The translations under genes were made by a program, and so were the position numbers. Below, piece by piece: positions 1 to 64,000 of a DNA stretch of 64,000 bases. The DNA comes from Xestospongia muta (taxonomy: Eukaryota > Porifera > Demospongiae > Haplosclerida > Petrosiidae). The DNA lies in contig OY848920.1 of assembly GCA_963693285.1 (NCBI GenBank), positions 9,162,182-9,226,181 on the forward strand, written 5' to 3'. A model generated the notes under the pieces. The model was given only the letters and a program-made list of their open reading frames with translations. It made no database searches and had not been told where the DNA came from. The first letter of the stretch is position 1, and each line of letters begins with the position of its first letter.

Positions 1-52
1 TCTAATTTACTAAATATAATACAACTGTTTATAACTCAATATTTTTACATAG

Positions 53-3000
53 AAATGAGACAAATGAAAGAAAAGGAAGTTGAAGATTTAACATCACAAC
101 TAAGAGATAGAGACAAACATATTGAGACATTAAAAAAGAACATGAAAGGTAATTGGTATTAAAAATAATAGATTAGATTAATAATTTAGTGTGGGGTTAA
201 ACTAGAAAGAAAAGGTCTACCTCTATCAGACTATCCAGAGCTGATGGCTTTGTTACAGTAGTATGGAGGCCTAGTGAGACAGTCCATGTAAACTTCAGAT
301 CTGGTCCAGTAGGACAGTCCAAATCTCAGACTACATACTTTAATGTTTAATATTTAGGCTTTAGGGACCAGGAAAGGGATCGGTATTATATATCCTAATC
401 TTGAACTGTCCCACTACACTTTCATACAGTAGATATCAGTATGATGTAGTCTATAAGAGGAAAGGGTCTATAGTGTAAAGTAAATATTAAAACAATATCA
501 TTTTTATAAACCAAGGAAAGTATACTTACCACATGTACAATAGCTATCACTAACACAACCAGTGTCGTTTATTTGTATAATTATAGAAAAAGAAAAGGAA
601 GTTGAAGATTTAACATCACAACTTAGAGATAGAGACAAACAAAATGAGACGTTAAAACAGAAGTTGAAAGGTAATTGGTATTAATAAAATAGATTAATAA
701 TTTAATGTCGGGTCAAAGGAAACACTAGAAAGAAAGAGACTAACTCTATTAGAAACATGAATTCAACTATATATTGAAAGTAGTTTTACTGAATGTTGTA
801 ATGTTTCACTTTATACATGTAATTGTTCATGTATTTTATGTAGAATCTTACTATCTTAGAATTATATAGATATTATATTATTGAGTGAGTGAGTCCAAAC
901 AAGTGATAGTGTGATCAGTTTATATAGCCTTACTATTGTGACCAGTTTAGTTACACTGTTGTAGTAATGAGATTCATAGATGACTGTATTGGATTCAGTA
1001 GAAATAAATAAGTTAAAAAACATGTTTCCTGAGGTAAGGTAATGTGGTTTGCTTTGTAAGAAAAACAGCAGATTTACATTCTAACAACAGATACAATGGT
1101 TTAAATACTTAAATTGAGAAATACACTTACTATAAATTTAGAAGAGCTATATCTGGGATGTCAAACCAGTGATAGTCCTCAAAATACATCGTCACTATTG
1201 TCTGTTACTTTTCATTGTATGTTACTATATTTAGCATTTATCTCAAAGACTCATAAACCACTAACTGATCAAGAAAGTCAAACAAAATCTAGCCAAAAAG
1301 ATAAGTCCACACCATCTATCATTGAAACTACAGGTAATAATATAAATTACATTTTATGATTATTTCATACAGTCTACACTATCAGAGTTAAAAGATAAGA
1401 GTTCAGCTGACATTAAAGGTTCAGCTATTGAACAGTCAGATTATTATACAGATGATGCAGATGATGAACATTCAGATATAGAAGGTATGTCATATTATAT
1501 ATGTATAATACTCAGTATCTATCATAACAAGACTACATCATTGGTAAAGTTCCTTGTATGATCAATATCATGGCTACCATCTTGTGGCATACTTTATAGA
1601 CTTGTCTTTATGATAACCCTCCCAAACATTGTACTTTCTCTCACAATCAAAGCATACATATTATATCTGTAATATAATTCTACTTTTAACTAAGTTATCC
1701 AAAGATAGCTACCAGTTCACAATGTTTGTAATGACATGTTTATAATAATATTGTAAGTGTTTCTTGTTATGTTATAAACACTTCAAACAACAATCAGTCA
1801 AGTCCCTTAATATAACACTAGTGTAGTCTAGGATACTAGCCCCTCCTACTTTTGACAGTCTGCTATACAAGATCCATTGTTTACAGTGTATGTCAACATT
1901 AATAATGTACTTTCTCTCACAGTCTATTATGATAAGTTAATACTTGAGATATTAGTGTATATATAATATGATGACAATATTATGGGTGGAGTCAATATAA
2001 ACTATTACAGTTTAAAACAAGACTGTCTCAACTAGTACCATAGAACATAATGATCATGAGATGTTACTTGTTTGGAAATAAGGAATTTAATATTATGTAA
2101 ACCTTGGTTAATTTTATTATATGTTAATATTAAAAAGCAACATAATCAACCCAGCCCCTTTCTCTTGAGTTAGTTTGTGAGACTACAACATAATGTTTTT
2201 ATTGAGTTAAATCAACATGACTAAATGAAAGTAATTGTAACACAATAAAACAAGAAAGGACAAAAGAAGGTCCATATTTCAGAATGAAACATCTAATGAT
2301 GTTTGTTTGTAGATCCTGCACTTTTTCAGCCACACCCACTATAAAAACAATGTGGTTTGTCAGGTACAAGTTCAATAGACTGTGGTTTACCAGGAATGTT
2401 AGTGAAAGAGATAACTGTACTATATATAGTATGGACTAACTGTCTTCCTCTCTAAGCAAAGGGGCTGGCCTTAAACTAATAACTCATCTTATCTGTAATT
2501 CCTTCTACTTTTGTTTATATCTATTAACATGTACTGCTCAGTATAGTTACTGTACTTAACCACACCCACCAAACATTTTTGTAACAACAGACCATTCCTA
2601 TGTACAACATTAGTACGTAGAGAGATACATAATTCCTCATGTAACAAACATATCAACTCAATTCTGGACTCAATGAAATAGAATACAATAATGTTTATGT
2701 TTAGTTGTTAGATCAACATCAAAATTGACTCAGAAACATTTTTGAGCATTTTGTGGTCCAAAGCAAAAATCTAGCCACACCCTTTTATTAATATTAATAA
2801 ACTGTTATAATATCATTGCCTTCCACCTTCACTTCCTCCTAAGTCACTGTATGTATATGTCATCTGTACATGGGTGGAGTCAGACTTAACTGTTGATAAT
2901 AAAAATTAGTGATATATAGGGAGGAGTTAAAAACAATTATAAAAGACAAAATCATTGATATTACAGATATCATTATTCAATAATAGTCTTCTTCTATGTT

Positions 3001-4957
3001 CTTTACTGTATTTGCTTGATTTTTTTGTGATTCCAAATTTGTCTTTTCATGAACTGTGTCCTAGCTAGTCTAAAAATACTAGAGTATGTAAAAAAGTAAC
3101 ATTATAGACAAAACTATTTACATCAATGATTTATTGTGATTTGTACTGACACAATAATATTATAAAGTGTAACTGATTAAAATGAATAACTTAATAAAGA
3201 AAGGAAAGACAAAATGATATCATGATAACATTGATATTCCAGTATTAGGAACATGTAGTTACTTGTAGTATTATATATCACTACTAAATATAGAGAAGAA
3301 AGATTGTGGATTCTAGTCTAATAACATTAATATCTCTTTACATTTTATTATATATTATGATGTGGTAACAGTTACATAACAATACATGTACAAACAAACA
3401 GTATAATTTGTGTATAAATCTAGCCCCACCCATCACTCATTTCCAACTGATCTCTGTCAGAAGTAATTTGTTGTCATCTAACTATAGCTAAGTATGTACA
3501 TTGGTATATCTGACCACAAGTGGGTGGAGTCAGACAGACTTAGGCTCATAAAAGTAGTAATAACAAGAACATAGTCTACTTCATGGATTATATATAAAAT
3601 GTTACAATAAAGTACAAACATGTTTACATTAATCCCTGGTAAGATAAATCCTTGTATCAGACTCCAGGACTCCATTAAACATGAGCTAGCTTTTATATTT
3701 TATCATCTCAAATGTAATGAGAACAGGATGAACAATCATATTCAAAGAGGAGATGTCTAAATAATTTGTTTGCAGATCCTGTATTAGATCAAAGCAGTTT
3801 ATAGTCACACTCAACTATAAAAACAATGTGGTTTGTCAGGTACAAAACCAATAGGCTAACAGACAATTCCTGTCTAAGCAAAGAGGCTGGCCTCACTGGG
3901 CTAAGTTAATATATGAATACTTGAAACTATTATACAGTAAAGAATGTACCATTGATATAATAGGATTGTTCCTCTGTAGAACATACAAAACCTCAAATTT
4001 AACGGTAAACCACACTTCCTGTAAATCGTTGCCATAGTAACCATAGTCAGTAAACAGTAATGGCTTCCTTTCTTCTTTAGTGTGTTGTCTGTGTATTGTA
4101 GTGTGTTATAGTATATATTACTATGTGTGTACTATAGTATATACTAACTCTGTTTTATAACAGGATACACTGGAAGTGTTCAGTGGAGAGATGATGACAA
4201 TAGTGTATGGCTCAGTAGACCAAGTGTAGTAGAAAGTGAAGATGTTATAAGTAAATTAATAAAAGAACAACAAAAAGGAAAAGAATGGAGTATTAGTCTC
4301 ATCTCATCATCTCCTGAAAGTACTGCAGTTATTATAAACAATCTTAATAAGTGTACAGTGTGGAGTCTTGATATACAGTACACTTCATTGGACAGTAAGT
4401 GTGTATCGATATTATCAGAGATACTAAAAACTAATAAAACAATAAAGACACTATGGCTGGACTCCTCTTCACTTACTGGTGGTATCAAAGAAGTCAGTGA
4501 CAGTCTCTGTAATAATAAAACACTTAAACAGTTAGTGTTGTCTAATGTTACTGGTATCACAGAAAAAGATAGGACTCACTTATCTACTATATTAGCAACT
4601 AATACAACTTTAAAAGTACTAGAACTCCCCAACTGTAACATCACTGATAATGGAGTCCGATATATCTGTGAAGGACTTACCAAAAACCAAACATTGACTA
4701 AGTTGGACATCGGACGTAATCATCAGATCACTTCAGTTAGTACCAGTACAATAGCAGATCTAATACAAACTACTACATCACTGACAAGACTATATCTCGA
4801 CTATACTTTACTGAATAATGATGATATCAAGACAATATGTACATCACTAACTAAAAATATTACAATAAAGAAATTATACTTATCAGGAGAACATAAAGAG
4901 TATTGTAAGAAGTTAGACAGTTATCAAGTTATTAAAGACAGACTTGTGTTCTGGTAA
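53..4957 (+). CDS. DLR1: 3' part of DEATH/coiled-coil/LRR gene (5' end outside window)
   Basis: Five exons join in frame, all through phase-1 introns: 53-148 and 587-670 (charged coiled-coil exons, motif MRQMKEKEVEDLTSQLRDR), 1142-1333 (cysteine/serine linker), 1386-1484 (acidic, ends DDADDEHSDIEG) and 4164-4957 (LRR, about 264 codons, stop TAA). The LRR exon has about eight NLR-type repeats of LxLxxNxITDxG form with TNxTL between strands. The DEATH and CARD-like exons seen in the other copies would lie before position 1. The last intron is 2.7 kb. By analogy with NLR and other LRR sensors the LRR would be the recognition part and the coil an oligomerisation part (inference). The partial gene shows no stop or frameshift. 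AATAAA follows the stop by about 130 bp. Confidence 0.8.
1485..4163 (+). other. long intron of DLR1 before the LRR exon
   Basis: No coding exon is certain here. The sequence is highly similar to the matching introns of DLR2, DLR3 and DLR5, minus a block of about 0.6 kb that DLR2 and DLR5 carry. It contains many CACCC / GGGTGGAGTC boxes. Two acceptor-like sites, near 2313 and 3776, are followed by short in-frame peptides ending in stops (DPALF..., DPVLDQSSL-stop), which could be alternative terminal exons. The two sites lie in an internal direct duplication of about 100 bp. Confidence 0.55.
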
Positions 4958-5086
4958 TAGTAAGTAGTTTGTTGTTTATTCTTAATCTGTCTTCTCACTC
5001 ACCTTTATTTTCTCTTTAAATTAGACTCTTGACTTTATCTTCTCTTCTTTTATTAACAATTTCTTTCTCTAACAAAACTAGTAGAC

Positions 5087-5092
5087 AATAAA
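5087..5092 (+). terminator. polyadenylation signal AATAAA, DLR1
   Basis: A canonical AATAAA lies about 130 bp after the DLR1 stop and is kept at the same place in copies 2, 3 and 4. The convergent kinase copy 1 ends only about 40 bp further on. Confidence 0.55.
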
Positions 5093-5797
5093 AATAGAGC
5101 AGTTTTGCTTGACACTTACTTCTCTAATGTCACACTTTTTCATCACTATTCATTCCAGTATGATTCTGATGTGAGTCATGTTCTTCTTTTCTATGGAGAC
5201 TACCTCTCCGTCGGAAACTGTTACGAATTCGCATACTACCTTGACGAGCTAGATGTACAATACCTATATAATGGATGAATAAAATAAAGAATGGATAAAT
5301 AGTTTAGTGATAGACAAATAAAAGGACTAAATGGAAGGAAAATGGATAAATGGATACATGTATGAGTACATGAATTTATGGACAAATGGATGAGGAAAAT
5401 GGACAGATTGTGTTATAGATGGACAAATATGAGTTGATAGATGAATAAATGGTATTACCTGATCGTACAGATGATGTTCTTGAAGGTCTAGAGTTTCTTT
5501 GTTGTAGGACCTCTTCTAAATCTTCATCATCATCATCAGAATAATAACTATCTCTTTTATTGTTTACATGTTCTAAGAATGACGCTATAACATCTACTAT
5601 TTGTGCAAAGTGAGGTCGTTCACTAGCATACCTCTTCCAACACATCATCATGAGTTTGTATCTACAATAATAGAATTAACAACTATAATATTAGAACTAA
5701 GTCAGTCAGAATATCTATATATCATCCACTTTGCTATTCATTCATTCAATATCTAGTCATACATATACTGGTATCATCTAATGGTCAATGGAGTTAT

Positions 5798-5935
5798 TAA
5801 TACATTCATCTATTGATCCATTCATTCATCTATTGATCCATTGAATTATTTATCTGTCCATTCATCTGTCTCATATCTAAACATTCATCCATTAGTTTAT
5901 TGATCCATCCATACATCCATCTGTCCATCCATTCA
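5798..5935. repeat. degenerate (ATCC)n-type repeat in kinase intron
   Basis: Imperfect tetranucleotide repeat of CATT/ATCC units inside a kinase intron. Related GGAT-rich repeat lies at about 6465-6560, and both recur at the same introns of copies 2-4 (for example near 21825-21930, 39415-39545 and 52100-52235), with small length differences. Confidence 0.7.
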
Positions 5936-7006
5936 ACATACAATCTTCCTGGACAGTTCTCTGGTTTATCTAATCTTCCTCCTCCTGTTACAAACTGGAG
6001 AGCCTCTTGGTTTATTCTACCAGGATATGATTATCATAATCTCCCACAGAAGTACTCCATAAGACCTTTACAATAATGATATCTTTATAGTAACCATGTC
6101 AACCTTCACTTACCAAATGTCTGACTCAATTGTGAACTTCCCTTGAAGGAGAGCCTCTGGTGCCATCCATCGCACTGGTAACTTCCTCTGTCCTTCCACC
6201 TACACAATGCAAAGATATAAAAACAGTCTCTCCCTCCCTCCCACCTCTCTCTCTAACTTGGTAGTAGTCTTGGCTATACAGATCTTTAGCAAGACCAAAG
6301 TCACCAATCTTCACAACACGATCTGCTCCTTTACTTGACACAAGACAATTGCGTGCAGCAAGATCTCTGTGAATAAAATGTTGTTGTTCCAAGTATTGAC
6401 AACCTTGAGCAACATCTAATGCTATCTGAACAAGTTCTGCTAAAGTCAATAATGCAGGACCCTATAAAAGGAATGAATGGATGGATAAATAGTTATATGG
6501 ATGAATGGTATGTGAATGGATGAATGGATAGACAGTCAAATGGACACATAAGATAAATGAATGGACAGATAGACAAGTGAGTAGATTAAAGAATGAATTG
6601 ATAGATAAGTTTTAAAAGAGTATACAGTCAGATCAAGTGACTTTATTTATCATGTGACACTCACATGTTCTCGTTTAGCTTCTCTTAGGAATTTCAATAA
6701 GTCACCCCCTAGCATTAATTCCATAATGATATAAACAGGATTGTTATCAAGACACACCCCTAACACCTTAACAATGTTTTGATGATTGAAATTACTGTAA
6801 TTGAGGGAAATGAACTGATAAAATATAAACAAAATATAATTACCTCATTAGAGCTGCTTCTGACAGGAACTTCCTCTGTTCTTCAGTTGTACTGCCCTTC
6901 CTCAGTGTCTTAACAGCTACAGGGGTGGGGCCTGTACCTTGACCTAGGATATCTACAGCTGTACCTTGGCATACTTCACCAAATTCACCTCGATCAATAA
7001 AGCTGA

Positions 7007-7009
<3 letters not shown>

Positions 7010-7075
<66 letters not shown>
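7010..7075. repeat. (GA)n microsatellite
   Basis: Pure GA dinucleotide tract in the intron next to the kinase N-lobe exon. Further GA tracts lie at 7371-7400 and 7899-7924. The matching tract is short in copies 2 and 4 and very long in copy 3 (40640-40738). The tract at 7371 marks the point where copy 1 stops matching the other kinase copies. Confidence 0.95.
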
Positions 7076-7078
<3 letters not shown>

Positions 7079-7372
7079 AATCATACTAAACACAAAATAT
7101 ATAGTATCTTACATTTCCAATCTCAATTTATTTCATGGAAATTTATTCAACAGATCCAAATCTTTATCAGTACAAGTGTAATCATCATGTGACCTACAAA
7201 TATTACAGGTGGTATTAATTGATAATTGTCATGGTAACCAATAACTCACCATAAATAGTTGGGATTAGCTGCAGAATGAGAATAAGAGTGAAGTGCTCGT
7301 AGACAATTTAGTTCATAGTCTGGACTGAAAGATCCACTTCTCTTACTTGTAGTTAGACAACAACAACAACCT

Positions 7373-7404
<32 letters not shown>

Positions 7405-7571
7405 TATTCAGTAATAAATGATATAATATCATATATTAAATAATATACAGTAGTAAATGATACTACAACATTAACTGAGTGGACTAAAAATGGGGAACCT
7501 TTACATCATCAATATTAACATAGTGAGTATAATAGTCAGCATACAATATTAGGAGTTCATTAATACACATC

Positions 7572-8579
7572 CTAAAACAATATCAGTTGTAGTGATTGGA
7601 CAGATGTTACAGAACCAGTAAGTCCCTGTAGCTCTATTAACATTGAAGTAATCTCACTCTCACTTAGAGGACCAATTACATCCTAAGACAATAAAAATGT
7701 TAATAATAATAATATTTATTTAGACTGCCATACTCAGCTAACAAAAACATTGTATTAGGGGCACATGTATTTAACCTTGATATAATTTTGTAGTTGTTCT
7801 TCAGGTAATAGCAGAGCACATGCTAAAGAGTGGACTGACATATACCAATACTGTGAAATGAATTATCTAGTCCCACTATATCTAGATCATAAATAAAAGG
7901 AGAGAGAGAGAGAGAGAGAGAGAGTAAACACAACAAACATATGATTAGTACATGAGATACAGTCTTCAAACCTAGTTCACAATGACTGTTGTCATGGAAA
8001 TGAGTCATTAATTTCTCTCAGATCTGTTCACATATAGAGAGGATCTCCTCATGTCCAGTACACTTCCATTAGTGAGGTGAGTCAAATAAGAACCAACAGC
8101 CAATGGTAACACTTCTCCTGGTTCTAGAATAAGACTGTCTTCTTTAAAGTTTCCAAGTTCAAATTGAGATAATGTTCTAAGAGAGTACGAAACATTAACT
8201 TACTATACTATATCAAAGTAAGTTATGCCTTACTGGTTGACTGTATCACAACCACTGTTACATTGGGACCACACGCACTTTAGATAGCTACACTGCTACA
8301 GTCAATGTAATTCTAAACAATGGAGTATGTCATCTGAGAGGGAGAGGCAGATAAGGAGAAGGAGTACGACAAATGATCATGAGCCTACTTTCCTGACAAA
8401 TTTCCACAGTAGTAGATGCTAATTTGACCATCCATTGGACTTCTATTTGTCCTATTGGTGACACAAATTGAACTTGATTCTTTTCTTCAAATTGTAGCCA
8501 CACCCCCATCACTATGGCAACAAGTGCATTGACAACAGCTGGATCTTTTACAGATTTGTCAACGATAGAGGACAAACAT
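7572..8579 (-). pseudogene. 3' fragment of an unrecognised helical protein gene
   Basis: Minus-strand coding-like segments: about 8579-8395 (CLSSIVDKSVKDPAVVNALV..., helical), 8176 to about 8045 (TLSQFELGNFKEDSL..., LEPGEVLPLAVGSYL), 7850-7776 (YWYMSVHSLACALLLPEEQL) and 7682-7572 (DVIGPLSESEITSMLIELQG, stop TAG). The last two exons join in phase 0 with good splice sites. I could not join the first two in frame, so an exon is missing or the piece is decayed. The alternating leucine-rich helices suggest a HEAT/ARM-type scaffold, but I do not recognise the family. It has no counterpart in the other tandem units and is cut on its 5' side by the hAT region, so it probably arrived through rearrangement. 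Confidence 0.5.
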
Positions 8580-8638
8580 CTACACAAATAAATTATAAAT
8601 TGAGGATGAATCAATCAGTCCTAACTAACCCACTAAAT

Positions 8639-8721
8639 CTTCATCCATTCATTCTTCAATGGATCCATTCATCCATTCGTCCATTCTTTTATTCATCCAT
8701 CCATTCATTCATTCATTCATT
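8639..8721. repeat. degenerate (ATCC/ATTC)n repeat
   Basis: A run of CATTCATCCATT-like units directly between the unrecognised gene fragment and the hAT remnant. Similar repeats occupy kinase introns. Confidence 0.75.
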
Positions 8722-8858
8722 TAACTGAATATAGAACCAATATAGACTAGAGTGATAATTATTTTAATTTATAATGAAATCATAGTCATGACATCAATGG
8801 ATTATTGTGGCAGTTTCTAGCAGTAGTGAATCTGAAGATGGTCAAGCTGAAAGCCTAG

Positions 8859-9434
8859 AACCAAACGCTCCAAAAAAGCTCTATACTACTTCTAACGAGT
8901 CAAAGGTTTTTCTCTTCAAAAGATGTCATAACTTCTTTCAGCATCTTCGATCCTATGATAATACCAAACATTACCTCACCTGAATTACTTTCATATGGGG
9001 AGGATTCAATTGAAACTCTTATCGATCACTATACAAAAGACCTCCCTGCAGAAATAGTACAAGGAGTTGAGTTCATCAAAGAAGCTATTATATCTCAAGA
9101 TGTTTGTGCAGAATGGAAAATATATCATCAATTGATTAGTAAACAACCAAAGAACAATCTAAAGTCACAACTAAAAGAGTTAGCCACCAATGAAACATTG
9201 ATAGCATTGTTATCCAATCTGCACAGGCTAGCCACTATCTGTTTGTCTATTCCTGTTGGTATAGCATCGGTTGAAAGATATTTCTCACAAATGAAATTAA
9301 TGAAGAGTCGACTACGAAATCGCACAGGAGAAATTAGCTTATCAAACTTGATGACAATTGCAATGGAATCACCTGAACAACTATCTGATAATGACCTCGA
9401 AAAAATTGTCAGTGTATGGAACAGAAAGAATTGA
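8859..9434 (+). pseudogene. hAT transposase C-terminal fragment (dimerisation domain)
   Basis: The open frame runs from just after a TAG to TGA at 9432-9434. It reads SFSIFDPMIIPN near the start and ends with the typical hAT dimerisation block: LATICLSIPVGIASVERYFS, then MKLMKSRLRNRT and ISLSNLMTIAM. In hAT transposases this block completes the RNase-H-like fold and mediates dimerisation. The BED finger and most of the catalytic region are absent, so it cannot be an active transposase. Sequence upstream in another frame (8817-8990) may be a further decayed piece. Confidence 0.8.
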
Positions 9435-9544
9435 AGAATTACTGTTTAATTTTGACATTAATGTGGACAGGAATGATTAAGCATTATGCATTCTGTGTAC
9501 ACTATAATAAATATAATTAGATTCTGAAAGTTCAAGGGAGGGGG

Positions 9545-10122
9545 TAGCCTCGTACCCAGGCGTTAGAGTAGAACGCCTGGTGACTACTGCTTGCGCATGC
9601 GCGTAATTATTGAAATAAGTTGACATCATAATTACTACTTTTTCAATTAAATGACAAATCGATGGGCTGGGTTTATAATGATGACGTTTCATTCACTACA
9701 CGACATGGCTAGTCGAGGTTGTCGGTTATGCAGTGATTTAGTGGAAGCCAAAAAAGCAACAAACTTGTTTAGTGCTGTTGGGACTTCTTTGCTTGATGCC
9801 ATCATTTCGAGAGATCATGGTCTCTCTATATATTTGTATTAAGTGCAAACTTCGAATTGTCTCTCTAGAGAAATATCTTGCAGACTTAAAGGCATTCAAA
9901 CAGCTGGTTCCTAGCTTCTTTAGAGCATACAGTAGACCAGCAGAAAAGTTTCTATCAGTACTACAAGTAGCCATCACAATCAATCTAACATTGAGGTTAA
10001 AGGAATTTTGACGTCATAGTTGACGGAGGATTCCTAGAGTATACTATTTTCCAAGAAATCTGTGGAAATTAAACGTATGCGCAAACAGTAGTTACCAGGC
10101 GTTTAGCCTGGGTACGAGGCTA
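9545..10122. mobile_element. TIR element (578 bp) nested in the hAT remnant
   Basis: The ends are perfect 17-bp inverted repeats, TAGCCTCGTACCCAGGC at the left and its complement at the right. Subterminal sequences also match in inverted order (CGCCTGGTGACTACTGCTTGCGC against CGCCTGGTAACTACTGTTTGCGC), giving imperfect TIRs of about 60 bp. The flanks are G-runs, so the target-site duplication cannot be read. It lacks a transposase but carries a coding-like interior (9705-10010). The superfamily is not identified. Confidence 0.85.
9705..10010 (+). pseudogene. ZAD-like zinc-finger fragment inside the TIR element
   Basis: Starting at ATG 9705 the + frame reads MASRGCRLCSDLVEAKKATN and on to about 9840. 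A one-base frame change near 9770-9840 continues with ICIKCKLRIVSLEKYLADLK. Together this gives a C-x2-C ... C-x2-C arrangement like the ZAD/ZAD-like N-terminal fingers of many invertebrate multicopy proteins, with a leucine-rich helix after the second CxxC. Stop at about 10009. The frame break means it is decayed or needs a splice I cannot place. Function unknown. Confidence 0.4.
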
Positions 10123-10357
10123 GGGGGGGGGGACAAATGGCTTTCAATGAGGGGCAAATCCCCCTGCCCCGCCCTAAATGAAACCCTGCAGTAAGTTTTA
10201 GTGTGTTATAAATTCATCATTATTACAAATCTATTGAATTAATCCATTATATATAATTCATTAATGTTAATTGATTTATTTTTAGTTAAATCTTCAGTAG
10301 CTATACATTCCTCAATGGTACACATAGTAACATAATGTAGCATTATTATTCTTTTAG

Positions 10358-10574
10358 ATAGACCTCTTACTCATTTTAATGAACCTGACCCTATTAATCA
10401 AACCAGTAAGTTTTAATTTAATACATCATTAATATAGGGCTGCTATCTAATTATCTAGATCATTCTTTGGTACCTCCAAATAGAACAGAGTATCCTCATG
10501 ATCCCATAAATATAACACAATATACATCATTATATCAACCACACTATTATACATTACCTGGTCCTTCTATTTGA
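10358..10574 (+). CDS. orphan C-terminal exons, tyrosine-rich tail of unknown gene
   Basis: Two exons join in phase 1: 10358-10405 (DRPLTHFNEPDPINQ) and 10459-10574 (NHSLVPPNRTEYPHDP... TQYTSLYQPHYYTLPGPSI, stop TGA). The acceptors (TTCTTTTAG, ATTATCTAG) and the donor GTAAGT are good. The tail has five tyrosines in proline-rich context, like the tyrosine-tail genes of the other units, but with no sequence match to them. It sits just upstream of DLR2, where the other units carry their tyrosine-tail gene. The 5' part was presumably lost when the chimeric block formed. I do not recognise the gene. Confidence 0.45.
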
Positions 10575-10989
10575 AGTAACAAATCAAGATTTGCATCATA
10601 TTTAGAGACATTAGTGCTATTAATAGTAACTGTAATTCTATTAATAGTAACATACTATATGACATATTCCATATTTTATGTACCAGTATTGTTAGTAATT
10701 TGTCATGGAATTATCTAAAAGTTGTATTACTGTGAGTATAGGTATTGATGTACTGAAAACCAGTTCTCTCCTGAGTTGTATTAATAATTATTGATGACTC
10801 TGATATCAATATATTAAAATACAAAATAAAGTTACTTGTTCTAAAACTTTGTTTAGTTTCATTTGCTTCAAATCAATCAAATGAATAAGACTAACTACTG
10901 TTAGACTAGTGCTGTTAGTGCTATACCAGCTCTAAATATTTCAGAACAATATTATATAACCAGTGCGTGTCAGGAATTCATAACTTGTA
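10575..10989 (+). other. intergenic spacer before DLR2
   Basis: No gene seen. From about 10750 the sequence matches the spacers before DLR3 and DLR4 (CCAGTTCTCTCCTGAGTTGTATTAATAATTA and following), so the tandem-unit homology resumes here after the chimeric block. Confidence 0.6.
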
Positions 10990-11097
10990 AATATTTATAA
11001 AGTGCTAAACAGCCACACCCTAAATATCAGAGAGACACCTCCTCTTCGCTGATATAGTTCATTAGACTATATCTTATTTGCTCTCATAATAGTAACT
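10990..11097 (+). promoter_or_regulatory. conserved upstream block of DLR2
   Basis: A block carrying AGCCACACCCTAAATATCA, GAGACACCTCCTC and TGCTCTCATAATAGTAACT directly before the start ATG is kept upstream of DLR3 (27640-27753) and DLR4 (45270-45373). DLR5 (57476-57559) keeps only the proximal part. A core promoter or 5' UTR is the simplest reading. No TATA box at a fixed distance is clear. Confidence 0.45.
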
Positions 11098-14000
11098 ATG
11101 GCTACAAAGGAACTACCTCAAACTCAACATTTAGGTAACGTACAAGACCTGATATAATTGTTAGTCATTTTAATATCTTACTTCTCTCCATTTAGATATT
11201 TCAGATCTTTTAAAAAAGGCTCCCACTAAACATGAACTCCTCAAACTATTAGCTGATATTAGTAACTTGTGGCAGGAGATTGGGTTATCACTCAATGTTT
11301 CTGACAATGTTTTGGAGGGTTTAGAACACAGCCCAAAGAGCAATGCTATCAAACTCTCTGATATCATTCATAGCTGGCTAACCACTACTGAGTCTTCCTG
11401 GGAAACAGTGATTGATGCCATCAAGGGTCCTATTGTTAATCACGTCATAAAGGCTAATGAAATACATCAACATTTAACTAAAGGTAATTGATAGAATAAT
11501 TATTGATACGGTCAATGAATATGTGTTTGTTCCTTAGTGAAGGAACATACTCTCCAAAGTTTTATTGGAGAGATGTCACAGTGTCTGATCAATCCTGTGA
11601 AAGTGTCCCAGCTCTTATTTAGTGAGAAATGTATCAGTGAAGAAACACTTGATAAGATGGAGTCATTGCAAGGTTCTCCAGATGAGAAGAAGACAACTCT
11701 ATTATCTGCTATACATACAGCAATATCTTCAGATCACAAGAAATTCAAAGCGTTAGCTACAGTACTGTCCAAGTTTGAAGAGACAAAAATTCTATCTGAG
11801 AAAATTATCAATGAATATAGTGAGAGAACAATTTCATACTACCTAGCTTAATGGTGGTGTTTTCTTTTTGAATGTCTACAGTTCAGATATATCTAGATGA
11901 CCAGAAGAAGACTGATATTGCTCAAGATATAGGAACAACAAGTCATAATGATCCAATGGATGTTACAGAATCTAAAAATTGGATTACATCTGAGGGCACT
12001 ATTTATAAGGTTATTCTACTATATTTTTCTACTAGATGTTACTATGGTTTCACAGGAATCTAATATGACAAAGTGGGATATGTTAAATCCAAGTGGAAAG
12101 CGAGGACTAGAAGATAAAGAGATATCAGATGAGGACTTAAAAATGAAGAGAGAGAGACGTGATTTGGATCCAACATCTGGTTATAGTGGTACATATATTT
12201 TTTTAATTAAGTGAACTGTGTACATTTTATTTATTATAGTCCATGCCAGTGACATTTTACGCCATCATTATGGTATTCTCTCTCAGTCTCTTCGCTATCC
12301 CATTAGAGTAGCAGAGATCCTCTGTGGAGAGAGGGTTATTTCACCAGAAACATTGTCGACTATGGTAAAATCTCAATCTGAAACAGAAGCAGCATTCATC
12401 TTGCTAAGAGCTATACGTTATGCTGTACATAGTAACTATAGTAACCTGCTAAAATTTGCTAGTGTACTGTTAAAATTTACTAGCAATGTACCATGTGCTA
12501 TTGCTATCTTAGAGGACTATAGTAAGTATACAGGTTATTCTTTGACTGTTAAAAATATTTGATGTAGAGAGACCATTTCTTGAAGATAAAAGTTCAGAAG
12601 TCCAACATGTTATTACTGGAATTAGTGAAGGTATATTTACTGTATTATATTAAGATCATGATATCATTGTGTTAATTAGCTAATTCATTGAGTACTAGAC
12701 CAGGAGCTTTAGTTGATAGCAGTTTAATTTCAAGTCAAGGTTAGTAGTGAGACTATATGAGGGCCTACAATGTTTCTTTCAATTCTAGATGAGGTTGTAA
12801 AGATTCCAATTCCTCAAAAGTTTAAGTCAGTACTTGCAGAAATGAGAATGGAATATGCTATAGCATTCAGTAATATCCGAGAAGCTATCAATGCATCACC
12901 TCCACCTCTGGATAAATTGAAACAGTTTCTTAGAGATGGTTACTCTTACCTCAAATCTCAAATAGCTCATTCTACTTCCATTGATGATGTTCTAGATGTT
13001 GTTAATGATCATTGTACATTGATCGATATCAGTTGTTTAGAGGGTATTGTAACTCGATTCAAAATCAAGGAAGCTGAGGCACATATACAAGCATACAAAA
13101 ATATTGTTCAGTCGTTTCGTGAAAAAACAAAAGCTTCTCTTTGTCTGAATGAAAATTTTAAAGTGACAAACACTCCTTCTCTTCTTATATGTGAGACAGC
13201 AGTCTTTGTCTTGAACTGGGATCCCAACAATTGCACATTAGAAACTATTGAGGATATCCTTTCAGAATCAGTTGAAGGAAATGTACAGATTCATGTCATT
13301 AGAGAGGGCAAGTCCATCATTGTCACCTGCTTTTTTCCACTCAGTCTAACAAATGTACTTATTGCCAGAGCTAAGGAGACACTTGAATCAGTGAAGAAGA
13401 AAGGATTACTCCAACTTACAATTGGTCACTCTACCATTTATGATCATAGAAGAGACAAGGTAAGAGATGAGTAGTATTAGACAAAAGTTACTACATGTGT
13501 TGTTTATTGATATATAGGAGGTTAGAGCTATTGTAAAAGAGAACACAAAGGAGTTGAGAAGTGAACTGGAGGTACACCAAACCATCAGTGAAAACCTGAC
13601 TATGCAAATATCACCTTTTGAAAAGCAAAATGAAGGTATTTGTCCATGTAGTCAATAACCACTATTATAAACTGTCTATTATCCTATTGTGTGTGTGTGT
13701 ACATAATTAAAATTCCTTCTTAACTATATTCATGAGACTATGAATTTGATTTGTAGTTTTTATTTACTATATATAGTACAACTGTTTATAACTCAATATT
13801 TTTACATAGAAATGAGACAAATGAAAGAAAAGGAAGTTGAAGATTTAACATCACAACTTAGAGATAGAGACAAGCAAAATGAGACATTAAAACAGAAGTT
13901 GAAAGGTAATTGATATTAAAAATAATAGATTAGATTAATAATTTAGTGTGGGGTCAAACTAGAAAGAAAAGGTCTACCTCTATCAGACTATCCAGAGCTG

Positions 14001-17000
14001 ATGGCTTTGTTACAGTAGTATGGAGGCCTAGTGAGACAGTCCATGTAAACTTTAGATCTGGTCCACTAAAGGGTCTATAGTGTAAAGTAAATATTAAAAC
14101 AATTTAATATCATTTCTAAAAACCAAGGAAAGTATACTTATTACATGTACAATAGCTATCACTAACACAACCAGTGTCATTTATTTTTATAATTATAGAA
14201 AAAGAAAAGGAAGTTGAAGATTTAACATCACAACTAAGAGATAGAGACAAAGAAATTGAGACATTAAAACAGAAGTTGAAAGGTAATTGGTATTAATAAA
14301 ATAGATTAATAATTTAGTGTCGGGTCAAACGTAACACTAGAAAGAAAGAGACTAACTCTATTAGAAACATGAATTCAACTATATATTCAAAGTAGTTTTA
14401 CTGAATGTTGTAATATTTCACTTTGTACATGTAATTGTTCATGTATTTTATGTAGAATCTTACTATCTTAGAATTATATAGATATTATATTATTGAGTGA
14501 GTGAGTCCAAACAAGTGATAGTGTGATCAGTTTATATAGCCTTACTATTGTGACCAGTTTAGTTACACTGTTGTAGTAATGAGATTCATAGATGACTGTA
14601 TTAGATTCAGTAGAAATAAGCCTGAGGTAAGGTAATGTGGTTTGCTTTGTAAGAAAAACAGCAGATTTAAATTCTAACAGCTGATATAATGGTTTAAATA
14701 CTTTAAATTGAGTAATACACTTACTATAAATTTAGAAGAACTGTGTCTGGGATGTCAAACCAGTGACGTTGACAGTCCTTCAAATACATTGTCACTATTG
14801 TCTATTACTCTTCATTGTATGTTACTAGATTTAGCATTTACTTCAAGGACTCATAAACCATTAACTGATCAAGAAAGTCAAACAAAGTCTAGCCAGGAAG
14901 ATAAGTCCACACCATCTATCATTAAAACTACAGGTAATAATGTAAATTACATTTTATGATTATTTCATATAGTCTACACTATCAGAGTTAAAAGATAAGA
15001 GTTCAGCTGACATTAAAGGTTCAGATATTGAACAGTCAGATTATTATACAGATGATGCAGATGATGAACATTCAGATATAGAAGGTATGTCATATTATAA
15101 ATGTATAATGCTCAGTATCTATCATAACAAGACTACATCATTGGTAAAGTTCCTTGTATGATCAATATCATGGCTACCATCTTGTGGCATACTTTGTAGA
15201 CTTGTCTTTATAATAAACCTCCCACACAGTGGGAAAGGGTTGGTCTCTATAATGATCCCATTTTAAAGTTTTAACTTGATAAAAGGATTTATTGAGCCAC
15301 TATTACTAAAACCTATAGTAGGTTTGTTCACATAACATCTCTCCTAATATATCATACCCTCCATTTGATAAAGTACAAAGTGTCTATTAATGATCATATT
15401 AGAATTTGAAACTGAAACGTATTGCACATTTTAGTATGTGACCTTCTTGTACCTAAAATTGTCATCATCTGTCATGTTATGTGGGTGTGTCCACATAGAT
15501 CTGTTTCCTGTATTAATTATGGTACATACACATGTAGAAGTTTAAAATATCAACAAAATATTTTAGACATCATACCTCATAGTCTTGTCCCAAGACTATC
15601 ATGTTTCCTGACCAAGATACCTTTTTGCTTTGGGGATATAGCAGTCTGGGAATGAGACTAAAGACATTTTAGCAAAATCACATGACTACCTTTTTACTTG
15701 GGGCACATGACAGTCTTCAGATGAGACTACATACCACAAACATACTATAGCCCAACTCACACCATACTGTATACTTATAGTGAGCTATGAGTTATGTCAC
15801 AACCAGTAATGTAATCAAACTCCCAGACTTGATCATAGCATACATATTATATCTGTAATATAATTCTACTTTTAACTAAGTTATCTAAAGATAGCTACCA
15901 GTTCACAATGTTTGTAATGACATGTTTATAATAATATTGTAAGTGTTTCTTGTTATGTTATGAACACTTCAAACAACAATCAGTTAAGTCCCTTAATATA
16001 ACACTAGTGTAGTCTAGGATACTAGCCCCTCCTACTTTTGACAGTCTGCCATACAAGATCCATTGTTTACAGTGTATGTCAACATTAATAATGTACTTTA
16101 TCTCACAGTCTATTATGATAAGTTAATACTTGAGGTATTAGTGTATACATAATATGATGACAATATTATGGGTGGAGTCAATATAAACTATTACAGTTTA
16201 AAACAAGACTGTCTCAACTAGTACCATAGAACATAATGATCATGAGATGTTACTTGTTTGCAAATAAGGAATTTAATATTATGTAAACCTTGGTTAATTA
16301 TATATTATATGTAAATATTAAAAAGTAACATAATCAACCCAGCCCCTTTCTCTTGAGTTAGTTTGTTAGACTACAACATAATGTTTTTATTGAGTTAAAT
16401 CAACATGACTAAATGAAAGTAATTGTAACACAATAAAACAAGAAAGGACAAAGAAGTTCATATTTCATAATGAAACATCTAATGATGTTTGTTTGTAGAT
16501 CCTGCACTTTTCAGCCACACCCACTATAAAAACAATGTGGTTTGTCAGGTACAAGTTCAATAGACTGTGGTTTACCAGGAATGTTAGTGAAAGAGATAAC
16601 TGTACTATATATAGTATGGACTAACTGTCTTCCTCTCTAAGCAAAGGGGCTGGCCTTAAACTGATAACTCATCTTATCTGTAATTACTTCTACTTTTGTT
16701 TATATCTATTAACATGTACTGCTCAGTATAGCTACTGTACTTAACCACACCCACCAAACATTTTTGTAACAACAGACCATTCCTATGTACAACATTAGTA
16801 GGTAGAGAGATACATAATTTCCTCATATGTAACAAACATATCAACTCAATTCTGGACTCAATGAAATAGAATACAATAATGTTATGTTTAGTTGTTATAT
16901 CAACATCAAAATTGACTCAGAAACACATTTTTAAGCATTTTGTGGTCCAAAGCAAAAATCTAGCCACACCCTTTTATTAATATTAATAGACTGTTATAAT

Positions 17001-19160
17001 ATCATTGCCTTCCACTTTCACTTCCTCCTAAGTCACTGTATGTATATGTCATCTGTACATGGGTGGAGTCAGACTTAACTGTTGATAAAGAAAGTTAGTG
17101 ACATATAGGGAGGAGTTAAAAACAATTATAAAAGACAAAATCATTGATATTACAGATATCATTATTCAATAATAGTCTTCTTCTATGTTCTTTACTGTAT
17201 TTGTTTGATTTCTTTTGTGATTCCAAATTTGTCTTTTCATAAACTGTGTCCTAGCTAGTCTAAAAATACTAGAGTATGTAAAAAAGGAACATTATAGACA
17301 AAACTATTTACATCAATGATTTATTGTGATTTGTACTGACACAATAATATTATAAAGTGTAACTGATTAAAATAAATAACTTAGTAAAGAAAGGAAAGAC
17401 AAAATGATATCATGATAACATTGATATTCCAGTATTAGGAACATGTAGTTACTTGTAGTATTCTATATCACTACTAAATGTAGAGAAGAAAGATTATGGA
17501 TTCTAGTCTAATAACATTATTATCTCTTTACATTTTATTATATATTATGATGTGGTAACAGTTACATAACAATACATGTACAAACAAACAGTATAATTTG
17601 TGTATAAATCTAGCCCCACCCATCACTCATTTCCAACTGATCCCTGTCAGAAGTAATTTGTTGTCATCTAACTATAGCTAAGTGTGTACATTGGTATATC
17701 TGACCACAAGTGGGTGGAGTCAGACAGACTTAGGCTCATATAAGGAAAAATAATAAACAAGAACATAGTCTACTTCATGGATTATATTTAAAATGTTACA
17801 ATAAAGTATAAACATGTTTACATTAATCCCTGGTAAGATAAATCCTTGTATCAGACTCCAGGACTCCATTAAACATGAGCTAGCTTTTATATTTTATCAT
17901 CTCAAATGTAATAAGAACAGGATGAATAAACCATATTCAAAGAGGAGACGTCTAAATAATTTGTTTGTAGATCCTGTATTAGATCAAAGCAGTTTATAGT
18001 CACACTCAACTATAAAAACAATGTGGTTTGTCAGGTACAAGTCCAATAGACTACCAGACAATTCCTGTCTAAGCAAAGAGGCTGGCCTCATGAGAGGAAG
18101 TTGATATATCAATACCTGAAATCCATTATACAGTAAAGAATGTACCATTGATTAATATAATAGTATTGTTCCTCTGTAGAACATACAAAACCTCAAATTT
18201 AACGGTAAACCACGCCTCCTGTAAATCGTTGCCATAGTAACCGTAATCTGTAAACACTAATCATGGCTTCCTTTCTTCTTCAGTGTGTTGTTTGTGTATT
18301 GTAGTGTGTTATAGTATATATTACTATGTGTGTACTATAATATATACTAACTCTGTTTTATAACAGGAGACACTGGAAGTGTTCAGTGGTATGATAATAT
18401 CAATAGTGTATGGCTCACTAGACCAAGTGTAGTAGAAAGTGAAGATGTTATAAGTAAATTAATAAAAGAACAACAAACAGGAAAACAATGGAGTATTACT
18501 CTCTCCTCATCATCTCCTGAAAGTACTGCAGTTATTATAAACAATCTTAATAAGTGTACAGTGTGGAAACTTGAGATATTGTACACTTCATTGGACAGTA
18601 AGTGTGTATCGATATTATCAGAGATACTAAAAACTAATAAAACAATAAAGACACTAAAGCTGGTGTCCTCTTCATTTACTGGTGGTATCAAACAAGTCAG
18701 TGATAGTCTCTGTAATAATGAAACACTTGAACAGTTATTGTTGTCTAATGTTACTGGTATCACAGATGAAGATATGACTCACTTATCTACTATGTTAGCA
18801 ACTAATACAACTTTAAAAGAACTACGTCTCACCAAATGTAACATCACTGATAATGGAGTCCGATATATCTGTGAAGGACTTACTAAAAACCAAACATTGA
18901 CTACGTTGAACATTGGAGGTAATCATCAGATCACTTCAGTTAGTACCAGTACAATAGCAGATCTAATACAAACTACTACATCACTGACAGAACTATATCT
19001 CTACAATACTTCACTGAACAATGATGATATCAAGACAATATGTACATCACTAACTAAAAATACTACAATAAGGGAACTTCGTTTATCAAGTCAACATAAG
19101 GAGTATTGTATAAACTTAGACAGTTATCAAGTTATTAAATACAGACTTGTGTTCTGGTAA
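11098..19160 (+). CDS. DLR2: DEATH, two CARD-like, alpha/beta, coiled-coil, LRR protein (~1110 aa)
   Basis: Fifteen exons join in frame: 11098-11134, 11196-11483, 11538-11819, 11882-12009, 12056-12188, 12240-12521, 12568-12630, 12680-12739, 12789-13459, 13518-13635, 13810-13905, 14199-14282, 14736-14933, 14986-15084, 18367-19160. Layout: DEATH domain aa 13-108 (LWQEIGLSLNV, HSWLTTTESSWETVIDAI), death-fold/CARD-like 109-202 and 290-383 (VSQLLFSEKCISEETLDKM; VAEILCGERVISPETLSTM), basic linker about 246-289, conserved module 425-648 (SIDDVLDVVNDHCTLIDIS... TAVFVLNWDP... VTCFFPLSLT), coils 649-747, cysteine/serine linker 748-813, acidic 814-846, LRR 847-1110. Most introns are phase 1. No NACHT or other NTPase motif is present. 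Family knowledge suggests DEATH/CARD folds recruit partner death-fold proteins and LRRs bind ligands; a cytosolic sensor role is inferred. There is no signal peptide. Confidence 0.8.
15085..18366 (+). other. 3.3-kb intron of DLR2 before the LRR exon
   Basis: It opens with donor GTATGTC and closes with acceptor TTTTATAACAG, both kept in other copies. It contains a block (about 15230-15840) that is absent from DLR1 and shortened in DLR3. That block has inverted and direct repeats around AGTCTTGTCCCAAGACTA and GGGGCACATGACAGTCT, suggesting an old mobile insertion. CACCC/GGGTGGAGTC boxes recur. A 61-codon frame at 17814-17999 ends with the in-frame segment DPVLDQSSL after an acceptor TTTGTAG and is a candidate alternative last exon. 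Confidence 0.5.
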
Positions 19161-19287
19161 TAGTAAGTAGTTTGTTGTGTATTCTTAATCTGTCTTCTCG
19201 CTCACTTTTATTTTCTCTTAAAGTTTGTCTTGACTTTATCTTCTCTTCTTTATTTTAACAATTATTTCTCTAACAAAACTAGTAGAC

Positions 19288-19293
19288 AATAAA
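19288..19293 (+). terminator. polyadenylation signal AATAAA, DLR2
   Basis: Canonical AATAAA about 130 bp after the stop, conserved with 5087, 36190 and 50315. Confidence 0.55.
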
Positions 19294-20023
19294 AATAGAG
19301 CAGTTTTGCTTGACACTTACTTCTCTAACGTCGCACTTTTTGTCTCTCTCGCAGCTGGTCACTTGGCGCCTGTAATTATTATTTGTGGGCGGGGCATCAA
19401 TTTTAACCCTTTGTAGGTGTATGACGTATGTACTGCTGAGTAGTAGTCCTGAACAGAATATGATCTATTTTATATTCAGAAGAAATGGAAGACTACAATT
19501 TAACTATAATACTGAGATCAGTTCAGTTGAATAATGAAAATTGTCAACTGTTCAAGTCTAACACTATATATTTCTAAAGTTTCTCTCTCGAGAGTATTTG
19601 AAAACCTCAAGCAGTGAGAAACGTACTCGTATCACATTTTAGACCACCTAAAGAAGTTAGCATGACCTGTCTTATATTCAGAAGAGATGGAAGACTACAA
19701 TTTAACTATAATACTGAGATCAGTTCAGTTGATCAACAAAATTGATTTTATTTGTCAACTGCTAAAGTTCAGCAGTAGATATTAATGAGATAGAGAAATT
19801 TGTTTACTCAGGTAGATCTAGTGAATGTTGAGATAATGTTAATGGACAATCCCAACATTCTATGAACAATATTTATATCCTAATATAAAGGAGTCTATAT
19901 TGAAGACAAGAAAGGGACAATTAGTAAACTGAATACAATATAGTGTGTGGAGATGAAATACTATGTAAAGTAAGATGAGATATTGAAGACAGTTATAACC
20001 TCTCCTGTCTCCTCCCCATATAG

Positions 20024-20131
20024 CCATTAGCTAGGCTAGGTATAGAGATCACTAGTATTGGTCTTACATCAGCTGTAATAGATACTGAACAATTACATTC
20101 ACAGAGTGATCCTAATATAAGTCAACTTTAA
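20024..20131 (+). pseudogene. possible terminal exon of an unidentified gene remnant
   Basis: After acceptor CTCCTCCCCATATAG a 35-codon frame reads PLARLGIEITSIGLTSAVID and ends HSQSDPNISQL-stop. It is kept open at 37523-37630 in the next unit with a few substitutions. In the fourth unit (51060) it is cut after the first three codons by a deletion of about 0.7 kb. No in-frame upstream exon could be joined, so it is probably a gene relic. Identity unknown. Confidence 0.3.
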
Positions 20132-21010
20132 TGAACAAAGTTTATAGTTGCTCTCATTCTAATGTTCTCATAACACAAACAATACAACAATAAAAATATA
20201 TAGTAATGTCGACTTTTTATGTGTTAATTTATTATACTCTAAATATTTGTGAAGTTATAAAAAGAAATTATTTCACACAGTTATACTGATAATTAGAATA
20301 AAACAAAAAATTACATGTACATCAATAAAAGAAAAAAACATTAAATAATACTTACATGTATTTAAACAAATCAATTAAATCAAGAAATACTAAAATTAAA
20401 ATATTAGTATTCAAAAAATTAACAAAGAGAGAAATAAATTATAACCATAGACAATGGTACTAGTACTAACAAACAATATATCTACATTATGATATTATTA
20501 ATATTACATAATGTAATATAATGAAGGATATTGGATACATTAGACAACAATAATAAGTACTGGGCTAAAAGACACATACAAAATTAAAGGAGAGAGACAC
20601 AAGATCACCAATCCACAGACATACATGTACATGTAGACAGTTAATGTATCAAGTATTATAGATATTGAATGGATTTAAAAAGGACCTCTCTCTCTAAATG
20701 GTTGATCACCCTAAATAAAATAATATTAACTCATACCAGCTGTCAACAATATAGTTCATTGTAATATTATCATGTTGTCACAATATCATTGTTACATGTA
20801 CATGTATATTAATATGACATGTGTCTACATCTACTGACACTCATTGATATAATGATCACATGATGATCACATGATCAATTTATATGTCTACGCTTATTGA
20901 TATAATAGTCATGTCATTATCACTTAGTTATGAAGGAGGTCACTATAACATATTAAAATTATAATAAATTGATCGTTATCTCTAGTACATGTCTGTGTGT
21001 ATGTGTTGTC

Positions 21011-21121
21011 ATTATATTGGGTACATTACCTCATTATATTGGGTACATTACCTCATTATATTGGGTACATTACCTCATTATATTGGGTTCATTACCTCAT
21101 TATATTGGGTACATTACCTCA

Positions 21122-21142
<21 letters not shown>
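21011..21142. repeat. 22-bp minisatellite, 6 units
   Basis: Tandem units of ATTATATTGGGTACATTACCTC, one with GGTTCATT. The same array has about 11 units at 38497-38740, 4 units at 51338-51425 and none in copy 1. The unit nearest the kinase supplies the last codons and TAA of the kinase tail read on the - strand. Confidence 0.95.
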
Positions 21143-23981
<2,839 letters not shown>

Positions 23982-23984
23982 TCA

Positions 23985-24369
23985 CTACAGATTAAAAACA
24001 GATGTATTATTGTCATAAATATATTAGGTTGTGGTCAATTATAATTGTAATGGATTCATTATGTCCAAATATAACAAACATATGATCCACATACTATTAA
24101 TATAGGAGGATAAAGTCATTAAATATAAATTAATACAACCAGTACTGAACAATTGAACACTATAATATTAATATAATATAGTTATATGTTAAAATACTAG
24201 ATACATAATATGAGAGGATAGATCAGACAACAAGAGATGAATACAATACTAACCTGTACTGTACAGTTCAAATTCAACGCCACACGTTATGATTATATTT
24301 GTAATAAGCCCCACCCATAGGTCACCAAATTCACTGGGTGTGTCACGAACTGTCACCTTACAAGAAGCA
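23985..24369. promoter_or_regulatory. divergent spacer between kinase copy 2 and the DEATH gene
   Basis: About 0.4 kb separates the - strand kinase 5' end from the + strand DEATH-gene ATG. It contains GCCCCACCCATAGGTCACC and is kept at 41688-42092 and 54279-54687. A bidirectional promoter is plausible but not shown. Confidence 0.35.
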
Positions 24370-24878
24370 ATGGCTACAAGAAACCTATCTTTCGAGGCGA
24401 TTCTAGAAGAGAAACCAACACTTGATGAATTATGTGAACATATTCGTATTGGTAGTAAATGGTATCAGTTGGGAGTCCTGCTAAAACTGAATGATGTGAA
24501 GTTAGATAACATTCACAGACTAGCAGAAGATTCTAGTTACAAAACACTAAAAATGTTTAAATTATGGTTAGGTACCAACCCTCATGCTACGAGAAAGCAC
24601 GTTTTGGATGTTTTGAGAAAGGAGGTCATTGAAGAAAACACTATTGCACACGAGTATGAGAAGATTTTAAAAATGTCTTCTAGCTCTGCTGGTGAGTGAA
24701 AGATCTACAATATCTACTATAGTGTGTCATCTCTGTTACAGGAATTGATGTCCAACCTAATGAAACAAATAATACTCATCCAACCTATATTGATACACTG
24801 TCACAAGGTGTGGCCCTTGAGACTAGACTACCAGGCTCTTCTGTACTAGCAAATATAACAAAGGAGCTCCATAATTGA
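24370..24878 (+). CDS. small DEATH-domain protein, copy 2 (152 aa)
   Basis: Two exons join in phase 1: 24370-24691 and 24742-24878, stop TGA. Residues about 10-100 form a DEATH domain: PTLDELCEHI, IGSKWYQLGVLLKLNDVKLD, MFKLWLGTNPHATRKHVLDV, LRKEVIEENTIAHEYEKI. The tail is SSSSAGIDVQPNETNNTHPT and on to LANITKELHN. The ATG at 24370 is chosen because it begins MATRNLSFE, shared by all copies; an upstream in-frame extension to 24289 is not conserved. DEATH domains form homotypic complexes, so a partner could be the DEATH domain of the DLR proteins (inference). Copies 3 and 4 lose the tail through a 5-bp deletion near the end of the domain. Confidence 0.7.
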
Positions 24879-24889
24879 AGCTAAATAGC

Positions 24890-25130
24890 CCGAGAATGAA
24901 GACAGCTGTGTCTGTTTAAGACCTCCAATAGAGTCGTATAAGAGGATCTCCCTAGAAGAAGGGCTGGCAACACCAGACTAATGGATTCTACTATTCTACA
25001 TCTTCACTATAAAACTGAATAGATATATCTCCATCTTCTCAAATATGTTCTACATCTATATAAAAACAGCATTATCATCATAGAATCACAAAATGGCTTT
25101 CCAATACCTAAAACCTCTACAAGGTATGCA
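24890..25130 (+). pseudogene. decayed duplicate of the tyrosine-tail exon
   Basis: The + strand reads EDSCVCLRPPIESYKRISLE and then ATPD-stop. It matches EDSYVCLRPPIESDKRTS of the intact exon about 1 kb downstream. The following AATGGCTTTCCAATACCTAA matches the end of that exon. Stops and missing pieces show it is a relic of an internal duplication. The same relic exists in copies 3 (about 42610-42845) and 4 (about 55199-55440). Confidence 0.6.
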
Positions 25131-25533
25131 TTATAGTTTACATTATATAAATGTAGGAACTTTATGTACTGGCCATGTAAATTCATATGTACTTCATTAC
25201 AAGTTACCTTACCATTTATATTTAATAGTTTTCTTACATTTAAATGAGAGAGCATTAAAAAGACTAATTTCTGAGTAACTAACATCACTAACATTTGAGA
25301 AAGATAGACTATCTTTGAGCTTGTCTGAGCTTAAAATATGACTGGCCCTGAATAGCAGACAGTTAATTATTGTATTAATTAATTATTATTGTATTAATTA
25401 ATTATTAATTAATTATAATGTGATTATTATTTTGATAAAATATATAACATTATATAAAAATTGTTGTAGACTTTCACAATACCAAACAGAAGATCATGTT
25501 AACTTGTTACATGTACTTATTCTCTCTGTCTAG

Positions 25534-26700
25534 ATACATACCTCCTGCCAGTGATGACTCTGAGGACAATGCCTCAATGACTTACAAACCACTACAATGT
25601 ATACCAACTAATCCAGTTCCATCCGAGTCCTCACCAACATCACCAAACCAGCTAGGTGGGTTACCTGTCAATATGAGTATGACAAATTTGGCGGCTGGTT
25701 CTCAGCATGCCAGGCACAGTCCTAGTCCTCTTATTAGATCTCCAAGTACATCAAAATATCCAATTTATGATTTCCTGACTCCTCGAGGTACCAAGTGTGC
25801 CTTGGATAAAGAAGAACCAGGAGAGACCCCGACAACTAAAGAACTCAAAGAAACTAAAGAACCAGAAGATGAAGACAGCTATGTTTGTTTGAGACCTCCG
25901 ATAGAGTCAGACAAGAGGACGTCCCCAGATGGATAGGACAGTTCATTTTATTCTCACCCCGTCTTATCAGATGAAGTTCTTCATCGTCATTATGAATACC
26001 TTCTCCTCTTAAAGATGAAGCAGCTGACGATGATAGTTATGAATCCTACGTCTATATGGCACCTAGAAAGGATTATCCTCAGAGACCACAAAATGTCTCT
26101 CCACTTCCTATAACCTCTACAACAAGGTATATTATATGTACATTAATATTTAACTAACCTCACATTTAATCAAGTGTATGAGTTCTACTAAAAGCACTGT
26201 CCTGCAAAGTCATTTTATTTATTTTCTTTCATTCTTATCTCATAATAGAGATGGACTTTATTTTCCTGATACTCCATCAAGTCCTTATCTTCCTGGTGGT
26301 CATAGTAGTCCTAACAGAAGTCCAAAAAAGGTACTTTAACAAATTATATTAAGTTAAACCCTCTATAGTGGACACTTTTAGGCAATAATTACTGGCATTT
26401 TTTCTTCTCTATTAGGTGTTATATGTGATGTACCTGTCCGAGAGAACAATGTACACAAACCAGTTGATAACACAAGAGCACCCAAGTCTATTTTGACACA
26501 GGTTAGTTGAAAAATAAAGTATTAAATCTCTAAACTACAATATCTCATATTAATGTAGTTTTAAATGAAACACAGTAGTAGTTATAAATAATGAATTACT
26601 CTCTCTTCTCTTCAGAATTCAGAACCTAACCTAGGTGAAAGAGAAATTCTCAGCTTGAAAAGTACCTTGATGATGAATTAGATACAATTTGACAAGCTTT
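25534..26700 (+). pseudogene. tyrosine/proline-rich adaptor-like exons, copy 2
   Basis: Exons: 25534-26126, 26249-26330, 26416-26501, and from 26616. The long exon has tyrosines in SH2-ligand-like context: TYKPLQCIP, YPIYDFLTP, DSYVCLRPP, YEYLSPLKD, SYVYMAP (YxxM form), followed by LYFPDTPSSPYLP. Lesions specific to this copy: CAG to TAG at 25934, a 1-bp deletion in YEYLSPLKD, and a 1-bp deletion in the last exon. The 5' partner is unresolved: the acceptor at 25534 needs a phase-2 donor and none was found in the DEATH gene. The third exon joins the second in phase 0 to an early stop, or needs another donor to keep its longer frame. It resembles an insoluble-in-frame IRS/FRS-like docking tail only in style, not in family. 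Confidence 0.6.
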
Positions 26701-27252
26701 TCAAATTAGTCTCTTTCAAATTGAGAAGCGTTATCAACGTCAGTTAGCATCAATGTCTTCAAAGAATGATCTGCAAAGAACTAAAATTAACACTTTTTTG
26801 TTTCATAAATGATTTTAATATAACCATTTAAACATATCATGTTACATGTATTATTGTATAGTTATATTTACTGTTAGTATGTACAATGTGTATTAATCAT
26901 ATATTAAACTATGTTTGTTTCTACTAATACATTTACAACAGTTTACATGAACTACTGATAACATTGTAGGTATTGTTTATAAATCAGCTAGGTCTGGAAA
27001 TATAGCTAATATTAGAAATATAACCAATATAATGAGCTCCACCCAAAAACATTGACTGTTTGTTGTTCTAACACCAAAAAAACTTGTTATGATGGTGTGA
27101 AAATTTAATATAATGTAATATACATAATGTGTCAAGACCTCTTAAGAAGGTTCTTACCAACTTGTGTATTTGGGTGTGGCTAATGAATCTTATTAAGTTA
27201 TGTGTGGTCATAGTAGCTCATATAATACAAGAATATAAGTCTTAAATGATAG
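26701..27252. other. AT-rich spacer after the tyrosine-tail gene
   Basis: No gene seen. It is conserved at about 44470-44960 in the next unit, with CAGCTAGGTCTGGAAATATA and GAGCTCCACCCAAAAACATT. Confidence 0.5.
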
Positions 27253-27398
27253 AATGTCTTATGGAAAGGATGAAGTTACAAATTACAAACATGGAAAAGA
27301 AGTTTGATAAAAAAATAAAAACTCTCCAACATCAACAGTCAATGCAGCCTTCACACATCAGTCACATACCTTCAGAAACATTGTATAGAATGAAATAA
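27253..27398 (+). CDS. possible terminal coiled-coil exon
   Basis: After acceptor AAATGATAG the frame reads CLMERMKLQITNMEKKFDKK, then a glutamine/serine-rich end and stop TAA at 27396-27398. The heptad-like charge pattern suggests a short coil. The equivalent in the next unit (near 44985) is broken by an expanded A-run. No donor that would feed it was identified, so it may be the last exon of the tyrosine-tail gene or non-coding. Confidence 0.3.
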
Positions 27399-27639
27399 CC
27401 ATTAGACATTCATAATTAATCCCTGTATATCACTGTGAACTAGGACTAGCCTTCACACATCAAACCAGTTCTCCCCTGAGTTGTATTAATAATTAATGAT
27501 GACTCTGAGATATTATATTGCTATCTAATGTCAGACTAAACATTCCAGAACAGTATTTTATAATAACCCACCCATACATCACTGGGTGTATGTCAACTTT
27601 TAATTCGTAGATTTGTAATTTTGTAAAGTATTCATATAG

Positions 27640-27753
27640 TGTTAAGTAGCCCCACCCTAAATATCACAGAGACACCTCCTCCTCAGTGTACGTTCAGTAA
27701 AGAAGATCTATAGTTCGTTAGATTCTATCTTACCTGCTCTCATAATAGTAACT
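27640..27753 (+). promoter_or_regulatory. conserved upstream block of DLR3
   Basis: Contains AGCCCCACCCTAAATATCAC, GAGACACCTCCTCCTCAGTG and CTCATAATAGTAACT just before the ATG. Matches the DLR2 and DLR4 upstream blocks. Confidence 0.45.
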
Positions 27754-30700
27754 ATGGCTACAAAGGAACTACCTCAAACTCAACATCTAGGTAACATACA
27801 AGACCTGATATAAACTGTTAGTCATTTTCATATCTTACTTCTCTTTATTTAGATATTTCAGATCTTTTGAAGAAGGCTCCCACTGAACATGAACTACTCA
27901 ATCTATTAGCTGATATTAGTAACTTGTGGCATGAGGTTGGCTTAAGTCTCAAAGTTCCTCGCAGTATTTTGGATGGTTTAAAACGTAGCCAAGACAGCGA
28001 TCCTATCAAATTCTCTGAAGTCATTCATAGCTGGTTAACTAGTACTGAGTCACATCTTGTTTCCTGGGAAACAGTGATTGCTGCCATCAAGGGTCCTGTT
28101 GTTAATAATAAAAAGAAAGTTAATGAAATACATCAACATTTAACTAAAGGTAAGTTGATATAATATTTATTGATACAGTCAGTGAATATGTGTTTGTTCC
28201 TTAGTGAAGGAAGATACTCTCCAAAGTTTTATTATTAGAGAGATGTCACAGTCTCAAGTCAATCCTGTAAAAGTGTCCCAGCTGTTATTTAGTGAGAGAT
28301 GTATCAGTGAAGAAACACTTGATGAGATGGAGACATTGAAGGGATCAGTAGATGAGAAGAAGACAACTCTGTTATCTGCTATACATACAATATCTTCAGA
28401 TCACAAGCAATTGAAAGTATTAGCTACAGTACTGTCTAAGTTTGAAGAGACAAAAATACTATCTGAAAGAATTATCAGTGAATATGGTAAGTGTCTCACT
28501 CACTACTAACCTAATTGCTTATTTTTCTTAGCTCAAAAGTGTCCATATGACGAGAGGACAGCTGTACAAGAGACAGCAATGACAGGTCATAGTGGTCATC
28601 AATATGAAACTGTTAGTGACTCAATGGAGAGTATAGAATCTGATCCTACAATGATGGACTTGGAATATCAGGTTGATAGCAACGTAACAATATTGTTTAT
28701 AAAGTCAATGTACATGTTGTTTCTTAGCAACCTCATGAGATGACAGAATTAAGTACTTCAAATACAAGAAAGCGACTACGAAAAGACAAAGAGATACCTG
28801 ATGAGGTTTTAAAACCAAAAAAGGAAAAGCTTGATTTGGGAGGATCATCTGATTGTAATGGTATATGAATAATAGTTGATATATACTTAGTGAATTCTGT
28901 TTCATAGAGCAAGCTTCTATGGCCAGTGACATTTTACGTTGTCATTATGGCACTCTCTCTCAATGTCTTAAATATCCTGTTAGGGTAGCACAGTTACTAC
29001 ATGATGAGGGTGTTATTCCTAATGAGGTATTAGGAAATATACAGGATAAGCTGTGTTCTCAATCTGAAGAAAATGCAATAGGTGTCCTGTTACAAGCTAT
29101 ACGTCATGCAGTAAATACCAACTATCATAGTCTGGAGGTCTTTGCTAGTGTACTGTTAAAACAAACTAGCAATGTACCATGTGCTAATGCTATCATACAG
29201 GATTGTCGTGAGTACTGACATAGAATTTACTATTGTTATAAGTCTATTTTAATAGGTAAAGCATTTCCTAACTATGACATACAAGTAGCATATACTGGAA
29301 GTAGTGAAGGAAGTCAAACATTAGGTACTCCTTTGACCACTTTAAGCCAAGGTAAGTACTAGGAGAGATTTAAGCTCCATTTAAATTATTTTTAATGTAT
29401 AGACCAAGTTTTAAAACCTATTCCGATTCCTCGAAAGTTAAACTCAGCATTTGGGTCAATCCGAAAAAAATTTGGAATAGCCTTCAACAAAGTCCGAGAA
29501 GCAATTAATAAAAGTCCTCCACCTCTGGATAAATTGAAACAGTTTCTTAGAGATGGTTACTCTTACCTCAAATCTCAAATAGCTCATTCTGCCTCCATTG
29601 ATGATGTCCTAGATGTTGTTAATGATCATTGTACACTGATCAATATCAGTTGTCTGGAGGGTATTGTGGAGCGATATGATATCAAAGAAGCACAGACACA
29701 TATACAGACATACAAAGATGTTGTTCAGTCATTTTGCAAGGAAACAAAAGCTTCTCTTTGTCTAGAAGAAACTTTAAAAGAAAGTAAAAGTCATTCTCTT
29801 CTCAATTGTGAGACAGCTGTCTTTGTCTTAAACTGGGATCCTAAAGGTTGTACTTTAGAAGATATTGAGGATATTCTTGCTGAATTAGTTGAAGAAAATG
29901 TGCAAATTCGTGTTATAAGAGAGAAGCTGTCTATCAGTGTCACTTGTTTCTTTCCACTCAGTCTAACAACTCTACTTATTGCCAGAGCTCAGGAGACTCT
30001 TGAATCAATGAAGAGGAGAGGATTAATCCAACTTACAATTGGATATTGTACCATTTATGATAAACATCAAAGAGACGAGGTAAGAGATGAGTAGTATTAG
30101 ACAACAGTTACTACATGTGTTGTTTATTGATAGGAGGTTAGAGCTATTGTAGAAGAGAATACAAAGGAGTTGAGAAGTCAGCTAGAGGTACAACAAACCA
30201 TCAGTAAAAAGATGATTATGGAAATATCATCTGTTGAAAATCAAAGTAAAGGTATTTGTCCATGTAGTCAATAACCACTATTAAACTGTCTATTATCCTA
30301 TTGTGTGTGCGTATGTACATACTTTAAATTCCTTCTTAACTATATTCATGAGATTACGAATTTGATTTGTAGTTCTAATTTACTAAATATAGTACAACTG
30401 TTTATAACTCAATATTTTTACATAAAAATGAGACAAATGAAAGAAAAGGAAGTTGAAGATTTAACATCACAACTAAGAGATAGATTAATAATTGAGTGGG
30501 AGATTAAAGGAAACAGTAAAAAGAAAGAGACTAACTCTATTAGAGTGGTTGGAGCTAACATTCTGTTACTCATTAATTTCACAGTAGTATAAAAGTCTAG
30601 TGTGATAGTTTAAGTATCAGACTATATACTTTAACATTTAGTGTTTTAGGTTTAGGAGGTAGAGATCATTATAAATATCCTAATATAGGACTGTCTCACT

Positions 30701-33700
30701 AGGTGCTGCTTCTATACAATAGACATCAGTGTGATGTAGTCTGTGAATATAAAGGGTCTATATTTTATAACTTGTTTCTGACATCCAAACAATTAAACAT
30801 CATTTTAAATCAAGGAAGATTTAATTAATAAATGTAACAATGACACACTCTGTATCATATATTTGTTAGTACATTTGTGAATTCATTTTTAGTTATTGAG
30901 AAAGAGTCTGTTGAGAAACAAAGAGAAATAGAGAAACAACAGGAGATAACCATATCATTGGCATTACAACTACAAGTGAGAGAAAAACAGATTGAAGAAT
31001 TAAAGCAGAGTTTAAAAGGTCACTATTATAGTATGTTCATGTGATATTATATTATTGAGTCAAACAAATGAGAGTATGATCAGTTTATATAACCTTAGTA
31101 TTGTGGATTTAGTTATGCTGACTTGGATTATTGAGTGAGTGAATCTAAACAAATAAGAGGAGGTCAGTTTATATAGTCTTATTACAGTGGGTGTAGTTAG
31201 ACTGTTGTAGTAATAACATAGCTGACTGTATTGGATTAGTGATTGGTGTATCAGGTAATGATAAAACTCACTTTTGTGCACTTTATAGGCTTGTCTTCTG
31301 GAAAACCTTCCACAGTTAAATTAATCAATGTATAATTATATAACATTAACACACCTTGTATCTCTTGTTAGTACTTGTGAATTTTGTATATATACATTAA
31401 AATTAGATCTATCATTCATACAAAAGAGACCCAAAGACAGCACAGGCAGGACCCATTTACCAGTCATAGTGAAACTATAGGAAATATACTCTATGTAATT
31501 ACTGATGTACATAAATACTCATATAGAGGCTCTACAAAAAAAGTATTGTCCCATTTTTGTCTAATAACATAATTGAATTTAGACCCTTGAACAGAGAAGG
31601 TTACCTTCTCTGTGTTAGTGAGTGGATGCCTAGGGATAGGATCAACATCAGTTTTGTTGTTTTAATGCCACACCCACTTTACATAGTACATAATATTTTC
31701 ATTTTTAGCTACTGAGAAAGAATTGTTTTCAGTATCTGTTGAGAAACAAAGAGAAATAGATGAACATGAGAAGATAATAACATCATTGACATCACAACTA
31801 AGAGAGAAAGACAAAGAAAATGAGACATTAAAACAGAACTTACAAGGTAATTGATATTAATATAACAGATAATAATTGATAAGAAAAGATTATAGAAATA
31901 GAGTCAATAAATGAATGTAGTAATATTTGTTAATAGTTGTCTAGTATCCTAAATTAGTACATTTGTATATTTAAATTTTGTTTTATATAGAAATGTTGTT
32001 AGATATAGCAATGAAACAAATGGAAGAAAAACAGATTGAAGATTGGAAGGAAGGTATTGTTAATAGCTATCACTAACGCAGTTTGTATCACATATTTGTC
32101 AATAGTTATATATTTTAATTACTTGTTTTCTCTTAGCTATTGAGAAGGAATTTGTGTCTAGTATCCTAAATTAGTACATTAAAAAAATTTGTTTCTAACT
32201 TATTCTATTTGAGATCATGAATATAATTTATCATACCATTTATACTGAGTACATATATAATATATTGTACAATGTTGTTATATATAGAAATGAAACAAAT
32301 GAAAGAAAAACAGGTTGAAGATATGACATCATTTCCTAAAAGAAAGGAAGGTATTATTAATACAATAGCTATCACTAATATAGTTAATATGTCACATATT
32401 TGTCAATAGTTATATAGTTTTGATCACTTGTTTTCTCTTAGTTATCGAGAAGGAATTACTGTCAGTGTCTGCTGAGAGACAGAGAGAAATAGAGAAACTA
32501 CAAGAAGTAACCACATCAATGACAATACAACTACAAGAGAGAGACAAACAGATTGAGGAATTAAAGCAGAATTTAAAAGGTAACTAACTATCATAGTATG
32601 TACATGTGATATTATATTATTGAGTGAGTGAATCTAAACAAGTGAGAGTGTAGTCAGTTCATATAACCTTGGTACTGTGGGTTTAATTTAGTTATACTAT
32701 TGTAGTAATGAGTTCATAGTTGAGTGTATTCGATTCAGGTGTATTAGTAGAAATAAGTCACAGAACATATTGAATTATGTGGTTTACTTTGTAAGGATGT
32801 TTTGCATAAAATTACTGACTTGGCCTACAAAACAGCAGATTTAAGTTCTAACAACTGATGCAATGGTTTAAATACTTTATATTGAACAATACACTTGCTG
32901 TACAACTAAAAGGGTTGTATTTGGGATGTCAAACCAGTGATAGTCCTCCAAATACATTGTCACTATTGTCTGTTACTTCTCATTGTATGTTACTAGATGT
33001 AGCATTCACCTCAAAGACTCATAAACCACTAACTGATCAAGGACTTGAGGAGACCCAAACAAAGTCTAGTCAGGAAGACAAGTCCACACCATCTATCATT
33101 AAAACTACAGGTAATAATGTAAATTATATTTTATGATTATTTCATATAGTCTCCACTATCAGAGTTAAAAGATAAGAGTTCAGCTGACATCAAAGGTTCA
33201 GATATTGAACAGTCAGATCATGATGCAGATGATGCAGATGATAAACATTCAGATATAGAAGGTATGTCATATTATACATGTATAATGCTCAGTATCTATC
33301 ATAACAAGACTACATCATTGGTAAAGTTCCTTGTATGATCAATATCATGGCTACCATCTTGTGGCATACTTTGTAGACTTGTCTTTATGATAACCCTCCC
33401 ACACAGTGGAAAGTGTCTATTAATGATCACATTAGAATTTGAAGTTGAAAACTTCTATCACATTTCAGTATGTGACCTTCTTATACCAAAAGTTATCATC
33501 ATCTGTCATGTTATGTGGGTGTGTCCACATAGATCTGTTTCCTGTATTAATTATGGTACGTACACATGTAGAAGTTTATAATATCAACAAAATATTTTAA
33601 ACATCATACCTCATAGTCTTGTCCCAAGACTACCTTTTTACTCGGGGCACATGACAGTCTACAGATGAGACTACATACCACAAACATACTATAGCCCAAC

Positions 33701-36021
33701 CCACACTATACTGTATACTTATAGTGAGCTGTGAGTTATGTCATAACCAGTAATGTAATCAAACTCCCAGACTTGATCATAGCATACATATCATATCTGT
33801 AATATAATTCTACTTTTAACTAAGTTATCTAAAGATAGCTACCAGTTCACAATGTTTGTAATGACATGTTTATAATAATATAGTAAGTGTTTCTTGTTAT
33901 GTTATGAACACTTCAAACAACAATCAGTTAAGTCCCTTAATATAACACTAGTGTAGTCTAGGATACTAGCCCCTCCTACTTTTGACAGTCTGCTATACAA
34001 GATCCATTGTTTACAGTGTATGTCAACATTAATAATGTACTTTCTCTCACAGTCTATTATGATAAGTCAATACTTGAGGTATTAGTGTATACATAATATG
34101 ATGACAATATTATGGGTGGAGTCAATATAAACTATTACAGTTTAAAACAAGACTCTCTCAACTAGTACCATAGAACATAATGATCATGAGATGTTACTTG
34201 TTTGCAAATAAGGAATTTAATATTATGTAAACCTTGGTTAATTTTATTATATGTTAATATTAAAAAGTAACATAATCAACCCAGCCCCTTTCTCTTGAGT
34301 TAGTTTGTAAGACTACAACATAATGTTTATATTGAGTTAAATTAACATGACTAAATGAAAGTAATTGTAACACAATAAAACAAGAAAGGACAAGAAGTCC
34401 ATATTTTAGAATGAAACATCTAATGATGTTTGTTTGTAGATCCTGCACTTTTTTAGATCAAAGTAGTTTTCAGCCACATTCACTAAAAAAATATTGTGGT
34501 TTGCAGTTAGAAGTTCAATAGACTTTCGTTTACCAGGAATACTAGTGAGAGAGACAAGTGTACTCTTCTTCCTCTCTAAGCTAAGGGGTGGGCCTTAACA
34601 GACTATTCATTACTATAATATAACTACAATAAATTCACTCATCTTGATTTGAGTCAAATCAACTGATAACTCATCTTATCAGTAATTACTTCTACTTTTG
34701 TTTATATCTATTAACATGCACTGCTCATCAGTACAGCTACTGCACTTAACCACACCCACCAAACGTTTTTGTGATGACAGAGCATTGCCTATATACAACA
34801 TTAGTAGGTAGAGAGATACATAATTTCCTCATATAACAAACATATCAACTCAATTATGGACTCAGTGAAATAGAATACAATAATGTTTATAATACATACT
34901 ATAAAGACACTGTAGTCTTGTGTCACCTGACATTTCAGTAACATTGGACCACACAAGACAAGACAAATCAGACTGTTCATTTCAGTCTCTATCCCTTTAC
35001 CTAAATAAATTCCATTGACAGGATATTTACAGTATACTAAAATGACAAACTCCACCCTCTATTCCATTGCATCTTCGTACATGTGTTGCCATAGTAACCG
35101 TATTTAGTAAACAGTAATGGATTCCTTTCTCCTTCAGTGTGTAGTCTGTGCATTTGTAGTGTGTTATAGTATATATTACTATGTGTGTACTATACTATAT
35201 ACTAACTCTGTTTTATAACAGGAGACACTGGAAGTGTTCAGTGGGATGATGATGACAATAGTGTTAGACTCACTAGACCAGGTGTAGAAGAAAGTAATGA
35301 TGTTATAAGTAAATTAATAAAAGAACACCTAACAGGAAAAGAATGGAGTATTCGTCTCATCTCATCATCTCCTGAAAGTACTGCAGTTATTATAAACAAT
35401 CTTAATAAGTGTACAGTGTGGAGACTTGAGATATTGAACACTCCATTGGACAGTAAGTGTTTATCGATATTATCAGAGATACTAAAAACTAATAAAACAA
35501 TAAAGAAACTAGTGCTGGTATCCTCTTCACTTACTGGTGGTATCAAACAAGTCAGTGATAGTCTCTGTAATAATGAAACACTTGAGCAGTTAGAGTTGTA
35601 TAATGTTACTGGTATCACAGATGAAGATATGACTCACTTATCTACTATGTTAGCAACTAATACAACTTTAAAAGAACTACGTCACCCCCATTGTAACATC
35701 ACTGATAATGGAGTCCAATATATCTGTGAAGGACTTACTAAAAACCAAACATTGACTTTGTTGGACATCGGAGATAATCGTCAGATCACTTCAGTTAGTA
35801 CCAGTACAATAGCAGATCTAATACAAACTACTACATCACTGACAAGACTATATCTCAACAATACTTCACTGAACAATGATGATATCAAGACAATATGCAC
35901 ATCACTTAATAAAAATGCTACAATACGGAGACTATACTTATCAAGAGAACATGAAGAGTATTTTAAAAAGTTAGACAGTTATCAAGTTATTAAAGACAGA
36001 CTTAACTTCTCCTATTTCTAA
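27754..36021 (+). CDS. DLR3: DEATH, two CARD-like, alpha/beta, expanded coiled-coil, LRR protein (~1234 aa)
   Basis: Seventeen exons join in frame: 27754-27790, 27853-28149, 28205-28486, 28532-28671, 28728-28860, 28908-29207, 29256-29351, 29403-30079, 30134-30251, 30893-31018, 31709-31846, 31991-32053, 32288-32350, 32442-32579, 32913-33110, 33163-33261, 35222-36021. DEATH domain about aa 13-111; CARD-like 112-205 and 297-396; basic NLS-like linker KRLRKDKEIPDEVLKPKKEK about 253-296; conserved module 429-654; coils 655-869; cysteine/serine linker to 935; acidic to 968; LRR 969-1234. The coil has five exons that DLR2 lacks (KESVEKQREIEKQQEIT type). The coil exon equivalent to 13810 is broken here (no AG acceptor, donor deleted) and skipping it keeps frame. 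The C-terminus differs (DRLNFSYF). Confidence 0.78.
30429..30500 (+). pseudogene. broken coiled-coil exon in DLR3
   Basis: Same sequence as the exon at 60233-60328 (MRQMKEKEVEDLTSQLRDR), but the acceptor TACATAG is TACATAA. A deletion joins AGAGATAG to intron sequence TTAATAATTGAGTGGGAG, removing the exon end and the donor. Flanking exons still join in phase 1 without it. Confidence 0.7.
33262..35221 (+). other. 2.0-kb intron of DLR3 before the LRR exon
   Basis: Shorter than in DLR2: part of the 15230-15840 block and about 1.3 kb around the DPVLDQSSL candidate exon are missing. The DPALF candidate exon at about 34441 ends at once in a stop. Confidence 0.5.
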
Positions 36022-36288
36022 GTAGTTTGTTCACTTTGTTGTTTATTCTTAAGTTCGTGTAATAGTAAGTAGTTTGTTGTTTATTCTTAATCTGTCTTCT
36101 CGCTCACTTTTATTTTCTCTTTAAATTTCTCTTGACTTTATCTTCTCTTCTTTTATTAACAATTTATTTCTCTAACAAAACTAGTAGACAATAAAAATAG
36201 AGCAGTTTTGCTTGACACTTACTTCTCTAACGTCGCACTTTTTTGTCTCTCTCGCAGCTGGTCATTTGGCGCCTGTAATTATTATTTG
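36022..36288. other. 3' flank of DLR3
   Basis: 3' UTR-like sequence with a small tandem duplication of TAGTAAGTAGTTTGTTGTTTATTCTTAA and the AATAAA at 36190-36195. Ends at the transposon junction. Confidence 0.5.
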
Positions 36289-37042
36289 TGCCCTTTATTA
36301 ATAAAAAGGTGTTGGAATGTAAGGTGAAGTATTTCCTCACTTAATCGTGTGCAATTAGCGCTGAGTATATTTTAATATTATTCATCGTTTGTTCACGTCA
36401 ATGTCATGCGAATAAACCACGTTTTCTCTCGTGGTCGTGAAATGCAGAGTGAAAACGACTGAATCACAAACAAAGGAGGTTGTTGCGAATGTCTATGGCT
36501 ATTTCGAGGAAGTTAGCAGGCGTCAACGGACTCAAAGACCTTTTAAACGAACCTCTGATGCCACAGGAGTTTCATGTACCAGTATCAAGAGGCTACTGAT
36601 AGTTCTGATGACGAATAGTTGTAGGTATTCTTAGTCTTCCTTCTTTGTTAAAAGGTTTTTTTCAGAACCACGGTGGCTTTATAGCTGCCTAAAATCGCAA
36701 AAGACAATTCTTGATTACTATTTTAATAATAATAATTGTTACAATAGAACATTTGTTCATATAATTAGAACTGTAATTTTGAGTTGCCACGTGACAAACG
36801 GCTGACTTCTGAAGGTGAAGAGCGATTTTTGTTATATCCTCGAATGTGTGTAAGTATGACGAAGGTATGCAATTGAAAATGTATGGAGTTTTTTGTTTAC
36901 TACTTTCTCATAGCACTAGACAGCCAGATTTTATATATAAAATGCGTGTTTGCGAGCCGAATCGATTTGTCAAAGTTCCATGGGATAGCACGTAAAACGG
37001 CAAAGTTATTTACATGTCTAGGTGGCTTAACTCAACTCGGAC
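36289..37042 (+). mobile_element. DNA transposon remnant downstream of DLR3
   Basis: About 0.75 kb that is absent from the equivalent place in units 2 and 4. The right end reads GGCTTAACTCAACTCGG, the near-complement of CTGAGTTGAGCC, which starts a second copy at 63880, so these are likely TIRs. The left TIR of this copy is missing. Within it, 36431-36634 (+) reads TKEVVANVYGYFEEVSRRQR then ATGVSCTSIKRL, a helix-turn-helix start typical of DDE transposases; no catalytic part follows. Local host sequence of about 50 bp was lost at the insertion. Confidence 0.6.
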
Positions 37043-38496
37043 AGTAGTCCTGAACAGAATATGGTCTATTTTATATTGAGAAGAAATGGAAGATTACAAT
37101 TTAACTATAATACTGAGAAACGTACTTGTATCACATTTTAGACCACCTAAAGAAGTCGGCATGACCTGTCTTATATTCAGAAGAAATGGAAGACTACAAT
37201 TTAACTATAATACTGAGATCAGATCAATTGATCAACAAAATTGATTTTGTTTGTCAACTTCTAAAGTTCAGCAGTAGATATTAATGAGATAGAGAAATTT
37301 GCTCACTCAGGTAGATCTAGTGAATGTTGAGATAATGTTAATGGACAATTCCAACATTCTATGAACAATATTTATATCCTAATATAAAGGAGTCTATATT
37401 GAAGACAAGAGAGGGACAATTAGTAAACTGAATACAATATAGTGTGTGGAGATGAAATACTATGTAAAGTAAGATGAGATATTGAAGACAATTATAACCT
37501 CTCCTGTCTCCTCCCCATATAGCCATTAGCTAGACTAGATATAGAGGTCACTAGTATTGGTCTTACATCAGCTGTAATAGATACTGAACAATTACATTCA
37601 CAGAGTGATCCTAATATAAGTCAATTTTAATGAACAAAGTTTATAGTTGCTCTCATTCTAATGTTCTCACAACACAAACAATACAACAATAACAATATAT
37701 AGTAATGTTGACTTTTATGTGTTAATTTATTATACTCTAAATATTTGTGAAGTTATAAAAAGAAATTATTTCACACAGTTATACTGATAATTAGAATAAA
37801 ACAACAAATTACATGTACATCGATAGAAAAAAACATTAAATAATACTTACGTGTATTTAAACAAATCAATTAAATCAAGAAATAGTAAAATTAAAGTATT
37901 AGTATTCAAAAAATTAGCAAAGATAGAAATAAATTATAACCATAGACAATGGTACTAGTACTAACAAACAATATATCTACATTATGATATTATTAATATT
38001 ACATAATGTAATATAATGAAGGATATTGGATACATTAGACAACAATAATAAGTACTGGGCTAAAAGACACATACAAAATTAAAGGAGAGAGACACAAGAT
38101 CAACAATCCACAGACATACATGTAGACAGTTAATGTATCAAGTATTATAGATATTGAATGGATTTAGAAAGGACCTCTCTCTCTAAACGGTTGATCACCC
38201 TAAATAAAATAATATTAACTCATATCAGCTGTCAACAATATAGTTCATTGTAATATTATCATGCTGTCACGATATCATTGTTACATGTACATGTATATTA
38301 ATATGACATGTGTCTACATCTACTGACACTCATTGATATAATGATCACATGATGATCACATGATCAATTTATATGTCTACACTTATTGATATAATAGTCA
38401 TGTCATTATCAATTAGTTATTAAGGGGGTCACTGTAACATATTAAATTATAATAAATTGATCATTATCTCTAGTACATGTCTATGTGTATGTTGTC
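37043..38496. other. spacer between DLR3 and kinase copy 3
   Basis: Matches 19440-21010. It holds the ATGGAAGACTACAATTTAAC-type repeat (37185) and the PLARL... exon relic at 37523-37630, then AT-rich DNA with no gene seen. Confidence 0.5.
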
Positions 38497-38740
38497 ATTT
38501 TATTGGGTACGTCACCTCATTATATTGGGTACATCACCCCATTATATTGGGTACATTACCTCATTATATTGGGTACATTACCTCATTATATTGGGTACAT
38601 TACCTCTATTATATTGGGTATATTACCTCATTATATTGGGTACATTACCTCATTATATTGGGTACATTACCTCATTACATTGGGTACATTACCTCATTAT
38701 ATTGGGTACATTACCTCATTATATTGGGTACATTACCTCT
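38497..38740. repeat. 22-bp minisatellite, about 11 units
   Basis: Same unit as 21011-21142 (ATTATATTGGGTACATTACCTC), with point variants. It opens long spurious frames in all three + phases. Confidence 0.95.
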
Positions 38741-40663
38741 ATTAAGTTTTCATCACTATTCATTCCAGTATGATTCTGATGTGAGTCATGTTCTTCTTTT
38801 CTATGGAGACTACCTCTCCGTCGGAAACTGTTACGAATTCGCATACTACCCTGACGAGCTAGATGTACAATACCTATATAATGGACGAATAAAAAAAAGA
38901 ATGGATAAATAGTTTAGTGATAGACAAATAAAAGGACTAAATGGAAGGAAAATGGATAAATGGATACATGTATGAGTACATGAATTTATGGACAAATGGA
39001 TGAGGAAAATGGACAGATGGAGTTATAGATGGACAGATATGAGTTGATAGATGAATAAATGGTATTACCCGATCGTACAGATGATGTTCTTGAAGGTCTA
39101 GAGTTTCTTCGTTGTAGGACCTCTTCTAAATCTTCATCATCATCATCAGAATAATAACTATCTCTTTTATTGTTTACATGTTCTAAGAATGATGCTATAA
39201 CATCTACTATTTGTGCAAAGTGAGGTCGCTCACTGGCATACCTCTTCCAACACATCATCATGAGTTTGTATCTACAAATAATAGAATTAACAACTATAAT
39301 ATTAGAACTAAGTCAGTCAGAATATCTATATATCATCCACTTTGCTATTCATTCATTCAATATCTAGTCATACATATACTGGTATCATCTAATGGTCAAT
39401 GGATTTATTAATACATTCATCTATTGATCCATTCATTCATCCATTGATCCATTGAATTATTTATCTGTCCATTCATCTGTCTCATATCAAAACATTCATC
39501 CATTAGTTTATTGATCCATCCATACATCCATCTGTCCATCCATTCAACATACAATCTTCCTGGACAGTTCTCTGGTTTATCTAATCTTCCTCCTCTCATT
39601 ACAAACTGGAGAACCTCTTGGTTTATTCTACCAGGATATGGTTGATTACCAAATGTCATAATCTCCCACAGAAGTACTCCATAAGACCTTTACAATAGTG
39701 ATATCTTTACAGTAACCATGTCAACCTTCACTTACCAAATATCTGACTCAATTGTGAACTTCCCTTGAAGGAGAGCCTCTGGTGCCATCCATCATACTGG
39801 TAACTTCCTCTGTCCTTCCACCTACACAATGCAAAGATATAAAAAACAGTCTCTCCCTCTCCCTCCCTCCCCCCCCCCCTCTCTCTAACTTGGTACTAGT
39901 CTTGGCTATACAGATCTTTAGCAAGACCAAAGTCACCAATCTTTACAACACGATCTGCTCCTTTACTTGACACAAGACAATTGCGTGCAGCAAGATCTCT
40001 GTGAATAAAATGTTGCTGCTCCAAGTATCGACAACCTTGAGCAACATCTAATGCTATCTGAACAAGTTCTGCTAAAGTCAATAATGCAGGACCCTATAAA
40101 AGGAATGAATGGATGGATAAATAGTTATATGGATGAATGGTATGTGAATGGATGAATGGATAGACAGTCAAATGGACATTAAGATAGATGAATGGACAGA
40201 TAGACAAGTGAGTAGATTAAAGAATGAATTGATAGATAAGTTTTAAAAGACTATACAATCAGATCAAGTGACTTTATTTATCATGTGACACTCACATGTT
40301 CTCGTTTAGCTTCTCTTAGGAATTTCAATAAGTCACCCCCTGGCATTAATTCCATAATGATATAAATAGGATCGTTATCAAGACACACCCCTAACACCTT
40401 AACAATTTTTTGATGATTGAAATTACTGTAATTGAAGGAAATGAACTGATAAAATATAAATAATATATGATTACCTCATTAGAGCTGCTTCTGACAGGAA
40501 CTTCCTCTGTTCTTCAGTTGTACTGCCCTTCTTCAGTGTCTTAACAGCCACAGGGGTGGGGCCTGTACCTTAATCTAGGATATCTACAGCTGTACCTTGG
40601 TATACTTCACCAAATTCACCTCGATCAATAAAGCTGAAGGGGGAGAGAGAGAGAGAGAGAGAG

Positions 40664-40740
<77 letters not shown>

Positions 40741-41684
40741 CTATCATACTAAACACAAAATATATAGTGTCTTACGTTTCCAATCTCAATTTATTTCGTG
40801 GAAATTTATTCAACAGATCCAAATCTTCATCAGTACAAGTGTAATCATCACGTGACCTACAAATATTACAGGTGGTATTAATTGATAATTGTCATGGTAA
40901 CCAATGACTCACCATAAATAGTTGGGATTAGCTGCAGAATGAGAATGAGAGTGAAGTACTCGTAGACGATTTAGTTCATAGTCTGGACTGAAAGATCTAC
41001 TTCTCTTACTTGTAGTTAGACAACAACAACAACCTAGAGAGAGAGAGATAATAATGTTGTTATTATTTTATGTACAGGTATTTATTTAACTTAATAAATA
41101 CATGTAATTATTATATTATATTAAATAAAAATAAATAAAACTTACATATTAGTAAAATTAATATTACAATAATGGATTAAATGGACACAAACCTGTCCCT
41201 ACATTTATAGTGTGAACATTTAATCTGTCCATTTTCTTACCCATTAAATGGATTGATGATGACAGACATTTCAACATCAGAAGGAACATCATTACCACTA
41301 ACTATTCTTGTAATACCATCAGGATATAATCTGAATACTCTCCATATATTAGTTTTCCCTTGAGTGGTTCGGCCAACAATGTACAATGTCTGTGCAATCC
41401 AATCATATCCAAATCCAAGTGGATTAAAATTAGACTCCAGTTTAACAAACAACTATATAATAAATTGAATAGACAAAGAGAAGGATAGCTCTACTAACCT
41501 CATCTTGACTATTAATATCTAGTGTTCTCTTATATACAGCATGTTCTAATGAATTATAATAATAGACAGTTCTATCCAATGTGTCCAATGTAATAAGGGG
41601 AGTGACATGAGACAATGTGACATTCCCACGTTCACGTTGGATTGATCCACTATTAGATAATGAGTACTTCAAGAAGGGGTGTGG
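38719..41684 (-). pseudogene. ROS1/Sevenless-like receptor tyrosine kinase, copy 3 (at least four stops)
   Basis: Exons in coding order: about 41684-41499, 41452-41241, 41198-41146, 41033-40913, 40856-40776, 40633-40475, 40425-40296, 40093-39890, 39821-39736, 39687-39553, 39271-39069, 38873-38719. Splice phases agree throughout. Lesions: the shared TAA before the membrane segment; TAA in the N-lobe (DIL-D-stop, + strand TTAATCTAGG); TAC to TAG at the first tyrosine of the activation-loop DYYQ; TGA for the Arg of RWMAPE (shared with copy 2). Propeller Arg of VGRTTQ is intact. HRDLAARN and DFG are readable. No kinase product is possible without readthrough. Confidence 0.85.
40640..40738. repeat. 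(GA)n microsatellite, expanded
   Basis: About 100 bp of GA in the kinase copy 3 intron; the same site is about 20 bp in copies 2 and 4 and about 65 bp in copy 1. Confidence 0.95.
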
Positions 41685-41687
41685 TCA

Positions 41688-42092
41688 CTACAGATTAAAA
41701 ACAGATGTATTATTGTCATAAATATATTACGTTGTGTTCAATTACAATTGTAATGGATTCATTATGTCCAAATATAACAAACATATGATCTACATACTAT
41801 TAATATAGGAGGATAAAGTCATTGAATATAAATTAATACAACCAGTACTGAACAATTGAACACTATAATATTAATATAATATAGTTATATGTTAAAATAC
41901 TAGATACATAATATGAGAGGATAGATCAGACAACAAGAGATGAATACAATACTAACCTGTACTGTACAGTTCAAATTCAACGTCACACGTTATGATTAAA
42001 ATTAATATGGGTGTGGTCATTATGTTGTAATAAGCCCCACCCATAGGTCACCAAATTCACTGAGTGTGTCACCTTACAAGAAGCAATGGCCA
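41688..42092. promoter_or_regulatory. divergent spacer, unit 3
   Basis: Equivalent of 23985-24369, with AAGCCCCACCCATAGGTCAC. An added 7-bp duplication (AATGGCC) creates an out-of-frame ATG at 42086 just before the DEATH-gene ATG at 42093. Confidence 0.35.
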
Positions 42093-42401
42093 ATGGCTAC
42101 AAGAAACCTATCTTTCGAGGAGATTCTAGAAGAGAAACCAACACTTGATAAATTATGTGAACATATTCGTATTGGTAGTAAATGGTATCAGTTGGGAGTC
42201 CTGCTAAAACTAAATGATGTGAAGTTAGATGACATTTACAGACTAGCAGAGGATTCTACTTACAAAACATTAAAAATGTTTAAATTGTGGTTAGGTACCA
42301 ACCCTAATGCTACGAGAAAGCGCGTTTTGGATGTTTTGAGAAAGGAGGTTATTGAAGAAAACACTATTGCACACGAGTATGAGAAGATTAATGTCTTCTA
42401 G
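42093..42401 (+). CDS. small DEATH-domain protein, copy 3 (102 aa, tail lost)
   Basis: From ATG 42093 the frame reads MATRNLSFEEILEEKPTLD through the DEATH domain and stops at EYEKINVF-TAG. Compared with 24370-24878, 5 bp are missing just before this point, moving the exon end out of frame. The second exon (about 42462-42597) is still open but no longer reachable in frame. The domain itself is intact, so a stand-alone DEATH domain could be made. The overlapping upstream ATG at 42086 is in another frame and might reduce translation. Confidence 0.6.
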   Translation: MATRNLSFEEILEEKPTLDKLCEHIRIGSKWYQLGVLLKLNDVKLDDIYRLAEDSTYKTLKMFKLWLGTNPNATRKRVLDVLRKEVIEENTIAHEYEKINVF

Positions 42402-43250
42402 CTCTGCTGGTGAGTGAAAGATCTACAATATCTACTATAGTGTGTCATCTCTGTTACAGGAATTGATGTCCAACCTAATGAAACAAATAATACTCATCCA
42501 ACCTATATTGATACACTGTCACAAGGTGTGGTACTTGAGACTAGACTACCAGGCTCTTCTGTACTAGCAAATATAACAAAAGAGCTCCATAATTGAAGCT
42601 AAATAGCCCAAGAATGAAGACAGCTGTGTTTGTTTGAGATCTCCAATAGAGTCGTATAAGAGGATCTCCCTAGAAGAAGGGCTGGAAACACCAGACTAAT
42701 GGATTCTACCATTCTACATCTTCACTATAAAACTGAATAGATATATCTCCATCTTCTCAAATATGTTCTACATCTATATAAAAACAGCGTTATCATCATA
42801 GAATCACAAAATGGCTTTCCAATACCTAAAACCTCTACAAGGTATGCATTTATAGTTTACATTTATATAAATGTAGGAACTTTATGTACTGGCTATGTAA
42901 ATTCATATGTACTTCATTACAAGTTACCTTACCATTTATATTTAATATTTTTCTTACATTTAAATGAGAGAGCATTAAAAAGACTAATTTCTGAGTAACT
43001 AACATCACTAACATTTGAGAAAGACAGACTATCTTTGAGTTTGTCTGAGCTTAAAATATGACTGGCCCTGAATAGCAGACAGTTAATTATTGTATTAATT
43101 AATTATTATTGTATTAATTAATTATTAATTAATTATAATGTGATTATTATTTTGATAAAATATATAACATTATATAAAAATTGACTGTCACAAATACCAA
43201 ATAGAAGATCATGTTAACTTGTTACATGTACTTATTTTCTCTCTGTCTAG

Positions 43251-44469
43251 ATACATACCTCCTACCAGTGATGACTCTGAGGACAATGCCTCAGTGACTT
43301 ACAAACCACTACAATGTATACCAACTAACCCAGTTCCATCCGAGTCCTCACCAACATCACCAAACCAGCTAGGTGGGTTACCTGTCAATATGAGTATGCC
43401 AGATTTGGTGGCTGGTTCTCAGCATACCAGGCACAGTCCTAGTCCTCTTATTAGATCTCCAAGTACACCAAAATATCCAATTTATGATTTCCTGACTCCT
43501 TGAGGTACCAAGTGTGCCTTGGATAAAGAAGAACCAGGAGAGACCCCGACAACTAAAGAACTCAAAGAAGCTAAAGAACCAGAAGATGAAGACAGCTATG
43601 TTTGTTTGAGACCTCCGATAGAGTCAGACAAGAGGACATCCCCAGATGGACAGGACAGTTCATTTTATTCTCACCCTGTCTTATCAGATGAAGTTCTTCA
43701 TCATCATTATGAATACCTTTCTCCTCTTAAAGATGAAGCAGCTGACAATGATAGTTATGAATCCTACGTCTATATGGCACCTAGAAAGGATTATCCTCAG
43801 AGACCATAAAATGTCTCTCCACTTCCTATAACCTCTACAACAAGGTATAGTATATGTACATTAATATTTAACTAACCTCACATTTAATCAAGTGTATGAG
43901 TTTTACTAAAAGCACTGTCCTGTAAAGTCATTTTGTTTAATATTTGTCTTTCATTTTTATCTCATAGTAGAGATGGACTTTATTTTCCTGATACTCCATC
44001 AAGTCCTTATCTTCTTGGTAGCCATAGTAGTCCTAACAGAAGTCCAAAAACGGTACTTTAACAAAATATACCAAGTTATACCCTCTATAGTGGACACTTT
44101 TAAACAATAATTTCTGGCATTTTTTCTTCTTTATTAGCTGTTATATGTGATGTACCTGTCCAAGAGAACAATGTACCTAAACCAGTTGACAACATAAGAA
44201 CGCCTAAGTCTATTTTGACACAGGTTAGTTGAAAAATAAAGTATTTAATCTCTAAACTACAATATCTCATATAAATGTAGTTTTAAATGAAACACAGTAG
44301 TAGTTATAAATAATGAATTACTCTCTCTTCTCTCCAGTATTCAGAACCTAACCTAGGTGAAAAGAGAAATTTTCAGCTTGAAAAGTACCTTGATAATGAA
44401 TTAGATACAATTCAACAAGCTTTTCAAATTAGTCCTCTCAAATTGAGAAGCGTTATCAACGTCAGTTAG
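43251..44469 (+). pseudogene. tyrosine/proline-rich adaptor-like exons, copy 3
   Basis: Exons 43251-43844, 43971-44052, 44138-44223, 44338-44469. Same motifs as copy 2 (YKPLQ, YDFLTP, DSYVCLRPP, YEYLSPLKD, YVYMAPRKD). Lesions: CGA to TGA at 43501 after DFLTP, CAA to TAA at 43807, and a 2-bp loss near the end that replaces the last residues. The last exon reads NFQLEKYLDNELDTIQQAFQ, a probable helix. Confidence 0.65.
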
Positions 44470-45269
44470 CATCGATGTCTTCAAAGAATGATCTGCCAAG
44501 AACTAAAATTAACATTTTTTGTTTCATAAATGATTTTAATATAACCATTTAAACATATCATGTTACATGTATTATTGTATAGTTATATTTACTGTCAGTA
44601 TGTACAATGTGTATAAATCATATATTAAACTATGTTTGTTTCTACTAATACATTTACAACAGTTTACATGAACTACTGATAACATTGTAGGTATTGTTTA
44701 TAAATCAGCTAGGTCTGGAAATATAGCTAATATTAGAAATATAACCAATATAATGAGCTCCACCCAAAAACATTGACTGTTTGTTGTTCTAACACCAAAT
44801 AAAACTTGTTATGATGGTGTGAAAATTTAATATAATGTAATATACATAATGTGTCAAAGACCTCTTAAGAAGGTTCCTATCAACTTGTGTATTTGGGTGT
44901 GGCTAATGAATCTTATTAAGTTATGTGTGGTCATAGTAGCTCATATAATACAAGAATATAAGTCTTAAATGATAGAATATCTTATGGAAAGGATGAAGTT
45001 ACAAATTACAAGCATGGAAAAGAAGTTTGATAAAAAAAAATAAAAACTCTTCAATATCAACAGTCAATGCAGCCTTCACACATCAAACCAGTTCTCTCCT
45101 GAGTTGTATTAATAATTAATGATGACTCTGAGATATTATATTGCTATCTAATGTCAGACTAAATATTCCAGAACAGTATTTTATAATAAGCCACCCAGAC
45201 ATCACTAGGTGTATGTCAACTTTTAATTCGTAAATTTATAATTTTGTAAAATATTCATAAAGTGTTAAG
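44470..45269. other. spacer before DLR4
   Basis: AT-rich, conserved with 26700-27640. The coiled-coil exon candidate near 44985 is broken by an A-run. No gene seen. Confidence 0.5.
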
Positions 45270-45373
45270 TAGCCCCACCCTAAATATCACAGAGACACTT
45301 CTTCCTCGGTGTACGCTCAGTAAAGATCTATAGTTCGTTAGATTCTACCTTACCTGCTCTCATAATAGTAACT
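45270..45373 (+). promoter_or_regulatory. conserved upstream block of DLR4
   Basis: AGCCCCACCCTAAATATCAC and CTCATAATAGTAACT before the ATG, as in DLR2 and DLR3. Confidence 0.45.
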
Positions 45374-48300
45374 ATGGCTACAAAGGAACTGTCTCAAACT
45401 CAACATTTAGGTAACATACAAGACCTGATATAAACTGTTAGTCATTTTCATATCTTACTTCTCTTCATTTAGATATTTCAGATCTTTTGAAGAAGACTCC
45501 CACTGAACATGAAGTACTCAATCTATTAGCTGATATTAGTAACTTGTGGCATGAGATTGGGTTAAGTCTCAAAGTTCCTCACAATATTTTGGATGGTTTA
45601 AAACACAGCCCAGAGAGCAATGCTATCAAACTCTCTGAAGTCATTCATAGCTGGTTAACCACTTCTCAATCAGATTTAGTTACCTGGGAAACAGTGATTG
45701 GTGCCATCAAAGGTCCTGTTGTTAATAATATCAAGAAAGCTACTGAAATACATCAGTACTTAACTAAAGGTAAGTTGATATATCACCTATTGATATACTC
45801 AATGAATATGTGTTTGTTCCCTAGTGAAGGAAGATACTCTCCAAAGTTTTATTGGGGAGATGTCACAGTGTCTGATCAATCCTGTAAAAGTGTCCCAACT
45901 CTTATTTAGTGAGAGATGTATCAGTGAAAAAACACTTGATAAGATGGAGTCATTGAAAGGCACTCACGATGAGAAGAAGACAACTCTGTTATCTGCTATA
46001 CATACTGCAATATCTTCAGATCACAAGAAATTGATAGTGTTAGCAACAGTACTGTCCAAGTTTGAAGAGATGAAAACACTGTCTGAGAGAATTATCAGTG
46101 AATATGGTAAGAGGACGATTAAATAATTTATAATTAATACTTATTGTTAATAGGTCAAACATTTCCAGATGACCAGACAACATCAAGTACTGTTCAAGAG
46201 GTAGCAATGGCAAGTCATAGTAGTTGTGAAGATCATGCCAGGGACATTTTATGTTGTCATTATGGTACTCTCTCTCAGTCTCTCCAATATCCTGTTAGAG
46301 TAGCACACTACCTCTATGGAGAGGGAGTTATTACAAAAAATGAACTAGCAATTATAAAATGTACTGTCAAGTCTGGAAAAGCATTATTCATCCTGTTACA
46401 AGCTGTACGTCATGCAGTACATACCAACTATCATAATCTGGAGGTCTTTGCTAGTGTACTGTTAAAACAAACTATCAATGTACCATGTGCTAATGCTATC
46501 ATACAGGATTGTCGTGAGTACTGACATAGACTTTACTGTTGTTAGAAGTCTATTTTAATAGGTAAAGCATTTCCTGACAATGACTTACAAGTAGCATATG
46601 CTGCTAATGAAGAGAGTCAAACATTAGGTAAGTACTGGGAGAATTTTGAGCTCCATTTAAATTATTTTTAATGTATAGATAAAGTTTTAAAACCTATTCC
46701 AATTCCTCGAAAGTTAAACTCTGCATTTGGGTCAATCCGAAAAAAGTTTGGAATAGCCTTCAGCAAAATCCGAGAAGCAATTAATAAAAGTCCTCCACCT
46801 CTGGATAAGTTGAAACAGTTTCTTAGAGATGGTTATTCTTACCTTAAATCTCAAATAGCTCATTCTAACTCCATTGATGATGTCCTAGATGTTGTTAATG
46901 ATCACTGTACACTGATCAATATCAGTTGTTTGGAGGGTATTGTGGAACATTTTGATATCAAAGAAGCACAGACACATATAAAGGCATACAAAGAAGATGT
47001 TCAGTCATTTTGTAAGGAAACAAAGGCTTCTCTTTGTCTAGAAGAAACTTTTAATAAAAGCAAAAGTCATTCTCTTCTCAAATGTGAGACAGCTGTCTTT
47101 GTCTTAGACTGGGATCCTAAAGGTTGTACATTAGAAGATATTAAGGATATTCTTGCTGAGTCAGTTAATGGAAATGTACAAATTCGTGTTATAAGAGAGA
47201 ACCAATCTATCAGTGTCACATGTTTCTTTCCACTCAATCTAACAACTTCACTTATTGCCAGAGCTCAGGAGACTCTTGAATCGATGAAGAAGAGAGGACT
47301 AATCCAACTTACAATTGGATATTTTACCATTTATGATAAACATGAAAGAGACAAGGTAGTAATAGTATTAGACAACAGTTACTACATGTGTTGTTTATTG
47401 ATATATAGGAGGTTAGAGCTATTGTAGAAGAGAACACAAAGGAGTTGAGAAGTCAATTGGAGGTACAACAAACCATTTGCAGTAAAAACCTGACTATGCA
47501 AATATCATCTATTGAAAAAGAAAATGAAGGTAATTTGTCCATGTAGTCAATAACCACTGTTAAACTGTCTATTATCCTATTGTGTGTGTGTGTATATACT
47601 TAAAAATTCCTTCTTAACTATATTCATGAGACTATGAATTTGATTTGTAGTTCTAATTTACTAAATATAGTACAACTGTTTATAACTCAATATTTTTACA
47701 TAGAAATGAGACAAATGAAAGAAAAGGAAGTTGAAGATTTAACATCACAACTAAGAGATAGAGACAAAGAAATTGAGACATTAAAAAAGAACATGAAAGG
47801 TAATTGATATTAAAAATAATAGATTAGATTAATAATTTAGTGTGGGGTAAAACTAGAAAGAAAAGGTCTACCTCTATCAGACTATCCAGAGCTGATGGCT
47901 TTGTTACAGTAGTATGGAGGCCTAGTGAGACAGTCCATGTAAACTTCAGATCTGGTCCAGTAGGACAGTCTAAATCTCAGACAACATACTTTAATGTTTA
48001 ATATTTAGGTATTAGGGACCAGTGTAGGGATCAATATTAAAATATCCTAATCTTGGACTGTCCCACTATACTTTCATACAGTAGATATCAGTATGATATA
48101 GTCTATAAGAGGAAAGGGTCTATAATGTAAAGTAAATATTAAAACAATATCATTTTTAAAAACCAAGGAAAGTAAACTTATTACATGTACAATAGCTATC
48201 ACTAACACAACCAGTGTCATTTATTTTTATAATTATAGAAAAAGAAAAGGAAATTGAAGATTTAACATCACAACTAAGAGATAGAGATGAACAAAATGAG

Positions 48301-50187
48301 ACATTAAAACAGAAGTTGAAAGGTAATTGGTATTAATAAAATAGATTAAAAATTTAATGTCGGGTCAAAGGAAACACTAGAAAGAAAGAGACTAACTCTA
48401 TTAGAAACATAAATTCTATATCAACTATGTATTCAAAGTAGTTTTACTGAATGTTGTAATATTTCACTTTGTACATGTAATTGTTCATGTATTTTATGTA
48501 GAATCTTATTATCTTTTTTTATGTAGATATTATATTATTGGGTGAGTGAGTCCAAACAAGTGATAGTGTGATCAGTTTATATAGCCTTACTATTGTGACC
48601 AGGTTTAGTTACACTGTTGTAGTAATAAGATTCATAGTGACTGTATTGGATTCAGTAGAAATAAATAAGTTAAAAAACATGTTTCCTGAGGTAAGGTAAT
48701 GTGGTTTGCTTTGTAAGAAAAACAGCGGATTTACATTCTAACAGCTGATACAATGGTTTAAATACTTTAAATTGAGAAATGCACTTACTATAAATTTAGA
48801 AGAGCTATATCTAGGATGTCAAACCAGTAAATAAAGTACAAACATGTTTACATTAATCCCTGGTAAGATAAATTCTTGTATCAGACTCCAGGACTCCATT
48901 AAACATGAGCTAGCTTTTATATTTTATCATCTCAAATGTAATGAGAACAGAATGAACAAACCATATTCAAAGAGGATATGTCTAAATAATTTGTTTGCAG
49001 ATCCTGTATTAGATCAAAGCAGTTTATAGTCACACTCAACTATAAAAACAATGTGGTTTGTCAGGTACAAGTCCAATAGGCTAACAGACAATTCCTGTCT
49101 AAGCAAAGAGGCTGGCCTCACAGGGCTAAGTTAATATATGAATACATGAAATCTATTATACAGTAAAGAATGTACCATTGATTAATATAATAGGATTGTT
49201 CCTCCGTAGAACATACAAAACCTCAAATTTAACGGTAAACCACGCCTCCTGTAAATCGTTTTAATAGTAACCATGTTCAGTAAACAGTAATGGCTTCCTT
49301 TCTTCTTCAGTGTGTTGTCTGTGTATTGTAGTGTGTTATAGTATATATTACTATGTGTGTACTATACTATATACTAACTCTGTTTTACAACAGGAGACAC
49401 TGGCAGTGTTCGGTGGAATGATTATGACAATAGTGTATGGCTCACTAGACAAAGTGTAGTACAAAGTGAAGATGTTATAAGTAAATTAATAAAAGAACAA
49501 CAAACAGGAAAAGAATGGAGTATTGATCTCATCTCATCATCTCCTGAAAGTACTGCAGTTATTATAAACAATCTTAATAAGTGTACAGTGAGGAGACTTA
49601 ATATAGAGAACACTTCATTGGACAGTAAGTGTGTATCAATATTATCAGAGATACTAAAAACTAATAAAACAATAAAGAGACTAATGCTGTTCTCCTCTTC
49701 ACTTACTGGTGGTATTAAACAAGTCAGTGATAGTCTCTGTAATAATGAAACACTTGAACAGTTAGTGTTGTCTAATGTTACTGGTATCACAGATGAAGAT
49801 ATGACTCACTTATCTACTATATTAGCAACTAATACAACTTTAAAAGAACTATGTCTCTCCAACTGTAACATCACTGATAATGGAGTCCGATATATCTGTG
49901 AAGGACTTACTAAAAACCACACATTGACTACGTTGAACATCGGACGTAATCGTCAGATCAGTTCAGTTAGTACCCGTACAATAGTAGATCTAATACAAAC
50001 TACTACATCACTGACAAGACTAGATCTCTACGATACTTCACTGAACAATGATGATATCAACACAATATGCACACCACTTAATAATAATACTACAATAAGG
50101 ATACTATGCTTATCAAGAGAACATGAAGAGTATTGTAAGAAGTTAGAGAGTTATCAAGTTTTTAAAGACAGACTTGTGTTCGTGTAA
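45374..50187 (+). CDS. DLR4: shortened DEATH/CARD-like/coiled-coil/LRR protein (~937 aa)
   Basis: Exons: 45374-45410, 45473-45769, 45825-46106, 46154-46513, 46562-46627, 46679-47355, 47409-47529, 47704-47799, 48239-48322, 49394-50187. DEATH about aa 13-111, CARD-like 112-205 and about 230-325, conserved module 348-573, coils to 673, LRR 674-937. Exons 4 and 6 of the other copies are fused into one (46154-46513): exon 5 with the basic linker and both introns are gone, in frame. A deletion removes most of the cysteine/serine exon and the whole acidic exon. The remaining start (48800, after TTTAG) would hit TAA within 12 codons, so I skip it, which keeps the frame because all these introns are phase 1. 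The intron before the LRR exon shrinks to about 1.07 kb. Confidence 0.75.
48800..48829 (+). pseudogene. truncated cysteine/serine linker exon in DLR4
   Basis: Matches the first codons of the exon at 1142 (EELYLGCQTS), then jumps at CAAACCAGT to sequence that lies about 2.4 kb further on in DLR1. The fusion creates AAA TAA. It marks the deletion breakpoint. Confidence 0.75.
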
Positions 50188-51337
50188 TAGTAAGTAGTTT
50201 GTTGTTTATTCTTAATCTGTCTTCTCGCTCACTTTTATTTTCACTTTAAATTACTCTTGACTTTACCTTCTCTTCTTTTATTAACAATTTATTTCTCTAA
50301 CAAAACTAGTAGACAATAAAAATAGAGCAAATTTGCTTGACACTTACTTCTCTAACGTCGCACTTTTTTGTCTCTCTCGCAGCTGCTCAATTGGCGGCGT
50401 TGGCGCCTGGCTGTAATTATTATTGGTGGGTGGGGCATTAATTTTAACCCTTTGTGGGTGTTTGACGTGTGTACTGCTGAGTAGTAGTCCCGAAGAAATA
50501 TGGCTATTTTATATTCAGAAGAAATGGAAGACTACAATTTAACTATAACACTGAGATCAGTTCAGATGAATAATGAAAATTGTCAACTGTTTAAGTCTAA
50601 CAATATATATTTCTGAAGTTTCTCTCTCGAGAGTATTTGAAAACCTCAAGTAGTGAGAAACGTACTTGTATCACATTTTAGACCACCTAAAGAAGTTAGC
50701 ATGACCTGTCTTATATTCAGAAGAGATGGAAGACTACAATTTAACTATAATACTGAGATCAGTTCAGTTGATCAACAAAATTGATTTTATTTGTCAACTG
50801 CTAAAGTTCAGCAGTAGATATTAATGAGATAGAGAAATTTGTTTACTCAGGTAGATCTAATGAATGTTGAGATAATGTTAATGGACAATTCCAACATTCT
50901 ATGAACAATATTTATATCCTAATATAAAGGAGTCTCTATTGAAGACAAGAGAGGGACAATTAGTAAACTGAATACAATATAGTGTGTGGAGATGAAATAC
51001 TATGTAAAGTAAGATGAGATATTGAAGACAATTATAACCTCTCCTGTCTCCTCCCCATATAGCCATTAGCTCATACCAGCTATCAACAATATAGTTCATT
51101 GTAATATTATCATGTTGTCACAATATCATTGTTACATGTACAATGTATATTAATATGACATGTGTCTACATCTACTGACACTCATTGATATAATGATCAC
51201 ATGATCAATTAATATGTCTACACTTATTTATATAATAGTCATGTCATTATCACTTAGTTATTAAGGGGGTCACTGTAACATATTAAAATTATAATAAATT
51301 AATCATTATCATAGTACATGTCTGTGTATGTGTTGTC
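50188..51337. other. spacer between DLR4 and kinase copy 4
   Basis: AATAAA at 50315-50320. Then the GGCGCC/GGGTGGGGC stretch and the repeated ATGGAAGACTACAATTTAAC. At about 51068 a deletion of roughly 0.7 kb joins CCATTAGCT to CATACCAGCT, removing the exon relic and the AT-rich middle. No gene seen. Confidence 0.5.
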
Positions 51338-51404
51338 ATTACATTGGGTACATTACCTCATTATATTGGGTACATCACCTCATTACATTGGGTACATTAC
51401 CTCA

Positions 51405-51425
<21 letters not shown>
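51338..51425. repeat. 22-bp minisatellite, 4 units
   Basis: Same unit as in copies 2 and 3. Confidence 0.95.
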
Positions 51426-54275
<2,850 letters not shown>

Positions 54276-54278
54276 TCA

Positions 54279-54687
54279 CTACAGATTAAAAACAGATGTA
54301 TTATTGTCATAAATATATTAGGTTGTGGTCAATTATAATTGTAATGGATTCATTATGTCCAAATATAACAAACATATGATCCACATACTATTAATATAGG
54401 AGGATAAAGTCATTAAATATAAATTAATACAACCAGTACTGAACAATTGAACACTATAATATTAATATAATATAGTTACATGTTAAAATACTAGATACAT
54501 AATATGAGAGGATAGATCAGACAACAAGAGATGAATACAATACTAACCTGTACTGTACAGTTCAAATTCAACGCCACACGTTATGATTAAAATTAATATG
54601 GGTGTGGTCATTATATTTGTAATAAGCCCCACCCATAGGTCACCAAATTCACTGGGTGTGTCACGAACTGTCACCTTACAAGTAGCA
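54279..54687. promoter_or_regulatory. divergent spacer, unit 4
   Basis: Equivalent of 23985-24369, with AAGCCCCACCCATAGGTCAC between the kinase and DEATH genes. No other feature seen. Confidence 0.35.
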
Positions 54688-54996
54688 ATGGCTACAAGAA
54701 ACCTATCTTACGAGGAGATTGTAGAAGAGAAACCAACACTTGATGAATTATGTGAACATATTCGTATTGGTAGTAAATGGTATCAGTTGGGAGTCCTGCT
54801 AAAACTAAATGATGTGAAGTTAGATGACATTCACAGACTAGCAGAAGATTCAACTTACAAAACATTAAAAATGTTTAAATTGTGGTTAGGTACCAACCCT
54901 CATGCTACGAGAAAGCACGTTTTGGATGTTTTGAGAAAGGAGGTTATTGAAGAAAACACTATTACACAAAAGTATGAGAAGATTAATGTCTTCTAG
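54688..54996 (+). CDS. small DEATH-domain protein, copy 4 (102 aa, tail lost)
   Basis: MATRNLSYEEIVEEKPTLDE through EKYEKINVF? region: the frame runs from ATG 54688 to TAG at 54994-54996, ending TQKYEKINVF. Like copy 3 it lacks the 5 bp that keep copy 2 in frame with its second exon (here about 55056-55191, still open). The DEATH core IGSKWYQLGVLLKLNDVKLD and FKLWLGTNPHATRKHVLDVL is unchanged. It could act as a DEATH-only protein. Confidence 0.6.
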   Translation: MATRNLSYEEIVEEKPTLDELCEHIRIGSKWYQLGVLLKLNDVKLDDIHRLAEDSTYKTLKMFKLWLGTNPHATRKHVLDVLRKEVIEENTITQKYEKINVF

Positions 54997-55843
54997 CTCT
55001 GCTGGTGAGTGAAAGATCTACAATATCTACTATAGTGTGTTATCTCTGTTACAGGAATTGATGTCCAACCTAATGAAACAAATAATACTCATCCAACCTA
55101 TATTGATACACTGTCACAAGGTGTGGCACTTGAGACTAGACTACCAGGCTCTTCTGTACTAGCAAATATAACAAAGGAGCTCCGTAATTAAAGCTAAATA
55201 GCCCGAGAATGAAGACAGTTGTGTTTATTTGAGACCTCCAATAGAGTCGTATAAGAGGATCTCCCTAGAAGAAAGGCTGGCAACACCAGACTAATGGTTC
55301 TACCATTCTACATCTTCACTATAAAACTGAATAGATATATCTCCATCTTCTCAAATATGTTCTACATCTATATAAAAACAGCATTATCATCATAGAATCA
55401 CAAAATGGCTTTCCAATACCTAAAACCTCTACAAGGTATGTATTTATAGTTTACATTTATATAAATGTAGGAACTTTATGTACTGGTCATGTAAATTCAT
55501 ATGTACTTCATTACAAGTTACCTTACTATTTATATTTAATAGTTTTCTTACATTTAAATGAGAGAGCATTAAAAAGACTAATTTCTGAGTAACTAACATC
55601 ACTAACATTTGAGAAAGACAGACTATCTTTGAGCTTGTCTGAGCTTAAAATATGACTGGCCCCTGAATAGCAGACAGTTAATTATTGTATTAATTAATTA
55701 TTATTGTATTAATTAATTATTAATTAATTATAATGTGATTATTATTTTGATAAAATATATAACATTATATAAAAATTGACTGTCACAAATACCAAATAGA
55801 AGATCATGTTAACTTGTTACATGTACTTATTCTCTCTGTCTAG

Positions 55844-57053
55844 ATACATACCTCCTACCAGTGATGACTCTGAGGACAATGCCTCAGTGACTTACAAACC
55901 ACTACAATGTATACCAACTAACCCAGTTCCATCCGAGTCCTCACCAACATCACCAAACCAGCTGGGTGGATTACCTGTCAATGTGAGTATGACAAATTTG
56001 GTGGCTGGCTCTCAGCATGCCAGGCACAGTCCTAGTCCTCTTATTAGATCTCCAAGTATACCAAAATATCCAATTTATGATTTCCTGACTCCTCGAGGTA
56101 CCAAGTGTGCCTTGGATAAAGAAGAACCAGGAGAGACCCCGACAACTAAAGAACTCAAAGAAACTAAAGAACCAGAAGATGAAGACAGCTATGTTTGTTT
56201 GAGACCTCCGATAGAGTCAGACAAGAGGACATCCCCAGATGGACAGGACAGTTCATTTTATTCTCACCCTGTCTTATCAGATGAAGTTCTTCATCATCAT
56301 TATGAATACCTTTCTCCTCTTAAAGATGAAGCAGCTGACAATGATAGTTATGAATCCTACGTCTATATGGTACCTAAAAAGGGTTATCCTCAGAGACCAC
56401 AAAATGTCTCTCCACTTCCTATAACCTCTACAACAAGGTATAGTATATGTACATTAATATTTAACTAACATCATATTTAATCAAGTGTATGAGTTCTACT
56501 AAAAGCACTGTCCTGCAAAGTCATTTTATTTATTATTTTTCTTTCATTTTTATCTCACAGAAGAGATGGACTTCATTTTCTTAATACTCCAATAAATCCT
56601 TATCTTCCTGGTAGATATAGTAGTCCTAACAGAAGTCCAAAAAAGGTACTTTAACAAAATATACCAAGTTATACCCTCTGTAGTGGACACTTTTAAACAA
56701 TAATTACTGGCATTTTTTCTTCTCTATTAGCTATTATATGTGATGTACCTGTCTGAGAGAACAATGTATCTAAACCAGTTGACAACACAAGAGCACCTAG
56801 GTCTATTTTAACACAGGTTAGTTGAAAAATAAAGTATTAAATCTCTAAACTACAATATCTCATATTAATGTAGTTTTAAATGAAACACAGTAGTAGTTAT
56901 AAATAATGAATTACTCTCTCTTCTCTCCAGTATTCAGAACCTAACCTAGGTGAAAAGAGAAATTTTCAGCTTGAAAAGTACCTTGATGATGAATTAGATA
57001 CAATTCGACAAGCTTTTCAAATTAGTCTCTCTCAAATTGAGAAGCGTTACTAA
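55844..57053 (+). pseudogene. tyrosine/proline-rich adaptor-like exons, copy 4 (least damaged)
   Basis: Exons 55844-56437, 56564-56645, 56731-56816, 56931-57053. The long exon is fully open: TYKPLQ, YPIYDFLTPRG, DSYVCLRPP, YEYLSPLKD, SYVYMVPKK. The last exon is open to TAA (SEPNLGEKRNFQLEKYLDDE ... SLSQIEKRY). In the third exon CGA to TGA at 56754 breaks the longer frame; the phase-0 frame that joins normally ends at TAA 56810. The YxxM tyrosine is kept, with a Val for Ala change after it. No start codon or 5' exon is assigned, so this may be a gene fragment or use a far upstream exon. Confidence 0.6.
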
Positions 57054-57559
57054 CATCAGTTAGCATCAATGTCTTCAAAGAATGATCTGCCAAGAACTAA
57101 AATTAACATTTTTATGTTTCATAAATGATTTTAATATAACCATTTAAACATATCGTGTTACATGTATTATTGTATTGTTGTATTTACTGTTAGTATGTAC
57201 AATGTATATAAATTATTTATTAAACTATGTTTGTTTCTACTAATACATTTACAACAGTTTACATGAACTACTGATAATATTGTATGTATTGTTTATAAAT
57301 CAGATAGGTCTGGAAATATAGCTAATATTAGAAATATAACCAATATAATGAGCTCCACCCAAAAACATTGACTGTTTGTTGTTCTAACACCAAATAAAAC
57401 TTGTTATGATGGTGAGAAAATTTAATATAATGTAATATACATAATGTGTCAAAGACCTCTTAAGAAGGTTCCTACCACACACCTCCTCCTCAGTGTACCT
57501 CAGTAAAGAAGATCTATAGTTCGTTAGATTCTATCTTACCTGCTCTCATAATAGTAACT
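57054..57559 (+). promoter_or_regulatory. short spacer and upstream region of DLR5
   Basis: Matches the spacers before DLR3 and DLR4 up to about 57474. A deletion of several hundred bases then joins GAAGGTTCCTA to CACACCTCCTCCTCAGTG. The CACCC box and AAATATCAC of the other upstream blocks are lost; the proximal CTCATAATAGTAACT before the ATG at 57560 is kept. Confidence 0.45.
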
Positions 57560-60500
57560 ATGGCTACAAAGGAACTGTCTCAAACTCAACATCTAGGTAA
57601 CATACAAGACCTGATATAAACTGTTAGTCATTTAATATCTTACTTCTCTCTATTTAGATATTTCAGATCTTTTGAAGAAGACTCCCACTGAACATGAAGT
57701 ACTCAATCTGTTAGCTGATATTAGTAACTTGTGGTACGAGATTGGGTTAAGTCTCAAAGTTCCTCGCAGTATTTTGGATGGTTTAAGACGTAGACAAGAT
57801 AGTGATGCCATCAAACTCTCTGAAGTCATTCATAGCTGGTTAACTACTACTGAGTCACATCTTGTTACCTGGGAAACAGTGATTGATGCCATCAAGGGTC
57901 CTATTGTTAATAATACCAAGAAAGCTAATGAAATACATCAACATTTAACTAAAGGTAAGTTGATGTAACATTTATTGATACAGTCAGTGAATATGTGTTT
58001 GTTCCTTAGTGAAGCTCCAAAGTTTTATTATTAGAGAGATGTCACAGTCTCTGATTAATCCTGTAAAAGTGTCCCAGCTCTTATTTAGTGAGAGATGTAT
58101 CAGTGAAGAAACACTTGATAAGATGGAGTCATTGAAAGACACTCAGGATGAGAAGAAGACAACTCTGTTATCTGCTATACATACAGCAATATCTTCAGAT
58201 CACAAGAAGTTGAAAATGTTAGCGACAGTACTGTCCAATTTTAAAGAGATGAAAACATTGTCTGAAAGAATTATCAGTGAATATGGTAAGAGGACTATTA
58301 AATAATTTATAATTAATACTTATTGTTAATAGGTCAAACATTTCCAGATGACCAGACAACATCAAGTACAGTTCAAGAGATAGCAATGACAGATCATAGT
58401 AGTCATCAATATCAAGCTGTTAGTGACTCAATGGAGGGTATAGAATCTGATCATACAATGGAGGACTTGGAATATCAGGTTGATAGCAACAATATTGTTC
58501 ATAAAATCAATGTTAATGTTATTGCTTAGCAATCTCATGAGATGACAGAGCTAAGTACATCAAACACAAGAAAACGACCACAAAAAGACCAAGAGATACC
58601 TGATGAGGTTTTAAAACCAAAAAAAAAGAAGCTTGATTTGGGAGCATCATCTGATTCTAATGGTAAATGAATAATAGTTGATATATACTTGGTGAATTTT
58701 GTTTCATAGAGCAAGCTTCTATGGCCAGTGACATTTTACGTTGTCATTATGGCACTCTCTCTCAATGTCTTAAATATCCTGTTAGGGTAGCACAGTTACT
58801 ACATAATGAGGGTGTTATTCCTAATGAAGTATTAGGAAATATACAGGATAAGCTATGTTCTCAATCTGAAGAAAATGCAATAGGTGTCCTATTACAAGCT
58901 GTACGTCATGCAGTACATACCAACTATCATAATCTGGAGGTCTTTGCTAGTGTACTGTTAAAACAAACTAGCAATGTACCATGTGGTAATGCTATCATAC
59001 AGGATTGTCGTGAGTACTGACATAGACTTTACTGTTGTTATATGTCTATTTTAATAGGTAAAGCATTTCCTGACTATGACATACAAGTAGAATATACTGA
59101 AAGTAGTGAAGGGAGTCAAACATTAGGTAATCCTTTGACCATTTCAAGTCAAGGTAAGTACTAGGATAGATTTTACCTCCATTTAAATTATTTTTAATGT
59201 ATAGATAAGGTCTTAAAACCTATTCCAATTCCTCGAAAGTTAGATTCTGAGTTTGGGTCAATCCGACAAGAATTTGGAATAGCCTTTAACAAAATCCGAG
59301 AAGAAATTAACCAAAGTTCTCCACCAATTCCTTTGGATGCATTGAAGTGCTTTTTTGCTGATAGTTATCCTCATCTCAAATCTAAAACAACTCATTCAAA
59401 GTCCATTGATGATGTCTTAAATGTTGTACGTGATCATTGTACACTGATCAATATCAATTGTCTTGAGGGAGTTGTGAAACGATTTAATATTGAACAAGCT
59501 AAGGAGATTATAAAAACATACAAAAGTTTCATTAAGTCCTTTTGCAAGAATAATATAGCTTCTTTTCTAGAAGAAACCTTCAAAGAAAGGAAAAGTCATT
59601 CTCTTCTCAAATGTGAGACAGCTGACTTTGTTTTAGACTGGGATCCTAAAGATTACACGTTAGAAGATATTAATGTTCTTCTTGCTGAGTCAGTTGAGGA
59701 GAATGTACAGATCCGTGTCATTAGAGAGGGCAACTCTATCATTGTCACCTGCTTTTTTCCACTCAGTCTAACCATGTCAATTATTGCCAGAGCTCAGGAG
59801 ACACTTGAATTGATGAAAGAGAAAGGATTACTTCAACTTACAGTTGGTCACTGTACCATTTATGATCATAGAAGAGACAAGGTAAGAGATGAGTAGTATT
59901 AAACAACAGTTACTACATGTGTTGTTTATTGATATATAGGAGGTTAGAGTTATTGTAGAAGAGAACACAAAGGAGTTGAGAAGTAGACTGGAACTAGAAC
60001 AAACCATGCGGAAAAAGATGACTTTGCAAATATCATCTATTGACAAGCGAAATAAAGGTATTTGTCCATGTAGTCAATAACCACTATTAAACTTTTTATT
60101 ATCTTATTGTGGGTGTGGTGTGTATATACTTGAAATTCCCTCTTAACTATATTCATGAGATTATGAATTTGATTTGTAGTTCTAATTTCCTAAATATAGT
60201 ACAACTGTTTATAACTCAATATTTTTACATAGAAATGAGACAAATGAAAGAAAAGGAAGTTGAAGATTTAACATCACAACTAAGAGATAGAGACAATGAA
60301 ATTGAGACATTAAAACAGAAGTTGAAAGGTAATTGATATTAATAAAATAGATTAATAATTTAATGGGATATTAAAGGAAACGCTAAAAAGAAAGAGACTA
60401 ACCCTATTAGAGTGGTTGGAGGAAACATTTTGTTACTCATTAATTTCACACTAGTATGAGAGTCTTGTGGGACAGTTTAAATATCAGACTATATACTTTA

Positions 60501-61943
60501 ACACTTAGTGTTTTAGGTTTATGAGGTAAAGATCATTATAAATATCCTAATATAGGACTGTCTCACTAGGTGCTACTTCCATACAATAGACATCAATGTG
60601 ATGTAGTCTGTGAGTAGAAAGGGTCTATATTGTATAACTTGTTTCTGACATCTGAATAATTTAACATCATTTTAAATCAAGGAAGATTTAATTAATACAT
60701 GTAACAATGACACACTCTGTATCATTTATTTGTTAGTACATTTGTAAATTCATTTTTAGTTACTGAGAAAGAGTCTGTTGAGAAACAAAGAAAAATAGAG
60801 AAACAACAGGAGATAACCACATCAATGACATTAGAACTACAAGAGAGCTCGAGAGATGAACAGATTGAGGAATTAAAGCAGAGTTTAAAAGGTCACTATT
60901 ACAGTATATACATGTGATATTATATTATAGTCTAGCGAGCTAGACCCTCCTCCTTTTTGTTAAGCTGATGGTCGGAGGAGGGTCTAGAAGCGAACTAGGC
61001 TTGCTGCCCCATTGGAATGTATGGAATGTGGGGCAGTACCGCAATGTTTACATAGTGGTTATAAACTGTTATTACAACTGCCACGTGAAGGGTTTCCTGG
61101 AGGGATTCCAAGTTGACGAAAATACCACTTTCCTACATTAGTGAAGTGCCTCATTCCATTCTTTTCATGGGTGTAGAGTCGATAGCGTGGCATTTTAGCT
61201 TCCAATATAGAAGGACAACAAACAAACAAAACAACTCATGGGTTCACGTGGCAGTTGTAATAACAGTTTATAACCACTATGTAAACATTGCGGTACTACC
61301 CCGCATTCCATACATTCCAATGGGGCAGTAAGCCTAGTTCGCTTCTAGACTCTCCTCCGCCCATCAGCTTATCAAAAAGGAGGAGGGTCTAGCTCGCTAG
61401 ACTAATTATATTATTGAGTGAGTGAATCTAAACAAATGAGAGTGTGGTCAGTTTATATAGCCTTATTACAGTGGGTGTAGTTATACTTGTAGTAATAAGA
61501 TTCATAGCTGACTGTATTGGATTAGTGATTGGTGTATCAGGTAATGATAAAACTCACTTTTGTGCACTTTATTATTGCTTTGTCTTCTGGAAAAACTTCC
61601 ACATATTAATGTATAATTAATCAATATAAAGATCATTATAAATATCCTAATATCAAATGATGAATCTAGCCCCACCCATCACTTATTTCAATTTTCACAA
61701 TTTATCAGTCATAGTGAAACTACAGGTAGTAGTATTCTATTAATTAAATTATATGTAATTACTGATGTACATAATTGCTTATGTAGAGACTGTACATATG
61801 TTGAAATATCAGTTAAGATTATACATTTTATTTTTATGTAGATTCAAAGTCTCCATTATTAAAACAGTTAAAAGAAAGGAGCTCATTAAAAACAGGTCAT
61901 GACATCTCCTTGTTATCTACTGGTCAACAACAAAGATATCAAA
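57560..61943 (+). CDS. DLR5: 5' part of DEATH/CARD-like/coiled-coil gene (LRR exon beyond window)
   Basis: Exons: 57560-57596, 57658-57954, 58010-58285, 58333-58478, 58530-58662, 58710-59009, 59058-59153, 59205-59881, 59940-60057, 60233-60328, 60760-60891, and probably 61842-61943. They join in frame. DEATH domain (LWYEIGLSLKVPRSILDGL, HSWLTTTESHLVTWETVIDA), two CARD-like domains, basic linker, conserved module and coils are all open. The conserved module is the most divergent of the copies in its first half (ALKCFFADSYPHLKSKTTHS). The coil uses the DLR3-type exon KESVEKQRKIEKQQ. The cysteine/serine exon is absent and 61842-61943 (SPLLKQLKERSSLKTGHDIS) is a divergent form of the acidic exon. 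A palindromic MITE sits in the intron after 60891. No LRR exon is reached before 64000. Confidence 0.75.
60928..61404. mobile_element. palindromic MITE (477 bp) in a DLR5 intron
   Basis: The ends TAGTCTAGCGAGCTAGACCC and complement are perfect. Inverted homology continues inward for about 170-180 bp on each side (AGGAGGGTCTAGAAGCGAAC, GCAGTACCGCAATGTTTACA, TAGTGGTTATAAACTGTTAT, GTTGTAATAACAG), leaving a short unique centre. Flanks repeat ATTATATTA, a likely 9-bp target duplication (AT-rich, so one base uncertain). The paralogous intron at 31040-31056 shows the empty site GATATTATATTATTGAGT. No real coding sequence inside. Confidence 0.92.
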
Positions 61944-63879
61944 GTAGGTTGAATTTAAAATTAGAGACCTTGTATGTGACATCATTGGTAAAGTTCCTCG
62001 TATGATCAATATCATGGCTTGTCTTTATGATAACCCTCCCACACATTGGGAAAGGGTCAGTCTCTATAATGATATCCATTTTAACGTTTTAACTTGATAA
62101 AATGATTTATTGAGCCACAATTACTAAAACCTATAGTAGGTTTGTTCACATAACATCTCTCCTAATATATCATACCCTCCATTTGATAAAGTACAAAGTG
62201 TCTATTAATGATCACATTAGAATTTGAAACTGAAACGTATCGTACATTTTAGTATGTGACCTTCTTGTACCTAAAATTGTCATCATCTGTTATGTTATGT
62301 GGGTGTGTCCACATAGATCTGTTTCCTGTATTAATTATGGTACATACACATGTAGAAGTTTAAAATATCAACAAAATATTTTAGACATCATACCTCATAG
62401 TCTTGTCCCAAGACTACCATGTTCACTGACCAAGATATCTTTTTGCTTTATGGACATAGCAGTCTAAGAATGAGACTAAAGACATTTTAGCAAAATCACA
62501 TGACTACCTTTTGCTCAGGGCACATGGCAGTCTTAAGATGAGACTACATACCACAAACACACTATAGTCCAACCCTGTATACTTATAGTGAGCTGTGAGT
62601 TATGTCACAACCAATAATGTAATCAAACTCCCAGACTTGATCATAGCATACATATTATATCTGTAATATAATTCTACTTTAACTAAGTTATCTAAAGATA
62701 GCTACCAGTTCACAATGTTTGTAATGACATGTTTATAATAATATTGTAAGTGTTTCTTGTTATGTTATGAACACTTCAAACAACAATCAGTTAAGTCCCT
62801 TAATATAACACTATTGTAGTCTAGGATACTAGCCCCTCCTACTTTTGACAGTCTGCTATACAAGATCCATTGTTTACAGTGTATGTCAACATTAATAATG
62901 TACTTTCTCTCACAGTCTATTATGATAAGTTAATACTTGAGGTATTAGTGTATACATAATATGATAACAATATTATGGGTGGAGTCAATATAAACTATTA
63001 CAGTTTAAAACAAGACTGTCTCAACTAGTACCATAGAACATAATGATCATGAGATATTACTTGTTTGCAAATAAGGAATTTAATATTATGTAAACCTTGG
63101 TTAATTATATATTATATGTTAATATTAAAAAGGTAACATAATCAACCCAACCCCTTTTTCTCGAGTTGGTTTGTGAGACTACAACATAATGTTTTTATTG
63201 AGTTAAATCAACATGACTAAATGAAAGTAATTGTAACACAATAAAACAAGAAAGGACAAAGAATTCAAATATTTCAGAATGAAACATCTAATGATGTTTG
63301 TTTGTAGATCCAGCACTTTTTTTAATCAAAGGAGTTTTCAGCCACACCCACTATAAAAACAATGTGGTTTGTCAGGTACAAGTTCAATAGACTGTGGTTT
63401 ACCAGGAATGTTAGTGTAAGAGATAGCTGTACTCTTCTTCCTCTCTAAGCAAAGTGGCTGGCCTTACCAGACTATTTGTTACTATAATTACAATAAATTC
63501 ACAAATAAAACGATTTAACATATCAAGGAAAGAGTCAAATTAACTGATAACTCATCTTATCTGTAATTACTTCTACTTTGTTTATATCTATTAACATGTA
63601 CTGCTCAGTATAGCTACTGTACTTAACCACACCCACCAAACATTTTTGTGATGACAGAGCATTCCTATGTACAACATTAGTAGGTAGAGAGATACATAAT
63701 TTCCTCATGTAACAAACATATCAACACAATTCTGAACTCAGTGAAATAGAATACAATAATGTTATGTTTAGTTGTTAGATCAACATCAAAATTGACTCAG
63801 AAACACATTTTTAAACATTTTGTGGCCCAAAGCAGAAATCTAGCCACACTCTTTTATTAATATTAATAAACTGTTATAC
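61944..63879 (+). other. intron of DLR5, open at the window end
   Basis: Matches the introns before the LRR exons of DLR1-3, including the block that DLR1 lacks and the DPAL candidate terminal exon near 63309. CACCC/GGGTGGAGTC boxes recur. No certain exon. Confidence 0.5.
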
Positions 63880-64000
63880 TCTGAGTTGAGCCCTTCCTTA
63901 AAAAAAGTGTTTTATCCATGAAATGTAAGGTGAGGTATTTTATTACCTACTCTATGCACTTAGCACTGAAGTACATTTTAATGTAATTCATTACTTGTTC
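63880..64000. mobile_element. start of a second copy of the transposon seen at 36289
   Basis: At CTCTGAGTTGAGCCCTTCCT the sequence leaves the intron homology. From about 63921 it matches the unit-3 insertion (GAATGTAAGGTGAAGTATTT against GAAATGTAAGGTGAGGTATT, then a shared TTTTAAT...TTCAT region). CTGAGTTGAGCC complements the right end of the other copy. The element is cut by the window end. Confidence 0.6.

Follow-up and report, generated by a model that had tools for sequence, protein, structure and literature searches.

The leucine-rich repeat (LRR) exon at 18367..19160 on the forward strand of the window (the whole 64,000-nucleotide stretch analysed here, C4:9162182-9226181, from a 158 Mb, 28-contig assembly of the sponge Xestospongia muta) is likely the terminal sensor exon of a family of Death-domain receptors without a detected NACHT domain, shuffled by short exchanges and diversified by selection. 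It encodes a C-terminal LRR that probably binds ligand, the receptors themselves are probably germline-encoded and intracellular, and we infer a role for them in recognition and immunity. That the scaffold stays the same while almost every copy presents its own binding surface is as expected if the exon belongs to a large, inherited repertoire of recognition receptors.

A large family of LRR exons

Four LRR exons lie on the forward strand of the window, each with an AG acceptor just 5', a start in phase 1 and a stop codon at its end. Copy 2, our main subject, which as read here is the last exon of its receptor gene, has an open frame, an acceptor, an LRR_6 match above the Pfam cut-off and an AlphaFold model with a pLDDT of 95.9; copies 1 (4164..4957) and 4 (49394..50187) are identified by open frame, Pfam scan and translation, and copy 3 (35222..36021) by its open frame and translation, with LRR_6 under the Pfam cut-off (19.8 of 23.4 bits). 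A first-pass annotation had placed four open exons at these coordinates, as our frame check confirmed, and the residues it cited are those found in the translations. Its reading of the exons as part of an array was likewise right, since a six-frame search scored at least 145 genomic matches among 556 first-look candidates, 128 of the 145 lying on C4 (hand count), on both strands, and one containing an internal stop.

The copies analysed are the best-scoring 72 of the 145 matches to copy 2, i.e. those nearest to it, and include the four window copies; L001 and L018 were dropped as the same loci as window copies 2 and 1, and one copy with a stop (L051) was left out, giving 71 codon-aligned exons. 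Before the linkage analysis and the site models the near-identical L038, L054, L055 and L060 were also removed, leaving 67. The sample represents one assembly of one individual, and pairwise comparisons within it are not independent. All analysed copies are complete exons in the genome, with the AG acceptor at the same place in 71 of 71; pairs of copies share a median of 84% of residues and 92% of nucleotides. Eight public proteins, possibly derived from the same assembly, match a copy at 100% over 199-263 amino acids. Searched with silicatein, the genome gave 67 matches, of which the two of full length are 50% and 47% identical to the query and short exons reach 71%; two patterns for the active site had no match. 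On C7 the matches are spaced by about 102-103 kb (1.94, 2.04 and 2.15 Mb) and on C12 by about 163 kb (2.96-2.98 and 3.13-3.14 Mb), which suggests recent segmental duplications; the C12 pair L049/L054 is near-identical.

Variation is concentrated at concave strand positions

The AlphaFold2 model of the exon product (41 sequences; pLDDT 95.9, pTM 0.92) has strands at residues 5-8, 13-17, 41-46, 65-71, 95-99, 122-126, 151-155, 179-181, 208-210, 236-239 and 260-262. Its ten best fold matches, which include NLRP3 and ribonuclease inhibitor, have query-normalised TM scores of 0.66-0.81 at 17-22% identity. The model thus predicts a C-terminal LRR of the ribonuclease-inhibitor type, a feature shared with NLRs; the LRR domains of ribonuclease inhibitor and the NLRPs have the same fold, in a comparison that covers fold only.

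We defined as concave the positions 3, 5, 7 and 8 of LxxLxLxxN in eight repeats, 32 of the 263 codons (12%), the register of the first repeat having been moved by one residue after inspection of the data (the earlier register gave a concave pN/pS of 3.05). Among the four window copies, 76 of the 263 positions vary, comprising 25 of the 32 concave and 51 of the 231 other positions (Fisher p = 8e-10), and three or more residues occur at 18 concave and 4 other positions. The claim that variation sits at exposed strand positions is therefore borne out, and becomes sharper with 71 copies, where five or more residues are found at 27 of 32 concave against 22 of 231 other positions and none of 100,000 random 32-codon sets reached the concave nonsynonymous load. 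With the mask shifted by one residue the mean load, 0.854 in register, fell to 0.304 or 0.188; a shift of two partly restored it (0.472 and 0.578) because exposed positions alternate. Concave codons carry 0.500 of the nonsynonymous but 0.196 of the synonymous differences. The framework leucine codons, which the annotation had described as unchanged, are nearly so, the exception being a histidine at core position 154 of copy 3.

The annotation had also proposed mapping selected sites on an AlphaFold model, and there the hypervariable concave sites fall on or beside strands, alternating with core residues, so that across the 71 copies the variable codons are clustered on strands and not evenly scattered. 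This alternation, together with the ribonuclease-inhibitor fold, suggests that the concave sites are exposed. Some non-concave variable sites also lie on model strands, at 6, 8, 13 and 15 in the N-terminal hairpin and at 261 near the C-terminus. The most variable concave codons have 14-16 states, the 71 copies present 69 distinct concave surfaces, and positions 3, 5 and 7 are enriched in Tyr (0.127 vs 0.019), Arg (0.097 vs 0.030) and Trp (0.043 vs 0.014). When 34 divergent public proteins were pooled, entropy was 1.88 at concave positions vs 0.73, a level reached by none of 20,000 random sets.

Evidence for diversifying selection on the concave codons

In the 71 copies, concave codons have a pN of 0.364 and a pS of 0.106, compared with 0.051 and 0.058 for the rest. 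Relative to the exon-wide pS of 0.063, concave pN is 5.8-fold higher (95% bootstrap over codons 4.6-7.3), and the corresponding ratio for the remaining codons is 0.81 (0.60-1.08). Being tree-free, these pairwise statistics are less exposed than tree models to exchange between copies. We also fitted a site model to the 67 copies, a home-made grid with kappa fixed at 2.5 rather than codeml or HyPhy, which gave Pr(beta>alpha)>0.95 at 48 of 263 codons with one tree (27 of the 32 concave codons among them), at 38 codons with separate trees for nine segments (23 of 32 concave) and at 55 codons with a star tree (28 concave). The non-concave sites found with the segment trees include positions 6, 8, 11, 13 and 15 in the N-terminal hairpin region and 244, 245, 249, 261 and 263 in the C-terminal region. 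With dN/dS well above 1 at strand sites in both the pairwise pN/pS and the home-made site model, the diversifying selection that the annotation had suspected is supported. In the window, pN/pS is 1.27-1.77 for the LRR exons and 0.29-1.11 for the other exons of the receptor genes.

Mean diversity at the three codon bases is 0.411, 0.344 and 0.155 in concave codons and about 0.05 each elsewhere. Among differences confined to the third base, 61% are nonsynonymous in concave codons (38% expected under uniform mutation), as opposed to 25% elsewhere (36% expected). Faster mutation alone would also change third bases silently, and their bias towards residue changes favours selection, which is thus a simpler cause of the concave diversity than a mutation hotspot.

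The LRR exon has a history of its own

For 23 genes (20 hand-picked, 3 from the window) the LRR exon was paired by position with the exon that we call the middle exon, giving 253 pairs. Where the middle exons are less than 55% identical (132 pairs, pS 0.550), the LRR exons have a pS of 0.056 and an identity of 0.836; where their identity is 80% or more (41 pairs, pS 0.170), the LRR values are practically the same (0.053 and 0.844). No correlation between the two sets of distances was detected across the 23 genes (Mantel r 0.10; 1147 of 5000 permutations as high), and the pair L003/L009, with middle exons 99.5% identical, nevertheless has an LRR pN of 0.080 and pS of 0.014. The LRR exon and the middle exon of the same genes thus have different histories: copies of the LRR exon have been homogenised at silent sites and shuffled among genes, a point that the annotation had missed, and simple divergence of paralogs is therefore not the whole story. 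Over 2485 pairs, the aligned block continues for 140-191 bp on the 5' side of the exon and 169-256 bp on the 3' side (interquartile ranges). Helical exon 2 is 95% identical between two window genes whose middle exons are 71% identical, so the LRR exon is not alone in being mosaic. An interpretation of the introns as saturated, suggested by the 71-copy intron alignment, was dropped; compared pairwise, introns are mosaic and align in blocks.

Within the LRR exon, sites are near linkage equilibrium. Across 97 informative sites in the 67 copies, mean r2 is about 0.02 in all distance classes beyond 10 bp (1/n = 0.015), all four combinations are present in 85-95% of site pairs more than 10 bp apart, and 13 silent sites with the minor allele in at least 5 of the 67 copies are likewise unlinked. 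Closer sites are somewhat more associated: r2 is 0.063 up to 10 bp, and a weak excess is seen up to 30 bp (0.0285 vs 0.0230; 46 of 2000 permutations as high). Concave codons of the same strand occur in nearly as many distinct combinations as when shuffled, five of the eight strands being within two SD and strands 1, 6 and 7 having fewer. Ten of the 71 copies have a nearest neighbour at 0-5 of the 32 concave residues, and the other 61 have none closer than 11. Distance between LRR exons is flat over physical distance to 2 Mb and rises slightly beyond (67 copies on C4); three copies on other contigs lie at similar or slightly larger distances.

The receptor gene upstream of the LRR exon

The upstream exons, all on the forward strand, are described here for the gene of copy 3. 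A putative first coding exon (MATKELPQTQHL, 27754..27790), located by eye from a start codon and splice sites, is followed by a Death-fold exon at 27853..28149 (homologous frames at 11198-11482, 45475-45768 and 57660-57953). The predicted model of the latter (pLDDT 95.8) and its fold comparison point to a six-helix Death fold, with Death domains as the best folds and a Foldseek E-value for the Death match of 0.6 or worse; the assignment draws also on hhalign with a neighbouring Pfam Death domain. Sequence searches of the PDB with this exon gave no match, and those with its profile a single one at E 0.49. Next come helical exon 1 (28205..28486), perhaps CARD-like, and helical exon 2 (28908..29207), the two sharing about 35% identity, and then the middle exon (29403..30079), which has no Pfam family above the cut-off, at least 150 matches in the genome and homologous frames at 12788-13444, 46678-47343 and 59204-59866. 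A putative acidic exon 5' of LRR exon 2 (14986..15084, phase 1 join) was placed by eye, with some uncertainty in the choice of acceptor. Joined in this way, the gene order would be Death fold, two related helical exons, middle exon, coiled-coil exons and LRR exon, and the LRR receptor would carry an N-terminal signalling domain of the Death superfamily.

A search for NACHT gave 98 matches genome-wide (102 of 155 first-look candidates scored), none of them in the window or on C4 beyond 8.38 Mb, in a search that a NACHT domain split by introns could escape. With a Death-fold N-terminus and no detected NACHT, which the annotation had also missed, the receptors fall outside the NLRs as strictly defined. 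Three of the units have been duplicated together with a separate gene that has a Pfam Death domain (24370-24690, 42093-42389 and 54688-54984, with following exons); its tail carries YVCLRPP and YVYM tyrosine motifs, and it may be an adaptor.

Tempo of concave change and possible explanations

In 181 pairs of copies 700 bp or more of intron can be aligned, and in 23 of these pairs the introns are no more than 2.2% apart; concave pN is 0.24-0.46 in 20 of the 23, about the level of random copies, and the exons are near-identical in 3. In the class with introns 1-2% apart (13 pairs, one near-identical) concave pN is 0.349, some 20 times the intron difference, at an exon pS of 0.0275. Without near-identical pairs (12 pairs) it is 0.378, or 1.04 of the family level, when silent sites stand at 0.45 of theirs in interleaved core codons, 0.26 within two codons and 0.46 far away. 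Nine disjoint pairs gave 1.01 for concave pN and 0.61, 0.39 and 0.58 for the same silent classes, and 43 pairs with introns less than 3% apart gave 1.05 and 0.76, 0.49 and 0.60, in sets of recent pairs that overlap in copies and whose introns may themselves be exchanged. Since concave pN in recent pairs is at the family level and nearby silent sites are below it, plain conversion is not the whole account. Among concave codon differences between copies with introns up to 4% apart, 2136 of 2404 have both states elsewhere in the family; exchange can thus be a source of some of the change, with selection necessarily favouring change at these codons.

In the explanation that we favour, frequent short exchanges (gene conversion) among copies would homogenise the framework and reassort concave codons, and selection for diversity of binding would retain and spread new concave residues. 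A ligand on the concave face would be signalled via the Death domain, and the signalling end would evolve conventionally while the sensor exon shuffles. Given the near-free assortment of concave codons within one strand, exchange would need very short tracts. One could instead suppose point mutation with exceptionally strong diversifying selection and no exchange, the linkage equilibrium arising from recurrent parallel substitution, and it is true that concave pN saturates before the interleaved silent sites, that the top concave codons reach 14-16 states, and that a narrow choice of permitted codons would likewise lead to shared states. This would, however, require about 20 times the intron rate, the 13 silent sites are unlinked as well, and an exon pS of about 0.05 against 0.55 for the middle exon of the same genes calls for homogenisation, so that we consider this explanation unlikely.

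Less probable again, in our view, is a targeted mutator or template-directed process acting on concave codons in germline or soma, with selection minor. The very fast concave change at introns 1-2% apart and the gap in nearest-neighbour distances would suit it, but base 3 changes mainly where the residue is altered, the core leucine codons between concave codons lack the excess, and the LRR copies themselves yielded no diversifying template, enzyme or donor array. That the pattern was created by relaxed constraint, or by mis-assembly of near-identical repeats, seems to us barely credible. Constraint is usually weaker at exposed positions, and the family is highly repetitive, yet neutral drift cannot give a pN 3.4 times the pS of the same codons or 5.8 times that of the exon, and against mis-assembly stand the 10.6 Mb length of contig C4 and the eight fully identical public proteins, which may come from the same assembly.

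A bolder possibility, which we put forward tentatively and on balance doubt, is that the LRR exon constitutes a freely recombining gene pool within one genome, its concave codons reassorting nearly independently among dozens to more than 100 genes over up to 2 Mb through a dedicated or targeted process of exchange or diversification. If so, it would serve to generate a germline repertoire in an animal that lacks immunity of the lymphocyte type.

Comparison with known systems

The zebrafish NLR-B30.2 family (PMC4852459) comprises hundreds of genes, mostly on one chromosome arm, with a recognition exon that is positively selected and exchanged across groups and another domain that keeps the groups apart. 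The sponge family shows the same mode of evolution, an exchanged and selected recognition exon next to conserved domains, a likeness of mode and not homology: there a B30.2 recognition module goes with NACHT, whereas here the module is an LRR and NACHT was not detected. Concerted repeat exchange and positive selection at few interaction-surface residues are described for the fungal het-d/het-e WD-repeat genes (PMC1805685), with variable numbers of repeats in about ten genes, compared with one fixed-length LRR exon in more than 100 genes here. Variable residues cluster on LRR surfaces in highly variable plant NLRs (PMC8226289), and RPP8 combines intergenic gene conversion with balancing selection (PMC6771003); those systems are allelic or of few loci and have nucleotide-binding domains, unlike the paralog diversity within one genome seen here. 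In brown algal ROCO genes (PMC11378527), LRR exons are shuffled and under diversifying selection, with one exon per LRR motif instead of the whole LRR in one exon. Variable lymphocyte receptors assemble LRR modules somatically; in the single assembly studied here, each analysed copy is already a complete genomic exon.

Sponge NLRs, e.g. those of Dysidea avara, form large families combining Death or CARD with LRRs (PMC12909245); that survey was keyed on NACHT plus LRR, and the terms 'gene conversion' and 'positive selection' are absent from its main text. We came across no account, in the open-licence literature searched, of near codon-level reassortment in an LRR sensor exon that belongs to a Death-domain receptor lacking NACHT. 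Our results suggest that NACHT-keyed surveys can miss large recognition repertoires. The family provides a natural case, one exon of near-fixed length in more than 100 copies with scaffold, silent sites and flanks as internal controls for the varying surface, and makes testable how a germline builds receptor diversity without somatic rearrangement.

Flanking block and other elements

A block of about 140 bp 5' of the LRR exons is as conserved as the exon, although it is intronic in the gene as read. Before LRR exon 2 (18228..18366, forward strand) it contains the motif GTTGCCATAGTAAC at 18228-18241, which we take to be like an RFX X-box, TACTAAC at 18345-18351, presumably branch-site-like, and the AG acceptor. 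The X-box-like motif is present with at most two mismatches in 65 of 71 copies and exactly in 43 (shuffled motifs, mean 0.015), and TACTAAC in 68 of 71. The block could be an internal promoter; as a signal-peptide first exon it was rejected, since inspection of the block by eye found no GT donor joining its ATG in frame to the LRR exon without a stop. A polyadenylation-like AATAAA follows LRR exon 2 at 19288..19293 on the forward strand, and in 60 of 71 copies the signal occurs within 250 bp 3' of the stop. A frame at 8859-9434, between LRR copies 1 and 2, matches the hAT transposase dimerisation region (PF05699, 26.7 bits, above the cut-off), and a 22-bp tandem repeat (TCATTATATTGGGTACATTACC) is found at 21009-21147, 38495-38744 and 51336-51430 with copy numbers of 6.3, 11.3 and 4.3, respectively.
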